DNA of 50,606 bases, taken from positions 1-50,606 of the IMG/VR virus record IMGVR_UViG_3300000956_000084, one strand, 5' to 3'. This document shows, piece after piece, positions 1 to 50,606 of the stretch (its first letter is position 1; every line of letters starts with the position of its first letter). The notes beneath the pieces were generated by a model. The model had not been told where the DNA came from, ran no database searches, and was given only the letters and a program-made list of their open reading frames with translations. The translations under genes were made by a program, and so were the position numbers. Origin of the DNA: a virus.

Positions 1-1
1 C

Positions 2-1006
2 GGCTACGCCACCGTCTCCCGCGCTCCCGGGAGCGGGGGGCACGCGGCGGCCCGCGCCGGCATGTCGGCCGCCGAGGTGGCCGCCCACTACGACAACACG
101 TGCACGGCCGCCGCCGAGCTGGCCGCAGGCGAGGACGACCACGGCATCTGGGTGGCCGGAAGGCTCCTGCCCGGTCTTGACGACGACACCGCCTACAAGG
201 TACGGGGCGCCGCACTCTCCGGCGACTGGCGCCGCATCCGGGGGTCCATGGAGCTGGTGGCCGCACTGGCTGTCAACACGCCCGGGTTCCCGGTCCCCTG
301 GCGGTCGCTGGTGGCCTCCGGTGAGCCGCAGGCGCTCGTGGCCGCCGGACTCCCCACGCCCGACCCACGCGTCCACGAGGCACGCGCAACGCAGAACCTC
401 GGCGACCTGTTCGCCGCGCTGCAGCTCGTGGCCGCCGACCAGCTCGACGAACTCACCGTCGACTCCCCCACGTTCGCCGACCTGCAGCACGATCAGGAGG
501 TGGACATGGTGCTGGCCCTCGACGCCGACCACCCATGGTTCGCCTGCGGGCTGGACGACGAACCAGCCCAGAAGCCGCCCGGCTGGGAAGGCTCGGTGGG
601 CCCGTTCAGCGGTGGCTACGCCGAGCCGCACGTGTACGCGCGTGACGTCTACTCGGGGGCCGGGAACTGCGTGTGCGGCTCGGACGTCACGGACTGGGTT
701 CACCTGCAGGCCGCGCCCGGCATCGACGTGCCCGAGCGGATGCGCGCCCAGGCCCTGGCTGGCAAGCGCAAGAACTGGGTGGAAAAGGCGGGCGGGCTCC
801 CGAGCTACATCAAGCGCATCGCGAAGCACCTCCAGGAGAAGGGCATGGACCAGTCCCGGGCGATCGCCACGGCGGTGAACGCCGCCAAGAAGATGTGCGC
901 CACCGGAGACCTGAACTTCCCGGGCTCCCAGCAGGTGAACCCCGGATCGAAGGCGGAAGCGTGCGCGGCCGTCGCCGACTGGGAGGCCAAGAAGGCCAAG
1001 AGTTGA
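2..1006 (+). CDS. Capsid maturation protease, C-terminal part (5' partial)
   Basis: The frame is open to the first bases of the window, so the gene starts upstream; the first ATG inside it (62) is probably internal. The stretch HYDNT, then GEDDHGIWVAG, LSGDWRRI, ELVAALAVNTPGFPVP is the characteristic C-terminal half of actinophage capsid maturation proteases, which trim scaffold and capsid during head assembly. The catalytic N-terminal half is not in the window. The last 60 residues or so (NWVEKAGGLPSYIKRIAKHL onward) form a separate helical module that I know as a tail appended to various phage proteins. The capsid gene follows at 3822, after an island of opposite-strand genes, and a strong hairpin sits 14 nt past the stop. 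Family assignment is firm; the missing 5' end limits detail. Confidence 0.85.
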   Translation, partial: GYATVSRAPGSGGHAAARAGMSAAEVAAHYDNTCTAAAELAAGEDDHGIWVAGRLLPGLDDDTAYKVRGAALSGDWRRIRGSMELVAALAVNTPGFPVPWRSLVASGEPQALVAAGLPTPDPRVHEARATQNLGDLFAALQLVAADQLDELTVDSPTFADLQHDQEVDMVLALDADHPWFACGLDDEPAQKPPGWEGSVGPFSGGYAEPHVYARDVYSGAGNCVCGSDVTDWVHLQAAPGIDVPERMRAQALAGKRKNWVEKAGGLPSYIKRIAKHLQEKGMDQSRAIATAVNAAKKMCATGDLNFPGSQQVNPGSKAEACAAVADWEAKKAKS

Positions 1007-1019
1007 CCCTGGCATGATG

Positions 1020-1064
1020 AAGGCCGCCCGGTGCACCCCAACGACTGTCGGTCCGGGCGGCCTT
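1020..1064. terminator. Bidirectional terminator hairpin
   Basis: AAGGCCGCCCGG (1020-1031) pairs perfectly with CCGGGCGGCCTT (1053-1064), 12 bp with a 21-nt loop. It lies between the convergent protease gene and the minus-strand island, so it can stop transcription from both sides. The 3' arm ends in TT but there is no long T tract, as for other hairpins here. Confidence 0.75.
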
Positions 1065-1077
1065 GCTGGCGGTGCGG

Positions 1078-1245
1078 CTACCACCTCCTCCTCAACCCTG
1101 CGGCCACGCGCAACACGGCCGCGTCAATCAGCAGCCCGACGGCCGCGCCGTACAGGTAGCTGTCGTCGTTCACGATCGCGGACAACGCCAGCACGAGCAT
1201 GGCGGCCACGAGCGCCTGCGGGCTCAACACCTGCGGGAGGTCCAT
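1078..1245 (-). CDS. Small membrane protein, 55 aa
   Basis: Function unknown. The ATG at 1245 is preceded by GGAGGCC, a good ribosome-binding site, 17 nt after the stop of the upstream gene. The protein has two hydrophobic stretches (about residues 10-25, LVAAMLVLALSAIV, and 32-50, YGAAVGLLIDAAVLRVAAG) and ends in LRRRW, so it is probably a two-pass inner-membrane peptide with a basic cytoplasmic tail. It is the last gene of the five-gene run 1839 to 1078. A longer upstream start exists in frame but would overlap two well-formed small genes. Confidence 0.6.
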   Translation of the reverse strand: MDLPQVLSPQALVAAMLVLALSAIVNDDSYLYGAAVGLLIDAAVLRVAAGLRRRW

Positions 1246-1262
1246 GGCCTCCAGGCGCCGCC

Positions 1263-1400
1263 TCACGGTGTGGCCGTCTCGTCGGGCTCGGGCTCGGGCT
1301 CCTGGTCGGGCTCGGGCGCCTGCTTGCCAGTGATGTCCGTCTTGCTGTCCGACCAGTGCCCCAGCGGGCGCGTCCTGATCCACTCCTCCGGGTAGCCCAC
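1263..1400 (-). CDS. Small acidic Pro-Glu repeat protein, 45 aa
   Basis: Function unknown. The GTG start at 1400 directly abuts the TGA stop of the preceding gene (TGAGTG), so translation is probably coupled. The N-terminus (GYPEEWIRTRPLGHWSDSK) looks folded; the C-terminus is an acidic, proline-rich tail with PEPD and EPEPEPDE repeats, likely disordered. It belongs to the tiny overlapping gene run on the minus strand. Confidence 0.5.
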   Translation of the reverse strand: MGYPEEWIRTRPLGHWSDSKTDITGKQAPEPDQEPEPEPDETATP

Positions 1401-1511
1401 TCAGTCCTCCCCGATCGCCTGGGCCGTGTCCACGTCCAGTTCCTCGCGCAGGACGCCGGACGCGATAGCGCCCAGGATCTCCTCATCCGTCGGCTTGTCA
1501 GCCACGGTCAC
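1401..1511 (-). CDS. Tiny acidic helical protein, 36 aa
   Basis: Function unknown. The GTG at 1511 overlaps the stop of the upstream gene (GTGA) and follows AGAGAGGGA. A second in-frame GTG at 1505 is an alternative start. The sequence DEEILGAIASGVLREELD is a plausible amphipathic helix; the protein is strongly acidic. Support comes from the tight overlap on both sides and in-frame GC bias, not from homology. Confidence 0.5.
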   Translation of the reverse strand: MTVADKPTDEEILGAIASGVLREELDVDTAQAIGED

Positions 1512-1639
1512 TCCCTCTCTTGCTGCCTGCGCAGCAACTCCGCTTCCCGTTCCCGCTGGATGCGCAGAGCTTCGGCTTCATCGCCTGCCCAGTCCCGGGA
1601 GTCTTCCTGGGACTGGGCAGGTTCCTGCTGGTCGGTCAC
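1508..1639 (-). CDS. Small charged coiled-coil protein, 43 aa
   Basis: Function unknown. The GTG at 1639 overlaps the upstream stop by 4 nt (GTGA). Residues 20-43 (DEAEALRIQREREAELLRRQ onward) are Arg/Glu/Gln rich with leucines at helical spacing, so a short coiled coil is likely. It resembles the C-terminal half of the upstream neighbour in composition, and the two may have arisen by duplication or act together. Confidence 0.5.
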   Translation of the reverse strand: MTDQQEPAQSQEDSRDWAGDEAEALRIQREREAELLRRQQERE

Positions 1640-1839
1640 CCCTGATCGCGCTGCTGGCGCTCCTGCTCTGCCTTCTGGCGCCGCGCCTCGTCCGCCTGCT
1701 CCGCAGCCACGCGCTTGGCCTCCAGTCGCGCCTGCGCCTCGGCGGTGACCCGCTCCCGGGTCTCCCTGTCTATGCGCTCCTGTTCAGCGATTTGCGCGGC
1801 CAACTGCCGGGCCTCGGGGGTCTTCCATTCTTCGGTCAC
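1636..1839 (-). CDS. Small coiled-coil protein, 67 aa
   Basis: Function unknown. The GTG at 1839 is preceded by CTGGAGGAACT, a strong ribosome-binding site, 11 nt after the stop of the 131-aa gene upstream. From residue 10 to the end the protein is almost entirely A/E/R/Q/K (for example EARRQKAEQERQQRDQG), predicting one long charged helix. It leads the run of four tiny genes down to 1078, all joined by overlaps or very short gaps, and is expressed from the promoter at 2286-2315. Confidence 0.6.
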   Translation of the reverse strand: MTEEWKTPEARQLAAQIAEQERIDRETRERVTAEAQARLEAKRVAAEQADEARRQKAEQERQQRDQG

Positions 1840-1850
1840 AGTTCCTCCAG

Positions 1851-2246
1851 TTACTCGGTGATGGCGGTGTAGCCCTCGCCCTGCTTCGCCTGCCCCACGA
1901 CCTCCGTCAGCAGGTGTTCCACGTCGCGCAGGGCGCTGTTGTAGCCCAGCTCGTGGTGCAGCTGGTTGCCGGAGCAGTTCGTACGCGCGGGCCGGATGGA
2001 GCGAATGGAGCGGACCAGGCGCTGCACGGCCGCGTGCTGCACCCAGATCACGTTCAGCGCCTGGTATCGGTTGGCACACGCAACGGTGTCGTCTCCGTTG
2101 GCGTACGTGGCATACCAGTGGCTGATCATTTGATCCGGGTTCCAGGTGATCAGGCCGACCTGGAGGGCGCCGTCGTAGACCTCGGCGACGCCGTGTCCGA
2201 TCTCCTTCATCTGCAGTTTGGCCAGGACGGCGAGGGTGTTCGTCAT
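1851..2246 (-). CDS. Hypothetical accessory protein, 131 aa
   Basis: No family recognised. The ATG at 2246 follows the shared leader (GGAACAACC ... GGAAGGACCGACACC) of promoter 2286-2315, which fixes the start. The N-terminal 60 residues mix short beta-type segments (VAEVYDGALQVGLITW) with aromatic residues; the middle (VQRLVRSIRSIRPARTN) is basic. It is the first gene of the minus-strand operon running to 1078. Confidence 0.6.
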   Translation of the reverse strand: MTNTLAVLAKLQMKEIGHGVAEVYDGALQVGLITWNPDQMISHWYATYANGDDTVACANRYQALNVIWVQHAAVQRLVRSIRSIRPARTNCSGNQLHHELGYNSALRDVEHLLTEVVGQAKQGEGYTAITE

Positions 2247-2285
2247 GGTGTCGGTCCTTCCGGTGGGGTTGTTCCTGACAAGAGA

Positions 2286-2315
2286 AGAATACCCCAGGGG
2301 CGACGTGGGTGTCAA
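2286..2315 (-). promoter_or_regulatory. Repeat-family promoter/operator (minus strand)
   Basis: On the minus strand: TTGACA (2315-2310), 18-nt spacer containing CCCAC and CTGGGG arms, then TATTCT (2291-2286). The shared leader follows and leads to the ATG at 2246. CCCAGGGG (2293-2300) also pairs with CCCCTGGG (2316-2323), giving an 8-bp hairpin over the promoter that may end transcription from the gene at 2652. Confidence 0.85.
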
Positions 2316-2334
2316 CCCCTGGGTACCTCGAAAC

Positions 2335-2652
2335 CTATGGGCGCTCGACGGAGTACCAGGACCAGCGCACGCCAGCCGAATCGGTAACCCCGCCGCCAGG
2401 GGTGTCAGTCCTGCGCGGCTGATGACCGGCTACCGCGCCCGCCAGCTCTGCCAGCTCCAGCGCGTGATCGCCACCGGCGCCGCTACTCGTCAGCCTGAGA
2501 AGCGCTCGCGCCTCGTTGCGCAGCAAATCGGCAGTACCCTGGATGGCCTCCAGCTCGGTATCGAAGGGGCCGGACGTCTTCGAGGTCATCGCGATGTCCT
2601 CCTCCCTCTTTGCGCCGGGGAAGTGTCGGCGGGCGTACCAGACTGTGGTCAT
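2335..2652 (-). CDS. Hypothetical accessory protein, 105 aa
   Basis: Function unknown. The ATG at 2652 is 7-8 nt after GGAAGGACC of the shared leader, downstream of promoter 2694-2723. A second in-frame ATG (MTSKTSGPF) lies 21 residues in and could be used. Residues 27-70 (FDTELEAIQGTADLLRNEA onward) form likely helices rich in Ala and Leu; the C-terminus (GVRWSWYSVERP) is aromatic. It is a single-gene cassette: a neighbour with its own promoter lies on each side. Confidence 0.6.
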   Translation of the reverse strand: MTTVWYARRHFPGAKREEDIAMTSKTSGPFDTELEAIQGTADLLRNEARALLRLTSSGAGGDHALELAELAGAVAGHQPRRTDTPGGGVTDSAGVRWSWYSVERP

Positions 2653-2693
2653 GATGCGTGGTCCTTCCGGTTGGTCGTTCCTGCTGAGACATC

Positions 2694-2723
2694 AGATTAC
2701 CCCCCGCTGACCGTGGGTGTCAA
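2694..2723 (-). promoter_or_regulatory. Repeat-family promoter/operator within a 10-bp inverted repeat
   Basis: Minus strand: TTGACA (2723-2718), 18-nt spacer with CCCAC and GGGGG arms, TAATCT (2699-2694). GATTACCCCC (2695-2704) and GGGGGTAATC (2726-2735) are perfect complements flanking the promoter. In RNA from the gene at 2996 they form a 10-bp hairpin just after its stop, so the terminator and next promoter overlap. Confidence 0.85.
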
Positions 2724-2738
2724 CAGGGGGTAATCGGT

Positions 2739-2996
2739 TCAACTGATGGCGGCGTCCGCGCTGGCCGACACCCACGACGTGGACGCGTACACCTTCACCT
2801 GGTAGCCAGCCTCGGTGAGGACGGCGGCGGCCTTCGCATACGTCGCGTCGCTCGTGCCCTCGGGCATGAAGATGGACGACAGGAAACGGTCGTCCGAGGT
2901 ACGGCTGGAGCGCACCGCCTTCATGGTGATGTTCTCGTCACGCAGGACGCGCTTGACTGCGGCGGTAGCTGACTGCGGGGTGCTGAAAGTCGGCAT
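2739..2996 (-). CDS. Hypothetical accessory protein, 85 aa
   Basis: No recognised family. The ATG at 2996 follows the shared leader (GGAACAACCCGAACCGGGAAGGACCA split over 3028-3002) of promoter 3040-3068. The order helix (SATAAVKRVLRDENI), strand (KAVRSSRT), helix (SDATYAKAAAVLTEAG), strand (YQVKVYAS) suggests a small alpha/beta fold. It is the first gene of the minus island and divergent from the plus-strand gene at 3090. Confidence 0.6.
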   Translation of the reverse strand: MPTFSTPQSATAAVKRVLRDENITMKAVRSSRTSDDRFLSSIFMPEGTSDATYAKAAAVLTEAGYQVKVYASTSWVSASADAAIS

Positions 2997-3039
2997 GGTC
3001 TCTGGTCCTTCCCGGTTCGGGTTGTTCCTGACACCGAGA

Positions 3040-3068
3040 ACATTACCCACCCCTTGCGTGGGTGTCAA
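3040..3068 (-). promoter_or_regulatory. Repeat-family promoter/operator (minus strand)
   Basis: Minus strand: TTGACA (3068-3063), 17-nt spacer holding a perfect ACCCAC/GTGGGT repeat, TAATGT (3045-3040). It drives the 85-aa gene at 2996. It overlaps the divergent leaderless promoter at 3054-3083, so a factor on the repeat could affect both directions. Confidence 0.85.
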
Positions 3069-3083
3069 CCACCGATCTACAGT
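3054..3083 (+). promoter_or_regulatory. Leaderless-type promoter for the 51-aa gene
   Basis: TTGCGT (3054-3059), 18-nt spacer, TACAGT (3078-3083), then exactly 6 nt to the ATG at 3090. Transcription would start at or next to the ATG, giving a leaderless mRNA. Its upstream half overlaps the opposing repeat-family promoter. Confidence 0.55.
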
Positions 3084-3089
3084 AGGTCC

Positions 3090-3245
3090 ATGACGACCCT
3101 ACGGCGCACCATCCGCTGGGCGTGGCCGACCGACCAACGGCCCGTCGGCATCCCTCTGTGTGTCCGCTTCTGGCTGTCCCTGGGGCTCTACGGCTCCCTC
3201 GGGCTCGCCACGTGGGCGCACTGGTGGTGCGCCGTCCGACCGTGA
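3090..3245 (+). CDS. Small membrane protein, 51 aa
   Basis: Function unknown. The ATG at 3090 has no ribosome-binding site but stands 6 nt after a TACAGT -10 box, the leaderless arrangement seen elsewhere in this genome; an in-frame start at 3054 would lie upstream of the promoter. The N-terminus is basic (TLRRTIRWAW), followed by a hydrophobic, aromatic segment (CVRFWLSLGLYGSLGLATW) likely to span the membrane once. The next gene starts 12 nt after its stop. Confidence 0.6.
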   Translation: MTTLRRTIRWAWPTDQRPVGIPLCVRFWLSLGLYGSLGLATWAHWWCAVRP

Positions 3246-3256
3246 GGTGACAGAAA

Positions 3257-3574
3257 GTGGACGACATCCCCCCGAGCCTGATCAGGACCTGCAAGGGCTG
3301 CCAGGCAGACGTGATCTTCGTGAAGGTCCCAGGCAAAGCCAAGAAGGACCCGCACGTCTGGACCATCCTCGACCCCATCCCCAGTGACGCCGCTGGCACC
3401 TACTACATCGAACTTGACCCCGGCAGCGACCGGCCCGCCCTGCGCGGTGGCCGCATCGAGCAGCGCGGGCGCCGACTCGGCATGCTCGCCGCTGGCGTCA
3501 AGCTCCACACCAACCACTACAAGACCTGCCCCAAGGCGGAGGAGTTCAAGCGCAAGCGCAAGAGCCTGCACTAG
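3257..3574 (+). CDS. Zinc-ribbon-like protein, 105 aa
   Basis: Function unknown. The GTG at 3257 follows GAGGTGACAGAAA. A CKGC knuckle near residue 12 and a distant HTNHYKTCP near residue 88 could bind one zinc, a pattern common in small actinophage proteins. The last residues (EEFKRKRKSLH) are strongly basic and could touch nucleic acid. It is followed by a hairpin and then by the capsid promoter, so it is not part of the structural operon proper. Confidence 0.6.
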   Translation: MDDIPPSLIRTCKGCQADVIFVKVPGKAKKDPHVWTILDPIPSDAAGTYYIELDPGSDRPALRGGRIEQRGRRLGMLAAGVKLHTNHYKTCPKAEEFKRKRKSLH

Positions 3575-3626
3575 ACTCGTCAGCGTCATGGGAGCCCCAT
3601 CCCCTGCGCTCCGGCCCAGCTGGCAA

Positions 3627-3660
3627 GCGGCCCTCGCACACCTCCAGGTGCGGGGGCCGC
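3627..3660. terminator. Terminator hairpin before the capsid promoter
   Basis: GCGGCCC (3627-3633) pairs with GGGCCGC (3654-3660) and, inside, CGCAC with GTGCG, separated by one mismatch. It separates the 3257 gene from the structural promoter. Confidence 0.6.
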
Positions 3661-3688
3661 TCCCGTGTGCACAGATGCAAGACCTGAT

Positions 3689-3718
3689 GTGACACCCACG
3701 CTCACCGCCCGTTAGCCT
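3689..3718 (+). promoter_or_regulatory. Degenerate repeat-family promoter for the structural genes
   Basis: GTGACA (3689-3694), 18-nt spacer, TAGCCT (3713-3718). The left operator arm CCCAC is intact, while the right arm has decayed to CCCGT. A 5' leader of roughly 100 nt follows and contains GGAGAACAAC, close to the shared leader. The weakened operator may release late genes from the control seen at the other copies. Confidence 0.6.
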
Positions 3719-3821
3719 CGCGCCAACGGAGAACAACGCGCCGCGCCGGCCCAGCCGCGCCGCAGCGCCCACCGGCCCAGCTGGTCACGCTCTCCGCACC
3801 CCAATCTGAGAGGACGAGAGC

Positions 3822-5693
3822 ATGACCGCGAGGTTCGACGCGGACATTCTGGGCCGCCTCGGTGACGCGTCGCTGGACGAGATCAACGCCGCCCTGGCTT
3901 CGATCACCGCCGAGGGCGAAGCCCTGCGTGCCGAGTACGCGAGCAAGCCGCCCACCAACGAGAGCGTCACCCGCTATGGGGAACTGCTCGACGCCGTGAA
4001 GGCGCTGCAGGCGGAGAAGCAGGGGCGCGCTGCCCTCGCCGACAAGCAGGCCGCCCTGTTCGCCGAGATGGAAGGGCTGACCGCTCCCGAGCCCGCCGCA
4101 GCTCCCGAGCCCACAGAGCCCGCCGCACCGGCCACCGACCCCGAGGCAGCGCCAGCCGACCCTGCGTCCACCGAGGGCCTGGCCGACACGTCGGGCGACG
4201 ACGAAGACCCACCAGCCGATCCGGCGCCCGAGGGCGACGACGACGGCACCACCGACGACAGCGGGGAGTCCGCCGTGACCGCATCCGCGCGCCGCCCCAT
4301 CGGCGGCGTGAACAAGCCGCCCGCCGCGCCGACCCCGACGCTCCCCCGCGTCACCATGCGCACCACCGCCGTCGGTGGCGTCCAGGGCGTGGAGGCTGGC
4401 CAGCAACTCAGCCGTGAGCAGCTGGTGACCGCCTTCTCCAGCAAGGGGCAGGCCGTCTCGGGCCTGAACGTGCGCGGCTACGAGAAGTACGCCGTGGCCA
4501 CCGTCCGCACCGAGTACCCCGAAGAACGCATGCTGCGCCGCAGCGTGTCCGCCTTCGCCAACATGGACCTGGTGGACAAGGCCAGCCGCCAGGCTCGCCG
4601 CACCCACGCGATCGACAACCTGGCCGCCGTCCAGGTGGCGCAGGGCCCGGACCCCGACGACGTCCTGACCGCCGCTGGCCTGTGTGCCCCGCTCGAAACC
4701 CTCTACGACATCGAGACCATCGGCGACGTGGACCGCCCGGTCCGTGACGCGCTGGTCCGGTTCGGCGCCGACCGTGGCGGCATCCAGTACCGGCCCGCCC
4801 TCGACGGCGTCACCCAGACTGGTGGCATCGGCGTGTGGACGGCCACGAACGACGAAGCGGACCCGCTGGTCCCGAAGACGTGCGTGGAAATCGACTGCCC
4901 CGGCGTGCTCACCGCCGAAGTGGACGCCGTCTACCAGTGCCTCACGTTCAGCAACATGTCCACCCGGTTCGACCCGGAGTGGATGGACTCCACGATCCAG
5001 GCCCAGAGCATCGCTCACGCCCGGTTTGCGGAGAACCGGCTGCTGACCCAGCTCACCACCGCGTCCAAGAACGTCTACAGTTCGAAGCTGCTGGGTGCCA
5101 CGCGTGACGCGCTGCGCACCATGGACCAGATGGTGTCGTACTACCGCAGTGTCCACCGCCTGAACACCAACGCGCCGCTGCGACTCATCGCGCCGTCGTG
5201 GATGCGGGACCTCATGCGTGCGGACATCTGCATGCAGATGGTGGGCGACACGCTGGTTTCGCTGGAGGTCGCGGACTCCCAGCTGGCCCGCTGGTTCGCG
5301 GTCCGCAACGTGAACGTGACCTGGCACCTGGACGGCATCAACCCGCCGGACGTGGATCTGGCCACCGACATCGTCACCCCGTCGCAGGTGTACACCCTGC
5401 TGGCCACCAACAGCCCCGTGCCGAGCTGGCCGAACAACGGCGGGGCCAACATCATCAACCCGGTGGCGGTCGTGTCCACGGTCCTCTTCCGCGAGGGCGA
5501 CTGGCTCTACCTCGACGGCGGCACACTGGACCTGGGCGTCGTGCGGGACTCCACCCTGAACGGACTGAACCGCTTCCAGACGTTCTCGGAGTCCTTCGAG
5601 ACCACGGCGTTCCGAGGCATCGAGTCCATCCACCTGGTGATGCAGCTGCAGGCTACCGGCGAGTCCGCCGCGACGGCCGACACCACCCCGTGA
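3822..5693 (+). CDS. Major capsid protein with fused scaffold-like N-terminus, 623 aa
   Basis: HK97-fold major capsid protein, judged from position after the protease, size and the C-terminal region with GGIGVWTATND, FDPEWMDSTIQAQSI, NRLLTQLTTASKNVY and LRLIAPSWMRDLMR. The first 80 residues are helical (LDEINAALASITAEGEAL onward), residues 85-145 are an acidic, Pro/Ala-rich linker (APEPTEPAAPATDPEAAPA), and the capsid domain starts near residue 200. No separate scaffold gene is seen, so the N-terminal 190 or so residues probably act as the internal scaffold (delta domain) and would be cut off by the protease at 2-1006. The ATG at 3822 follows GAGAGGACGAGAGC. Confidence 0.85.
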   Translation: MTARFDADILGRLGDASLDEINAALASITAEGEALRAEYASKPPTNESVTRYGELLDAVKALQAEKQGRAALADKQAALFAEMEGLTAPEPAAAPEPTEPAAPATDPEAAPADPASTEGLADTSGDDEDPPADPAPEGDDDGTTDDSGESAVTASARRPIGGVNKPPAAPTPTLPRVTMRTTAVGGVQGVEAGQQLSREQLVTAFSSKGQAVSGLNVRGYEKYAVATVRTEYPEERMLRRSVSAFANMDLVDKASRQARRTHAIDNLAAVQVAQGPDPDDVLTAAGLCAPLETLYDIETIGDVDRPVRDALVRFGADRGGIQYRPALDGVTQTGGIGVWTATNDEADPLVPKTCVEIDCPGVLTAEVDAVYQCLTFSNMSTRFDPEWMDSTIQAQSIAHARFAENRLLTQLTTASKNVYSSKLLGATRDALRTMDQMVSYYRSVHRLNTNAPLRLIAPSWMRDLMRADICMQMVGDTLVSLEVADSQLARWFAVRNVNVTWHLDGINPPDVDLATDIVTPSQVYTLLATNSPVPSWPNNGGANIINPVAVVSTVLFREGDWLYLDGGTLDLGVVRDSTLNGLNRFQTFSESFETTAFRGIESIHLVMQLQATGESAATADTTP

Positions 5694-5699
5694 CCGGCG

Positions 5700-5756
5700 A
5701 CCGGGCGCCCCACTCGTTCCGTGGACCTTGTCCACTCGGTTCGTGGGGCGCCCGGT
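5700..5756 (+). terminator. Nested hairpin after the capsid gene
   Basis: ACCGGGCGCCCCAC (5700-5713) pairs perfectly with GTGGGGCGCCCGGT (5743-5756). A second hairpin, GTGGAC/GTCCAC (5721-5735), sits in its loop. It lies 6 nt after the capsid stop and probably attenuates transcription so that capsid mRNA exceeds that of downstream genes. Confidence 0.7.
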
Positions 5757-5788
5757 TCTCCACCACCCTGGAGAGGAAGGAGTGACAG

Positions 5789-6943
5789 ATGTTCGCTCCC
5801 GTCGAGCCGGTACCCGCCGAACGTCCCACGTTCGGCACCCTCGTGGCCGCCGCCATCACGCCGCAGGACAACGTCAGGTGGCAGGACGGCCTGGCATGGC
5901 GTCCGGAACGCTGCCCGCAGGCTCGGACGTTCGACCCGTGCGGGGGCGCCTTCGAGGACCCTCCGATCGGCGACGGCGACGACGGCATCGTCTACTATCG
6001 GCCGCCCGCGTTCCGCGTGGAAGACCGGTGCTCGACGCGTGCCGGTCGCTCGCCCGAGTACGCGGCCCGCGTGCGCAGGCAGGCCGAAGCGGTAACGTCG
6101 TTCATGGTTGCCCGGGAGCTGCAGAACGGCGACCTGTCCGCGCTCAACCCCTACAACACCCCCGAGGCAGCCGACCAGACCAACGCCTACCTGGCTATGG
6201 TCGGCGGCACCACGGTGGCTGGCACGTGGGACATCGCCGCCGGACTCGGCGCGCTGGAGCAGGAAGCCCGCCAGGTCTCCCTCGGCATGAACGTCTACAT
6301 CCACATGCCGATCCGTCTCGCGGTCGCCCTCGACGCGCGCGGCGTACTGATCAGTGAGGGCGCGTTGCTGCGCACGCGGACCGGCGCCCGCGTGGTAGCC
6401 GACGCTGGCTACTCGGGGCGCGGCCCCGACGTGGCCGGAACGTCCGAGGTGCAGACCGTGACCATCACGGGAGCGCCGACCGGCGGCACGTTCACCCTCA
6501 CGTTCAGCGGGCAGACCACCGCCGCCATCCCATTCAACGCCACCGCGCTGGCCCTGCAGACCGCGCTGAACAACCTGTCAAACCTCGACGGCGTCACGGT
6601 CGCTGGCGGCCCCGGCCCCGGCACCCCGTGGACGGTCACGTTCCCGGCCAGCATGGGCAACGTCGCGCAGATGACCGACGACCCCGCGCTACTCACCGGC
6701 GGGACGACGCCGGACGTCACCGTCACCACCACCACGCCCGGTGTCGCGCCGAGCGTGGCCGCAGGCCTGTGGATGTACGCCACCGGCCCGGTCGTGGTGC
6801 GCCTCGGCGAGGTCATCACGGACAGCCTGGTGGACCACACGGTGAACGAGGTCATCCACACGGCCGACCGCCTGTTCGCCGCGACGTTCGACCCCTGCAG
6901 CCTGCACTCCATCCAGGTCACCGACCCGGCGCCCACGCCGTAG
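5789..6943 (+). CDS. Head-associated structural protein with inserted Ig-like domain, 384 aa
   Basis: Matches a family found just after the capsid gene in Streptomyces-type phages: an N-terminal VEPV segment, DIAAGLGALEQEARQ, GALLRTRTGARVVADAGYSG and, near the C-terminus, WMYATGPVVVRLGEV and ADRLFAATFDPCSLHSI. Its exact virion role is not known to me. Residues about 220-317 interrupt the family pattern between VVADAGYSG and WMYATG with a beta-rich domain (VQTVTITGAPTGGTFTLTF ... GGPGPGTPWTVTF) repeated in the next gene. The insert is probably surface-exposed. ATG 5789 follows GGAGAGGAAGGAGTGACAG. Family confidence is moderate, the insert is clear. Confidence 0.7.
   Translation: MFAPVEPVPAERPTFGTLVAAAITPQDNVRWQDGLAWRPERCPQARTFDPCGGAFEDPPIGDGDDGIVYYRPPAFRVEDRCSTRAGRSPEYAARVRRQAEAVTSFMVARELQNGDLSALNPYNTPEAADQTNAYLAMVGGTTVAGTWDIAAGLGALEQEARQVSLGMNVYIHMPIRLAVALDARGVLISEGALLRTRTGARVVADAGYSGRGPDVAGTSEVQTVTITGAPTGGTFTLTFSGQTTAAIPFNATALALQTALNNLSNLDGVTVAGGPGPGTPWTVTFPASMGNVAQMTDDPALLTGGTTPDVTVTTTTPGVAPSVAAGLWMYATGPVVVRLGEVITDSLVDHTVNEVIHTADRLFAATFDPCSLHSIQVTDPAPTP
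6446..6740 (+). repeat. Ig-like domain module, copy 1
   Basis: Codes for the about 98-residue beta-rich module VQTVTITG ... GGTFTLTF ... GGPGPGT ... TGGTTPDVTVTTTT. Copy 2 at 7278-7574 in the next gene matches it residue by residue along most of its length and visibly at DNA level. Confidence 0.85.
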
Positions 6944-6959
6944 AACGAGGAGGTAAGGA

Positions 6960-7928
6960 ATGCCTTATGACGGTTCTGGGAGCCTCTTCGCTCTCGGTAT
7001 GCGCATGACCAAGCTCGACGTCTTGGGCGCTCCGATCGTGGGGGCCACCAGCTCCTACAGGTCGGATGCCCTGGTCGCCGTGTCCATCGGCCTGGAGTAC
7101 GAGGAGGGCACCGAGGTCATCCAGAAGTCGGGGTCCGGTCGGGTGTGCCTGACCTACAAGGCTCCGGACACGCTGAAGCGTGGCACCATCTCCGACTTCC
7201 AGGTCTGCACGCCGGACCCGAACGTGTTGGAATTCCTGATCGGCGGTGACGTGATCTCCACGGGCGCGGCCACCGCCGAGGTCCAGACGGTCACGATCAC
7301 CGGCACGCCGACGGGCGGCACGTTCACCCTGACGTTCGACGGCGAGACCACCGGCCCGATCGACTTCGACGCCACCAACACCGAGATGGACACCGCCCTG
7401 GAGGCCCTGTCCAACATCGGGGTGGGCGAGGTCACCGTCACCGGCGGCCCCGGTCCGGGTACCGCGTTCACGGTCACGTTCTCCTCCAGCCTCGGCAACG
7501 TGCCCCAGATGACGGCGGATGGTTCCGGTCTCACCGGCGGCACGACGCCGACGGTGACGGTGACCACCACCACCGGCGGCAACAACCTCACCGACGTGGG
7601 CTACCGGGCGCCCGAGGTCGGCACCGAGGCCGTCCCGAACGGCGTGTCGCTGGAGTTCTGGACGGCCGCCATCGACGACGGCGCCTACGCATCCCAGCTG
7701 CCCTACTTCCACTGGGTGCTCCCCCGCTCGAAGATTCGGCCGTCGGACGCGTGGGCGCTCAACGGCGAAAACGCGCTCCTTCCCGGATTCGAGGGCTGGA
7801 GCGAACAGAACCAGAACTGGGGCTCGGGCCCCGCCGACGACTGGCCCTACGAGTCCGACCGGGTCTGGCAGTTCGCCCGCGTGGCCGCCATCCCCGACCT
7901 GACTCCAGGGTTTACGGCGGTCTCCTGA
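6960..7928 (+). CDS. Probable major tail protein with Ig-like domain, 322 aa
   Basis: Residues 1-105 (ALVAVSIGLEYEEGTEVIQK, RGTISDFQVCTPDPNVLEFL) and 210-322 (YFHWVLPRSKIRPSDAWAL, GWSEQNQNWGSGPADDWPY) fit a siphovirus major tail protein, which forms the tail tube. No other candidate lies between the connector genes and the tape measure, the usual place, so it would have an unusual position upstream of them. Residues 107-205 are the second copy of the Ig-like module from the previous protein, inserted centrally and likely decorating the tube. ATG 6960 follows GAGGAGGTAAGGA. The alternative is a second capsid-associated protein. Confidence 0.6.
   Translation: MPYDGSGSLFALGMRMTKLDVLGAPIVGATSSYRSDALVAVSIGLEYEEGTEVIQKSGSGRVCLTYKAPDTLKRGTISDFQVCTPDPNVLEFLIGGDVISTGAATAEVQTVTITGTPTGGTFTLTFDGETTGPIDFDATNTEMDTALEALSNIGVGEVTVTGGPGPGTAFTVTFSSSLGNVPQMTADGSGLTGGTTPTVTVTTTTGGNNLTDVGYRAPEVGTEAVPNGVSLEFWTAAIDDGAYASQLPYFHWVLPRSKIRPSDAWALNGENALLPGFEGWSEQNQNWGSGPADDWPYESDRVWQFARVAAIPDLTPGFTAVS
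7278..7574 (+). repeat. Ig-like domain module, copy 2
   Basis: Second copy of the module at 6446-6740, with conserved VQTVTITG, PTGGTFTLTF, GGPGPGT, GNVPQMT and GLTGGTTPTVTVTTTT. Loops differ, so the duplication is not recent. Confidence 0.85.
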
Positions 7929-7951
7929 CCCCTGGTGGTCCCAGGGAACAA

Positions 7952-7995
7952 GTGGGGGCGGGTCGCGCACACCTTGCCGTGCGGCCCGTCCCCAC
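7952..7995 (+). terminator. Hairpin after the probable tail-tube gene
   Basis: GTGGGG (7952-7957) pairs with CCCCAC (7990-7995), extended inside by CGGG/CCCG and GCAC/GTGC with small bulges. A shorter hairpin CCCTGG/CCAGGG lies just upstream at about 7930-7946. Confidence 0.6.
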
Positions 7996-8015
7996 GCTCG
8001 TAAGGGAGATGGAAT

Positions 8016-8429
8016 ATGACCCTCGGCTACACGGTCGCCGTTCGCAACTCGCAGCTGGCCGCCCTCGCAGCCCGCTTCGACGCGGGAGCCGCAGGCGCCA
8101 CGATCAAGGTGTACAGCGGCACCCGGCCCGCCACCGCAGACACCGCCGTCGGTGGCGGAAACACGCTGCTGCTCACGCTCACGCTGGCCACCAGTGCGTT
8201 CGGGGCACAGTCGAACGGGTCCATGAGCCTCGCCGGACTGCCCATCTCCGGCACCGGCGTGGCCGCTGGCACGGCGACGTGGTTCCGCGCCGCCGACAGC
8301 GACGGTGTCACCGTCACCGACGGCACATGCGGAGCCGAGGCAAGCAACGAGGACATCGAGCTATCCACGACCACCATCAGCGTGGGCCTGGAAGTCACGC
8401 TGACCGCAGGCACCATCACCCAGCCGTAA
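8016..8429 (+). CDS. Virion-associated protein, decoration-like, 137 aa
   Basis: Resembles the family with a short helical start (VAVRNSQLAALAARFDAGAA), IKVYSGTRPATADT, LLLTLTLATSAFG and ATWFRAADSDG, found among phage head or tail genes and usually called a hypothetical structural or decoration protein. The rest is predicted beta strands rich in Thr, Ser and Gly. The ATG at 8016 follows AAGGGAGATGGAAT. The next gene starts 10 nt after its stop. A structural role is inferred from family and position only. Confidence 0.6.
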   Translation: MTLGYTVAVRNSQLAALAARFDAGAAGATIKVYSGTRPATADTAVGGGNTLLLTLTLATSAFGAQSNGSMSLAGLPISGTGVAAGTATWFRAADSDGVTVTDGTCGAEASNEDIELSTTTISVGLEVTLTAGTITQP

Positions 8430-8439
8430 GGAGGGGACC

Positions 8440-10068
8440 GTGGCCGCACAGTTCGGTGTAGCAAGCGACCGCGTCAGCCGATCCGGCGCTGTCCCCGATC
8501 CGACCGCCGGATTCACTCTCGTGGCGTGGGCGCGCGTGGACACCGACACCGATGCCAGCGCCACTCTGGCCCGCGTGTGGACCGCTGGCCTCACCACCGT
8601 GGCCACGTTCGCCACCGGCACCGACGGCCTGACCGGGCCCAACTACTTCACCGGCGGCGGAAGCGTGTCGAGCGGCACGAACTTCGTGGTCGGCGAGTGG
8701 CGCCGCGTGGGCTTCGCCTGCCTCGGCACCGCCGGAACCGTGTACGCCGCCACTCCGCTGGGCGCCACCGAGGTGGACAACGGCACTGTGGCCGGAAACC
8801 CCACCCCGGCGGGGATCACGCTGGGCGGGCGCGACACCGCCGACAGCAGTGAGAACCTGGTTGGCACGCTGGCCTACGTCCGCGTCTTCCCCGGCAAGCT
8901 CACCCAGGCGGAGGCAGAGGCGGAATGGGACAGCCCCACCGCCGTGCTGGCAGCCTGGGCGGACTGGCCTCTGACCAGCGACCTGAACGACATCAGCGGC
9001 AACGGGCGGCACCTGTCCGCCGGGTCCACGCCGGTTGACTTTGTCGCCGGTCCTGACCTCCCGTCGGATCCGGCGACCGCCGAGCTGGTCGGCACGCTGC
9101 CCGTTGCGACCATGGAAGGCGCCGCGACCGCGACCGCCGAGGCCGACCTGTCGGGGTCGCTCCCGCTGGCCGGCATGTCCTTCGAGGCGGCTGGTTCCGC
9201 CGAGGCGGACCTGTCTGGGCTTCTGCCTCGCGCCGTTGCCCACTTCGAGATCGTGGAGGCGAACATGGCACCATCACCCGTTTCTGAAGTCCTCTGCAGC
9301 TCGTGGGCGACCGTGGAAGACCTCGACGAACAGGAGCACACGAGACTCACCGCGCTGGGGTTCACCGATAGCAAGATCAACGCGTATCTGCTCCGCGCAT
9401 CCGAACTGCTGTGGGCCTTCTCCGGGCGCATATGGCTCGGTGGCGGCTGCGAAGAGGACGCGGTACTGCGTTCCTACCCGCCCGTCCCCGGGACCGGCGT
9501 CTGGCCGTACAGCCCCAGCTGGGGACGCTGCTCGTGCTGGACCTACGCGGTGTGGCTCGACGGTCGCCCCTACCCCACCCCGTTCACCGGGCGACACATC
9601 GTGGTGCCCGTCGCCATCAAGCTGCCCCGCAAGAGCATCACCGCCGTCACATCCGTGACCGTGGGCGGGGAGGCGTTCCTGGCGTGGGAGCTTCGCCCGG
9701 ACGGCTGGCTGACCCGCACCGACGGCCAAGGCTGGGCGGTATGCGAGGCCGACACCGAGGTGACCTACCGATTCGGCGACCCCCCACCCGCTGGTGGGCG
9801 AGACGCCGCCATCGAGCTGGGCACCGAGATGCTCCTGGACCGTGCCAACAGCGACGATTGCCGACTGCCACCGAACACCGTGTCGGTCACCCGGCAGGGC
9901 CTGACCATGGAACTCATGTCCACGGACCGCCCCGAGTTCCGCACCGGGCTACCCCTGGTGGACATGTGGCTGGAAGCGGTCAATCCGCACCGACGCCCAC
10001 AACCGGCACAGGTATGGTCACCTGATGTACCGCGCCTCATGAAGCAGGGAGCCACCCGTGAAGTCTGA
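8440..10068 (+). CDS. LamG-like lectin domain fused to head-tail adaptor, 542 aa
   Basis: Residues 1-205 fit a concanavalin/LamG fold: FTLVAWARVD, GEWRRVGFACLGTAGTVY, GITLGGRDTADSSENLVGTL, AYVRVFPGKLTQAEAEAEWD. Residues 215-270 are an Ala-rich linker containing two similar ADLSG[SL]LP units. From residue 276 (MAPSPVSEVLCSSW) to the end it is a head-to-tail adaptor, with the typical TSV.VGG and WLTRTDGQGWAV regions. The two parts are normally separate genes; here no stop lies between them. An ATG at 9265 with GTGGAGGCGAAC upstream could also produce the adaptor alone. GTG 8440 follows AAGGAGGGGACC. Confidence 0.75.
   Translation: MAAQFGVASDRVSRSGAVPDPTAGFTLVAWARVDTDTDASATLARVWTAGLTTVATFATGTDGLTGPNYFTGGGSVSSGTNFVVGEWRRVGFACLGTAGTVYAATPLGATEVDNGTVAGNPTPAGITLGGRDTADSSENLVGTLAYVRVFPGKLTQAEAEAEWDSPTAVLAAWADWPLTSDLNDISGNGRHLSAGSTPVDFVAGPDLPSDPATAELVGTLPVATMEGAATATAEADLSGSLPLAGMSFEAAGSAEADLSGLLPRAVAHFEIVEANMAPSPVSEVLCSSWATVEDLDEQEHTRLTALGFTDSKINAYLLRASELLWAFSGRIWLGGGCEEDAVLRSYPPVPGTGVWPYSPSWGRCSCWTYAVWLDGRPYPTPFTGRHIVVPVAIKLPRKSITAVTSVTVGGEAFLAWELRPDGWLTRTDGQGWAVCEADTEVTYRFGDPPPAGGRDAAIELGTEMLLDRANSDDCRLPPNTVSVTRQGLTMELMSTDRPEFRTGLPLVDMWLEAVNPHRRPQPAQVWSPDVPRLMKQGATREV
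9251..9267 (+). promoter_or_regulatory. Internal ribosome-binding site and ATG within the LamG-adaptor gene
   Basis: GTGGAGGCGAAC precedes an in-frame ATG at 9265 exactly where adaptor homology starts. It may produce a 267-aa adaptor as well as the fused protein, which would suit the small copy number of adaptors at a portal vertex. Confidence 0.5.
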
Positions 10069-10594
10069 CCCGTTCGCGCCGTCCGACCACCCGCGCCACG
10101 CGAAGAACATCACCACCGCAGCGCTCCTCGGCGACGACGGCCCACAGCGAAACCGGTTCGCCGAGCTGCTGGAGCTGCACCTGACCCCGCACGAGCAGGA
10201 CGCCAACGTGTCGCCCTCCGTCGAAGAGGTGGAACGGCGCCAGACGCTCGTGCAGGAGTTCCTGGAGCAACTGGACACCGAAGGCCCCGATGCCGAGCTT
10301 CCTACACTGGAGGACGAAACGGGGGCGCTCTACCAGTGGCACGAGGGCGACCGTCCCGACGGTGGCGACGGCGATCCGGACGGCCAGCCCGACGGCACCA
10401 CATCGAGCGGCTGGCGCTTCGTCGGCGACCCCGGCCCGGCCATCCCGCCACGGAACGGCCCCGGCTCGGACACCGACACCTGGCGCGCTTTCGCCGCCCA
10501 GGTCACCACGACCTCGGCGTCCTGGGCCACCATGACGCGCGGTGAGATCATCGCCGCGCTGGAGGCCGCAGGCAAGATTCCGGCCGACCAGTGA
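10058..10594 (+). CDS. Hypothetical virion-assembly protein, 178 aa
   Basis: No firm family. The GTG at 10058 overlaps the adaptor stop by 11 nt and follows GCAGGGAGCC. Residues 1-85 are helical and charged; 98-140 are a flexible Gly/Asp/Pro linker (PDGGDGDPDGQPDG); 142-178 (TWRAFAAQVTTTSASW, MTRGEIIAALEAAGKI) form a small helical end similar to modules in other connector-region proteins that help assembly. Position between adaptor and connector suggests a head-tail joining role. Confidence 0.5.
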   Translation: MKSDPFAPSDHPRHAKNITTAALLGDDGPQRNRFAELLELHLTPHEQDANVSPSVEEVERRQTLVQEFLEQLDTEGPDAELPTLEDETGALYQWHEGDRPDGGDGDPDGQPDGTTSSGWRFVGDPGPAIPPRNGPGSDTDTWRAFAAQVTTTSASWATMTRGEIIAALEAAGKIPADQ

Positions 10595-11133
10595 GTGTCG
10601 CCGGTCAGGGCGTCGCCGTCCGCGCGCTCGCCATGGACATCCAGGCCGCCATTGAGTCGCACTGGGGCGGCACCGCCGAGCCCCTGCCCGAGCGCCGCTA
10701 CGTGACGTTCGGCGACCCCGGCAGCGTGCCGTGGGACTGCGAGCAGCTGGTGGTCTCCCTCGCCGGTATCGGATTCGGTCCGGCGCAGGACTCCGCGCCG
10801 CCGGTCACGCCGCGTGGCGGCACCCCGGCGTCCATCCTGTCTGTGCGCCACGCGGTGTTCAACGTGGCCCTGGTGCGCTGCATCCCCACCCCGACTGGTC
10901 GCAGCGCCACGCCGCCCGACCTGGCCGCTCTGCAGGCCGCCGGGGAGCGGTTTATGACGGACGCTGGCATGCTGTCCCAGGCGCTGGTGCGCTGGGCGGC
11001 CCGCACCTACAAGAACCTGCCGAACGACGGCGCGGCCTCGGTGCAGCTCGGGGTGATCGAGCCGGGCGAGGCGTCCGGCGGCTTCGTCGGACTCTCCGGT
11101 GTGGCCATCGTCACCTGCGCGGCGCTGGAGTAG
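10591..11133 (+). CDS. Head-tail connector or tail terminator protein, 180 aa
   Basis: Shows the pattern of the actinophage connector family: LPERRYVTFGDPGSVPWDCE, QLVVSLAGIGFG, VALVRCIPTPTG, DLAALQAAGERFMTDAGML. These proteins form part of the neck between portal and tail tube. The GTG at 10591 overlaps the upstream stop by GTGA. Together with the flanking adaptor and HK97 gp10-like genes it completes the neck module. Confidence 0.65.
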   Translation: MSVAGQGVAVRALAMDIQAAIESHWGGTAEPLPERRYVTFGDPGSVPWDCEQLVVSLAGIGFGPAQDSAPPVTPRGGTPASILSVRHAVFNVALVRCIPTPTGRSATPPDLAALQAAGERFMTDAGMLSQALVRWAARTYKNLPNDGAASVQLGVIEPGEASGGFVGLSGVAIVTCAALE

Positions 11134-11136
11134 GCC

Positions 11137-11583
11137 ATGGCCGGATTCCACTGGGTGACAGGTCGGGTGCGTCTCCTTCCCGGGGAGCCGCAGGCGTTCG
11201 CGAACGACCCGCACGAGGGCGTGGTCTACGACCTGCGCTATCGGGCCTTCCTGATCTCTGGCCTGGCGAAGGCGCGTGTGCAGGTGGACACCGGCTTCAC
11301 GCTGACCACGATCCGTGACGAGATTAATCGGAACGTGCGCCGCTACCCGTACGCGGACGTGATCGCTGGCAAGTCCGGCGCGCGACGTCCGGGTGGTGGC
11401 CCGCGCACGGTGCCCGAGATCCTGGACAGAGGTTCGCGTCCGCACGTGATCAGGGCACGGCGACGCAAGGCGCTACGCTTCGTAGTCAACGGCAGGGTTG
11501 TGTTTCGCCGGTCGGTCATGCACCCCGGCACCCGTGGTAGTGGGTTCCTAACCAAGAGCCTCTACGACGGTGGCAGCATCTAA
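11137..11583 (+). CDS. HK97 gp10-like neck protein, 148 aa
   Basis: The N-terminal helix region (FLISGLAKARVQVDTGFTLT), basic middle and the C-terminal signature VMHPGTRGSGFLTKSL are typical of HK97 gp10-type tail-completion proteins, where a His-Pro-Gly motif is followed by an FL-containing helix. It would act at the head-tail joint. The ATG at 11137 begins 3 nt after the preceding stop. The usual major tail protein gene does not follow; the tail chaperones come next. Confidence 0.65.
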   Translation: MAGFHWVTGRVRLLPGEPQAFANDPHEGVVYDLRYRAFLISGLAKARVQVDTGFTLTTIRDEINRNVRRYPYADVIAGKSGARRPGGGPRTVPEILDRGSRPHVIRARRRKALRFVVNGRVVFRRSVMHPGTRGSGFLTKSLYDGGSI

Positions 11584-11596
11584 CGAAGGGACCACC

Positions 11597-12289
11597 ATGG
11601 CAGTCGAGGTCATCCGCAGCAAGACCCGCAAGAAGGGCCCACTCCGCAAGCGCTGGGAGTTCGCCCTGGAGTTCTATCGAGGCGACGCCGAAGAGCAGCA
11701 CCAGTTCCTGGCCTATCCGGCCATGGACGCAGGCGGACTCAACCACACGCTGTCGGCCGCCCGCCACCCCGAACGCGCCATCGAAGGCATGGTGCGCTCC
11801 ATCCGGAAGATGCTGGCCGACGACGACGGCACGCCTCTGGGCTGGCGCCCCACCCGGTACGTCGAGCCCCAGCCGGACGCGACCGACGACGCCCCGGTAA
11901 CCGACGCCGACTCTGCCCGGCAGTTCCGCGCGGAGAACAGACTGCCGTGGGTAGACGGCCCCGAGCCCACCGACCTGGACGCCGAGGACGCGGGCGAGCG
12001 CGCCTACCAGGAGCGCCACGGCGCCGAGCCCACCGGCGACGCGCCCGACGCGGACGACGTCGAGGACGCCGACCTGGAGGACCCGGACCTGCTCTTCCTC
12101 GACCCCGACGGCAAGCCGATCACCGGCGAGCAGGCCGCGCAGGCGATGCGCTTCGAGAACGGGTCATCGCGCCGCCGGTTCGCCTTCCTGATGGACGAGG
12201 ACGAGGAGCTGACCCTGGAGCTGGACCAGCTCCAGGCCGTGTTCAAGAAGCTGCTTGCGCAGGTATCCGACCGCCCTACTCGTCGGTAG
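11597..12289 (+). CDS. Tail assembly chaperone (gpG-like), 230 aa
   Basis: Assigned from position directly before the tape measure and from the second reading frame that overlaps its end. The N-terminus is basic (SKTRKKGPLRKRWEFALEF); the middle is very acidic (DADDVEDADLEDPDLLFLD); the C-terminal part (RRRFAFLMDEDEELTLELDQ, LQAVFKKLLAQ) is helical. The ATG at 11597 follows GAAGGGACCACC; a start at 11570 would overlap the neck gene and lacks a good site. It coats and delivers the tape measure protein during tail assembly. Confidence 0.7.
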   Translation: MAVEVIRSKTRKKGPLRKRWEFALEFYRGDAEEQHQFLAYPAMDAGGLNHTLSAARHPERAIEGMVRSIRKMLADDDGTPLGWRPTRYVEPQPDATDDAPVTDADSARQFRAENRLPWVDGPEPTDLDAEDAGERAYQERHGAEPTGDAPDADDVEDADLEDPDLLFLDPDGKPITGEQAAQAMRFENGSSRRRFAFLMDEDEELTLELDQLQAVFKKLLAQVSDRPTRR

Positions 12290-12696
12290 TCCTGGTCCAC
12301 GGGATTACCGACGACCCCATTGCAGGTCCCTACGTCCGAGGTCGGCTGGCTCTTGCGGACATCGATGCGACAACCCCGGCAGGGATGTGGCTGGATGCCG
12401 TTTACGCGGCGTATGCAGACGCGCCGCACGGCGTACTGGAGAAGCTGGCCAAGCAGATCGTGATCAAGGAAGCCATGATCGACCCAGAGGGCGCACGCGA
12501 GACCTGGGGCAGGCGACCAGAGCACATCGCCATGGCTGGCAACTTCGGCCGTGGCGCCGGAATGGAGGCAGGCAACACCGCAGCCATGCCGCCCGGCCAG
12601 CAAACAGGCACGCCCCGGCGGCCACCGATACCGCAGAGGACCCGAACGCCCATGGCGGGCGCCCCAGTTCACGGCACGCGGCCCAGGCCGCAGTAG
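12274..12696 (+). CDS. Tail chaperone -1 frameshift extension (gpT-like)
   Basis: The frame one base before that of the gpG-like gene is open from well before its stop to 12696. From about 12290 it reads as protein: GITDDPIAGPYVRGRLAL, MWLDAVYAAYADAPH, IDPEGARETWGRRPEHIA, then a Pro/Arg tail. There is no start codon with a ribosome-binding site in position, so a -1 shift as in lambda gpG-T is expected. No classic X XXY YYZ heptamer is present. C-CCT-ACT at 12274-12280 would allow one-tRNA slippage of Pro-CCT to CCC. I give 12274 as the earliest likely shift point, which is uncertain. Confidence 0.65.
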   Translation, partial: PYSSVVLVHGITDDPIAGPYVRGRLALADIDATTPAGMWLDAVYAAYADAPHGVLEKLAKQIVIKEAMIDPEGARETWGRRPEHIAMAGNFGRGAGMEAGNTAAMPPGQQTGTPRRPPIPQRTRTPMAGAPVHGTRPRPQ

Positions 12697-12714
12697 ACGC
12701 AGGGAGGTGACCAG

Positions 12715-15255
12715 ATGGCCCGGATCATCGCCGAGGCTGGCGTCAGGCTGCGCGTGGACGGCAAGGGGCTGGCGCTCGAAATCCGCCAGGTGATCCGGGC
12801 GGCCATGGCGGAAGCGCAGGCCACCCAGGTGGACCTCCCGTCGCCGACACGCCGCATGGCCGACGACGCCGACCGCGACAGCAACCGCATCCGTCGCAGC
12901 CTCGGCAGCATCGGGTCCGCCCTGTCCGACGTCGCGGGCCGGGCGGCATCCGCCGCGCTCTCCGGCGGCAAGCTGCTGCTGATCGGCACCGCCGCCGTGG
13001 GCGCCCTTGCTGGCGTCACGCAGCTGGCCCTGGGCGTCGGTGCGCTCGTGGGCGCCGCCGCCCAGGCTGCAGGTGTGGTCGGTCTGCTGCCCGCCGCCTT
13101 CGCCTCACTGAAGGCCAGCACGGCAGCTATCAAGCTCGGGCTGCAGGGCATGTCGGAGTCCATGGCCGCCATTGCCTCGGGGGACGCCGCCGCCTTCGAG
13201 GAGTCGCTGAAGAATCTGGCGCCCGCCGCCCAGGACTTCGCCCGCGCCGTGCGCGACGTCAAGCCTGCGTTCGACGAGATGCGGCTGGACGTCCAGCAGG
13301 CTCTGTTCCGCGACCTCGCGGACACCGTGCGCCCCCTCGCGGACACCTTCCTGCCTATCGCCTCGGACGCCTTCAAGAGCATCGCGGGTAGCGCGAACTC
13401 GGCGGCCCGCGAGACGGCGGATTTCCTGCTGCAGGGAGCCCAGGTGGAGAAGGTCACCACCTTCTCGGAGAACCTGAAGGCGTCTTTCGCGAACGTGGCC
13501 GGAGCGCTGCGGCCCGCTGTGTCCGCCCTGCTGGACCTCACCAGCACCGGCTCCACCTTCCTGCCCGCGCTCACCGAGCAGCTCAACCAGTGGGCCACCG
13601 GCTTCTCTCAGCGCATCGCCGAGGCCGCCCGGTCCGGGGAACTGGCGGCGTTCTTCGAGCGCTCCATCGAGGCCCTGCGCACGCTGGGCCGCATCGCGGG
13701 CAACGTGTTCGGGGCCATCGGCAACATCCTGGACGCGGCCGACACCGAGGCGGGCGGATTCCTGGAGCGCATCGAAGAGATCACCCAGAAGTTCGAGGAC
13801 TTCACCGGATCCACCGAGGGCCAGGCCGCATTCGGTGGATTCTTCGAGTCCATGCGTCGCGTGGTGGATGCACTGGGGCCCGCATTCTTCCAACTGGTTG
13901 CGATCATCGGCCGCGACTTCTTGCCGATTCTCGCGGATATCGCCTCGATTATCGGCCCGGTATTGAAGCCACTATTCGAAACGTTCGGGCGCCTCCTTCA
14001 ATCCCTGCGCCCGCTCATCGCCGCCATAGCCGACGCCTTCGCTACCGCACTAGAGGCGCTGGGGCCGTTCTTCGACGCGCTGGCTACGGCAATCAACGAG
14101 GCCATGCCCGTGCTCGGGCCGATGATTCAGGACATCGGTGAGGCGTTCGCGAATCTGTTTGAGGCCATGGTGCCACTGGCGCCGTTGTTCGTTGAGTTGC
14201 TGGAGGCAATTCTTCCGATCATCCCGCCTTTTATTCAGATGATCGCGGACCTGATGCCGCAGTTCATTGAGATCATAGAGGCGCTGATGCCTCTCATTCA
14301 GGCGCTTGCGGATGCCATGGTGACGCTGATTCCGGTCTTTACCGATATCGCCAGCATCATCTTGGACGTGTTCATCCCCGTACTGGAAGCGGTCGTGGCT
14401 GTGTTCGTCGCGATCGTGGACGCGGTGACGTGGGTTGTGAATACCCTGTGGACGATCATCAGTGAAGTATTCTGGACGATCATCAACTTTCTGGGTGAAA
14501 CCTGGCGAGACATTACCGAGCAGGTATCGGAGGCATGGAACGCAATCGGCGACTTCTTCTCCGACGGAATCGACGGCGTACTAGCCAAGATAAACTCGTT
14601 CGCCTCTGACTTGTGGAACAAATTCAAGGGCATGATGTCGAACGTCGTCAGCGCGGTGGGCGACGGCGTAGCCAACGTGGTCCGCTGGTTCCTTGACCTG
14701 CCGGACAAGCTCCTGGGCGCGTTGAGCGGCATCGGCTCGTGGCTGTGGAACTCCGGCCGTGACCTCGTGCTGGGGATGCTGAACGGCATCAAGGCGGCGG
14801 TACAGCGGGTCATTGACGCGGTCAAGGGCATGGTGAACGACGCCATCGGCGCGGCCAAGAATCTCCTGGGTATCGCGTCGCCGTCGAAGGTGTTCGACGA
14901 GATCGGCCGCCAGATCGGCCAGGGCTTCGCTGGCGGGCTCGACAAGAGCACCGGCATGGTGGCAGACGCCGCCGCAGCCATGGCCCAGGCGGCCATTGAC
15001 GCCGCCGCCATCACCGCGCCCACGGTCACGCTGACCAACCCGACCGCCGAGGACCTGAACGCCGCCCGCGCCGCTGGCGCCGAGGCTCCGGTAATCCAGC
15101 AGACCAACATCATGCGGCCCGGCACGGACGTCATGCAGTTCAGTCACCTGGTGCTGAAGCGGGCCTATGGTGGCGTGCTCTCCGGCGCGTCCACGCTCGG
15201 TGTCCGGCGCAACCCCGTGCAGGCCGGCGTAGATGATCAGTGGGTGACTGTATGA
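12715..15255 (+). CDS. Tape measure protein, 846 aa
   Basis: Longest gene of the window, directly after the chaperones, with alternating hydrophobic helices (LLLIGTAAVGALAGVTQLAL, GVGALVGAAAQAAGVVGLL) and long amphipathic stretches. The C-terminal region (VLNGIKAAVQRVIDAVKGM, NLLGIASPSKVFDEIG) is common in actinophage tape measures. It sets tail length, and its membrane-active segments help DNA entry. No peptidase or lysozyme domain was recognised. Residues about 385-645 (13,870-14,650) use clearly more A/T-ending codons than the ends of the gene and are mostly hydrophobic repeats, suggesting a recombined segment. ATG 12715 follows AGGGAGGTGACCAG. Confidence 0.9.
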   Translation: MARIIAEAGVRLRVDGKGLALEIRQVIRAAMAEAQATQVDLPSPTRRMADDADRDSNRIRRSLGSIGSALSDVAGRAASAALSGGKLLLIGTAAVGALAGVTQLALGVGALVGAAAQAAGVVGLLPAAFASLKASTAAIKLGLQGMSESMAAIASGDAAAFEESLKNLAPAAQDFARAVRDVKPAFDEMRLDVQQALFRDLADTVRPLADTFLPIASDAFKSIAGSANSAARETADFLLQGAQVEKVTTFSENLKASFANVAGALRPAVSALLDLTSTGSTFLPALTEQLNQWATGFSQRIAEAARSGELAAFFERSIEALRTLGRIAGNVFGAIGNILDAADTEAGGFLERIEEITQKFEDFTGSTEGQAAFGGFFESMRRVVDALGPAFFQLVAIIGRDFLPILADIASIIGPVLKPLFETFGRLLQSLRPLIAAIADAFATALEALGPFFDALATAINEAMPVLGPMIQDIGEAFANLFEAMVPLAPLFVELLEAILPIIPPFIQMIADLMPQFIEIIEALMPLIQALADAMVTLIPVFTDIASIILDVFIPVLEAVVAVFVAIVDAVTWVVNTLWTIISEVFWTIINFLGETWRDITEQVSEAWNAIGDFFSDGIDGVLAKINSFASDLWNKFKGMMSNVVSAVGDGVANVVRWFLDLPDKLLGALSGIGSWLWNSGRDLVLGMLNGIKAAVQRVIDAVKGMVNDAIGAAKNLLGIASPSKVFDEIGRQIGQGFAGGLDKSTGMVADAAAAMAQAAIDAAAITAPTVTLTNPTAEDLNAARAAGAEAPVIQQTNIMRPGTDVMQFSHLVLKRAYGGVLSGASTLGVRRNPVQAGVDDQWVTV

Positions 15256-16172
15256 CCGCGCCAAACCCCAACGCCCACCTGCCTACTGTCGCCGAGGAGG
15301 GCCAGTATCGCCTCGGCGACGACTTCGTCACGGATCCCTCGGACGTGTGGCTGAACACCCAGTGGGACGACGGCACGCTGATCGTGGCCGCCGAGCCCGA
15401 GGGCTGGGAGGGCCTGGAGTTCGTGACTCCCATCGACACCGCTGGGAGTCGTGACGGCGGACTGGACGGCCCGCAGTCCATCGGGCCGCGCACGCTGCCC
15501 GTGGACGGCGCCATGGTGGCGCCGGACGCCGCAACCCTCCGGCGCGGCATCGCGGCCATCAGGCGCAAGCTGGGGCCCCGCAAGCGGGTGGTGTGGGAGC
15601 AACACGACTTCGGCCAGGACCGGCGGCTGGCCATGATCTGCAGGGCGCAGGGAGACTTCACCGCCACTCCCGTCTACGGCACCGCCATGGGCGGCGTGGC
15701 GTCCCGATTCTCGTTCACGCTCGTGGCCGCCAACCCGCCCTACAAGCTGTCGAGCGGGGCGCCGGAGTTCGTGGACATCGGCCTGCCCGTGGACACGGTC
15801 ACGGGCCGCACCTACGACAAGACCTACAGCTACAACTATGGCGCCAGCACCAACCCCGGCGGCATCGGCCAGGCGGAGAACACCGGCGACGTGGACGCCT
15901 GGCCGGTGTTCGAGATCACGGGCCCCGTGAACAGCCCCATCATCGACAACACCACGACGGGCCGCAGCTTCCTTGTGGTCGGTTCCATTGCCGCTGGCGT
16001 CACCGTCACTATCGACTCCCGCACCGGACGCGTGGACCCCGCAAGCTACCGGCTGGTAGGTAGGCCGTGGGTGCTCGTGCCAGGCGTGAACAACCTCCGG
16101 TGGCGCGCGTCATCCGGCTCATTCGACCCATCCGCCAACCTGCGCGTTATCTGGCGCTCAACCTCGGAGTGA
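15252..16172 (+). CDS. Distal tail (Dit-like) minor tail protein, 306 aa
   Basis: First gene after the tape measure, linked by an ATGA overlap that fixes the start at 15252. The N-terminal half (DVWLNTQWDDGTLIVAAEP, SIGPRTLPVDGAMVAPDA, VVWEQHDFGQDRRLAMICRA) and the C-terminal beta domain ending in VPGVNNLRWRASSGSFDPSA fit actinophage distal-tail proteins, which form the hub at the tail tip. Confidence 0.7.
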   Translation: MTAPNPNAHLPTVAEEGQYRLGDDFVTDPSDVWLNTQWDDGTLIVAAEPEGWEGLEFVTPIDTAGSRDGGLDGPQSIGPRTLPVDGAMVAPDAATLRRGIAAIRRKLGPRKRVVWEQHDFGQDRRLAMICRAQGDFTATPVYGTAMGGVASRFSFTLVAANPPYKLSSGAPEFVDIGLPVDTVTGRTYDKTYSYNYGASTNPGGIGQAENTGDVDAWPVFEITGPVNSPIIDNTTTGRSFLVVGSIAAGVTVTIDSRTGRVDPASYRLVGRPWVLVPGVNNLRWRASSGSFDPSANLRVIWRSTSE

Positions 16173-16175
16173 CCC

Positions 16176-17264
16176 ATGGCCATCCTGAACCCGCCCGCAT
16201 ACCTGCAGGCTGGCACCTACCCGGCCAGCTCTGACCGCCTGCACCAGATCAGCGCCAGGTTCCTGCCCACCACCCTGTCCACGAGCGACGTGGCCGCACG
16301 CGGCGGCGTCCTCGGCGGCCAGTCCGCCCGCCAGTTCGCCAGCAGCATGACGAACTGGGACGTGGCCATCGGCAAGGGCGTGGGAGTCGTCGAGAACACA
16401 TTCACCACCCAGGGCGGGGACTACCTGGTCCTGAACACGGCCACCCAGACGCTGACCGTCACCGCGTCGAGCCCAACCACCAACCGCATCGACATCATCG
16501 GTGTGCGCGTCCAGGACGCGTTCTACTCGGGCGCGGTCAACTCCGGCGACCTCGCCGTGGTGCAGGGCACGCCAGCCGCAGGTGCCCCGTCGGATCCCGC
16601 GCTCCCGTCCAGTTTCCTGCCCCTGTGGCGGGTCACCGTGTCCGCCGGCACGACCACCGGGGTGCTGGCCGACCTGCGCAAGCGCACCGCCGAGATGGGC
16701 GCCTGCTACCAGCCGTTCACCGGTCAGCTGTCGGACAACGGGACGTTGATCGGGGAGGTGCAGCTGTTGCCCGCCCTCGCCCCGTACCCGTCGCGCCTGC
16801 GCGTGTGGGATGGGACCGCGTGGCGCGGCACCACCGGCTGGGCGTTCGCGCCGCCCGCCATCACCAACCTGGCGTCGCTGGCCGCTGGCTCCCAGCACAT
16901 CGCCGCGTCCTTGTCGGTGCCAGACCCGCTCTTCCAGTACAAGCTGCGGTCCTCGGGCTCCCTCGACTGGGGAATGGTCAACGGCAGTCAGCCGGACAAC
17001 CCCATCAGCCTCTCGGTGACCCTCGACAACACGGCCTACAACGCAGGCGTGATCAGCCGAGGGAACGCCTACAGCCCGAACGTGGCCGCCGCCAACCAGC
17101 CAGCCCACACGGCTATCGCCCCGACCGCGCACACGGCGGTGCTCACCGGGGCGCACACCGTGCGGCTGATCGCGCGTAACTCGGCGGCCTCGCAGCCCAT
17201 GGTCATCTTCCCCCTCGACGTCATGAACACATCGTCACTCACCGTCGTGATGGTGCCAGCATGA
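16176..17264 (+). CDS. Minor tail protein, 362 aa
   Basis: Part of the tail-tip cluster. The first 60 residues (PPAYLQAGTYPASSDRLHQI) and the region around TTNRIDIIGVRVQDAFYSG, TPAAGAPSDPALPSSFLPLW fit a family of actinophage minor tail proteins. The C-terminal third is Thr/Ser/Asn-rich and beta-type, as in exposed tip or fibre parts. It starts 3 nt after the preceding stop and overlaps the next gene by ATGA. Confidence 0.65.
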   Translation: MAILNPPAYLQAGTYPASSDRLHQISARFLPTTLSTSDVAARGGVLGGQSARQFASSMTNWDVAIGKGVGVVENTFTTQGGDYLVLNTATQTLTVTASSPTTNRIDIIGVRVQDAFYSGAVNSGDLAVVQGTPAAGAPSDPALPSSFLPLWRVTVSAGTTTGVLADLRKRTAEMGACYQPFTGQLSDNGTLIGEVQLLPALAPYPSRLRVWDGTAWRGTTGWAFAPPAITNLASLAAGSQHIAASLSVPDPLFQYKLRSSGSLDWGMVNGSQPDNPISLSVTLDNTAYNAGVISRGNAYSPNVAAANQPAHTAIAPTAHTAVLTGAHTVRLIARNSAASQPMVIFPLDVMNTSSLTVVMVPA

Positions 17265-18820
17265 CAGGTCCCGGGCTCTCGGCCGCGCTGTTGGCCGCGT
17301 CGAGCTACGACCTGCCCGAGGAGCAGATCGTCAGCTATACCTACTGGCCGGTCAACTACTACTTGGGCGACCCATACGTCATCGGCAACGCGCCCCTGCC
17401 GCTCTCCGGCGTGTCCTTCTCCAGCGTGATGAAGGGCGTCGGAGAACTGCGCGCGTCCCTGCAGCTCGCCGACCCCGACGTGCGAGCCATGAATCCGTGG
17501 GAGTTGGTGTTGCCCAGGAAGACCGGCATCGTGGCTGTGCGGTCCGTGCGCGTGGACGAGGACACCGACACCTGGCAGCACGAGGCCGTCTGGCACGGCA
17601 CGGTGTGGGAACGCAAGCCCGTGCCAGCAACCGGGCGCTGGGAGATCACCGCGCGGACCATCGAGTATGGATGGTCGCGCCGACTGATCACCGGCCCGAT
17701 GGCGGGTGGCGACCTGGTGTGGGCGCAGGCCGACCGCACCGAGATCGTGCAGGACCTGCTGACCCCGTCCATCTTCTCCCAGGTCGGCCCACCCTCGACG
17801 TACGGCACCGCCACGGCCACCGTGGACGCCGCCAGCCTGGACCGGGTGATCGTCAACGCCGCAGACGTGACCGACATCCCCGAGGGCGGCTACGTGCGCG
17901 TCAGGGCCCTGGACGGCACCTACCGGACGAACGCCGCAGGCACGACGGACATCTTCAACGTCACCGACCTGATCGACGGTGGCGGCATCTGGGCCATCGT
18001 CGTGACTCCCCTGTTCGCTTCGCTGTCCGAGATCGGGGACGTCGTCGAGGTGATCAACCTCTGGCCCGGCTGGATCAACATTGATCCGCCCACCCAGATG
18101 ACGCTGCGCGTGCACGACTTCAGCTACAAGCGCGACCAGCAGACCAACCTCCTCACCGCCCACCAGGACCGCAGCAAGGTGGACGACGGCTACGACTGGT
18201 ACACCTCGGTGCGCGTCCTCGAAGGCGGCTCACCCATCGACGCCATCAGCTTCCGGTGCCAGTACGTGATGGGCTACCCGCGCCTCGGGCGAGAGTACGG
18301 CGTGGACGAGATCCCCCGGTTCATGTTCCGGGTGTCCGGCCAGGGGAACGTGCTCGACTCCAGCCCGGTCTACAACGGCGAGGGTGTGGCGAACGTCTTC
18401 TGGGGGCAGGGCTCGGGCTACGACACGGACGCCCTGCGCGCCGTGGCCACGAACTCCAGCGACTGGGCCAACGGCTTCCTGATCACCGAGGACCGCTACA
18501 GCAACCCGGACGTGTCCCGCTCGGACACCCTGGAGGCCTACACGATCTCCGCTCTGATCCAGAGCTACGCCAATGAGCAGTACCTGGACCAGGTGACGGT
18601 GCGGGGCGACAAGCCGCCCTACTTCGGCACCTACGCCATGGGTGACGACGCCCTGTTCAGCACCGACGACTGGACCAACACGGACGGCCCGAACGGCGAC
18701 CGCGACGTCACCTACCGGACGCGCATCATGGGATGGACGGTCACGCCGCCCGAGGGCAAGAACAGCGAAACGGTGAAGCTGGTTTTGGCCGGCGGCGGGG
18801 AGGCGGTACTGGATGGTTGA
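17261..18820 (+). CDS. Minor tail protein, ReqiPepy6 Gp37-like, 519 aa
   Basis: Looks like the siphovirus Gp37-like tail family: NPWELVLPRKTGIVAVRSVR, AVWHGTVWERKP, WEITARTIEYGWSRRLI near the N-terminus and a C-terminal region with VTYRTRIMGWTVTPPEGKN. Such proteins form the baseplate hub through which the tape measure passes. The start overlaps the upstream stop by ATGA at 17261 and the end overlaps the next gene by 8 nt. No peptidase motif was seen. Confidence 0.65.
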   Translation: MTGPGLSAALLAASSYDLPEEQIVSYTYWPVNYYLGDPYVIGNAPLPLSGVSFSSVMKGVGELRASLQLADPDVRAMNPWELVLPRKTGIVAVRSVRVDEDTDTWQHEAVWHGTVWERKPVPATGRWEITARTIEYGWSRRLITGPMAGGDLVWAQADRTEIVQDLLTPSIFSQVGPPSTYGTATATVDAASLDRVIVNAADVTDIPEGGYVRVRALDGTYRTNAAGTTDIFNVTDLIDGGGIWAIVVTPLFASLSEIGDVVEVINLWPGWINIDPPTQMTLRVHDFSYKRDQQTNLLTAHQDRSKVDDGYDWYTSVRVLEGGSPIDAISFRCQYVMGYPRLGREYGVDEIPRFMFRVSGQGNVLDSSPVYNGEGVANVFWGQGSGYDTDALRAVATNSSDWANGFLITEDRYSNPDVSRSDTLEAYTISALIQSYANEQYLDQVTVRGDKPPYFGTYAMGDDALFSTDDWTNTDGPNGDRDVTYRTRIMGWTVTPPEGKNSETVKLVLAGGGEAVLDG

Positions 18821-19604
18821 CGTCAACCCTCGCGACCTGCAAACGCCCTACACTCCGCGTGAGTCCACGATCGTGGACGCGGTCGCCGAAACGCGCCGCA
18901 TCGCGGACCAGGTCATGCGCAACAACCCCCTGGTGGACGCCGTCATCTCCCAGGGGCTGACACGGTTCCGAGGCAACTACGGTGCCGACTTCGCCTGGTT
19001 CGGCGAGTTCTACCCGGCCGACCGCAACCTGACCGACGCGTACGGAAACGAGCTGCCCCAGCGCGGCATCATCTTCGTGCGCGACGACCCGCAGCACAAC
19101 AGCGCTTTCCAGCTCTACGACTTCGACCCCCGGGCCGGTGAAGCGCTGCGTCAGCGCATCGGCATGCACGACGCGGACGGCAAGCCGCTGCTGTGGGAGG
19201 GCTGGGACGGCGGCCGCGCTTTCCCGGACGCCCCGGTGGTGATGTACCAGCGGGAGACGATCGACCCGAACGGCGTGCAGATCGGGTCGGACGTGGTCGT
19301 GTTCTCGGGGGAGGGCAACCTGATCGGGACGAAGTTCCGCATGGGTGCCGCGTGGGGCACAGCAGGCGGCACGCCGAACTGGTCCTGGTATGTGCGCCTG
19401 TCCGGCGGTGGCGTCACGATCAACACCCCCACGGTCAACGGTTCCGGCGGCGGCAACTTCTTCATTGACGTGAGCGTGAAGACGATCCAGGCAGTGTCGA
19501 ACTATATCAATGTGGACTGGCATATGTGGAAAACGGGAGGCACCGGAGGATTCACGCCACGCCCCTATTACGCCCTGATGTATTCCCCGCACACCCGACC
19601 CTAG
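18813..19604 (+). CDS. Minor tail protein, possible receptor-binding protein, 263 aa
   Basis: N-terminal 50 residues are helical (ESTIVDAVAETRRIADQVM) and may anchor it to the tip; the rest is beta-rich (IGSDVVVFSGEGNLIGTKF, WSWYVRLSGGGVTINTPTV, GNFFIDVSVKTIQAV). As the last large gene of the tail-tip cluster it is the best receptor-binding candidate here. Base composition drops in GC near 19,490-19,590, covering the final 35 or so codons, which fits exchange of host-range sequence. Role inferred from position. Confidence 0.55.
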   Translation: MVDVNPRDLQTPYTPRESTIVDAVAETRRIADQVMRNNPLVDAVISQGLTRFRGNYGADFAWFGEFYPADRNLTDAYGNELPQRGIIFVRDDPQHNSAFQLYDFDPRAGEALRQRIGMHDADGKPLLWEGWDGGRAFPDAPVVMYQRETIDPNGVQIGSDVVVFSGEGNLIGTKFRMGAAWGTAGGTPNWSWYVRLSGGGVTINTPTVNGSGGGNFFIDVSVKTIQAVSNYINVDWHMWKTGGTGGFTPRPYYALMYSPHTRP

Positions 19605-19615
19605 AAAGGTGATCG

Positions 19616-19924
19616 ATGGCCTACGTGCTACGGCCTCCCGTGTATGAGGCGATCCAGTGGACTGGGTCGAACGTCGAGGACTGCGCCGCGTTCTACTCTC
19701 AGTGGTTCCCCCAGCCGCCACCCCCGCTCCCTGGGCAGGAGGGCACGCTGCCCTTCCGGTACGACGCCGAGGCGTCCACGCTCACCGTCTCGCCCGGCTA
19801 CGTGCTGCAGGTCGGCGACTGGATGGTGAACGGTGGCACTCGACCCCCCGACCTGGCGTGGGCTGGTTCACCCGAGGTCGTGCAAGACTCCGCCTTCCAG
19901 CTGAAATACGCTGTGGAGGAGTAG
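19616..19924 (+). CDS. Hypothetical protein with QWTG and GDW motifs, 102 aa
   Basis: YEAIQWTGSNVEDCAAF at the N-terminus and SPGYVLQVGDWMV near residue 65, ending in AFQLKYAVEE, match a widespread small phage family with these same spaced motifs; its function is not known to me. The ATG at 19616 follows AGAAAGGTGATCG. It lies between tail and membrane genes. Confidence 0.6.
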   Translation: MAYVLRPPVYEAIQWTGSNVEDCAAFYSQWFPQPPPPLPGQEGTLPFRYDAEASTLTVSPGYVLQVGDWMVNGGTRPPDLAWAGSPEVVQDSAFQLKYAVEE

Positions 19925-19958
19925 CACCGGCCCGGGGGAGTAAGGACGATGATGGTGA

Positions 19959-20240
19959 GTGGACGTATTGCCGCCTCTTGGCGCCGCAGGAATCGCGGCC
20001 TTGCTCGCCATCGTCATCGGGTATTTGCTGAACGCCAATAGGCAGGATCGCAAAGAGCACCGAGCCGAACGCCAGGAATGGGATGCGCGATTCAAGGCCC
20101 AGCAGGATCAGCACGCCGCAGACGTGAAAGACCTGCGGGAGCGCATGGACCGGCTGGAGAAAGACCTGCGCAATGAGACACTACGAGCAGACCGGGCAGA
20201 GGCTCGGGCAGCAGCCCTCACTGGAGGGACGGGGCCATGA
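19959..20240 (+). CDS. Membrane protein with coiled coil, possible lysis or tail-associated protein, 93 aa
   Basis: One N-terminal transmembrane segment (LGAAGIAALLAIVIGYLL, residues 6-24) is followed by a long charged coiled coil (KEHRAERQEWDARFKAQQ ... LRERMDRLEKDLRNETL). This is typical of a lysis-region membrane protein such as a holin partner or spanin-like protein. The GTG at 19959 is chosen because it fits the frame, although spacing to GGGGAGTAAGGACG is long. GTG/ATG overlap with the next gene is 4 nt. Confidence 0.55.
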   Translation: MDVLPPLGAAGIAALLAIVIGYLLNANRQDRKEHRAERQEWDARFKAQQDQHAADVKDLRERMDRLEKDLRNETLRADRAEARAAALTGGTGP

Positions 20241-21052
20241 CCACACCGAGCGACCAGGAGCGGGCTCGACGAGAGCGCGAGGCGTTGAGGGACCGGCACA
20301 TGGACCACGTCCGGATCCTCCTCGGGGCGGTCGCGGTGGTACTCCTGGGCATGCTCGTGTGGTACGCCTGGGACTCGCGGGACACGGCTGAAGAGGCCGT
20401 CTCGCAGACCCAGAGCCTTGCCCAGCAGGTGCAGTCGGCATGCAAGGTCGGCGGGGCAGCAGAACGCGAACTGGAGTCCATCGGGGCCTGCGAGCAGGCC
20501 GACCAGGCAGCTCGGGGTGCGGCAACCGCCGAGACACAGGCACCGGTCGTCGACGTCGCCACCCCCGATCAGGTGCGGGCTGCGGTCGCCGAGTACCTGG
20601 ATCGCAACCCGCCCGCCGACGGGCACACCCCCACGCAGGCGGAGGTGGACTCTGCCGTGTCCCGCTACTGCGAGGCGAACGCCTGCAGGGGCGCCGACGG
20701 CACGAACGGGGCCGACGGCGCCGACGGTGCGGATGGCGACGACGGCGCCAGCGGGGCGGACGCCACGGACGACCAGGTGGCCGACCAGGTAGCCGAGTAC
20801 TGCGCCGACCACAACGGGTGCCTGCCCACGCCCGAGGAGATTCAGGCGGCCGTGGCGGCCTACTGCAGTCCCCAGCCCTCGCCGTGCGTGGGGCCCCAGG
20901 GTGCCGAGGGGCCGCCCGGCCCGGTGTTGCCCGAGTACTACACCACCCGACCGAACGGGCTCGGGGTCGGCACGATCACCTATCACTGCGTACTGCGCCC
21001 GGAGACCGACGCCGCAGCCCCGCCCCATTACGACTGTGAGGTAAGCGAATGA
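20237..21052 (+). CDS. Membrane-anchored collagen-like protein, 271 aa
   Basis: A basic N-terminus (RARREREALRDRHMDHVR), one transmembrane helix (ILLGAVAVVLLGMLVWYAW, residues 27-45), an Ala/Gln-rich stalk, then Gly-X-Y collagen-like repeats (GADGTNGADGADGADGDDGA) and a shorter GPQGAEGPPGP stretch near residue 220. Several paired cysteines (YCEANAC, YCADHNGC, YCSPQPSPC) flank the repeats and could be disulphide-bonded outside the cell. A role in cell-envelope contact or lysis timing is possible but unproven. Confidence 0.6.
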   Translation: MTTPSDQERARREREALRDRHMDHVRILLGAVAVVLLGMLVWYAWDSRDTAEEAVSQTQSLAQQVQSACKVGGAAERELESIGACEQADQAARGAATAETQAPVVDVATPDQVRAAVAEYLDRNPPADGHTPTQAEVDSAVSRYCEANACRGADGTNGADGADGADGDDGASGADATDDQVADQVAEYCADHNGCLPTPEEIQAAVAAYCSPQPSPCVGPQGAEGPPGPVLPEYYTTRPNGLGVGTITYHCVLRPETDAAAPPHYDCEVSE

Positions 21053-21372
21053 CCACCCGCGACCCGAGTGTGGACCATCCCCACGAACTGTTCCCCGACA
21101 CCCGCCACGTCGAGGACTTGAGCGACGTCCTGGTCACCGCCGCCGACGGCCAGGGCGTGCAGGTGGTGGGCGAAAACGTGGACGGCGACGGGGTGGCGCA
21201 CTTCCTGCGCATCACCGAGGACGGCGACTACTGCGGCGGCTGCGGGAAGGCCTGGCCGTGTCCCGGTCGAGTGCCGGTGCAGGTGCTGGAGCAGCCGCGC
21301 GTGGATCCCGACCTGGTGGCCGCTGTCGCCGAGGCGCTGAAGAAGGAACGAGACGCGGGCCTGCTGGCCTGA
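21049..21372 (+). CDS. Small zinc-binding hypothetical protein, 107 aa
   Basis: ATG at 21049 overlaps the preceding stop (ATGA). Residues 62-70 contain CGGCGKAWPC, a CxxC-type knuckle with a third cysteine. The N-terminus (VDHPHELFPDTRHVEDL) is acidic and His-rich and the C-terminus is a short helix (DPDLVAAVAEALKKERDAG). Function unknown; lies in the holin region. Confidence 0.5.
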   Translation: MTTRDPSVDHPHELFPDTRHVEDLSDVLVTAADGQGVQVVGENVDGDGVAHFLRITEDGDYCGGCGKAWPCPGRVPVQVLEQPRVDPDLVAAVAEALKKERDAGLLA

Positions 21373-21386
21373 CGGAGGAGGAGACG

Positions 21387-21704
21387 ATGACGACACCCGA
21401 GCAGCCGCAAAGCCTTCGTGACTGGGGCCTGTCCTGGATCAGGACGGGCGTCCCGGTCCTGTGGGGCATGGTGCTGACCTTCCTGGCGTCCCGGGCGCCT
21501 GCGGTCTACGAGCTGGTGAACAACCCCTACATGGCCGCGCTGGCGGTCAGCTTGGTGACGCTGGCGTGGTACTCGTTGGTGCGCTGGGTGGAGCCGAGGT
21601 TGCCCGCTTGGCTGACCCGGCTGGTGATCGGGGCGAACACGACCCCGAAGTATGTGGAGGGCGTGACGGTGCTCGGGCACGACCAGCGACCGAACATCAC
21701 GTGA
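21387..21704 (+). CDS. Holin-like two-TM membrane protein, 105 aa
   Basis: Two transmembrane segments (VPVLWGMVLTFLASRAPAV, about residues 22-40, and YMAALAVSLVTLAWYSLV, about 48-65) and a basic turn after the second fit a class II holin. The C-terminus (ANTTPKYVEGVTVLGH) is polar. The ATG at 21387 follows GGAGGAGGAGACG, a very strong ribosome-binding site. It is the last gene of the structural block, before the bidirectional terminator. The endolysin lies 12 kb away, so the pairing is inferred. Confidence 0.6.
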   Translation: MTTPEQPQSLRDWGLSWIRTGVPVLWGMVLTFLASRAPAVYELVNNPYMAALAVSLVTLAWYSLVRWVEPRLPAWLTRLVIGANTTPKYVEGVTVLGHDQRPNIT

Positions 21705-21772
21705 TATCGTGAGACCTGATCGTCACCGACAGTGGAGCTTGCTAGGGCGTCAGGTCGGACATCGGGTGTAGC

Positions 21773-21812
21773 ACGAAACCCCCGGCGGATTGGTCCCCGC
21801 CGGGGGTTTCGT
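21773..21812. terminator. Strong bidirectional terminator
   Basis: ACGAAACCCCCGGCGG (21773-21788) and CCGCCGGGGGTTTCGT (21797-21812) form a perfect 16-bp stem with an 8-nt loop. On the plus strand the 3' arm includes TTTCGT, and on the minus strand the same. It ends the structural operon and the convergent minus-strand block. Confidence 0.9.
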
Positions 21813-21816
21813 CGTG

Positions 21817-21984
21817 TCAGGCCGCGTACTGCCGGAGTTCCATGCGGGTGGCCCTGCGGTCCCGCTGGAGCGCGGCCCGCTTCACCTTCGGGTTGGCGCG
21901 GTGGCCACGCTTGCGGGAGACCCGGCTGAAGGTGTCGCGCTCGGTGCCGCCGACGGTGGGCCTGCGGTGCATGCTCTGGGTCAT
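21817..21984 (-). CDS. Small highly basic protein, 55 aa
   Basis: Function unknown. ATG 21984 follows the shared leader (GGAACAACTCC ... GAGAAGGACCAGGAC) of promoter 22029-22058. Nearly a third of its residues are Arg or Lys (for example SRVSRKRGHRANPKVKRAAL), so it may bind nucleic acid. Its stop lies 4 nt from the bidirectional terminator, making a complete promoter-leader-gene-terminator unit. Confidence 0.65.
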   Translation of the reverse strand: MTQSMHRRPTVGGTERDTFSRVSRKRGHRANPKVKRAALQRDRRATRMELRQYAA

Positions 21985-22028
21985 GTCCTGGTCCTTCTCA
22001 CTCTGGAGTTGTTCCGCTTACAGGAGTG

Positions 22029-22058
22029 ATTCTGCCCCACCATCACAGTGGGTGTCAA
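22029..22058 (-). promoter_or_regulatory. Repeat-family promoter/operator (minus strand)
   Basis: Minus strand: TTGACA (22058-22053), 18-nt spacer with CCCAC and GTGGGG, CAGAAT (22034-22029), a one-mismatch -10. The TGA stop of the upstream gene (22057-22055) is embedded in TTGACA. Confidence 0.8.
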
Positions 22059-22339
22059 GGCTTCAGTTCGAACACCTTCGGCATGGAGTCCAGGCCCCCG
22101 CCGTCCCGCCTGAAGATGAAGCGCACCGATGCGGCCAGATGCTGGTCACACGCCGTGTCGGCCGCCGGTCCCGGGGTGCTGAAGTAGCTCACCCACCAGG
22201 TTGCCTTGCGCCGACAGGTCTTCACGCTCGACTGGGCCACCCGGCTGCAGTACCGGGACAGCTGGTAGGGCTCGACGGACTGGGTCGGCTCCTCGTCATG
22301 GGACGCATAGGTGCCGTCGCCGAGGTCACGCTGGATCAT
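22055..22339 (-). CDS. Cysteine-containing hypothetical protein, 94 aa
   Basis: ATG 22339 follows GGAGGGTGCGACGCG. Four spaced Cys/His residues (YCSRVAQSSVKTCRR ... TACDQHL) could form a zinc site between residues 30 and 68. The end (SVRFIFRRDGGGLDSMPKV) is basic. The frame is open upstream to a GTG at about 22437, but that extension lacks a better ribosome-binding site. Its stop codon is shared with the -35 box of the next promoter. Confidence 0.5.
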   Translation of the reverse strand: MIQRDLGDGTYASHDEEPTQSVEPYQLSRYCSRVAQSSVKTCRRKATWWVSYFSTPGPAADTACDQHLAASVRFIFRRDGGGLDSMPKVFELKP

Positions 22340-22428
22340 CGCGTCGCACCCTCCAGTCGAGCCAGTACCCAGTCGAGCTTGGTCACAGTCCTGTTGTGGA
22401 TGGTGCGAGCGTTGAAGGTAGAGCGCGG

Positions 22429-22683
22429 TCACGATCGTTTCTCCTCGGTGGCTTCGGCGAGCAGGACGCGGCCCGCGTCCGTCACGAAGACGTCCACGAC
22501 GGTGAGCCGCTGGCGGGATCGGTAGGTCAGGCCCCGGTGTACCCATTCGGTGCGGAAGCGCAGCAGTCCGAGCGCGCCGAGTCGGCCGCGCACGTCGGCC
22601 CGAGGGGACGGCATCCGCCAGCGCTCCCGGCCTTCGGTGGCGTAGTACCGGAGGGCCTGGAGCTGGGGCGCGGTGAGCTTCAC
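22429..22683 (-). CDS. Winged-helix-like hypothetical protein, 84 aa
   Basis: GTG 22683 overlaps the upstream stop (GTGA). KLTAPQLQALRYYATEG, ADVRGRLGALGLLRFRTEWV and VFVTDAGRVLLAEA give the helix-helix-helix-wing order of small MarR-like or replication-associated DNA-binding proteins, where a restart helix and T-x-x-G-x-x-x-L end are typical. DNA binding is inferred. Confidence 0.5.
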   Translation of the reverse strand: MKLTAPQLQALRYYATEGRERWRMPSPRADVRGRLGALGLLRFRTEWVHRGLTYRSRQRLTVVDVFVTDAGRVLLAEATEEKRS

Positions 22684-23003
22684 CGGTTCGCCTGGGAGTC
22701 CGCGCCGTAGGCGTCGCGCACGGCGCGCGTCATGGGCTTCAGGTCGGTGAACAGGCGACCGTAGCCGTCCTGGATCAGCTGGTCGTAGCGGCGGGCGATG
22801 TCGACGGCCAGACCCTTGGTGTCGACAAGGGCGGAGGCCTCGGCGTCCTCGACGCCGAGGCCGATGGTGTGCTTCACCCCGGCGGTCTCCAGCAGCTTCC
22901 ACGTGCGGATGACCCAGCCGGTGTCGGTCTTGGTGACCAGGTAGCGGCGTTCATCGGTGTCGGCCTGGTACCGGCCTGCCTCGATGCGGTGGAAGCGAAT
23001 CAT
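22680..23003 (-). CDS. Hypothetical protein, 107 aa
   Basis: ATG 23003 follows the shared leader of promoter 23045-23073 (GGAACAACCC ... GGAAGGACCACACACC). The first 45 residues are beta-type (FHRIEAGRYQADTDERRYLV, WVIRTWKLLE); residues 60-107 are helical (GLAVDIARRYDQLIQDGYG, MTRAVRDAYGADSQ). No family recognised. It is first in a two-to-three gene operon. Confidence 0.55.
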   Translation of the reverse strand: MIRFHRIEAGRYQADTDERRYLVTKTDTGWVIRTWKLLETAGVKHTIGLGVEDAEASALVDTKGLAVDIARRYDQLIQDGYGRLFTDLKPMTRAVRDAYGADSQANR

Positions 23004-23044
23004 GGTGTGTGGTCCTTCCCGTGCGGGTTGTTCCTGATACTTCG

Positions 23045-23073
23045 ATGGTACCCACTGTTGCCGTGGGTGTCAA
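23045..23073 (-). promoter_or_regulatory. Repeat-family promoter/operator (minus strand)
   Basis: Minus strand: TTGACA (23073-23068), 17-nt spacer with CCCAC and AGTGGG arms, TACCAT (23050-23045), then the shared leader and the gene at 23003. Confidence 0.85.
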
Positions 23074-23139
23074 CATCGGAGGACGAGGGTTATAAGTGGG
23101 CCTGACGTCGCATCCCCTCGCCCTGTCCGGCGTCTTGAC

Positions 23140-23661
23140 CTAATCGTTACCTACGAGTTCGCTTGTGCTGAACAGGGCCGTCTGCCCTGACTGCAGGCGA
23201 CGCAGCGCCTTCACGCCCCAGTCGGTCAGCTGGTACACCGTGCAGTCGCGGCCCGTGGACTCCTGCTTCACCTTCCGAACCTCGCGGCCAGCCAGCACAG
23301 GCTCCACCCACCCAGCCGCCGACAGCTCGTGGCGACGGCGACGCACCAGCTGGGCAGACGGCGCGTCGTTGCGGACCGGGGGCTGCAGGCGGGCCGTCAC
23401 CTGGAAGTCGGCCATGGGCCCTCCCGACAGGACGGTCAGAATCGAGTGCCGCAGGCTTCCGGGCCTGGTCGCCCGTCCTGTGTGAGCTGACCGCAGCTCG
23501 GGCGACTCCACGGGAGCCTGCGGGCAGTGCAGACGCTGCAGGGTGTCCAGCTCGTGCCGCACCGCGCGGAACGCCTGGTGGACCTCCTCGGTGGTGTGCT
23601 CGACGTCGAGCACCTGGGACAGCGACAGGGCTCGGAGGATGGCCGACTGGGTGGCGTTCAC
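23140..23661 (-). CDS. Winged-helix DNA-binding protein, 173 aa
   Basis: The start at GTG 23661 overlaps the upstream TAG by one base (TAGTG). The C-terminal half looks like a winged helix: SLRHSILTVLSGGPMADF, SAQLVRRRRHELSAAGWV, KQESTGRDCTVYQLTDWG, VKALRRL. The N-terminal 70 residues are helical (SAILRALSLSQVLDVEHT). It could be a regulator or a replication/recombination accessory. It is one of few candidates for the factor binding the repeated operators, but nothing links it to them directly. Confidence 0.55.
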   Translation of the reverse strand: MNATQSAILRALSLSQVLDVEHTTEEVHQAFRAVRHELDTLQRLHCPQAPVESPELRSAHTGRATRPGSLRHSILTVLSGGPMADFQVTARLQPPVRNDAPSAQLVRRRRHELSAAGWVEPVLAGREVRKVKQESTGRDCTVYQLTDWGVKALRRLQSGQTALFSTSELVGND

Positions 23662-24335
23662 TACTTCGGCTCCTTTCTGGTGACTTCCACGCGGTCCTGG
23701 TACTTCTGGCGCACCTCGTGGGCCGCCATCAGCCGCCCGGCCATGTCGTCCCGTCCGGCTCGTGCCCACTGGGCTGCGGTCGCCTTCAGCTTGCTGACCT
23801 GTGGCTCCCACTTGCCCGTGCCCACGAGCGCGGCCAGCGCCTGCGCCAGCATCTCCCGCAGGTTCTCTTCCAGGGTCTCCGTCGAGTGGACGGCCGCGTG
23901 CTCGATGGGCTCCATCCACGCATCGGTGACACCGTTCACGATGGCGGTCGTCACCGCGTCGGGATCGATGTCGTTCACCCGCTTGAACGACGGCGTGACG
24001 ACGATGTCCCCGCCCGCCGTGGGGATGGTGAGCCCGGACAGTGGGACGCCGTCCTGCTCGCCCACGGCCTCCACCAGCTCCTCCTGCTGGAGTTCCCGGA
24101 TCAGCTTTACCACGGCGGCGAAGCCTCGCGCGTATCCCTCCATCTGCTCCACGGTGGCCTGTAGCCGCCGGTGCAGGTCGTAGGTGTCCTCGGGCTTGAG
24201 TACCTCGCCGCGCGCCTGGTGCAGTTCGGCGTAGGCCGCCTGGATGCGCTCCTTCACGACCCGCTGGAGAACCAGCGGGTCCGGCAACCCGTCCACCAGC
24301 TCGGCGGACAGGAGCCGGTCCACGTCCTTCGTCAT
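23661..24335 (-). CDS. Hypothetical DNA-metabolism block protein, 224 aa
   Basis: Start chosen at ATG 24335 because it overlaps the previous stop (ATGA); ATG 24344 is an alternative. The N-terminal 100 residues are helical and charged (ERIQAAYAELHQARGEVL, LHRRLQATVEQMEGYARG), the middle is beta-like (SGLTIPTAGGDIVVTPSFK), and the C-terminus is helical (RDDMAGRLMAAHEVRQKY). No family recognised; conserved operon overlap suggests a role tied to neighbours. Confidence 0.55.
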   Translation of the reverse strand: MTKDVDRLLSAELVDGLPDPLVLQRVVKERIQAAYAELHQARGEVLKPEDTYDLHRRLQATVEQMEGYARGFAAVVKLIRELQQEELVEAVGEQDGVPLSGLTIPTAGGDIVVTPSFKRVNDIDPDAVTTAIVNGVTDAWMEPIEHAAVHSTETLEENLREMLAQALAALVGTGKWEPQVSKLKATAAQWARAGRDDMAGRLMAAHEVRQKYQDRVEVTRKEPK

Positions 24336-24751
24336 GTCGGCCATCCCGTCGGCGGGGCGGGTCGGGGATGCACGGCCATCCGGTCGCCCATCTGTTGGGT
24401 GATCAGGTCGGCGGCCGCTTCCACGAGCAGGGCGAGTTCCTCGACGGTGTTCGCGTGCAGCATCATCGTTTGGCCCACGAAAGTGGTGCCGCCGCTGTCG
24501 TCGAGGTGGCGCAGCGTGGGCCGGATGGCGACCTGGACGGCGACCGCCGCTCGGAAGGTGCCGTCCTGGGTGCCGGGGAACGGGCTCGGGGCGACCGGCA
24601 GAACGTACTCCAGCTTTTCCACCTGGCCCGAGCACCTGCGGCCGTCCGGCCTGTTGTGCGGTCGGTACTGGCGCAGGAACGTGTAGCGGTCGTCGCGACC
24701 GCAGGCCGGGCACCACAGCACGTGGACCCGGCCCGGCGGTCGCGCGTTCAC
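24332..24751 (-). CDS. Zinc-finger-like hypothetical protein, 139 aa
   Basis: GTG 24751 overlaps the preceding stop (GTGA). Residues 13-16 form CPAC, with a further Cys in RRCSGQVEKL, giving a possible partial zinc ribbon. The C-terminal half (MLHANTVEELALLVEAAADL) is helical. Function unknown. Confidence 0.55.
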   Translation of the reverse strand: MNARPPGRVHVLWCPACGRDDRYTFLRQYRPHNRPDGRRCSGQVEKLEYVLPVAPSPFPGTQDGTFRAAVAVQVAIRPTLRHLDDSGGTTFVGQTMMLHANTVEELALLVEAAADLITQQMGDRMAVHPRPAPPTGWPT

Positions 24752-25152
24752 AGCGGCACCACGCGGTACAGCTGGCCGTCTTCGTCTCGCGCCACCGCTT
24801 CGCCGGTCTGGGTGGCTCCGATGACCTCCACTACGTCGCCCTTGGCGAGGCCCTTCGGCTTCTCGGGGGCGACCAGTGCGGCGGCCTGAGTGGGTGTCTG
24901 CGGACTCCGGACCGGTGGGCTGGTCGCGACCGCAGCCGGTGCGCCGTCGGTGCGCCAGGCCCAAATCTGACCTCGGTGCAGGCACTCGATGGATGTGCCG
25001 TAGGCGCCCTCGTTGATCGCGTTGGACAGGGCCTTCTGGATGCGGTTCGGATCGACGCCCAGCGCCTCGGTGAGCTGCTGCAAGGTGACCGGCTGGTTCG
25101 GTCGGGACGCCAGGTGGTTGACCACGCGCGGCATGATCGGACTACCGCCCAT
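24748..25152 (-). CDS. Winged-helix N-domain hypothetical protein, 134 aa
   Basis: The first 50 residues (MPRVVNHLASRPNQPVTL, QQLTEALGVDPNRIQKAL) read as a helix-turn-helix of the winged type, followed by a linker and a C-terminal small beta domain (KGDVVEVIGATQTGEAVA, EDGQLYRVVPL). ATG 25152 is used; it overlaps the upstream gene by 11 nt. GTG 25161 or ATG 25125-25134 region are alternatives. Possible DNA-binding protein. Confidence 0.5.
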   Translation of the reverse strand: MGGSPIMPRVVNHLASRPNQPVTLQQLTEALGVDPNRIQKALSNAINEGAYGTSIECLHRGQIWAWRTDGAPAAVATSPPVRSPQTPTQAAALVAPEKPKGLAKGDVVEVIGATQTGEAVARDEDGQLYRVVPL

Positions 25153-25420
25153 CGTGGACACCGCCCTTCGGCGCCACGACGGACGCGAGGTCGGCCCGCA
25201 ACTCCAGGGCCAGGGTGGCCGCCGGGAGCGCGGACAGGGCGACGGCGAACAGGGCGCGCTCGGCGTGGGCCGCTACGGCGCCGCCCTGGGGCACGCCGAC
25301 GTGGACGCACTCCACGTCCCAGTCCAGCAGCCACCACCCCATGTCCACGCATTCGGCGGTGTGCATGCGCCCGTCGTCGGCGAGCTTCAGGACCTGGTCG
25401 TGGGCCCTGGTGTCGGTCAT
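25142..25420 (-). CDS. Hypothetical protein, 92 aa
   Basis: ATG 25420 overlaps the TGA of the tiny membrane gene upstream (ATGA). The protein has a Trp-rich centre (MGWWLLDWDVECVHVGVP) and a hydrophobic helix (ALFAVALSALPAATLALELR). No family recognised. Confidence 0.5.
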   Translation of the reverse strand: MTDTRAHDQVLKLADDGRMHTAECVDMGWWLLDWDVECVHVGVPQGGAVAAHAERALFAVALSALPAATLALELRADLASVVAPKGGVHDGR

Positions 25421-25539
25421 GATCGTCTCTTTCGTCGGGTGATACGGGAGCGGACCCAGCCGGTGGCGTAGCCGAGGACGAAAAGTCCCGCGCCCACGGC
25501 CACGGCCACCGTCAGGTCCATGCGGACAGTGATCCACAT
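25417..25539 (-). CDS. Tiny single-pass membrane protein, 40 aa
   Basis: ATG 25539 overlaps the stop of the upstream gene (TGATG) and its own stop overlaps the next start (ATGA), so the frame is fixed at both ends. One transmembrane helix (LTVAVAVGAGLFVLGYATGW) is followed by a very basic tail (RSRITRRKRRS). Function unknown; the topology would place the basic tail in the cytoplasm. Confidence 0.6.
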   Translation of the reverse strand: MWITVRMDLTVAVAVGAGLFVLGYATGWVRSRITRRKRRS

Positions 25540-25865
25540 CAGGTGTCCGAGCGGTCCTGAATCCATTCCCAGAGGGCGTCGGCCATCCCCTGGGACTGCT
25601 CGGCTTCCACGTACTGGCGGGCCCGGTTCTGTCGCTCGACGGCCTCAATGGCGCGGTCGTGCATCTCGCGGACGTCGAGCCCTCCGAGCACGTCGAGCAA
25701 GACCTGTCCGGCGTCGTAGCCGCGCTGGTGGGACTCCATCCGCTCGGTGAGGACGATGTCGATGGCCGCGACACACCGGGGGTTGCGGATGTTCGGCCGG
25801 GTCGCGCGGAGCTTGGCGGAGTCGTAGCCCCGGTAGCGGGCTGCGATGCGGGCGCCCGCGCTCAC
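25539..25865 (-). CDS. Hypothetical protein, 108 aa
   Basis: GTG 25865 overlaps the stop of the upstream gene (GTGA). Mostly helical and charged (AAIDIVLTERMESHQRGYDA, GLDVREMHDRAIEAVERQN), ending with GMADALWEWIQDRSDT. No family recognised. Confidence 0.5.
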   Translation of the reverse strand: MSAGARIAARYRGYDSAKLRATRPNIRNPRCVAAIDIVLTERMESHQRGYDAGQVLLDVLGGLDVREMHDRAIEAVERQNRARQYVEAEQSQGMADALWEWIQDRSDT

Positions 25866-26143
25866 AGTGCGTCGTCCAGCATGCGGTCCACCAGGTCCAA
25901 GACGCCCTGCGCGTCGAGACCCTTGCACGTGCCGTGCGCAGGGTGGAGGCGTTGGGAGACGCACACGGTGGGCTGGTAGTCGAGGTCCAGGCCGAACGCG
26001 TCCGCGTCCATCAGGGCGTCTTCGTCGGAGAGGTTGGCCAGCTGCACGGCCGTGTAGAGCTTGCCCGCCCCGCCGTTGCCCAGCTCGGCGAGTTTCACGC
26101 GTGCCCGCTGGGCGCGCTGTGCGGTGGCGTCGAGGGTGATCAT
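25862..26143 (-). CDS. Hypothetical protein, 93 aa
   Basis: ATG 26143 follows a variant of the shared leader (GGGAACAACGACC ... GGAGGACCCCACG). First gene of the operon running to 23140. N-terminal helix (AQRAQRARVKLAELGNGG), then DEDALMDADAFGLDLDY and a C-terminal helix (AQGVLDLVDRMLDDAL). Function unknown. Confidence 0.55.
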   Translation of the reverse strand: MITLDATAQRAQRARVKLAELGNGGAGKLYTAVQLANLSDEDALMDADAFGLDLDYQPTVCVSQRLHPAHGTCKGLDAQGVLDLVDRMLDDAL

Positions 26144-26181
26144 CGTGGGGTCCTCCGTGGTCGTTGTTCCCTGTGATGACG

Positions 26182-26211
26182 AAGGTACCCCATGAACGTG
26201 GTGGGTGTCAA
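26182..26211 (-). promoter_or_regulatory. Repeat-family promoter/operator (minus strand)
   Basis: Minus strand: TTGACA (26211-26206), 18-nt spacer with CCCAC and ATGGGG, TACCTT (26187-26182). It drives the operon beginning at 26143 and is embedded in the hairpin at 26196-26232. Confidence 0.85.
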
Positions 26212-26232
26212 CACCTGTCGCACCCACCACGT
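26196..26232 (-). terminator. SSB terminator hairpin overlapping the next promoter
   Basis: ACGTGGTGGGTG (26196-26207) and CACCCACCACGT (26221-26232) are perfect 12-bp complements with a 13-nt loop. In RNA from the ssb gene (stop 26240) it forms directly after the stop codon. The loop holds part of the -35 box of promoter 26182-26211. Confidence 0.75.
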
Positions 26233-26239
26233 CAGTGGG

Positions 26240-26734
26240 TCAGAACGGCGGTTCGTCGGAGAAGCCGCCACCCCAGCCCTGCGGACTCGGCGGAGGCGGG
26301 GCGCTCCCCCACGGGTCATCGGCAGGCGTCTGGCCGCCACCCGAGTAGCTGCCCGCGTTGCCGCCCTGGCGCGACACCTTGTTCACCTTCGCCGTGGCGT
26401 ACTTCAGGCTGGGCCCAACCTCGTCCACGTCCAGTTCCACCACGGTGCGCTTCTCGCCCTCGCGGGTCTCGAACGAACGTTGCTTGAGCCGTCCCGACAC
26501 GATGACGCGTGCGCCCCGACTGAGGGACTCCGCCACGTTCTCGGCGGCCTGGCGCCAGATGTTGCACCGGAGGAACAGGGCGTCGCCGTCCTCCCACTCG
26601 CCGCTGTTCTTGTTGAACGTGCGCGGCGTACTGGCCACGGTGAAGTTGGCGACCGCCGCGCCCGACTGCGTGAACCGCAGCTCGGGGTCCTGCACGAGGT
26701 TACCGATGATGGTTATGATCGTTTCGCCTGCCAT
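26240..26734 (-). CDS. ssb: Single-stranded DNA-binding protein (SSB), 164 aa
   Basis: OB-fold [73 protein letters not shown], then [20 protein letters not shown] Gly/Pro-rich linker ([20 protein letters not shown]) leads to the acidic tip SDEPPF, which in SSBs recruits partner proteins. It coats single strands during replication and ERF-mediated annealing. ATG 26734 begins at the conserved MAGETIITI. The HNH frame upstream overlaps its first 35 nt. Confidence 0.93.
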
Positions 26735-27230
26735 GTCGATACTGCCTCTCTGTCTCAATAGGTCCGCTCGCGCGCTTCCATCGCAGGCCGCGAACGATCA
26801 TGCTTACGGAGGACTCCGTGACGCCGAAATCGCGCGCCAGCACGTCCTGTGGGGCGCCCTGCTGGCGCCGTATGCGCATCACGCGCACGTCTTCGGGGGT
26901 GAGTCGAGTAGACCCGTTGGCGTTCCGTCCCGCTCTCACCATGTCCTGAACGTTGCCGCTTCGAGAGTCGAACCTGAGGTGGTGCGGATTGCAGCACTGC
27001 GGGTTGTGGCATGAGTGGCAGGTGTCCAGGTCGGGCGCGCGTCGCTCGCCAGTGGTGAAGGTGACAGCTAGCTCGTGCGCTCCACGCATACGACCTGCCC
27101 AGAAGAACCGCCCGTAGCCGTCCTCCGCGTAGCCAGTCCAGGGCCAACATTCGCCCGGTTCTCCGCGCCGCACGAGTGACCAGAATTCAGTCACCCGCGC
27201 GGCTTCTACTGCCTGCTCTGCGGTTATCAC
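26700..27230 (-). CDS. HNH homing-type endonuclease with C-terminal HTH, 176 aa
   Basis: Residues 20-85 fit an HNH endonuclease of the phage homing type: [54 protein letters not shown]. Residues about 112-150 ([38 protein letters not shown]) are a helix-turn-helix for target recognition. GTG 27230 has no ribosome-binding site but lies 6 nt after TACCGT, predicting a leaderless mRNA. The gene sits between two operon genes and overlaps the ssb start, and its GC looks lower than around it, all signs of a mobile gene inserted next to ssb. Confidence 0.8.
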
Positions 27231-27236
27231 AGACTC

Positions 27237-27266
27237 ACGGTACCAGTGAGATTCTCACCCATGTGG
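27237..27266 (-). promoter_or_regulatory. Leaderless promoter and palindromic operator of the HNH gene
   Basis: TACCGT on the minus strand (27242-27237) ends 6 nt before the GTG start at 27230. GTGAGATTCTCAC (27246-27258), a 13-nt perfect palindrome around one central base, fills the spacer. The -35 is weak. The palindrome is not related to the CCCAC/GTGGG operator. Confidence 0.5.
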
Positions 27267-27536
27267 TCAGTCGTCTTTCTGGCCGGTTGGACTGCGGGCG
27301 TCGGCATCCTGGATTCCCTGCTGGACGGCGGCACGACTCGCGGCCGTCCAGCTGTAGAAGTCGCAACCGCCTTCGATCGTGAGGTCATAGGAGACCGGAC
27401 TGGGTGCCACGCCATGACCGTGACTTCCGTCGAACACAGGGTCAGTCGTCATGTCCGCGCGCACATTGGCGAACACCCATGTTCCTTTCGAGGTCACCAC
27501 GATGACCGTGGCGTCCTCGATGTCCACGGGCTTCAC
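27267..27536 (-). CDS. Hypothetical protein, 89 aa
   Basis: GTG 27536 overlaps the upstream stop (GTGA). N-terminal beta-strands (ATVIVVTSKGTWVFANVR) and a C-terminal helix (SWTAASRAAVQQGIQDA). No family recognised. The operon it belongs to would have continued into ssb before the HNH insertion. Confidence 0.5.
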   Translation of the reverse strand: MKPVDIEDATVIVVTSKGTWVFANVRADMTTDPVFDGSHGHGVAPSPVSYDLTIEGGCDFYSWTAASRAAVQQGIQDADARSPTGQKDD

Positions 27537-28255
27537 CAGGGACTCCTGTCCGACCTCGGCGCCGCGCCCTGCGATCCGCCTGCCTGGTAGGCACTGCCCA
27601 CGGACCGCGCCGTGGACTGGTAGCCGGACAGGACCGCCCGCAGGTTGTGCATGGTCTGCTTGACGGCCTCCTTCATCATCTTGGCCTCCAGCATCGAGGC
27701 GTGCTCCTCGGAGCAGTGCTGCATGGCCTGAGACTTGCGGACGTCCGCCGCGCCGCCGGTGGCCTGGTTGGCGACGAACGCGTGGTACTTCGCGTTGAAC
27801 GCCTGCTCTGCCTTCCAGGCGGCCACCACCGTCTCCCGCTCGAAGAGTGCGCCGGTCTCCAGGCGGTAGAGCGTGTCGAGGATGTGCCGCTCCACGTCCT
27901 CGGGGCCGTAGACCTCGGTGGGGTCGATCAGGGCCAGCGTCGAGCGGATCGGGTCGGCGGCCTCGGCGACCGTGTTTCCCGTCTGCCGGACCGCCGTCCC
28001 GGTCAGCTCGGGAGCCTCGGCGGAGTCCGACCGCTCGCCGTCGGCCCAGGGCGGGCTCTGCGGGTCGTCCTCGGGGAAGGGCTCAAAGACGCCGCACCCG
28101 CACACCACCTGTCCGGACGCCGGATCGTAGGACGCCTGGGCGAGGTACTGGCACTCTCGGTGTCCGGCGGCCACGAGCACGGCACGCACGCGACCCTTCA
28201 GCGCGCTGGCGTAGTCGGCCGCGCCCGCCTGGCCGCCTTCGTCTCCGGCGCTCAC
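27533..28255 (-). CDS. Recombination-block protein with cysteine motif, 240 aa
   Basis: No family recognised with confidence. GTG 28255 overlaps the ERF stop. Residues 33-55 contain CQYLAQASYDPASGQVVCGC, a possible zinc site. Residues 110-215 are helical (VERHILDTLYRLETGALF, TVVAAWKAEQAFNAKYHAF, MLEAKMMKEAVKQTMHNL). Direct coupling to the ERF gene suggests a partner role in recombination, perhaps as an exonuclease accessory, but no nuclease motif is clear. Confidence 0.5.
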   Translation of the reverse strand: MSAGDEGGQAGAADYASALKGRVRAVLVAAGHRECQYLAQASYDPASGQVVCGCGVFEPFPEDDPQSPPWADGERSDSAEAPELTGTAVRQTGNTVAEAADPIRSTLALIDPTEVYGPEDVERHILDTLYRLETGALFERETVVAAWKAEQAFNAKYHAFVANQATGGAADVRKSQAMQHCSEEHASMLEAKMMKEAVKQTMHNLRAVLSGYQSTARSVGSAYQAGGSQGAAPRSDRSPW

Positions 28256-29835
28256 CGGTAGCCATCCTCGGGCGGGTAGTTTCCGCTGGGCAGGTCGCGC
28301 GCCGCGTGGTCAAGCTCCTGCTGGCTGGGCTGGTATTCGCCCGGTGGGGGTGGCGCCTGCAGGGTGCGCATGGCGGCCTGGCCGTGCTGGTTGAGCGTCG
28401 AGCCCTCCACGGTCACCTCCAGCAGGCCCTCCCCCTTGACCTGGTTCATGATCTGCACCAGGCGGTTGTATTGGGCCTGCGGCCCGCCCTCGACGCGGTA
28501 CACGTTGCGGATGGCGCCCAGCGCTTCGATGGCTCTGGCGCTCTTGTCCTGCGCGGTCTGTTCGGCCTGCTTGGGCGCGGCACCCGTCGTCGGCTGCTGG
28601 ACGCGCTCCTGCTCCATGCGCTGCGGGGGCGACGCGTCGCTGTCGTCCAGTCCGGTGACGGGGATCATGAGTGCCTGAAACAGCCCGTACTTGAGGGCCA
28701 TCGAGGCGGCCTTGCTGGTGGACTTGTCCGAGGCGTCCCGGCCCTCGCCCACCATTTCCAGGGAGTGGGTGGAGCCGTCGTCCGGGTCGGTGAATGTGTA
28801 GCGCACTGTGAGCTTCGAGGTGGTCCACACCACCGTGTTTTCGTACCGGCGGCCCTGGTTGTTCTCGCCCGCCTTGGTGATCGCGTTCTGGGTGGTCTCG
28901 TCCTTCAACACCTCGGTGCCCAGGATCACGCCCACCTCGCGCATCGCGTGGCCGACCGCGTCCATGGCGTCGTCCACGCCCCGGAACTTGAACCGGCCAC
29001 CCTTCTCTCCAAGGTTGGCCTCCTTCTCCTTGCCGATGTGCGGGACCATGCGCATCAGCTGCAGCACCTTGCGCGCCGCGCCGGTCCCGTTGCCGGCGGC
29101 TGCGGGAGCCCCCTGCAGTTGGGCCGCTGCCCGGTCGATAACCGCCTGGGACACGTGCGTGCCGTGGACCTCGACGTGCTGGCGCAGGTCGGCGAACTCG
29201 CGCCGCAGGTTCGCCAGCATGGCCGGCGTGAGGTCGGCCGCCTCGAACATGGCGGACAGCTTGCGGTCCACGGCGGCCTGGATCTGGTCGGCCAGCGCGT
29301 CCTCGGCGAGCGTGTACGACACCGGGTCGGCCTGTGCGGCCTGTCCAGCCTCGCGGTCCGCTTCCAGTTCCGTGATGCGCTGGCGCAGATTGGACATGGT
29401 CGGGTGCATGTTCTGCGCTACCTGCGCGGTGAGGCCGTCCACGTCCACCGTGGCCGCCTTGCGCTCTACGTCCTCCAGGCGAGCCAGGATCGCGGCGAGC
29501 TTCGGCGAGTCAGGCGAACCGACGGCCGCGAGGGTGGTGCCGCGCAGCTCGTGCACCTCCTGGTGCAGCGGTGCCAGGGCTTCATGGATGCGCGCGTCCA
29601 CCTGGTCGCGGTCGGGCGTGTCGCCCGGTCGGACGCCGGACAGGCGCCCCATCATCTCGTCCCGCAACTCGCCGTGCGCGGTCGCCCGATCCTGCACCTG
29701 GGTGGCCAGGTCGGTGACGACTGCGGACAGGTCGTCCAGTCGGCCGTCCAGCTGCTGGGTGAGGGCCGCCACCTCGGCGGTGGTCATGCGCTTGGTGGGC
29801 GGCGTGTCAGTCTGGTCGGGCATCGGGTGTGTCAT
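28252..29835 (-). CDS. ERF-family single-strand annealing protein with long helical N-terminus, 527 aa
   Basis: Residues about 256-400 fit the ERF recombinase domain: VLQLMRMVPHIGKE, GGRFKFRGVDDAMDAVGHAM, REVGVILGTEVLKDE, TSKLTVRYTFTDPDDGSTHS, DKSTSKAASMALKYGLFQAL. ERF proteins anneal complementary strands in phage recombination and circularisation. The first 250 residues form several coiled-coil stretches (LTQQLDGRLDDLSAVVTDLA, LARLEDVERKAATVDVDGLT) not normal for ERF, and a 125-residue tail follows, so the protein is roughly twice the usual length. Start ATG 29835 overlaps the preceding stop (ATGA). SSB is encoded downstream. Confidence 0.8.
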   Translation of the reverse strand: MTHPMPDQTDTPPTKRMTTAEVAALTQQLDGRLDDLSAVVTDLATQVQDRATAHGELRDEMMGRLSGVRPGDTPDRDQVDARIHEALAPLHQEVHELRGTTLAAVGSPDSPKLAAILARLEDVERKAATVDVDGLTAQVAQNMHPTMSNLRQRITELEADREAGQAAQADPVSYTLAEDALADQIQAAVDRKLSAMFEAADLTPAMLANLRREFADLRQHVEVHGTHVSQAVIDRAAAQLQGAPAAAGNGTGAARKVLQLMRMVPHIGKEKEANLGEKGGRFKFRGVDDAMDAVGHAMREVGVILGTEVLKDETTQNAITKAGENNQGRRYENTVVWTTSKLTVRYTFTDPDDGSTHSLEMVGEGRDASDKSTSKAASMALKYGLFQALMIPVTGLDDSDASPPQRMEQERVQQPTTGAAPKQAEQTAQDKSARAIEALGAIRNVYRVEGGPQAQYNRLVQIMNQVKGEGLLEVTVEGSTLNQHGQAAMRTLQAPPPPGEYQPSQQELDHAARDLPSGNYPPEDGYR

Positions 29836-30464
29836 CCCTCCGGGTTGGTCTTGCCGGTGCGTGCGAACTTCTCCAGCCCGACCTCCAGTGCACGCGTCAC
29901 GGTGCACTCGGCGGCGTCGAGCCTGCTCACGATCTGCTGGTAGCGGTCCTCGGGCAGGGTGAAGCGCAGCGGCTTCAGGACGGCCCGCTCCGCCGCGCTC
30001 ACGTGCTTGGCCAGCGTCTTGTCCGCCACCACGTACTGCAGTAGGCCGTCCAGTTCGGCGGCCTTGCGGACGGCGGCGATCGGGCCCAGCGTGGTGCCGC
30101 GCGCCGGATCGGCGACCCGGCGCAGGTGTTCGAGGAGCTGCTGGGCGCGCTCGGCGTCGCTGGCACCCTCGGCGCGCTGCGGCACAGCGTCCAGTTCGCT
30201 CTTGGTGTACTTGCGGTGTCCGCGCTGGGTCAGCCGGTTGCCCGCCGTGTCCATCGGATTGCCGCCCACAAGTCCGATGGGGTTGGTGTGTTCGGGCTTC
30301 CAGTTGTTCAGGATCTCCCGGCCCACGGACGCCATCGAGGTGGAGGGCACGCCGGTGGCGGCCTTCTCCTGCCTTCGGATCTCGGCCACCCGCGTACGGG
30401 CCGCATTCATCACCACGGTGCGGATGCTCACGTCCACGTTGTGGGTGCTCGGTTCCTTGGTCAC
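29832..30464 (-). CDS. Hypothetical first gene of recombination operon, 210 aa
   Basis: GTG 30464 follows GAGGAGGCGAGA, a strong site. N-terminal 35 residues (DVSIRTVVMNAARTRVAEI) are helical and basic. Residues 80-210 contain several helices (SDAERAQQLLEHLRRVADPA, KTLAKHVSAAERAVLKPL, ALEVGLEKFARTGKTNPEG); the final segment, with TVTRALEVGLEKFA, resembles the end of ribbon-helix-helix proteins. It might regulate the operon. It is driven by the variant repeat promoter 30489-30518. Confidence 0.5.
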   Translation of the reverse strand: MTKEPSTHNVDVSIRTVVMNAARTRVAEIRRQEKAATGVPSTSMASVGREILNNWKPEHTNPIGLVGGNPMDTAGNRLTQRGHRKYTKSELDAVPQRAEGASDAERAQQLLEHLRRVADPARGTTLGPIAAVRKAAELDGLLQYVVADKTLAKHVSAAERAVLKPLRFTLPEDRYQQIVSRLDAAECTVTRALEVGLEKFARTGKTNPEG

Positions 30465-30488
30465 TCTCGCCTCCTCTCTTCAGAGGTC

Positions 30489-30518
30489 AATCTACCCCAC
30501 AATGGGATGGGGTGACAA
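30489..30518 (-). promoter_or_regulatory. Variant repeat-family promoter/operator, leftward early operon
   Basis: Minus strand: TTGTCA (30518-30513), 18-nt spacer with CCCCAT and GTGGGG arms, TAGATT (30494-30489). It drives the ERF/SSB operon. It shares its -35 region with the divergent promoter 30512-30541. Confidence 0.75.
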
Positions 30519-30541
30519 GTGGTCTGGCGACAGTCTACCCT
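30512..30541 (+). promoter_or_regulatory. Divergent leaderless promoter, rightward operon
   Basis: GTGACA (30512-30517), 18-nt spacer, TACCCT (30536-30541), then exactly 6 nt to the GTG at 30548. Back-to-back with the leftward promoter, sharing the GTGACAA bases, so the two compete and may act as an early switch point. Confidence 0.6.
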
Positions 30542-30547
30542 CACGAT

Positions 30548-30964
30548 GTGAGCAAACTCAGCAACCAGCGCATGCCCTTGTGGGAGCGCTGCGGGGGGCG
30601 CTGCGAGGTATCCGGCGCCCATCTCGACTACGACACCTTCGACATGCACCACCGACGCAACAAGGGCATGGGTGGCACCAGCCGTCCAGACGTCGACGAA
30701 CTGTGGAACCTGCTGGCCCTGGACCCGAACATCCACAACGGCGGACCCATGTCCGTGCACGGCCGTCGCGCCTGGTCCGAGGATCGCGGCTACCTGGTCC
30801 CCAAGCACGTGGACGAAGTCGTGCTGTGGCCCGTGCTGCTACAGGGCTTGCTGCCCGAACGCTTTCAGCGGTGGGTCCTCCTCGGCGGAGAGGGCGGCTA
30901 CTGGACCGTGCCGTTCCGCTACATGCGGAACGTGCGGCACGCCGCCGCCCACTCGGACGACTGA
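30548..30964 (+). CDS. HNH endonuclease-like protein, 138 aa
   Basis: CGGRCEVSGAHLDYDTFDMH, HRRNKGMGGTSRPDVDELWN, then LLALDPNIHNG is a compact HNH pattern: Cys pair, HH, and a final His (NIHNG) in place of the usual CxxCH. Such small HNH proteins process phage DNA or act near replication and packaging genes. The GTG at 30548 has no ribosome-binding site but fits the leaderless -10 rule. The C-terminus (WVLLGGEGGYWTVPFRYM) is aromatic. Confidence 0.7.
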   Translation: MSKLSNQRMPLWERCGGRCEVSGAHLDYDTFDMHHRRNKGMGGTSRPDVDELWNLLALDPNIHNGGPMSVHGRRAWSEDRGYLVPKHVDEVVLWPVLLQGLLPERFQRWVLLGGEGGYWTVPFRYMRNVRHAAAHSDD

Positions 30965-30994
30965 TCACCGGGTGTAGAGTCGAGACAGCAAAGA

Positions 30995-31023
30995 GCCCCG
31001 GCTGGCTGCCAGACCACCGGGGC
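30995..31023 (+). terminator. Hairpin between HNH and HTH genes
   Basis: GCCCCGG (30995-31001) pairs with CCGGGGC (31017-31023). A TAGAGT (30975-30980) just upstream could be a -10 box for a transcript starting near the hairpin, so it may be an attenuator in the leader of the 31055 gene. No good -35 was found. Confidence 0.45.
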
Positions 31024-31054
31024 GCGGACCCTTTCCCATCACGAAAGGCTCACC

Positions 31055-32032
31055 TTGAGCGTATCACCTCTGTCTGCCGTGGGCGTCACCCGCTACCACC
31101 GCCCACAGAAGAACTACACCACCATTCGCAACAGCTTCGTGCGCAACGCCTCCATCAGCCTGCGCGCGTTCCGGGTCGGCGTAGTCGTCCTCTCCCATGC
31201 CGCTGGCTTTATCCAGACGCAGGCCCAGCTTGCTACTGCCTGCGACATGTCGGTCACCACTGTGCGCGCCGCGCTGGCCGACCTGCGCCGTGACGGCTAC
31301 CTCGTCTCGCGCGTCATCCGCGAGCACGGGCGCATCATCGGCACGGCCTACGCAGTGGCCGACACCCCGTTCACCCCTGCGGAGGTGGCCGCTCTCACCA
31401 GCGACGACGTACCGTCAGAGCCATGCACAGATTCTGTGCCCACAAAATCTGTGCCACCTAAGAAGAACAGGTCCCGTAGGGACTCCTCTCCAGTAGAAGA
31501 AGACCAACCCTCCGGGGGAGCGGCTGACGCCGCGCCCGTCGAGGACCAGACACCCGAGGAGGAACCGATGCCCACCGCCACTGACCCGGCCCAGGCCCAG
31601 CTGTTCGACGTGGAGGCTCCCGAGCCGCCTCCGGCGGAGGCAAGGAAGCCCGAGGGTGCTCAGGCTGTCGTGGCCGCGTACGTCGAGGCATGGCGTGGCA
31701 TGAACGCCGAGGGCGAGCCCCTGAAGGCTCACAAGGGGCGTATTGCCCGCGACGCCAAGGCCCTGCTGACGAAGGGCGAGGCAACGCAGGAGGAGCTAGT
31801 CAAGGCCGCCCGCGAGATGGCAACCGGTCCGTTCTGCAACCTCGGGGTGCAGCTGAACATCCAGCGCAGGGGGCGGGGCCGGAGCGGAGCGGGCAACATC
31901 CCAGCGGTGCCGCAGCACGATCCGGGGTGGGCCGCAGGCGACCGACAGCAGGAGCAGGTTCTAGCCCAGCACTCCGCCAGTCCGGCGGTGGCTGCCCTTC
32001 GTAGCCGTTACCTGCAGGGAAACGTGGCATGA
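31055..32032 (+). CDS. HTH replication-initiation-like protein, 325 aa
   Basis: TTG 31055 follows ACGAAAGGCTCACC. Residues 20-115 form a winged helix as in phage replication initiators and DnaD/helix-turn-helix proteins: YTTIRNSFVRNASISLRAFR, TQAQLATACDMSVTTVRAAL, ADLRRDGYLVSRVI. An acidic, Pro-rich linker (120-200) leads to a helical C-domain (AVVAAYVEAWRGMNAEG, GEATQEELVKAAREMATG). It is followed directly by the DnaC-like loader, a common pair in which the first binds the origin and the second loads host DnaB. TAA-free overlap ATGA links it to the loader gene. Confidence 0.7.
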   Translation: MSVSPLSAVGVTRYHRPQKNYTTIRNSFVRNASISLRAFRVGVVVLSHAAGFIQTQAQLATACDMSVTTVRAALADLRRDGYLVSRVIREHGRIIGTAYAVADTPFTPAEVAALTSDDVPSEPCTDSVPTKSVPPKKNRSRRDSSPVEEDQPSGGAADAAPVEDQTPEEEPMPTATDPAQAQLFDVEAPEPPPAEARKPEGAQAVVAAYVEAWRGMNAEGEPLKAHKGRIARDAKALLTKGEATQEELVKAAREMATGPFCNLGVQLNIQRRGRGRSGAGNIPAVPQHDPGWAAGDRQQEQVLAQHSASPAVAALRSRYLQGNVA

Positions 32033-32038
32033 CGTCGG

Positions 32039-32067
32039 TTGTGCCCCATAGCGATAATGGGTATGGT
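32039..32067 (+). promoter_or_regulatory. Variant repeat-family promoter upstream of the helicase loader
   Basis: TTGTGC (32039-32044), 17-nt spacer holding CCCAT and ATGGG arms, TATGGT (32062-32067). The ATG at 32074 lies exactly 6 nt on, so the transcript would be leaderless. It combines the operator of one promoter class with the spacing of the other. Confidence 0.65.
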
Positions 32068-32073
32068 TGGGGC

Positions 32074-32841
32074 ATGGACGACAGCGCCCGGCTACGTGCC
32101 GAGGTAGAACGACGGGCCGCACGCCGCGCGGCCGCGTCGCGTGCGCCCATTGCACAGGTGGTTGCGGACCTCGCCCGCAGGCAGGGCGTAGACCCGACAC
32201 TGCTCGACATGACCAAGCCAGACAACCGCAGGCGTGCGGACCAGCTGCTGGCCGCCAAGGAAGCCGAGCTGCAGCGGGAACGCGTCGAGCGCCAGGCGGA
32301 GATCCTGGCTTCCCGCCTGCCCTCCATCTATCGCAACGCGCACATCCCCGACGAACCGTGGGCGGACGCTGTGCTGGCCTGGCTCGTGGAGTTCCGCGAG
32401 GCCCGCGCCGACGGCGCCGTCCCGCCCGGCCTGGTGCTCATGGGCCCGAAGGGGACCGGCAAGACGTGGACGGCCGCAGCGCTGACGCGCATCCTGCTTA
32501 CCGAGGACTCCATTCCCGTCACGTTCGCCACGGTGCAGGAATTCGTGGACAGCGTGAAGCCCAGCCACGACGGCTTGGACATGGACATGGTGCAGTTCGA
32601 GCTGGCGCCCCTGCTCGTGCTCGACGACTTCGGCATGGAGCGTCAGACGGAGTTCAGCCACGACCGGCTGATGAAGCTGTCCCAGTCCCGCAGCCACAAC
32701 GGCCGACCCACGATCGTCACCACCAACCTGCTCGGTGAGAACATCCGGGCGCGGTACGACGAACGGATTGTGGACCGGCTCTTCGGCGGCATGCGGCTGG
32801 TGTACATCACCGGCGGCTCCCGCCGTAACGTCCCGTTCTGA
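32074..32841 (+). CDS. DnaC-like AAA+ helicase loader, 255 aa
   Basis: Walker A GPKGTGKT (residues 124-131) and Walker B LLVLDDFG (180-187), followed by sensor-like TIVTTNL and a C-terminal YDERIVDRLFGG with Arg residues, define a DnaC/IstB-type ATPase that loads replicative helicase. The N-terminal 75 residues are a charged helical region (LRAEVERRAARRAAASRA). Two starts are plausible: ATG 32074, leaderless after TATGGT, and ATG 32029 (15 residues longer), overlapping the upstream stop with GGGA nearby. Both may be used. Confidence 0.85.
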   Translation: MDDSARLRAEVERRAARRAAASRAPIAQVVADLARRQGVDPTLLDMTKPDNRRRADQLLAAKEAELQRERVERQAEILASRLPSIYRNAHIPDEPWADAVLAWLVEFREARADGAVPPGLVLMGPKGTGKTWTAAALTRILLTEDSIPVTFATVQEFVDSVKPSHDGLDMDMVQFELAPLLVLDDFGMERQTEFSHDRLMKLSQSRSHNGRPTIVTTNLLGENIRARYDERIVDRLFGGMRLVYITGGSRRNVPF

Positions 32842-32857
32842 CCAACCGGAGATGATC

Positions 32858-33283
32858 ATGACCACCGTGGACGCGCTGCTGCTCTGGGCCCGATCCAACC
32901 TCGGGCGCCTCTCCCAGGCATGGCGCCAGATGACCGTGCCCGAGCGGCTCCTGGCCGCCGCCTTGCTGGCCGTGCTGGTCTCCACGCCCACCGTCGGACT
33001 CCTCACCGGGTCCGGCGGTGCGTGGATCGGATTCGCCGTCTCCCTCGTGGCCGCGTGGCTCCTCGTGCCCGTCCTCGCGGACGCGCTCCTGGCCCGCGCC
33101 ACCATCGGCAACATCAGCGTCGCCCTGTTCCGCACCAACGCCACCAACCCCACCGGAGCGCCCCGGGTTGCCGAGGTCCCCTGCAGGCACGGAGACATGC
33201 ACCGGTTCGTGTACGGCCCCGACGGCTGGGAGCCCGCAGGCCCCGCACCCGACACCCGAACACCCGTGGAGGCCAACCAGTGA
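32858..33283 (+). CDS. Two-TM membrane protein upstream of endolysin, 141 aa
   Basis: Residues 25-70 contain two close hydrophobic segments (RLLAAALLAVLVSTPTVGLL and AWIGFAVSLVAAWLLVPVLA), then a soluble C-terminal half (TPVEANQ end) with CRHGDMHRFVYGPDGWEPAG. ATG 32858 follows ACCGGAGATGATC. It is the closest membrane gene to the endolysin, two genes away, and so is an alternative holin candidate, although the long polar C-terminus is unusual for a holin. Confidence 0.55.
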   Translation: MTTVDALLLWARSNLGRLSQAWRQMTVPERLLAAALLAVLVSTPTVGLLTGSGGAWIGFAVSLVAAWLLVPVLADALLARATIGNISVALFRTNATNPTGAPRVAEVPCRHGDMHRFVYGPDGWEPAGPAPDTRTPVEANQ

Positions 33284-33573
33284 CCGTCACCCAGATACGA
33301 CTACCCGAAGTCAGACGAGAGACCACCGAACACGGCTACCGCGTCGAGCCAGGGCTGGACCGTATGCGCCCCGATCACGAACAGGTCGGCTGGAAGGCGG
33401 CGGCCGTGGCCCTGGAGACCGGCCTGCCGGTTACGGCGTTCCTCGACGACAGGGGCAACTACTCGTTCGCGATCGGCCCGAGTTCGTCCGGGCCGTACGA
33501 CTTCTATCAGGCCTGGACGTACCTGAACGGCGTAGCCGCAGGATCGCAAGCAGCAAAGGCGGTCCAGCGGTGA
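33280..33573 (+). CDS. Hypothetical protein, 97 aa
   Basis: GTG 33280 overlaps the upstream stop (GTGA), and its stop overlaps the endolysin GTG. Contains a possible beta-rich core (LPVTAFLDDRGNYSFAIGPS, GPYDFYQAWTYLNGVAAG). No family recognised. Tight coupling to the endolysin suggests co-expression at lysis. Confidence 0.5.
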   Translation: MTVTQIRLPEVRRETTEHGYRVEPGLDRMRPDHEQVGWKAAAVALETGLPVTAFLDDRGNYSFAIGPSSSGPYDFYQAWTYLNGVAAGSQAAKAVQR

Positions 33574-34856
33574 CCCTGTACATCCCTGACATCAGCCACC
33601 ACCAGGCCGGAATAGACATCCAGGCCCTGCGGACCCAGGGCGCCGCCGCGCTGATCGCACGCGTAGGCCAGGCCGCCGGACGCCGCAGCAGCGGCGACAC
33701 CTACAGCACCACCCGCGACCGTGAATGGGTCCGCCACCGCGACGAAGCGCGCCGCGTCGGACTCCCCCTCGTGGCCTACTGGTACGTGGGCAACCTGGTC
33801 ACCCCCGAGGACAACGCCGAGCTGGCGGAGTCCTGGGTGGGAGACAAGACCATCCCGTGGATGATCGACCACGAAGACGCGTCCGGTGACGGCGCGTTCT
33901 ACTGCGCCACCGTCGAGGCTTTCCGGCGGCGCGGCCTGCGCGTCATCCTCGGCTACGTGCCGAACTGGTACTGGGCTGGCGCCATGAACCGATCCGACCT
34001 GCGCTGCGGGCCGCCCATCGTCAACTCCCGCTACTCGACGGCCAACGGCACGCCGTCGGCCATCTACTCAAGCGCTGGCGGCGACACCGGGAACGGCTGG
34101 ATCAACTACGGCGGGCAGACCACGACCCTGTGGCAGTTCACCAACAAGGCCAGCATGGCGGGCAGGCTGATCGACTGCTCCGCGTTCAAGGGCTCCCAGG
34201 CCGCCCTGCTGGAGCTGATCAACGGAACCCCAATCAAGGAGGACCCCACCGTGTACCGACTGGCCCGCCGTCCCGCCGCCTCCGGAGACCCCCGCGTCTG
34301 GGCCTACGACGGCACCACCCGTGTGCACGTCAAGGACGAAACCGAACTCGCGGGCCGTCAGTGGCAGATGGCCAACTACCTGAAGATTCCCAACGACATC
34401 CAGGAAGTGGAGGATGTCCGCGTCCTGGGCGCCGACATCGAGGGCGCCGTTGCGCTCCTCGCCGACGACGAAGCCAAGATCGTGGACAAGGTCCGCGAGA
34501 TCGTGGCCGCCGACGCGGACGCCAACCTGGAAATCTCCGACGAACAGGTCCAAGCCCTGGCGGACGCCGTCACGGCCGCAGTGCCTCCCCACGTCGCCGA
34601 GGCCGTCCGCCAGGCGTTCGCCAGGGCTGGCCAGCTCTCGGTGACGCCCAACCTCGTGGGTCTCGCCGAAGGCGCCGCCCGCAGTCTGCTGCAGACGGCG
34701 GGCTGGACGGGCGCCATCTCGGTGGTGCACGGCGCCATCACGAGCGATCCCAGTCAGCTGAACAAGGTTGTCGAGCAGAGTCCCCGCGCCGGTGAACCAC
34801 TGTCGGGAGCGACGGCCATCGCGATCACCATCGCCACGACCATCAGCAACACGTGA
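33570..34856 (+). CDS. Endolysin: GH25-like muramidase with C-terminal PASTA domain, 428 aa
   Basis: Residues 1-205 fit a GH25 lysozyme-type catalytic domain: YIPDISHHQAGIDIQALRTQ at the start, PLVAYWYVGN, the acidic WMIDHEDASGDG with the expected D-x-E pair, VILGYVPNWYW and LWQFTNK. Residues about 225-355 are a helical and linker region. Residues 360-425 form a PASTA domain (VTPNLVGLAEGAARSLLQTA, VVEQSPRAGEPLSG), a fold that binds peptidoglycan stem peptides. It cuts cell-wall glycan at the end of infection. The GTG overlaps the upstream stop. Confidence 0.85.
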   Translation: MTLYIPDISHHQAGIDIQALRTQGAAALIARVGQAAGRRSSGDTYSTTRDREWVRHRDEARRVGLPLVAYWYVGNLVTPEDNAELAESWVGDKTIPWMIDHEDASGDGAFYCATVEAFRRRGLRVILGYVPNWYWAGAMNRSDLRCGPPIVNSRYSTANGTPSAIYSSAGGDTGNGWINYGGQTTTLWQFTNKASMAGRLIDCSAFKGSQAALLELINGTPIKEDPTVYRLARRPAASGDPRVWAYDGTTRVHVKDETELAGRQWQMANYLKIPNDIQEVEDVRVLGADIEGAVALLADDEAKIVDKVREIVAADADANLEISDEQVQALADAVTAAVPPHVAEAVRQAFARAGQLSVTPNLVGLAEGAARSLLQTAGWTGAISVVHGAITSDPSQLNKVVEQSPRAGEPLSGATAIAITIATTISNT

Positions 34857-35239
34857 CACGACGTCGCAGGGGCCCGGACGCGTTCCCGTCCGGGCCCCTG
34901 CCCATATCCGAGGATCAGTTTCAGCGCTGGGTCATCGAGGTGGCGCACTGGTACCAGTGGCGCGTGACGCACTTTCGCAAGGTCAAGCTGCCCAGTGGCA
35001 GGTGGGGTACGCCACTGCAGGGCGACCCTGGCTACCCGGACCTTTCCCTGGCCCGTGCCGGTGTGGTCATCCTCGCCGAACTGAAGACCGACGTGGGCAA
35101 GGTGGAGCCCGACCAGGCTCTGTGGTTGCAGGAGATCGGCCCCGAGATCGGCCGCGTCTGGCGCCCGAGCGACCGCCCCGCCATCGTTGCCGAACTGTCA
35201 CGCAGCGCCACCGCGCGCACGGCCGCCGCCATGTTGTAA
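34853..35239 (+). CDS. VRR-NUC-type nuclease, 128 aa
   Basis: GDPGYPDLSLARAGVVILAE, LKTDVGKVEPDQALWLQEIG is the hallmark PDL ... A-E-L-K pattern of VRR-NUC restriction-like nucleases; D (PD), E and K form the metal site. Such small phage proteins can resolve branched DNA or process ends before packaging. The GTG at 34853 overlaps the endolysin stop (GTGA). It lies two genes before terminase. Confidence 0.8.
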   Translation: MTRRRRGPDAFPSGPLPISEDQFQRWVIEVAHWYQWRVTHFRKVKLPSGRWGTPLQGDPGYPDLSLARAGVVILAELKTDVGKVEPDQALWLQEIGPEIGRVWRPSDRPAIVAELSRSATARTAAAML

Positions 35240-35261
35240 CCCACGTCCGAGGGGGTAGCAT
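35234..35261 (+). promoter_or_regulatory. Variant repeat-family promoter for the terminase operon
   Basis: TTGTAA (35234-35239; its TAA is the stop of the VRR-NUC gene), 16-nt spacer with CCCAC and GAGGGGG, TAGCAT (35256-35261). Both elements are weaker than the consensus, but the match to the family is clear. Confidence 0.6.
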
Positions 35262-35298
35262 GACCCCAGGAAGTTGATCGCTGAACAGGAGGGCTACG

Positions 35299-36002
35299 TG
35301 ACCGATCACGAAGACCACGGGCCCGACGACACGCCCGAGCCGGTCAACCTCGACGCCTTCCGCGACCGACACAACCGCCCCGACCGCAGCAACGAGCCCC
35401 TCCGCGACGGCTACCGCCTCGACGACGACGGCACCCTGTACGGCGAAGATGGCAGGCCCCGGTGCAGCGCAAAGGCCCGCACGGCACCCGGCGGCGTCTG
35501 CCACGGCCGCCGCGCCCACGGCACCGAGCGATGCCGCATGCACGGCGGTTCAAGCCCGCAGGCCCGCGCCAAGGTAGCGCGGGCGCAGGTGGAGTCGGAC
35601 ATGCGCACGCTCGTGCAGCTCGTGGACAACGGCCCGGTGCACGACCCCTTGACCGCGCTGAAGGAACTGGCCGGAGAGGTCGTGGGCTGGAAGGACTTCA
35701 TGCGCAAGAAGGTGGAGGAGCTGGACACACTCAGTTACTCCACGGACTACGGCGAGACGGCCAAGGCAGTAGTGCAGCTCTTCGAGCGCGCCATGGACCG
35801 CGCGGGCGATTTCCTGTTCAAGATAGCCCGGTTGAACATCGACGAACGCTTGGCGGCCGTCACCGAGAGCCAGGCGAAGATGATCGAAGACGGGTTCTTC
35901 GATGCCCTCGAAGCCGCCGGCGTCCCGGTCACCGACATGAACACCCGCGAGAACATCACCGTGGCGTTCGCCCGACACCTCGCCGTCATTCCGGCGTCCT
36001 GA
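35299..36002 (+). CDS. Terminase small subunit (probable), 234 aa
   Basis: Gene directly before the large terminase. Residues 50-85 carry a CSAK ... GGVCHGRRAHGTERCRMHGG motif, a Cys/His cluster usual in actinophage small terminase proteins that follow the C-x-A-x-T-x-x-G-x-x-C ... C-x-x-H-G-G form. The rest is helical (MRTLVQLVDNGPVHDPLTAL, YGETAKAVVQLFERAMDRAG, VTESQAKMIEDGFFDALEAA). It recognises the packaging site. GTG 35299 follows ACAGGAGGGCTAC. Confidence 0.7.
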
Positions 36003-36018
36003 CCCGAGCACCGCCACC

Positions 36019-37629
36019 ATGGCCACGCTCGCCGCCCTCGCCGACCGATTCAGCAAGAGCAGCCACAAGCGCATCCGACCCCCCTACCTGAAGTACATCG
36101 GCGAGTGGCGAGGCGCCGACTGCCAGCACGACGACCCCGCCAAACATCCGACGCCCAGCATGGCGCCGAACTGGAAGGGCCCCGGCAAGCCCTGTCACAT
36201 CCACGGCGCCCTCTGCTCGAAGTGTCACGCCTGTGCCGCCTGCAGACCCGAGCAGCGCGCACCCTCCGGCGACTGGGACGACTGGCTCTACCTCGGCGGG
36301 CGCGGCACCGGCAAGACCCGAGCCTGCGCCGAAGAGGTAGCCGCCGCCCTGGTGCTGAACCGGCGGTGGCGTATCGCCGTCCTGGCCCCCACCTACGCGG
36401 ACGCCCGAGACACCTGCATCGAGGGGGAGTCCGGGCTGCTCTCCATCTTCGAGCGCTGGGGTTTCGTCGAGGGCCGCGACTACACGTGGAACCGGTCCAT
36501 CGGTGAGCTGATCATGACGGACTCGCGCAGCCGCGCGAAGCTGTTCACCGCCGAGAAGCCCGCCCGCCTGCGCGGACCTCAGCACCACATGGCGTGGGTG
36601 GAAGAGCTGGCCCAGGTCGTCAAGGCCGCCAGCGACGCCCTTGACATGCTGCGGTTCGGCCTACGCCTCGGCAAGCACCCACGCCTGGTCGCCTCTACCA
36701 CGCCGCTCCCGCTCGTGGTCATCAAGGACATGCTGGCCGACCCGCAGTGCGCGAAGTCCCGGGGTACTACCGACGACAACGCCGCCAACCTGCCAGCCGT
36801 CACCCTGCGCAAGCTCCACAAGAAGTACGACGGCACCCGACTGGGCCGCCAAGAGCTGGGCGGGGACCTGCTCGACGACATGCCAGGCGCCCTCTGGAAG
36901 CGCGGCTGGCTCGACGACGGCCGCATCCACCTCGACGTCCAAGCGAACTGGGGCGACACCAACCCCGAGACCATGGAGCGGTCCGCGCAGGAAGCCCGAG
37001 CGGTCGCACGAGGCGTCGTCGAGGCGCTGAAGCTCCTCGGCATCGTCCTGAACATGATCGTGGTCGGGGTGGACCCGGCCGTCACCAGCACCGAGGACGC
37101 CGACGAATCGGGCATCGTGGTGACCGGGCGGGCCGACAACGGCCGTTTCTACGTGCTGGCCGACTACACCGTCCGCGACACACCAGCCGTGGTCGTAGAC
37201 AAGATCATTCAGGCGTACGACGACTGGGACGCCAACGCCGTCATCGTCGAGACCAACAACGGCGGCCAGTGGATCACCAACAGCATTCACGAAGCCCGCA
37301 TCCACGCCGACGGGCCGGTGATGACCGTCGAGGCCATCACCGCCAAGAAGGGCAAGCGCGTACGCGCCGAGCCCGTGAGCGCCGTCTACGAACAGGGCCG
37401 CGCCCACCACGTCGCCACCCACAAGCACCTGGAAGATCAAATCTGCGTGTGGACCACCGACCAGAAGGAATCACCCGACCGCATGGACGCCCTGGTCTAC
37501 ACCATCCTCTACCTCGACGGTCACGGCGTCGGCTCCGACCTGCTCACCGCAAAGAGCACGATCCCCCGCCACCAGCTCCCCGGCGGCCGCACCCAGATGC
37601 CCACCACAAGCGCCTTCTCCCGGAGGTGA
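36019..37629 (+). CDS. Terminase large subunit, 536 aa
   Basis: ATPase motor and nuclease for DNA packaging. Walker A GGRGTGKT (residues 93-100), a conserved HMAWVEELAQ after it, the nuclease core with VVGVDPAVTSTEDADESGIV (Asp near residue 352), VETNNGGQWI, and SPDRMDALVYTILYL (Asp near residue 490). The N-terminus carries a Cys-rich insert (CSKCHACAACRPEQRA, residues 70-85) that could bind zinc. The portal gene does not follow; small genes do. Confidence 0.9.
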   Translation: MATLAALADRFSKSSHKRIRPPYLKYIGEWRGADCQHDDPAKHPTPSMAPNWKGPGKPCHIHGALCSKCHACAACRPEQRAPSGDWDDWLYLGGRGTGKTRACAEEVAAALVLNRRWRIAVLAPTYADARDTCIEGESGLLSIFERWGFVEGRDYTWNRSIGELIMTDSRSRAKLFTAEKPARLRGPQHHMAWVEELAQVVKAASDALDMLRFGLRLGKHPRLVASTTPLPLVVIKDMLADPQCAKSRGTTDDNAANLPAVTLRKLHKKYDGTRLGRQELGGDLLDDMPGALWKRGWLDDGRIHLDVQANWGDTNPETMERSAQEARAVARGVVEALKLLGIVLNMIVVGVDPAVTSTEDADESGIVVTGRADNGRFYVLADYTVRDTPAVVVDKIIQAYDDWDANAVIVETNNGGQWITNSIHEARIHADGPVMTVEAITAKKGKRVRAEPVSAVYEQGRAHHVATHKHLEDQICVWTTDQKESPDRMDALVYTILYLDGHGVGSDLLTAKSTIPRHQLPGGRTQMPTTSAFSRR

Positions 37630-37631
37630 CC

Positions 37632-38108
37632 ATGTACAGCAACCACCGGCTCCCCGGCCTGCGACCCGGCCAGCGTGTCCGCATGATCCCCCTGCAGGCG
37701 GAGATCCTGCCCGAAGGGGGAATCCGGATTTCCAGTCCACTGGCGCGCGGCTGGGCCGGACACGCGCGCACGGCCGCCGAACTTGCCAACACCCTGGCCA
37801 CCGCCTTCGTAGAGGTGGAGGTGGCCGGGTACGCGCTGGCCAAGGGCGAGAACTACGACCAGGACCGCCTCACCGAGCACGTGCCGGACGACGCCCTGGC
37901 CGGAACGAAGATGGCCCGCAGGCGCGGCCCGGTCGCGCGCCGCGCCGCGCATCCGCCCGAGGCGTGGAAGATGAACGGCGACGGCTCGTGGCAGTCTCCG
38001 GCGGGGCGCCGGTATCCCGAGACCTCGCCGCATGTCCAGCGGGTGATTGCCAAGCTGCAGGCCAAGGCAAGTCCAGTTGACACCCACAAGGAACCTGGGG
38101 TAGCCTGA
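37632..38108 (+). CDS. Hypothetical protein, 158 aa
   Basis: ATG 37632 follows CGGAGGTGACC. Residues 30-75 (GGIRISSPLARGWAGHARTA, AELANTLATAFVEVEVAGYA) suggest a mixed fold; residues 100-130 are basic (MARRRGPVARRAAHPPEAW). The last 11 residues are coded by the next promoter, so this end may be incidental. No family recognised. Confidence 0.55.
   Translation: MYSNHRLPGLRPGQRVRMIPLQAEILPEGGIRISSPLARGWAGHARTAAELANTLATAFVEVEVAGYALAKGENYDQDRLTEHVPDDALAGTKMARRRGPVARRAAHPPEAWKMNGDGSWQSPAGRRYPETSPHVQRVIAKLQAKASPVDTHKEPGVA
38077..38106 (+). promoter_or_regulatory. Repeat-family promoter/operator inside the 3' end of the upstream gene
   Basis: TTGACA (38077-38082), 18-nt spacer with CCCAC and CTGGGG arms, TAGCCT (38101-38106). 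The shared leader follows. The gene at 37632 reads through the element and stops at 38108. Confidence 0.85.
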
Positions 38109-38143
38109 GGTCTCGGGAACAACCGCCTCAGGAAGGACCACCG

Positions 38144-38629
38144 ATGAGCGACACGAACGCACGGCTGACCCTGCGCATGGTGCCTACCAGCGCCAACGTC
38201 GCCCCGTACTACTACATGAAGCTGACCGTGGAAGACGCCGTCAGCGGACAGACCTTCGTCGAAATGGAACTGACGGGGGAGCACCTGCTAGACCTGCTTG
38301 GGAACCGCCTGGTGGGCGGAGTCGGCGGCATGGACGCGTGGCTTCTGCCCGAGCCGTACCGCAGCAACCTGGGCCGGAAGCACCGCACCACCACCCGCCG
38401 GTTCCCGATTACCTCGCACGATGAGGAGGCAGTGCGGGATTGGTGCGAGAAGAACGGCCCCGCCCTGGGCGCCGCGTCCTGGACCGTCGGCAAGCAAAAT
38501 ACGGGCCTCTACAGGGTCGTCTGGCACCACTACCTTGACGACACGGGCGAACAGCTGGACGCCGTGATGGGTCGCCGCCAGGAAACCATGGACGTGATCC
38601 CGGGGCCAGCGTCCAAGGCGAAGGCGTGA
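38144..38629 (+). CDS. Hypothetical protein, 161 aa
   Basis: ATG 38144 follows GGAACAACCGCC ... AGGAAGGACCACCG. N-terminal beta-type segment (YYYMKLTVEDAVSGQTFVEM), then TGEHLLDLLGNRLVGGVGG, SHDEEAVRDWCEKNGPAL and a C-terminal region with TVGKQNTGLYRVVWHHYL. Looks like a well-folded single-domain protein; no family recognised. Its transcript may end at the hairpin 38653-38692. Confidence 0.55.
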   Translation: MSDTNARLTLRMVPTSANVAPYYYMKLTVEDAVSGQTFVEMELTGEHLLDLLGNRLVGGVGGMDAWLLPEPYRSNLGRKHRTTTRRFPITSHDEEAVRDWCEKNGPALGAASWTVGKQNTGLYRVVWHHYLDDTGEQLDAVMGRRQETMDVIPGPASKAKA

Positions 38630-38973
38630 CCGGCAAGCGCACGAAGATCACAGCCGCCTCCACGCGGTCACACCGGGCCGCGTGGAGGCGGCCGCGCACC
38701 ACGATCGACGCGATCGACATCCTGGAGCGCAACGGGTTCCTTCCCAGCAACACGCACGCCGGAGTCGCCTTCGTACGCGTGGTGGGGTTTATGGCCATCC
38801 GGGTGACGATCGCCGACGGTGAGGCCACCCTGGACACGGCGTTGCGCATGGACGGCCAGTCGGTGCGCTGGCGCCAGGTGCGCGGGGTTGGCTCGGCGCC
38901 GTGGCAGGTAGCCGGCGAGGCCCTGGAGTACGTTGCGACCCTCAGCGTTGACACCCCCGTTCGATGGGGGTAA
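38626..38973 (+). CDS. Hypothetical protein, 115 aa
   Basis: GTG 38626 overlaps the preceding stop (GTGA). A 15-bp hairpin begins 27 nt into the gene and encodes its basic start (STRSHRAAWRRPR). Residues 27-100 (TIDAIDILERNGFLPSNTHA, VVGFMAIRVTIADGEATL) look folded, so a later start after the hairpin is possible. The C-terminus (SVDTPVRWG) is coded by the next promoter and the TAA stop is part of the -10 box. Confidence 0.45.
   Translation: MTGKRTKITAASTRSHRAAWRRPRTTIDAIDILERNGFLPSNTHAGVAFVRVVGFMAIRVTIADGEATLDTALRMDGQSVRWRQVRGVGSAPWQVAGEALEYVATLSVDTPVRWG
38653..38692 (+). terminator. 15-bp terminator-like hairpin inside a coding frame
   Basis: GCCGCCTCCACGCGG (38653-38667) pairs perfectly with CCGCGTGGAGGCGGC (38678-38692), with a 10-nt loop. 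It resembles other GC-rich terminators here but lies 27 nt after the GTG of the 38626 gene; it may attenuate that gene. Confidence 0.55.
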
Positions 38974-38976
38974 GAT
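38948..38976 (+). promoter_or_regulatory. Repeat-family promoter/operator
   Basis: TTGACA (38948-38953), 17-nt spacer with CCCCC and GGGGG arms in place of CCCAC/GTGGG, TAAGAT (38971-38976). The TAA stop of the upstream gene forms part of the -10. A shortened leader (GCGGAAGGAACACG) precedes the GTG at 39006. Confidence 0.8.
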
Positions 38977-39005
38977 TCAGGGTGCACCCGAGCGGAAGGA
39001 ACACG

Positions 39006-39167
39006 GTGGCATCCAACCCGCACAAGCCAGGAACGCCCGAGTGGCAAGCATGGCTCGACGCCCAGATAGAGGCACACGACGCGGAGAACGAGAAGCGCGA
39101 TGTGCAAATCGAACTGGCCCAGCGCGAGCGGGCTCGCCGAGCCGCCGAAGAAGGCGGCTCAACCTGA
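39006..39167 (+). CDS. Small helical protein, 53 aa
   Basis: GTG 39006 follows GCGGAAGGAACACG. A Pro/Lys start (SNPHKPGTPEWQAWLDAQ) leads into a continuous charged helix (AHDAENEKRDVQIELAQRER). The cassette is complete: promoter 38948, gene, terminator 39171. Function unknown. Confidence 0.55.
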   Translation: MASNPHKPGTPEWQAWLDAQIEAHDAENEKRDVQIELAQRERARRAAEEGGST

Positions 39168-39170
39168 CCG

Positions 39171-39212
39171 CCGGTCCCCCGCGCCGAGACCCCCACCGGC
39201 GCGGGGGACCGG
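39171..39212 (+). terminator. Terminator hairpin
   Basis: CCGGTCCCCCGCGCC (39171-39185) pairs perfectly over 15 bp with GGCGCGGGGGACCGG (39198-39212), loop 12 nt, directly after the stop of the 53-aa gene. Confidence 0.85.
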
Positions 39213-39228
39213 ACCCACGGAGGCGATC

Positions 39229-39363
39229 ATGACCGAACCAACACCCATCTATGACCAGCTGCTACGCGAACAGGAGCAGCGCACTCAATGGCCACCCGAA
39301 AGCCGGGACGACACAGGGCCCGACCAGCCCGCCGAGGCGCCAGCCTCGCCACCGCCGTCCTGA
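39229..39363 (+). CDS. Small acidic hypothetical protein, 44 aa
   Basis: ATG 39229 follows CACGGAGGCGATC. Short helical start (IYDQLLREQEQRTQW) then a Pro/Glu/Asp-rich tail (DDTGPDQPAEAPASPPPS). Function unknown. An alternative frame starting at 39288 reads as a basic peptide and was not accepted. Confidence 0.5.
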   Translation: MTEPTPIYDQLLREQEQRTQWPPESRDDTGPDQPAEAPASPPPS

Positions 39364-39382
39364 TCTACATCCGGAGTCACGC

Positions 39383-40090
39383 ATGCCTGACCTCGACGTC
39401 CACCCGGACGCCATCCGAGCCGCCGACAGCGGAGAGCCCATCATCACCCGCGAGACCGCCGACCAGGAGACCGCACGCTGGACTGACCAGCACCCGCCCG
39501 CCCCAGGGTTGCGCTGGCGTATCTCGTGGGGCGTCAACGCAGACGGTCAGCCTGAAGTTCGTGAACGGCGCCTGGAAGTCATTCCCGGCTGGGAAGACGC
39601 CTACGCCCCGTCCGTCGACACCCACCCCGTCACCGCAGCGCGCCGCGCCGTGCAGACCCGTGCCGACGAAGCCAACCGCCTCGGTAGCCTCGCCTACCAG
39701 GGCTGGTTCAGCGCCCTGCCCAAGCTTGTACGCGAGAGCAGCAGCAAGGCGTGGGCCGACCTCCCCGAGCCCTTCCGGGAGCCACTGCGTCAAGCGGCCG
39801 TGCTCGTGTGGCAGGTCGGAGAGAACGCTGGCTTTCACGAGGCCCTACTACGCACTCTTCCGTCCGGGCGACTGGGCGCCGCCGGTGAACTGGAGAACAT
39901 CCGCGACCTGATCACCGCCGTGGCCATCACCAACGCCAAGCCCCTGCCGGGCCGCAACGTCACGCCACCCGAGCTGATCACCGTGAACCTGAATTGGCTG
40001 CGCGAGCAGATCACCGAGCGCGTGGGCGAACTACGCCGACTGGCCGCCGCCGAGGCCAAGCGCGAACGCGACGCGGGCAGGCGCCGGTGA
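39383..40090 (+). CDS. Hypothetical protein, 235 aa
   Basis: ATG 39383 lies 19 nt after the stop of the 44-aa gene. N-terminal part contains DVHPDAIRAADSGEPIITRE; residues 100-235 are largely helical (FREPLRQAAVLVWQVGENAG, ELENIRDLITAVAITNAKPL, WLREQITERVGELRRLAAAE). No family recognised. First larger gene of a run of overlapping genes to 43245. Confidence 0.55.
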   Translation: MPDLDVHPDAIRAADSGEPIITRETADQETARWTDQHPPAPGLRWRISWGVNADGQPEVRERRLEVIPGWEDAYAPSVDTHPVTAARRAVQTRADEANRLGSLAYQGWFSALPKLVRESSSKAWADLPEPFREPLRQAAVLVWQVGENAGFHEALLRTLPSGRLGAAGELENIRDLITAVAITNAKPLPGRNVTPPELITVNLNWLREQITERVGELRRLAAAEAKRERDAGRRR

Positions 40091-40167
40091 ACGCCCGCTC
40101 ATTCCTGATCATCATCGTGGCCGTGGTGCTGTTCATCGCAGCCACCGGCGGCATCCCCGGAAAGTGA
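40087..40167 (+). CDS. 26-aa single-pass membrane peptide
   Basis: GTG 40087 overlaps the previous stop (GTGA). The peptide is little more than one hydrophobic helix (FLIIIVAVVLFIAATGG) with short polar ends. It sits exactly between two genes, 8 nt before the next ATG, and has in-frame GC3 bias. Function unknown; possibly a membrane regulator. Confidence 0.5.
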   Translation: MNARSFLIIIVAVVLFIAATGGIPGK

Positions 40168-40175
40168 GCCCCACC

Positions 40176-40718
40176 ATGTCCGACACACCCACCGTCAACG
40201 TCTCCCTGGACATCGACCGCCTGTTCGTCGAGCCGACCGAACTCGACGGCGACCCCGTGGACGTCCGCAGCCTCATGCGTGCGGCCGTCGTGGAAGCCGC
40301 CGCCACCAAGCTGATGGCCGGTTTCGACTACGAAGAGCTGCACGAGCTTCGCCAGGAAGTCCAGCGCGTCCGCTCCGACATGGTCCGGGAGCGCCTGGCC
40401 GCCGAGGTGGCCGCCGCCATGGACCTGCCCGTGCAGCGCACCACGCGCTGGGGCGAGAAGAAGGGCGAGGTGGTGACCATCCGGGAGCTGATCCGCCTGG
40501 AACTGGAAGCGTTCCTGCGGGGCACCCAGACCAACCGGCGCCACGACTCCCACGACAAGACCCCGAACAACCTCGCCGAACTGATCGGCCAGGTAGCCAA
40601 CGAGACCATGCGCGGCGAACTCGGCTCGACGGTCATGGAGGCCCGCAAGGTGGTGGCCAAGCGCGTCCAGGAGATCCTGCTGGACAAGGTCACCAAGGAA
40701 ATGACCAAGCCCCGGTGA
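40176..40718 (+). CDS. Hypothetical helical protein, 180 aa
   Basis: ATG 40176, shortly after the stop of the 26-aa peptide. N-terminus VNVSLDIDRLFVEPTELDGD; then long helices (YEELHELRQEVQRVRSDMVR, IRELIRLELEAFLRGTQTN, VMEARKVVAKRVQEILLDKV). Composition suggests a DNA-associated or scaffold-type helical protein. No family recognised. Confidence 0.55.
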   Translation: MSDTPTVNVSLDIDRLFVEPTELDGDPVDVRSLMRAAVVEAAATKLMAGFDYEELHELRQEVQRVRSDMVRERLAAEVAAAMDLPVQRTTRWGEKKGEVVTIRELIRLELEAFLRGTQTNRRHDSHDKTPNNLAELIGQVANETMRGELGSTVMEARKVVAKRVQEILLDKVTKEMTKPR

Positions 40719-40924
40719 CCATCGGGAGCTGGGTGGACGGCGCGCTGACGCAACTCCCCCGCACCAGCGAAGAGGAGCGTCGGCGCGCTGCCCGCCGAGT
40801 GGCGACGGCGGCCACCAGCGCAACGGACTGCGCCGAACTGCTTGCCCTCCTGGGCCTCACCGCCGAGGAGGGGCTACGGCCCGCACAGGGCAACTCAGCG
40901 CCCGATCTCCGGGCGACCGCCTGA
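40715..40924 (+). CDS. Hypothetical protein, 69 aa
   Basis: GTG 40715 overlaps the upstream stop (GTGA). Helical, charged (SEEERRRAARRVATAATSAT), then DCAELLALLGLTAEEGL. Function unknown. Confidence 0.45.
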   Translation: MTIGSWVDGALTQLPRTSEEERRRAARRVATAATSATDCAELLALLGLTAEEGLRPAQGNSAPDLRATA

Positions 40925-40937
40925 CCGAAAGGTGACC

Positions 40938-41561
40938 ATGACCGACCAGACACCCATCCAGCGCGGCGATCGTGTGGAGGCCATGCTGTACGACTCCGAC
41001 GACCAGTGGGTCACCGGAACCTACGCGCCACGGCAAGACCGCCCGCACGTCGAGGCGCCCGAGACCGCCGCCTGGGTGGACTCTGGCGCCCCCCAGGGGT
41101 GGCTCATGGTGCACGCCGAGACCGTGCGCCACGTCGACACCGTCCGACCCGAACTGCGCGCCGTCCGTGACGCCGCGCAGAAGCTGGCCGACAGCGTCCG
41201 GGCCGCGCTGGCCACCGACCTCACCGGCGTACCCGCCATCAGGCTGCCCCGATTGAGCCTCTTCCCGGGCGCCGCGCTGAAGGCCCACGTCGAGGAGGAG
41301 CAGGACCCGGACCCGCGACAGTGCACCGTCACCGTGCGCGCGGTTCCCACCCTCGGCGAGCCGCCCGAGCTGCACACCTACCGCGACGACCGGGGCCTGT
41401 CCTGGCAGACCTACGGCGAGGACCACAACTTCGGCACGGACCGCCTCCTGGAGATCCAGAACGAGGACAACCTGATCATCGCCACCTACCCGGCAGGCAC
41501 CTGGCTGCACGCCTGCTACGGCGCGTTCCGGGAGCCCGAGCCCCTGCGGGCCACGTCATGA
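40938..41561 (+). CDS. Hypothetical protein, 207 aa
   Basis: ATG 40938 follows GAAAGGTGACC. N-terminal half (GDRVEAMLYDSDDQWVTGTY, APQGWLMVHAETVRHVDTVR) looks like a small beta-barrel; residues 60-85 are helical; the end (LSWQTYGEDHNFGTDRLLEI, TYPAGTWLHACYGAFREPEP) is aromatic. No family recognised. Confidence 0.55.
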   Translation: MTDQTPIQRGDRVEAMLYDSDDQWVTGTYAPRQDRPHVEAPETAAWVDSGAPQGWLMVHAETVRHVDTVRPELRAVRDAAQKLADSVRAALATDLTGVPAIRLPRLSLFPGAALKAHVEEEQDPDPRQCTVTVRAVPTLGEPPELHTYRDDRGLSWQTYGEDHNFGTDRLLEIQNEDNLIIATYPAGTWLHACYGAFREPEPLRATS

Positions 41562-41878
41562 GCCTGGTCAACATCAAGCTCACACTGCAGACGCCCGAGG
41601 TGCAGGAGATTCCCCGAACCATCGAAGTGTCGTGCGGTGACAGCTTCGTGACCGTCAAGCAGCTTGACGGCCGCAGGGGAAAGAAGTGGACCGTGTACAG
41701 CAGCGACGGCGTGGGCATGAGCGGGCCGGTCATGGAGGCGCCGAACGGCGCGACGGCGGAGGAGGTGCTTCCCTGGGCGCGCGAACGCGTACGGCTGATG
41801 GAGCGGGAGCGTCTGTGCTTCAAGGCCCTGCGCGACCAACTGGGCGACGCCATGCCCCCCAAGGGCGACCAGCCGTGA
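41558..41878 (+). CDS. Hypothetical protein, 106 aa
   Basis: ATG 41558 overlaps the upstream stop (ATGA). Beta-type N-terminus (SLVNIKLTLQTPEVQEIPRT, FVTVKQLDGRRGKKWTVYSS) and a helical end (EEVLPWARERVRLMERERL). Function unknown. Confidence 0.5.
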   Translation: MSLVNIKLTLQTPEVQEIPRTIEVSCGDSFVTVKQLDGRRGKKWTVYSSDGVGMSGPVMEAPNGATAEEVLPWARERVRLMERERLCFKALRDQLGDAMPPKGDQP

Positions 41879-42054
41879 ACGGCAAGGCTGTGCTGCGCAT
41901 CTGGGCCCAGGTCGGAGACTCCGCCCTGCTGTATGAACTGGGCGGCGGCGAGGTCGTCAGCCACGCCGAGGTGGCCCAGAAGCTCCGCGACATCGCGGAC
42001 GCATACGAGGAGCTGGACCCCTCGCAGCTACCACCGCTGGGCCCGGCGACGTGA
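41875..42054 (+). CDS. Hypothetical protein, 59 aa
   Basis: GTG 41875 overlaps the upstream stop (GTGA). One beta-helix unit (AVLRIWAQVGDSALLYELGG, AEVAQKLRDIADAYEELD). Function unknown. Confidence 0.45.
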   Translation: MNGKAVLRIWAQVGDSALLYELGGGEVVSHAEVAQKLRDIADAYEELDPSQLPPLGPAT

Positions 42055-42464
42055 CCACGAGCACGCGCCCTATCCGGGTCGCCCCGCACGTCACCGAGTC
42101 AGGTAAGCGCGGCTGGCGCTGGACCTGCAGCGACCACCCGAACAACCGGGGCCACCACCAGCTGCAGCGCTGGACGGACTGGGTGCGTGCCCAGCAAGGC
42201 CACCCCGACGACCACGCGTTCGTGCGCTGCATGCGAGGCGCCGCCGAACACTGGCACAAGCTGCACGCACCCGAGCACCACTGTTGTCCGATCGCCTACA
42301 GAGAGGCAGCCATGCCACCCAAGAACGACGACGAGTTCGTCACCCTGCACGTGGACCGCATCGAGCCGCCCGTGAAGCCGGCGCCCCAGCCGCCGACCCC
42401 GCCCCCCTGCGACCCGAACTGCGACGACTGCAGGGCCGCCCGAGGGGACGTGAAATACCCGTGA
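42051..42464 (+). CDS. Cys/His-rich hypothetical protein, 137 aa
   Basis: GTG 42051 overlaps the upstream stop (GTGA). Possible zinc sites: residues around CSDHPNN ... HH and CMRGAAEHWHKLHAPEHHCC, and a C-terminal CDPNCDDC after a Pro-rich linker (KPAPQPPTPPP). An ATG at 42312 with GAGAGGCAGCC upstream might start a shorter product. Function unknown. Confidence 0.5.
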   Translation: MTTSTRPIRVAPHVTESGKRGWRWTCSDHPNNRGHHQLQRWTDWVRAQQGHPDDHAFVRCMRGAAEHWHKLHAPEHHCCPIAYREAAMPPKNDDEFVTLHVDRIEPPVKPAPQPPTPPPCDPNCDDCRAARGDVKYP

Positions 42465-42865
42465 CCACCATCGAGACCTGCGAACTGACCCGTTCCTCCG
42501 CCGACGCCAAGCACATGCGCTGGGCCATGGGCGGAACCAAGGCGTGGCAGCCGCCCCGGCCGTGGGGCTGCTGCGGCTGGGCGATGCAGAGCAGCCCGGT
42601 GGGCAGCTCTGTCATCGTCACCCGCGACCACGACACCGATCCCGAGCACGTCTGGGTGCACGCGTCCATGGCGCACCGCGACCGCACCCCGAGCTACGAG
42701 GAGCTGACCGCGCTGCGCGTGGCGGCGTTCGGTACCGGCTGGGCCTACCAGGTGTTCGCCCCGCCATCCGAGCACGTGAACATCCACGAGCACGCGCTAC
42801 ACCTGTTCGGCCGACTCGACGGCGCCCGCGTGCTACCCGACTTCGGGCGCTTCGGCACCATCTGA
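42461..42865 (+). CDS. DUF7694-like hypothetical protein, 134 aa
   Basis: GTG 42461 overlaps the upstream stop (GTGA). HVWVHASMAHRDRTPSYEEL, TALRVAAFGTGWAYQVFAP and the C-terminal ALHLFGRLDGARVLPDFGR match a family of small phage proteins that I know as DUF7694, with a W-H-S ... R-P-S-x-x-E-L core. Its function is unknown. Confidence 0.6.
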   Translation: MTTIETCELTRSSADAKHMRWAMGGTKAWQPPRPWGCCGWAMQSSPVGSSVIVTRDHDTDPEHVWVHASMAHRDRTPSYEELTALRVAAFGTGWAYQVFAPPSEHVNIHEHALHLFGRLDGARVLPDFGRFGTI

Positions 42866-43245
42866 TGATCACGTGCTGCGAGGCATGCGCCACCTGGGGC
42901 CCGTACTTCCCGGGTGGCGCATGCCGCTGTGCCTGCCATCCGGCCGTGTCCGCCGAGACGTTGGCGGCCATCCGCGCGGCCAGCGCGCCGGTGCCACCCC
43001 AGACGGTCGGCTGGGCGCCCGAGGTGCTCGACGCCATCCGCTGGCCCACCCTGGCCCCGTTCGCGCTGGAGACGCCCGAGCAGGCCAGGCGCAGGGAGTT
43101 CCTGGAGCGCCTCATGCAGGAGTACGTCCTGGCAACCCCGCTGTTGACACCCCACGCCAGTGTGGGTAATGTGTTCCCTGCCGGAGGGGCCCAGCCCAGC
43201 AACTGGGACGGTGTCAGGCCAAGCCCTCCGGCGCCCGGAACTTGA
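42865..43245 (+). CDS. Cysteine-rich hypothetical protein, 126 aa
   Basis: ATG 42865 overlaps the upstream stop (TGATG). Three cysteine pairs lie within the first 30 residues (TCCEACATWG, GGACRCACHP), suggesting a zinc-binding head; the rest is helical (VSAETLAAIRAASAPVPPQ, ETPEQARRREFLERLMQEY). Its final 34 codons run through promoter 43144-43172 and the first RNA hairpin, so the true C-terminus may be a by-product of the overlap. Confidence 0.5.
   Translation: MITCCEACATWGPYFPGGACRCACHPAVSAETLAAIRAASAPVPPQTVGWAPEVLDAIRWPTLAPFALETPEQARRREFLERLMQEYVLATPLLTPHASVGNVFPAGGAQPSNWDGVRPSPPAPGT
43144..43172 (+). promoter_or_regulatory. Repeat-family promoter/operator for the structured-RNA island
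   Basis: TTGACA (43144-43149), 17-nt spacer with CCCCAC and GTGGGT arms, TAATGT (43167-43172). The expected start (about 43179-43180) coincides with the first base of the hairpin 43180-43232. Unlike the other copies, no shared leader and no gene start follow, so it probably makes a non-coding transcript. Confidence 0.85.
43180..43232 (+). ncRNA. 5' hairpin of the RNA island (S1)
   Basis: GCCGGAGGG (43180-43188) pairs with CCCTCCGGC (43224-43232); inside, CCCAG (43195-43199) pairs with CTGGG (43203-43207). It is at the predicted 5' end of the transcript and could protect it. Function inferred only from structure. Confidence 0.45.
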
Positions 43246-43257
43246 CAACTTCAGACA

Positions 43258-43317
43258 CGCGAGTGGCCACCCTGGGCCTACCGTTCGCCAACAGGTCATG
43301 TGCCCCGGCCACTCGCG
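43258..43317 (+). ncRNA. 60-nt stem-loop RNA (S2)
   Basis: CGCGAGTGGCC (43258-43268) and GGCCACTCGCG (43307-43317) are perfect 11-bp complements enclosing 38 nt. The size and closing stem resemble a minimal tRNA-like or small-RNA unit, but I see no clear arms inside. Coding potential across it is low. Confidence 0.4.
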
Positions 43318-43439
43318 ACAAGATCCCGATGGGGCGTGGACAGACTGGAAGGACCGCCACCGCGAGTAGCTGCACAACGGCTTCGGCCTGCAGCCCGGTG
43401 GCGGACACCCGAAGCGGTGCGCCTACCCGAGGGATCAAC

Positions 43440-43531
43440 GGGGCGTCGAGGTGTCCAGTGGTAGCACGCTCCACGCAGCACGATGGTGCACGGCGGAGCA
43501 CGCTCAACAGTGTGTAAATCCTCGACGCCCC
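43440..43531 (+). ncRNA. tRNA-like element, noncanonical
   Basis: GGGGCGTCGAGG (43440-43451) pairs perfectly with CCTCGACGCCCC (43520-43531), 12 bp. A tRNA-type D arm (GTG, loop TCCAGTGGTAG, CAC; 43451-43467) follows, then a stem GCTCC/GGAGC (43468-43499) closing 22 nt that contain GCAC-GATG-GTGC. The 3' part TGTAAATCC resembles a T loop with two changed key bases, and CCA follows at 43531-43533. The total of 92 nt suits a class II tRNA, but the T stem does not form, so it may be a decayed tRNA, a tRNA with an insert or a mimic. Confidence 0.5.
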
Positions 43532-43831
43532 CACAAGCTCGGATGGTCTCAGGGTGCCGGTTGAACCCCGGTCGAAACTCGCCCGGAAACGGGAAGGAAC
43601 AGTGCCCCTGGGCAACAGGTGCGGCGCGAGGCCGTACGCCATCCGTGTAGCTCGCCCACCTCCGGTGGCCTGCCCGCCGAGTCGCGCCCTCCAAGCCTGA
43701 CTCGACTTCCCCCCAGTGCGCAGGCCGCTTCCCCGAGGCGAGGGCCATACCCCGTCGGAGAGGTCAGGGGCTGGTCCGCCTGATCCCAGGCGCGAAACGG
43801 GGTGGTGGGGCTGCCCAGCCGAGTGGGAGCG

Positions 43832-43872
43832 GGACGACCGCCGACCCCGGGAAGGATCACCGGCGGTCGTCC
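43832..43872 (+). terminator. 12-bp hairpin just before tRNA-Glu
   Basis: GGACGACCGCCG (43832-43843) pairs perfectly with CGGCGGTCGTCC (43861-43872), loop 17 nt containing GGGAAGGATCA, similar to the shared leader. It ends 5 nt before the tRNA and may be a terminator, a processing signal for the tRNA 5' end or an independent RNA. Confidence 0.5.
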
Positions 43873-43877
43873 ACCCT

Positions 43878-43951
43878 GCTCCCGTGGGGGAACTGGTAGA
43901 CCCACTGGGCCTTCAACCCAGGATGTGCGAGTTCGAGTCTCGTCGGGAGTA
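43878..43951 (+). tRNA. tRNA-Glu (anticodon UUC) with C33
   Basis: Cloverleaf: acceptor GCTCCCG/CGGGAGT, D arm GGG-GAACTGGTAGA-CCC, anticodon stem CTGGG/CCCAG with loop CCTTCAA, T arm GCGAG-TTCGAGT-CTCGT, discriminator A at 43951. The anticodon TTC (43912-43914) reads Glu codons. Position 33, nearly always U, is C here. No CCA is encoded. Elements match a tRNA-Glu apart from that base. Confidence 0.8.
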
Positions 43952-44100
43952 CTGAAGGAATGAGGCGGCCCGGCGGGGCCTGGAAGCTCGCCTTCTAGGG
44001 GTAAGCACAGATGTGCCCTGCCCGAGTAGGCCGGGGGTCGCGCCCTGGCGGAAAGGGCAGAGGGCCGGGTCGGCACCGGCTGCCCTGCGAACGTCAGCAC

Positions 44101-44161
44101 GCCACGACGTGCACCCTTGCCTACGGGCGCTGGGGGGCTGTTGCACGCAGCCCAACGTGGC
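44101..44161 (+). ncRNA. Nested hairpin at the 3' side of the RNA island
   Basis: GCCACG (44101-44106) pairs with CGTGGC (44156-44161), and inside GGGCTG (44135-44140) pairs with CAGCCC (44148-44153). It may end the island transcript before the promoter at 44206. Confidence 0.4.
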
Positions 44162-44205
44162 GGGAGTCTCAGGTGGGCCTGTTGCTGACGCGGGCCCACT
44201 CCCAC

Positions 44206-44235
44206 TTGACACCCACAGCGTACATGGGTTATCTT
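44206..44235 (+). promoter_or_regulatory. Repeat-family promoter/operator
   Basis: TTGACA (44206-44211), 18-nt spacer with CCCAC and ATGGGT arms, TATCTT (44230-44235). The shared leader (GGAACAACCCAACGGGGAAG, then GACCC) precedes the ATG at 44277. Confidence 0.85.
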
Positions 44236-44276
44236 GTGCGTGTACGGAACAACCCAACGGGGAAGGACCCAAGATC

Positions 44277-44744
44277 ATGAGAACCACCATCAGCGAAGAG
44301 CAGGCCATCCTCTCCATCCTGTCGCCGACCATGCGCCGCGCCATGCTGGCCGCCGAGCCCCTGAACGAAGAGCCCGACCGCAAGGTCATCCGCGTGACGC
44401 CGGACACGTCCGTGGGCACCGTGGTGGCACTGATCGGCCGTGGCCTCGCCGAGCCCCAGCCGTCGAGCAGCACCGGCAGGGAGCACGAGCTGACCGACAA
44501 GGGTCTCTGTGTTCTGCACGCGCTGAACGCCCTGCGGGCGCGCGGCCAGGCTGGCACCGAAGACCCCCGGCCGGCGCGACTGGCGCGCAAGCTCGAAGAC
44601 CGCGCCAGCGTTCACCACCTGCGCGCCCACACCGTCTCTACGGTCCTGACACTGCTCGTGCGGGAGCGCATCGTCACCGGTCAGCAGGCCGAACGCCTGA
44701 ACGCCGTAGCGCAGGAACTGGACAAGCTGGCGGCCCTGCGATGA
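44277..44744 (+). CDS. Hypothetical protein, 155 aa
   Basis: ATG 44277 follows GGGGAAGGACCCAAGATC. The first 45 residues (EEQAILSILSPTMRRAMLAA) and the region GTVVALIGRGLAEPQPSSST, TGREHELTDKGLCVLHALN resemble a small winged-helix DNA-binding domain in which a Gly-Leu turn is followed by LTDKG; the C-terminal half (SVHHLRAHTVSTVLTLLVRE) is helical. Possible regulator under the repeat-family promoter. Overlaps the next start (ATGA). Confidence 0.5.
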   Translation: MRTTISEEQAILSILSPTMRRAMLAAEPLNEEPDRKVIRVTPDTSVGTVVALIGRGLAEPQPSSSTGREHELTDKGLCVLHALNALRARGQAGTEDPRPARLARKLEDRASVHHLRAHTVSTVLTLLVRERIVTGQQAERLNAVAQELDKLAALR

Positions 44745-44953
44745 TCTGGGCCCTGGTAGCGCTGGCGGTCGCCCTGGCCGCCAGCGCCTGGACGACCGCC
44801 TACGCGATCACGGATGCCATCCCAAGCCTGTTGTGGCTGGACCACGTCCGTCGGACGGACGCCTGGTGGGACACCATCGAGGCCATGCACGAGACCCTGG
44901 CCAACTGGCAGAACCTGGAAGCGGTGGCGGCGTGGACCGCGTCGAGACCTTGA
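44741..44953 (+). CDS. Membrane-anchored hypothetical protein, 70 aa
   Basis: ATG 44741 overlaps the upstream stop (ATGA). N-terminal hydrophobic segment (WALVALAVALAASAWTTAYA, residues 3-22) may be a signal anchor; the rest is aromatic and helical (TDAWWDTIEAMHETLANW). Its end overlaps the Mom-like gene by about 20 nt. Confidence 0.5.
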   Translation: MIWALVALAVALAASAWTTAYAITDAIPSLLWLDHVRRTDAWWDTIEAMHETLANWQNLEAVAAWTASRP

Positions 44954-45579
44954 GTGTCGTGCCGCTCGACGCGAGGTCTGCTGCGGCCCTGGTCGTCGAG
45001 CACCACTACCTGCACCGGCGGCCGCCGATCAGTCACGCGTTCGGGCTGCACGAGCACGGCCGCCTGGCCGGTGCGATCACCTTCGGAACCCCCGCGTCGC
45101 GACACATGCAGGTGGGCGCGCTGCCCGATGAGCCGGGCGCCGTCGTCGAACTGAACAGGCTGTGGGTGTCCAACGAGATGCCCCGCAACACAGAGTCCTG
45201 GTTCGTGTCGCGGGCCCTGCGCGCCATGCCCGCCCGCGTCGTCCTGTCCTACGCGGACACGGCACAAGGCCACCTCGGCTACGTCTATCGCGCCTGCAAC
45301 TTCTGGTATGCCGGATGGACGGACATGGAGCGCCCCAAGCCTCGCCTGGACTACCTGCCCGCAGACCCGGGCACACACACCCGCGACGCCTTCCGCTCGG
45401 GCTACGAGCGCACCGTACGGCGGCGACCCAAGGTGAAGTACTGGACCACGACCGGCAACCGCACGGAACGGCGCAGGCTGACCGCTGCGTGCCAGTGGCC
45501 GCGCCTGGACTGGGCCCGCTACCCGCCACCGGCCGACGGACACGTTCAACTCCGTACCTTCGAGCAGGTGGGCGGGTAG
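44932..45579 (+). CDS. Mom-like DNA base modification protein (GNAT-type fold), 215 aa
   Basis: ELNRLWVSNEMPRNTESWFV, SRALRAMPARVVLSYADTAQ, GHLGYVYRACNFWYAGWTD is the conserved core of the phage Mu Mom family: E-L-x-R-L, P-x-N-x-x-S, SYAD and GHxGxxYxAxNxxYxG. Mom proteins place a methylcarbamoyl group on adenine, shielding phage DNA from host restriction. The N-terminal HHYLHRRPPISHAFGLHEHG and LAGAITFGTP also fit. The C-terminus is basic (RRRPKVKYWTTTGNRTERR). GTG 44932 is used; TTG 44950, overlapping the upstream stop as TTGA, is equally possible. Substrate and product are inferred from the family. Confidence 0.75.
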   Translation: MDRVETLSVVPLDARSAAALVVEHHYLHRRPPISHAFGLHEHGRLAGAITFGTPASRHMQVGALPDEPGAVVELNRLWVSNEMPRNTESWFVSRALRAMPARVVLSYADTAQGHLGYVYRACNFWYAGWTDMERPKPRLDYLPADPGTHTRDAFRSGYERTVRRRPKVKYWTTTGNRTERRRLTAACQWPRLDWARYPPPADGHVQLRTFEQVGG

Positions 45580-45599
45580 CGGGCCCAGGACGAGAGGCC

Positions 45600-45785
45600 T
45601 TACGCGCGGACCAGGCTGGCGAGGCCGACCAGCTGGGAGCGGGAGGCCCGCAGCACCTGGCCGCTCTTCGAGTCGCCGACCCGGTTCGGGTCGCCCGCCT
45701 CGGGCACGTAGAGACAGTCGTTCTGGGCTCCGGAGAACGTGGACTTGCGGAAGGTGTCGCCGTCGAATTCCAGGGTGAGTTCCAT
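45600..45785 (-). CDS. DUF397 protein, 61 aa
   Basis: FRKSTFSGAQNDCLYVPEAG, DPNRVGDSKSGQVLRASRSQ matches the DUF397 signature (W/F-x-K-S-x-x-S-x-x-x-x-x-C-V-E-V-A ... V-x-D-S-K). These small proteins occur in Streptomyces and relatives, usually beside an XRE-type regulator (WhiJ-like) and linked to development or toxin-antitoxin-like control. Here it stands alone, on the strand opposite its neighbours. ATG 45785 has no ribosome-binding site but is 6 nt after TACACT, predicting a leaderless mRNA. It may interfere with host regulators. Family call firm, role inferred. Confidence 0.75.
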   Translation of the reverse strand: MELTLEFDGDTFRKSTFSGAQNDCLYVPEAGDPNRVGDSKSGQVLRASRSQLVGLASLVRA

Positions 45786-45791
45786 GCGCAC

Positions 45792-45820
45792 AGTGTAGTG
45801 GCGGTGGCGGACGGTGGTTG
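45792..45820 (-). promoter_or_regulatory. Leaderless promoter of the DUF397 gene
   Basis: TACACT on the minus strand (45797-45792) lies 6 nt before the ATG at 45785. The -35 region (about 45815-45820) is weak. The divergent repeat-family promoter 45846-45875 is 26 nt away, so the two may share control. Confidence 0.5.
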
Positions 45821-45845
45821 TGGGAGATTCGCTGGGATCCCGTAG

Positions 45846-45875
45846 TTGACACCCACATCGCCCATGGGCTACTCT
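45846..45875 (+). promoter_or_regulatory. Repeat-family promoter/operator
   Basis: TTGACA (45846-45851), 18-nt spacer with CCCAC and ATGGGC arms, TACTCT (45870-45875), then the leader GGAACAACCCCAACCGGGAA GGACCC before the ATG at 45918. Confidence 0.9.
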
Positions 45876-45917
45876 TCTCTTATCAGCAGGAACAACCCCA
45901 ACCGGGAAGGACCCCCA

Positions 45918-46274
45918 ATGACCGCCACGCTCCTCGCCCAGGCTCCCAACTTCTTCGGTCTCACCGGTCGTCAGGCCATCGGCCGTCGTCAGGTTGCCGT
46001 GGCCACCGACTACGCGGGCGCCGTCACCGTGCTCTACCGCGCGGCCGACCAGTACTGGAATGTCGTCACCCGCGACGTGCGGAACGCGTTCACCCACGGC
46101 TCCGAGGCTGGCGCCTCGGCGTCCATCTGGTTCGACCGCCACGAGAGCCGCTACGTCGTGGACTACTGCGACCGCGACGGCGTCCGTGTCGAGGCGGGCC
46201 GTGCCCACGGGCTCGGCGCCGCTATCGGCATCGCGACCTCCACCACCACTCACCAGTGGGCAGAGTCCCGGTGA
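45918..46274 (+). CDS. Hypothetical protein, 118 aa
   Basis: ATG 45918 follows the shared leader. Mixed fold: VAVATDYAGAVTVLYRAADQ, YWNVVTRDVRNAFTHGSEAG, ASIWFDRHESRYVVDYCDRD, ending in a helix (HGLGAAIGIATSTTTHQW). No family recognised. A complete cassette, since a terminator follows at 46283. Confidence 0.55.
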   Translation: MTATLLAQAPNFFGLTGRQAIGRRQVAVATDYAGAVTVLYRAADQYWNVVTRDVRNAFTHGSEAGASASIWFDRHESRYVVDYCDRDGVRVEAGRAHGLGAAIGIATSTTTHQWAESR

Positions 46275-46282
46275 CAGACCAC

Positions 46283-46321
46283 ACGCGGGAGGGCCCGTCT
46301 ACCCGGCGGGCCATCCCGCGT
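46283..46321 (+). terminator. Terminator hairpin
   Basis: ACGCGGGA (46283-46290) pairs with TCCCGCGT (46314-46321), and GGCCCG (46292-46297) with CGGGCC (46307-46312), with one mismatch. It lies 9 nt after the stop at 46274. Confidence 0.75.
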
Positions 46322-46349
46322 GTCGCCGAACGGGAGCCGTGGATGGGTG

Positions 46350-46378
46350 TTGACACCCATTACGATATGGGGTAGCGT
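46350..46378 (+). promoter_or_regulatory. Repeat-family promoter/operator with extra hairpin
   Basis: TTGACA (46350-46355), 17-nt spacer with CCCAT and ATGGGG arms, TAGCGT (46373-46378). ATGGGTG (46343-46349) also pairs with CACCCAT (46353-46359) around a TTGA loop, adding a symmetric half-site. Confidence 0.85.
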
Positions 46379-46419
46379 TGCTGTCAACGGGAACAACCCA
46401 TCGGGAAGGACCAACCGAG

Positions 46420-46809
46420 ATGATCACCGCGACCGTCGCTCAGGACGCCACCACCGAGCTGCCCGCCATCGTCAATTGCACACGCTGCGGCCGCGCCCTA
46501 AAGGACGCCAAGAGCCGTGAGCGCGGCCGTGGTCCGGTCTGTGAGCGCAAGTACCGCGCCGCCATCGACGAGGCCACCAAGCTCACCTCGGCGAGCATGG
46601 TCGGTCGCGCGCTGGCGCTGGTCGCGAACGGCGGAGTGGTCAAGAACGGCTCGGACAGCTTCTACACGGTCACCACCGAGGGTGGGACCTACCGCACCGA
46701 CCGGACCCTGTGCACCTGCCAGGCTGGCCAGAACGGACGCCCGTGCTACCACCTGGTGGCCGTCGTGTTGCTGGAGGTCAAGGCCGTCAGGCCGTCACCG
46801 GTGAGCTAG
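46420..46809 (+). CDS. DUF6011/SWIM-type zinc-binding protein, 129 aa
   Basis: ATG 46420 follows GGGAAGGACCAACCGAG. CTRCGRALKDAKSRERGRGP, VCERKY is the CxxC ... G-P-V-C zinc pattern of the phage DUF6011 family (residues 20-45). LCTCQAGQNGRPCYHLVAVV near residues 99-118 fits a SWIM zinc finger (CxC ... CxH), which binds DNA or protein. Two metal sites in such a short protein suggest a DNA- or RNA-binding factor. Confidence 0.7.
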   Translation: MITATVAQDATTELPAIVNCTRCGRALKDAKSRERGRGPVCERKYRAAIDEATKLTSASMVGRALALVANGGVVKNGSDSFYTVTTEGGTYRTDRTLCTCQAGQNGRPCYHLVAVVLLEVKAVRPSPVS

Positions 46810-46815
46810 GTCACA

Positions 46816-46850
46816 ACGGCCACCGTGGGGTTGACACCCACGGTGGCCGT
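46816..46850 (+). terminator. 14-bp terminator hairpin with a promoter -35 in its loop
   Basis: ACGGCCACCGTGGG (46816-46829) pairs perfectly with CCCACGGTGGCCGT (46837-46850) around the 7-nt loop GTTGACA. It begins 7 nt after the stop at 46809. The loop contains the -35 hexamer of the next promoter. Confidence 0.85.
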
Positions 46851-46860
46851 GGGTTAGAGT
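46831..46860 (+). promoter_or_regulatory. Repeat-family promoter/operator
   Basis: TTGACA (46831-46836), 18-nt spacer with CCCAC and GTGGGT arms, TAGAGT (46855-46860). The shared leader leads to ATG 46906. The -35 lies in the loop of the terminator at 46816-46850. Confidence 0.9.
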
Positions 46861-46905
46861 TCTTACATCACCAAGGAACAACCCCCCGAGGGAAGGACCA
46901 AGATC

Positions 46906-47115
46906 ATGGCATACCACCCCACCACCACGGGAAGCCTGCCCCGCGACCTCGCCGCCCTCATGGCCGACCTGAACGACCTGGGCACAGCGAAGCACAACGC
47001 GGCCGTGGCCAAGGGTCACGACACCCTGGAGGGGCGCGGCTACGAGGCCCAGAGCCACGCCTACCTGAACGCCGCCGTCTGGGTGCAGGAGCTGCTGGAC
47101 GCGCACGCGAGGTAG
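46906..47115 (+). CDS. Small helical protein, 69 aa
   Basis: ATG 46906 follows GGGAAGGACCAAGATC. One helical hairpin is likely: LPRDLAALMADLNDLGTAKH, YEAQSHAYLNAAVWVQELL. No family recognised. A complete cassette between promoter 46831 and terminator 47123. Confidence 0.55.
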   Translation: MAYHPTTTGSLPRDLAALMADLNDLGTAKHNAAVAKGHDTLEGRGYEAQSHAYLNAAVWVQELLDAHAR

Positions 47116-47122
47116 TGGGACC

Positions 47123-47144
47123 GGGGCCCGAGAAATCGGGCCCC
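47123..47144 (+). terminator. Terminator hairpin
   Basis: GGGGCCCG (47123-47130) pairs with CGGGCCCC (47137-47144), loop AGAAAT, just after the stop at 47115. Confidence 0.8.
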
Positions 47145-47153
47145 ATCACCCTG

Positions 47154-47183
47154 TTGACACCCACGGTCCGCGTGGGGTACAGT
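47154..47183 (+). promoter_or_regulatory. Repeat-family promoter/operator
   Basis: TTGACA (47154-47159), 18-nt spacer with CCCAC and GTGGGG arms, TACAGT (47178-47183); a near-consensus copy. Leader GGAACAACCCGCCAGGGAAG then GACCC precedes ATG 47229. Confidence 0.92.
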
Positions 47184-47228
47184 AGTCACATCAGCAAGGA
47201 ACAACCCGCCAGGGAAGGACCCAAGATC

Positions 47229-47414
47229 ATGACCGACAGGCTGCAGCTCACCAACAAGATCCACACCGCCGCAGAGACGGGCACCGTGGGCAACCTGCGG
47301 GACCGGAACGGCCGCTGGGCCCGCACCACCTGCGGCACCCGCAACGCCAAGACGCGCCCGCACTACGTGGACGCCGAGGCGTCGGTGACCTGCATCAAGT
47401 GCCTGGCCGACTGA
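47229..47414 (+). CDS. Small zinc-finger-like protein, 61 aa
   Basis: ATG 47229 follows the shared leader. NLRDRNGRWARTTCGTRNAK and VTCIKCLAD provide Cys at about residue 35 and a C-terminal CIKC pair, a partial zinc ribbon. Function unknown. The terminator 47419-47453 completes the cassette. Confidence 0.55.
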   Translation: MTDRLQLTNKIHTAAETGTVGNLRDRNGRWARTTCGTRNAKTRPHYVDAEASVTCIKCLAD

Positions 47415-47418
47415 CCTC

Positions 47419-47453
47419 GTGGCTGGCGCCCCGCTTCCTCGGGCGCCAGCCAC
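47419..47453 (+). terminator. Terminator hairpin (shared loop type)
   Basis: GTGGCTGGCGCCC (47419-47431) pairs with GGGCGCCAGCCAC (47441-47453), 13 bp. The loop and adjoining bases (GCCCCGCTTCCTCGGGCG) are identical to those of the terminator at 49521-49557. Confidence 0.85.
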
Positions 47454-47499
47454 CTCCTGATCACCTTGACACGTTTCAACCTCACACCCGGAGAAGATC

Positions 47500-47793
47500 A
47501 TGAGAGTGCCCCACAACGTCGAGCTGGTGGACGGGCGCCCCGACGGCCCCGAGCCGCCGACCCGCTACCGCGTGTACTGGACCAACCTTCCCGGTAGCGC
47601 ACTCAAGTCCTTCGGTGTCGTCGACACCATCGGCCACGAGCGCGGCCTACCGCTGCAGGACTTCGTGGTGCTCGACGCCCAGCAGTCCGACGGCCGCCGA
47701 CACGCCCAGCGCGTGGCCGACGCGGCGAACACCCTGCACGCCACCGCCACCCTGCTGGGACTCAAGATCACCGCGCAGGGGGTCCAGCTGTGA
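47500..47793 (+). CDS. Hypothetical protein, 97 aa
   Basis: ATG 47500 follows CCGGAGAAGATC. Beta-type N-terminus (TRYRVYWTNLPGSALKSFGV) and helical C-terminus (DGRRHAQRVADAANTLHATA). A TTGACA at 47466 upstream has no matching -10, so its promoter is unclear. Start of a six-gene run to 49076. Confidence 0.5.
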   Translation: MRVPHNVELVDGRPDGPEPPTRYRVYWTNLPGSALKSFGVVDTIGHERGLPLQDFVVLDAQQSDGRRHAQRVADAANTLHATATLLGLKITAQGVQL

Positions 47794-48206
47794 ACTCGCG
47801 CAACCTGATCAGCCGCGTGCCGGACGACCGGCTGGCCAAGCTTCCCGTGTACGCGCAGGACGAGATCAACATGGCCCGCCGGTACATCGCCGAGCTGGAG
47901 GCCGAACTGTCCGCGCTCGTGGACCCCGACCACTCGGCAACCACCCACGTGGACCCGCACGCGGACCGCCCGAAGCCCATCGGTGACAACCCCACCGTTC
48001 GCCACCGCCTCGCCGACGGGAGCGAAATCGAGGTGACCTGTCACCCGCACAAGGTCACGGTGAGCGCCAGCGAAAAGAGCTTCCATCAGCGGATGGTCAT
48101 CGTCCCGCAGGTGTCGAACGTCGTGGACGTGGTGCTGGCCGACTGGACCGCCTGGCCGCAGGACCCGCGCCCGAAGCTCTCCGACGTCTGGAGAGTGCAA
48201 CGGTGA
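47790..48206 (+). CDS. Hypothetical protein, 138 aa
   Basis: GTG 47790 overlaps the upstream stop (GTGA). Helical start (AKLPVYAQDEINMARRYIAE, LEAELSALVDPDHSATT) and beta-type rest (ADGSEIEVTCHPHKVTVSAS, VVDVVLADWTAWPQDPRPKL). No family recognised. Confidence 0.5.
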   Translation: MNSRNLISRVPDDRLAKLPVYAQDEINMARRYIAELEAELSALVDPDHSATTHVDPHADRPKPIGDNPTVRHRLADGSEIEVTCHPHKVTVSASEKSFHQRMVIVPQVSNVVDVVLADWTAWPQDPRPKLSDVWRVQR

Positions 48207-48484
48207 TTCCATCTGGTCGGCACCCTTTGCGTTTCGCCACGGGCGGGCAGCCATGGCGCGTGGCGCCTCTCCACGAGCACGCCGACATGAGCACACCTGT
48301 GGCCAGCCTCTGGGCGTGGCGACTGGGAGATGACGGCTCCGTCGTGCTGCAGTCTGACGACGGCGACGTCACCATTCCGGCCGACTGTCTCACCTCGGTG
48401 GCCAACGGCCTGATCGCGGTGCACGTCCTCAACGGCCGACCCGACGTCCCGGGAATCCGGGCGACCCAACCGAAAGGATCATGA
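48203..48484 (+). CDS. Hypothetical protein, 93 aa
   Basis: GTG 48203 overlaps the upstream stop (GTGA). Mostly beta-type (VASLWAWRLGDDGSVVLQSD, DGDVTIPADCLTSVANGLIA). Function unknown. Confidence 0.45.
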   Translation: MIPSGRHPLRFATGGQPWRVAPLHEHADMSTPVASLWAWRLGDDGSVVLQSDDGDVTIPADCLTSVANGLIAVHVLNGRPDVPGIRATQPKGS

Positions 48485-48485
48485 A

Positions 48486-48614
48486 GTGACCGACCACGTG
48501 GACCTGTCCGGCATGACCGACGCCGAAAAGGCCGACCTCTACGCCAAGCAGGTGCAGGAGATGAAGGACCGCCAGCCCACTGGCCAGGACAGTGGCGACA
48601 CCACGGCCCGTTAG
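48486..48614 (+). CDS. Small helical protein, 42 aa
   Basis: GTG 48486 follows AAAGGATCATGAA. DLSGMTDAEKADLYAKQVQE is a clear helix with an acidic tail (TGQDSGDTTAR). Overlaps the following membrane gene by 23 nt. Function unknown. Confidence 0.5.
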   Translation: MTDHVDLSGMTDAEKADLYAKQVQEMKDRQPTGQDSGDTTAR

Positions 48615-48762
48615 AAGGGCCCTGCGTCGCGCTGGCGGCCTCCTGGCCATCCTGGTGGCCGCCAGCGCGTTCCTGCTGCTGCTCGCCGTCCTGGCCTTCG
48701 CTGCGGCCTTCCTGGGCGGCCCGTTGTTCGTTGACCTCCTCCGGTCCCTTCACGAAAGGTGA
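48592..48762 (+). CDS. Small membrane protein, 56 aa
   Basis: GTG 48592 in the frame giving a basic N-terminus (ATPRPVRRALRRAGG) and a long hydrophobic segment (LLAILVAASAFLLLLAVL and FAAAFLGGPLF), ending LLRSLHER; one or two membrane passes. Stop overlaps the ribosome-binding site of the next gene (GAAAGGTGATC). Function unknown. Confidence 0.5.
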   Translation: MATPRPVRRALRRAGGLLAILVAASAFLLLLAVLAFAAAFLGGPLFVDLLRSLHER

Positions 48763-48764
48763 TC

Positions 48765-49076
48765 ATGGCTAGATCAGCTGACCGCAGGTCGCGGTCCAAC
48801 CGGAATGATCGCGGTTCCACCTACTCGCGCCGACGCCGCCGAGAGTGGCTGGTGGAGCACTTCGGCGACGGCGAGTTCGTGGCCTGCTTCCGCCAGGAGT
48901 CGCCCCACTGCCTGTACGTGCTCGACGTCACTAACGTCTCGCCGGACCGGCTGGTCCTCGGCGTGAACGGCGGGAGCTACCGGCGAGGGAACATCCAACC
49001 GGCGTGCCTGCCGTGCCAGTGCTACCAGGGCGGTCAGGTGGGGCCGGTCCAGAAGTCGCTGCGCCGGAGCGGTTGA
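48765..49076 (+). CDS. HNH-like endonuclease, degenerate, 103 aa
   Basis: CFRQESPHCLYVLDVTNVSP, DRLVLGVNGGSYRRGNIQPA, CLPCQCYQGG follows the HNH/McrA order: a Cys-Cys finger, a beta-hairpin with DR, GGxYxxxNIxPAC and a final CxxC. The usual first catalytic His is not seen (DVTNVSPDR), so activity is doubtful. The N-terminus is very basic (SADRRSRSNRNDRG). ATG 48765 follows GAAAGGTGATC; GTG 48759 is an alternative. The TGA stop lies within the next -35 box. Confidence 0.6.
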   Translation: MARSADRRSRSNRNDRGSTYSRRRRREWLVEHFGDGEFVACFRQESPHCLYVLDVTNVSPDRLVLGVNGGSYRRGNIQPACLPCQCYQGGQVGPVQKSLRRSG

Positions 49077-49102
49077 CACCCACTACGGCCGTGGGCTACT
49101 CT
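49073..49102 (+). promoter_or_regulatory. Repeat-family promoter/operator
   Basis: TTGACA (49073-49078), 18-nt spacer with CCCAC and GTGGGC arms, TACTCT (49097-49102). The TGA stop of the HNH-like gene lies within TTGACA. Leader GGAACAACTCC ... GAGAAGGACCATCAG. Confidence 0.9.
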
Positions 49103-49144
49103 ATCCACACAACGGAACAACTCCACAGAGAGAAGGACCATCAG

Positions 49145-49516
49145 ATGACCGCCATCTACGGCCACAACCGCCGCACCAACCGCAACGAGACCGGCGAGTT
49201 CTTCGAGATCACCATCACCCAGCCCCGGGCGCGCGTGATCTACGTCCGCCTCGGCGACATGGACGGCGAGGTCGTGAGCATCCCGGCTGCGCTTCGAGGC
49301 TCCCTGGCCAAGATCCCCAGCGGACTGCAGGACTTCAAGATCCTGGACCGGGTCACGGTGTCCCGCACCGACGGCCGCCGCGTCACCACCGGCGAGATTC
49401 ACTCTCTCGTCTTCGAGCGCCAGGGCTGCGGACGCGGGATCATGATCAAAGATGATCACTCCAGCCTCTCCGTCTGGATGCCGCTCCGCGATGTAACCGT
49501 CACTCCGGCCGACTGA
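49145..49516 (+). CDS. Hypothetical protein, 123 aa
   Basis: ATG 49145 follows the shared leader. Beta-rich: GEFFEITITQPRARVIYVRL, DMDGEVVSIPAALRGSLA, LQDFKILDRVTVSRTDGRRV, GIMIKDDHSSLSVWMPLRDV. Possibly a small beta barrel. No family recognised. Terminator at 49521 completes the cassette. Confidence 0.55.
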   Translation: MTAIYGHNRRTNRNETGEFFEITITQPRARVIYVRLGDMDGEVVSIPAALRGSLAKIPSGLQDFKILDRVTVSRTDGRRVTTGEIHSLVFERQGCGRGIMIKDDHSSLSVWMPLRDVTVTPAD

Positions 49517-49520
49517 GACC

Positions 49521-49557
49521 ACAGCCCCCCGCCCCGCTTCCTCGGGCGGGGGGCTGT
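49521..49557 (+). terminator. Terminator hairpin (shared loop type)
   Basis: ACAGCCCCCCGCCC (49521-49534) pairs with GGGCGGGGGGCTGT (49544-49557), 14 bp. It shares the loop and flanks GCCCCGCTTCCTCGGGCG with the terminator at 47419-47453. Confidence 0.85.
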
Positions 49558-49596
49558 CCCCTGTCTCCAGTCGCCGAGGTGGACCCCCTCGGGTAG

Positions 49597-49626
49597 TTGA
49601 CACCCACGGCGAGGGTGGGATACTGT
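49597..49626 (+). promoter_or_regulatory. Repeat-family promoter/operator
   Basis: TTGACA (49597-49602), 18-nt spacer with CCCAC and GTGGGA arms, TACTGT (49621-49626). Leader GGAACAACCCCCCGGGAAGG, then ACCACAGACC before ATG 49669. Confidence 0.92.
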
Positions 49627-49668
49627 GGAACACAGCAAGGAACAACCCCCCGGGAAGGACCACAGACC

Positions 49669-50100
49669 ATGAGCAAGCTCCCCCGCCGCAAGGCCCCCGC
49701 CCACGCCGGACACTTCACCTCGCACAGCTGGAGGAGCATCGGCCACCAGTTCGGCCGCGCCATCCACGACCAGCCGTCAATTGGGTGGATGGGCCAGCAC
49801 GATCTGTCCGTCGAGCTGTGGCGCGTTGTCAAACACTGGGACTTCGAAAGCGCCGCGTCCGCCGTCGAGGCCGCAGCCAGCCACCTGCCGGTGCTGATCA
49901 CTTGGACCAACCCGTTCATGGACAAGGTGGAGGTGCACACGGGCTACGCCATCGTGGAGTACGTGGCCATGAGCCCCGCGTCGGACCCGCGCCTACGGCT
50001 GCGCTACTCCGGTTTCTGCCACTACGTCTACGCGTCGCAGGTGCGCACCATCGAGCAAGTGGGCGTGACCGCGACCTACGAGTCGGCCCCCGCCTCGTAG
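49669..50100 (+). CDS. Hypothetical protein, 143 aa
   Basis: ATG 49669 follows the shared leader. Basic, His-rich N-terminus (SKLPRRKAPAHAGHFTSHSW), helix (FESAASAVEAAASHL) and beta-type remainder (VLITWTNPFMDKVEVHTGYA, RYSGFCHYVYASQVRTIEQV). No family recognised. The stop lies one base before the next -35. Confidence 0.55.
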   Translation: MSKLPRRKAPAHAGHFTSHSWRSIGHQFGRAIHDQPSIGWMGQHDLSVELWRVVKHWDFESAASAVEAAASHLPVLITWTNPFMDKVEVHTGYAIVEYVAMSPASDPRLRLRYSGFCHYVYASQVRTIEQVGVTATYESAPAS

Positions 50101-50101
50101 G

Positions 50102-50131
50102 TTGACACCCACTAGCGCAGGGGGCTAGTAT
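50102..50131 (+). promoter_or_regulatory. Repeat-family promoter/operator
   Basis: TTGACA (50102-50107), 18-nt spacer with CCCAC and AGGGGG arms, TAGTAT (50126-50131). GCCCCC (50086-50091) pairs with GGGGGC (50120-50125), another terminator-promoter overlap. The shared leader leads to ATG 50174. Confidence 0.9.
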
Positions 50132-50173
50132 CGTGTCCTCAGCAAGGAACAACCCCCCAGGGAAGGACCACCG

Positions 50174-50470
50174 ATGATCACCACCAGTCCCGCCCACATC
50201 GCCCGCGACACGTGGACCGGCACCTGGACCCGCAGGGGTGTCCCGACCGGCTACCGCGCCGACAGCTTCACGGCCGCCGAACTGGCCACACTACTCGGGC
50301 GCGAGTTCGTGATCTGGGAGAGCGCGGGCCACATGCGTGGGAGTGGGGAGCTGTTCGTCCGGTCCCGCTACGTGTCCCAGGAGGACGGCACCCTGACCGG
50401 CTACGACTCCGATGGCCGCCGGGTCATCATCCACCCGTCCGCGCGAACCCTGCGCATCCTCACCAAGTAG
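50174..50470 (+). CDS. Hypothetical protein, 98 aa
   Basis: ATG 50174 follows GGGAAGGACCACCG. Sequence SFTAAELATLLGREFVIWES is a helix-strand unit; GELFVRSRYVSQEDGTLTGY and RRVIIHPSARTLRILTK are beta-type. No family recognised. Complete cassette with terminator 50479. Confidence 0.55.
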   Translation: MITTSPAHIARDTWTGTWTRRGVPTGYRADSFTAAELATLLGREFVIWESAGHMRGSGELFVRSRYVSQEDGTLTGYDSDGRRVIIHPSARTLRILTK

Positions 50471-50478
50471 CCCACCTC

Positions 50479-50506
50479 GGCGGGGCGGCCACCTGGTCGC
50501 CCCGCC
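50479..50506 (+). terminator. Terminator hairpin
   Basis: GGCGGGGCG (50479-50487) pairs with CGCCCCGCC (50498-50506), loop 10 nt, 8 nt after the stop at 50470. Confidence 0.8.
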
Positions 50507-50535
50507 CGGAACGACCTCACCAGGAAGGACCACGA

Positions 50536-50606
50536 GATGGACGAGAGCGGCAACGAGCGGGCCCTGAACCTCGCCAACGCACTGGCCCGCCGCTACGGCT
50601 GGGGGG
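50536..50606 (+). CDS. Hypothetical protein, 3' partial
   Basis: ATG 50536 follows CAGGAAGGACCACGAG, the end of the shared leader; only 23 codons are in the window (ESGNERALNLANALARRYGW). No repeat-family promoter lies before it, but a half leader (GGAACGACCTCACC) does. The downstream part of the gene is outside the window. Confidence 0.5.

Follow-up and report, generated by a model that had tools for sequence, protein, structure and literature searches.

Near-identical promoter switches with a fixed-geometry, operator-like dyad in the genome of an uncultured actinobacterial virus

Repeated promoter elements are known from phages that infect actinobacteria. In cluster K mycobacteriophages, the ESAS and SAS elements combine SigA-like promoters of 17-18 nt spacing with an inverted repeat, and a conserved start-associated sequence lies just before non-structural genes, in some cases without a promoter (PMC3203893; Adephagia, PMC11373665). 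The Microbacterium cluster EF phages (AnnaSerena), which have neither integrase nor repressor, also contain SAS/ESAS (PMC7302621). In clusters A and CA, a single phage protein binds the stoperators, short sites that are numerous and dispersed; they are 13-14 bp long, asymmetric and oriented with transcription, and many lie outside promoters (PMC9283540, PMC13313380). Phages of cluster O (17-bp, PMC4351075) and cluster EG (18-bp repeats, PMC7302621) further have near-identical palindromes arrayed in front of small genes.

Here we analyse the whole virus record IMGVR_UViG_3300000956_000084 (50,606 nt; the window), from an uncultured actinobacterial virus, and compare its promoter elements across six related genomes. 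As read from the sequence, 18 near-identical promoter switches drive the majority of the non-structural genes of this virus. The same two-armed site stands between both promoter boxes of every switch, and one regulator thus probably controls all of them together.

A previous sequence-only reading had listed eight copies of TTGACA, 17 or 18 nt and TANNNT, each with an inverted repeat in the spacer. All eight are real, but the list was incomplete. The window contains 16 perfect copies, 11 on the plus and 5 on the minus strand, against 0.14 expected from dinucleotide shuffles, and two variants on the minus strand raise the total to 18, distributed genome-wide. The six related genomes contain 95 copies, 13-18 in each, and the 86 TTGACA-N16..19-TANNNT sites found there all have both arms. 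The arms, given earlier as CCCAC or CCCAT and GTGGG, ATGGG or GGGGG around a centre of 6-8 nt, are better described as CCCAC-N7-GTGGG. Their cores, CCC at element positions 7-9 and GGG at 21-23, do not vary in any of the 95 copies, even with one mismatch per block tolerated in the search, unlike the -35 box, which is off consensus in 9. Many arm pairs are imperfect (CCCAC with ATGGG or GGGGG), which makes the dyad approximate outside the cores.

Eleven perfect copies lie on the plus strand. The copy at 44206-44235 (TTGACACCCACAGCGTACATGGGTTATCTT) is followed by a leader (44246-44276) and by g64 (44277-44744), whose product looks winged-helix-like (wHTH) by eye. Next come 45846-45875 (leader 45889-45917, gene 45918-46274), 46350-46378 with a 17 nt spacer (leader 46390-46419, gene 46420-46809 with DUF6011 and SWIM), 46831-46860 (leader 46875-46905, gene 46906-47115) and 47154-47183 (leader 47198-47228, gene 47229-47414). 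The last three are at 49073-49102 (CTC/GAG leader variant 49114-49144, gene 49145-49516), 49597-49626 (leader 49639-49668, gene 49669-50100) and 50102-50131 (leader 50146-50173, gene 50174-50470). Further upstream are 38077-38106 (leader from 38116, gene 38144-38629), 38948-38976, which lies within the end of g55 and has a degenerate leader (gene 39006-39167), and 43144-43172, which lacks a leader.

The perfect minus-strand copies are at 2286-2315 (leader present, gene 1851-2246), 2694-2723 (gene 2335-2652), 3040-3068 with a 17 nt spacer (leader present, gene 2739-2996), 23045-23073 (leader present, gene 22680-23003) and 26182-26211 (gene 25862-26143). In the variant at 22029-22058, the arms are intact and the -10 box is off consensus (CAGAAT); a CTC/GAG leader and the gene 21817-21984 follow. 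The other variant, at 30489-30518 (TTGTCACCCCATCCCATTGTGGGGTAGATT), is the promoter of the candidate regulator gene g43. The suggestion that a single small gene or a short operon follows each copy holds for the most part: 34 of the 95 units contain a single gene before the next element, others are longer operons, and at 43144 it is a non-coding tRNA region, rather than a gene, that the copy precedes.

Of the known systems, the ESAS and SAS pair of cluster K comes closest, a nearer parallel than the stoperators named earlier, although the sequence and the geometry differ. The shared traits are a SigA-like promoter with 17-18 nt spacing (95 copies here), an inverted repeat embedded in the promoter, here CCCAC-N7-GTGGG, and a linked leader at the ribosome-binding site that is sometimes promoterless (7 of 88 here). 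In contrast, neither the SAS GGGATAGGAGCCC nor ESAS arms of the TGTTGA/TCAACA type over the hexamers are found here. In the ESAS of Pixie, the 17-bp arms TGTTGACACCTCAACAG ... CTGTTGAGCTATCAACA contain the -35 box and overlap the -10 box, whereas the present arms lie wholly within the spacer. An integrase and 7 ESAS are present in Adephagia; the genomes of the present group have 13-18 copies each, and no integrase was found in them. Cluster EF phages have a similar start-associated sequence (GGGAAAGGACCCC, here GGGAAGGACC); their upstream motif contains a -10-like GTAGAGT but is weakly conserved, with neither TTGACA nor CCCAC/GTGGG arms. The stoperators resemble the array in being many and dispersed, while every TTGACA-TANNNT copy here is a promoter with a two-armed dyad. 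The palindromes of clusters O and EG are separate from predicted promoters, unlike the present dyad. BLAST searches with the consensus, or with 14.6 kb of the window, returned no known phage with the same element.

We now turn our attention to the arms. They had been proposed to be under selection beyond promoter function, and the comparison with relatives supports this extra constraint: across 16 orthologous pairs, 4 of 160 arm positions differ, compared to 27 of 112 positions in the centre (p=5e-8). The result that the earlier reading had named as refuting, arms no better conserved than the centre in relatives, is thus not what is observed. The arms are moreover retained where the -10 box has decayed (CAGAAT, TGATGT) and where the -35 box has (TTGTCA, TTGCTA).

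One option considered was that RNA polymerase, or a host or phage sigma factor, reads the arms as part of an extended promoter signature, with no separate operator protein. The arms do border directly on both hexamers and are present at all TTGACA-TANNNT sites, and the promoters might just be copies of one optimum. However, the right arm is retained at sites with a decayed hexamer. The CCC-GGG separation is constant (11 nt in 95 copies), and the variation between 17 nt spacers (37 of 95) and 18 nt spacers (58 of 95) is located between GGG and the -10 box; the right arm is thus held in register with the left arm rather than with the -10 box. In addition, 257 Gb of bacterial genomes gave 36 scattered single matches to the composite, with about 45 expected by chance, so it is not a bacterial promoter class, and a bacterial or prophage origin was rejected on the same grounds. 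No sigma factor was recognised among the proteins scanned. Taken together, we consider the extended-promoter explanation improbable.

Another option is that read-through transcripts fold into an RNA hairpin at the inner arms. CCCAC is complementary to GTGGG, and a quarter of the copies overlap long hairpins, but the inner arms show no covariation in 64 non-redundant copies and transcription is expected to start only downstream of the inner repeat. This scenario was rejected as highly implausible. The lack of covariation indicates instead a dyad at the DNA level, which fits recognition of the DNA by a protein.

The reading that we favour, and consider probable, is that these are host sigma-A-type promoters with a spacer operator for one phage regulator that acts as a repressor, likely in early shut-off. 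Each copy would be a strong promoter; near-consensus hexamers 17-18 nt apart should need no activator, and we infer that transcription starts at these sites. One sequence-specific DNA-binding protein, most likely phage-encoded, would occupy all copies as a dimer on the fixed-geometry CCCAC-N7-GTGGG site. A protein bound between the -35 and -10 boxes would exclude RNA polymerase, which makes repression its likeliest action. The promoters would thus fire at once upon infection via the host polymerase, and the regulator would then shut the whole set down while autoregulating through its own variant copy.

The sequence-only reading had likewise placed an operator between the two boxes, which is still the best interpretation, and had left room for a MerR-type activator. 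In MerR-type sites the dyad is centred in the spacer, and activation depends on spacers of 19-20 nt. A phage activator that binds the arms and turns the set on, including a spacer-twisting protein of this type, would account for the position of the dyad, and the array is equally compatible with one regulon switched on together. The spacers are, however, of the optimal length, 17 nt (37/95) or 18 nt (58/95), between near-consensus hexamers, which speaks against a MerR-type operator, and no MerR domain was detected among the proteins scanned with Pfam. Activation in general is unlikely, and repression with early shut-off is more likely than a MerR activator.

The binding protein had been described as not obvious, but the window encodes two plausible candidates, both proteins of DNA-binding type. 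The first, g43 (29832-30464, minus strand, 210 aa), has beta-alpha-alpha elements at both ends, is predicted to be double ribbon-helix-helix-like, and is present in all six genomes, with a homologue in the more distant G006; the Erf-family single-strand annealing protein g42 (28252-29823, minus strand) is encoded directly downstream. The second, g32 (23140-23661, minus strand, 173 aa), has a PadR/MarR-like winged helix and is also present in all six genomes, with no homologue detected in G006. Foldseek gave no PDB match for g43; for g32 there were matches at the fold level only (E about 1e-3). Among PDB sequences, neither the profiles built for g43 and g32 nor searches with g64 and g35 as single sequences found a relative or a chain of the two-domain immunity repressor of cluster A. 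For the comparison with cluster A repressors, the stretch of HermioneGrange examined has no annotated repressor.

In the temperate Streptomyces phage phiC31, one repressor binds conserved inverted repeats that are scattered as operators near early promoters; these probably differ from the present element in sequence and placement. Unlike with the immunity operators of temperate phages, no integrase or recombinase was found alongside the array: the six genomes, whose records are possibly incomplete so that an integrase or a repressor may have escaped detection, gave no match to PF00589 (tyrosine integrase) or PF00239 (resolvase). This points to lytic early control more than to lysogeny.

The repeated unit apparently extends beyond the promoter and includes both a leader and fused terminators. 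The conserved leader GGAACAACCC-N-GGGAAGGACC lies between most copies and the start codon; 88 leaders were counted, 81 with an element and 7 without. About a quarter of the copies are fused to terminator-like inverted repeats of the upstream gene, for example the 14-bp perfect repeat ACGGCCACCGTGGG / CCCACGGTGGCCGT at 46816-46850 (plus strand), likely the terminator of that gene, the fused 12-bp repeat at 26196-26232 and the imperfect one at 2695-2735.

These units could also be regarded mainly as recombination joints for gene-cassette swapping, with regulation secondary. In the closest pair, the window and G005, 5 of the 30 ends of homology lie within units, where a uniform distribution would give 1.1 (p=0.006). 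The orthologous promoter of the 47154 copy precedes a different gene in G005, which also carries an extra unit at 8331, and the phage encodes the Erf annealing protein. Relative to non-coding positions, however, there is no enrichment (5 observed, 5.5 expected), the signal is weak or absent in more distant pairs, and recombination alone would not maintain the CCC/GGG geometry around a variable centre. With breakpoints indistinguishable from ordinary intergenic ones, joints as the main role were rejected as quite unlikely.

Repression of the whole set could be combined with such exchange. It is a tentative possibility that lytic actinophages have standardised their non-structural genes into interchangeable cassettes (terminator-promoter, operator, leader stem and start site), all shut off by one protein, possibly g43, with shared ends that allow accessory genes to be swapped. 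Such a cassette could be used as it stands for regulated gene expression in bacteria of high GC content. In actinophages, ESAS-like promoter repeats have been on record since 2011 with neither binding protein nor function assigned. The present group offers a much cleaner case: a genome holds as many as 18 copies, the two half-sites are invariant and a fixed distance apart, six genomes can be compared and candidate regulators are few. A single protein and a single DNA probe would be enough to test directly what reads the repeats, and why. The half-site TTGACACCCAC resembles the reverse complement of the L5 stoperator consensus, GGTGGMTGTCAAG.

The sequence-only reading had listed eight copies of a promoter with TTGACA and TANNNT boxes whose spacer holds the arms CCCAC and GTGGG, and all eight are exact. 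In the window, TTGACA-N15..20-TANNNT occurs 16 times against 0.14 expected, and the arms are present at all 16 sites; variant copies lie at 22058 and 30518, both on the minus strand. Five IMG/VR relatives of the window (G001 to G005; 57-60 kb each, terminase identities 61-99%) also have the element. On both strands of these six genomes, 86 of 86 TTGACA-TANNNT sites carry both arms, and 50 dinucleotide-shuffle trials per genome gave no arm-bearing copies, compared to the 9-17 observed.

With a single mismatch tolerated in each of TTGACACCC and NGGG, the 95 copies follow the layout TTGACA, CCCA[C/T], seven variable positions, [G/A][T/G]GGG, 0-1 nt and TANNNT. CCC (positions 7-9) and GGG (21-23) are found in 95/95, and all left-side departures fall within TTGACA, none in CCC. 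The CCC-N11-GGG spacing is constant, and spacers of 18 nt gain their extra nucleotide after GGG, before the -10. It is thus the left arm, not the -10, that fixes the position of the right arm, as would be expected if one protein contacted both arms. A hairpin formed by the inner arms was also considered, but the absence of covariation of position pairs across the dyad (64 non-redundant copies) speaks against it; the repeat is, moreover, upstream of any expected transcript.

The proposal that the arms are under more constraint than the centre holds in the relatives. Between the window and G005, 16 pairs of orthologous copies, which are not independent, show changes at 4/160 arm positions versus 27/112 centre positions (p=5e-8), with 21% changed in 15 flanking bases. 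When the search was anchored on the leader, the conserved start-associated sequence between promoter and start codon, instead of on the promoter, 88 leaders were found, with the known element at 77. Four further leaders have both arms and a decayed -10 (CAGAAT or TGATGT). Similarly, the -35 before gene g43 reads TTGCTA in G002 and TTGTCA in the other five genomes, with the arms retained. At 47154-47232 the promoter is unchanged relative to G005 and the gene behind it is replaced, while at 49070-49082 G005 has a whole extra unit; homology stops at the element in both cases.

The leader, GGAACAACCC-N-GGGAAGGACC, lies ca 11 nt downstream of the -10 and ends 2-9 nt upstream of the start codon. Its ends are CCC/GGG in 50 cases and CTC/GAG in 10 (e.g. 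49114-49144), the latter partly of shared ancestry, with no mixing between the two types, which suggests a short RNA stem adjoining the ribosome-binding site. Some leaders have no promoter, part of them being within operons, and leaders therefore probably act after transcription. A conserved CTTGACACGTTTCAACCTCAC-CCCGGAGA before g72 (47465-47500, plus strand), also found in G005, has TTGACA and lacks TANNNT and the arms.

Overlapping 24 copies are long inverted repeats in which the upstream flank pairs with the promoter, the longest arms measuring 21 bp. A score of at least 10 is reached by 22/95 copies, versus 1/1,900 in shuffled flanks. In 23 of the 24 the upstream gene is on the same strand, and in 21 its stop codon lies 16-31 nt upstream of the -35; among copies that lack a repeat, only 2 show this distance. 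We read these repeats as putative terminators that end the upstream gene and are fused with the promoter that follows, one arm being the promoter itself. Three are in the window (46816-46850, 26196-26232 and 2695-2735) and the other 21 are in the relatives.

The nearest known system is the ESAS and SAS, the (extended) start-associated sequences of cluster K mycobacteriophages (PMC3203893). In Adephagia the ESAS have been described as SigA-like promoters that carry an imperfect inverted repeat and space their boxes by 17-18 nt (PMC11373665). In the copies extracted from Pixie and Anaya the arms include the -35 and extend into the -10, whereas here both fit within the spacer. A similar start-associated sequence occurs in cluster EF phages (PMC7302621). 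The cluster A stoperators, previously offered as a parallel, share the look of the half-site but not the definition (PMC9283540). Judged by sequence, the evidence for a two-armed operator is stronger here than in the known cases compared.

With near-consensus hexamers at optimal spacing, the promoters would be active with the host polymerase alone, and a protein on the dyad between the boxes would block it. No integrase was detected in these records, whose completeness is not certified, and in such a phage the dyad would most naturally serve to shut off early genes or fine-tune their timing rather than to confer immunity. Two genes encode candidate binding proteins. The first, g43 (29832..30464, minus strand), heads the Erf recombination operon behind its own variant copy and is present in all six genomes, and also in the more distant G006, there with an N-terminal extension resembling a helix-turn-helix. 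The g43 model (mean pLDDT 82.9) has beta-alpha-alpha at both ends, a ribbon-helix-helix pattern; Foldseek gave no match in the PDB, and viral models gave only weak ribbon-helix-helix names. The second, g32 (23140..23661, minus strand), is a winged helix with best structural matches to PadR-family regulators. PadR sites are ATGT-N8-ACAT with half-site centres 12 bp apart, the same distance as here.

The phage group carrying the element is undescribed. All records are metagenome-derived, and their genes were called by a simple script. The window spans the whole of a 50,606-nt virus record (G+C 68.6%), its terminase and capsid genes are 35-42% identical to their closest counterparts, which come from other phages, many of them actinobacterial, and a DNA-level comparison of a 14.6-kb stretch matched no named phage. 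G006 (IMGVR_UViG_3300048998_000127; terminase 50%, capsid 57%) has ca 15 diverged elements (TTGACACCCACCG), in which the right arm is often degenerate. Its leader differs (ACCACTTGGAG), and several of its promoters are preceded by a conserved flank, CATTCGAGTGA.

The element at 43144 is enclosed by a conserved non-coding region (42866-44205), of which 859 nt, with no gene called, show 95% identity to G005. Rfam recognised there only a tRNA, the tRNA-Glu at 43878-43952; some relatives have tRNA-Glu and tRNA-Val at the same place. Nearby are a Mom-family DNA modification protein (44932-45579, plus strand; at most 58% identity to mycobacteriophage proteins) and, opposite in direction to the array, a small protein of the DUF397 family (45600-45785, minus strand), known from actinobacterial chromosomes. 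Finally, the adjacent virion genes g11 and g12 share a ca 74% identical repeat (6444-6735 and 7276-7573), seen as off-diagonal hits.
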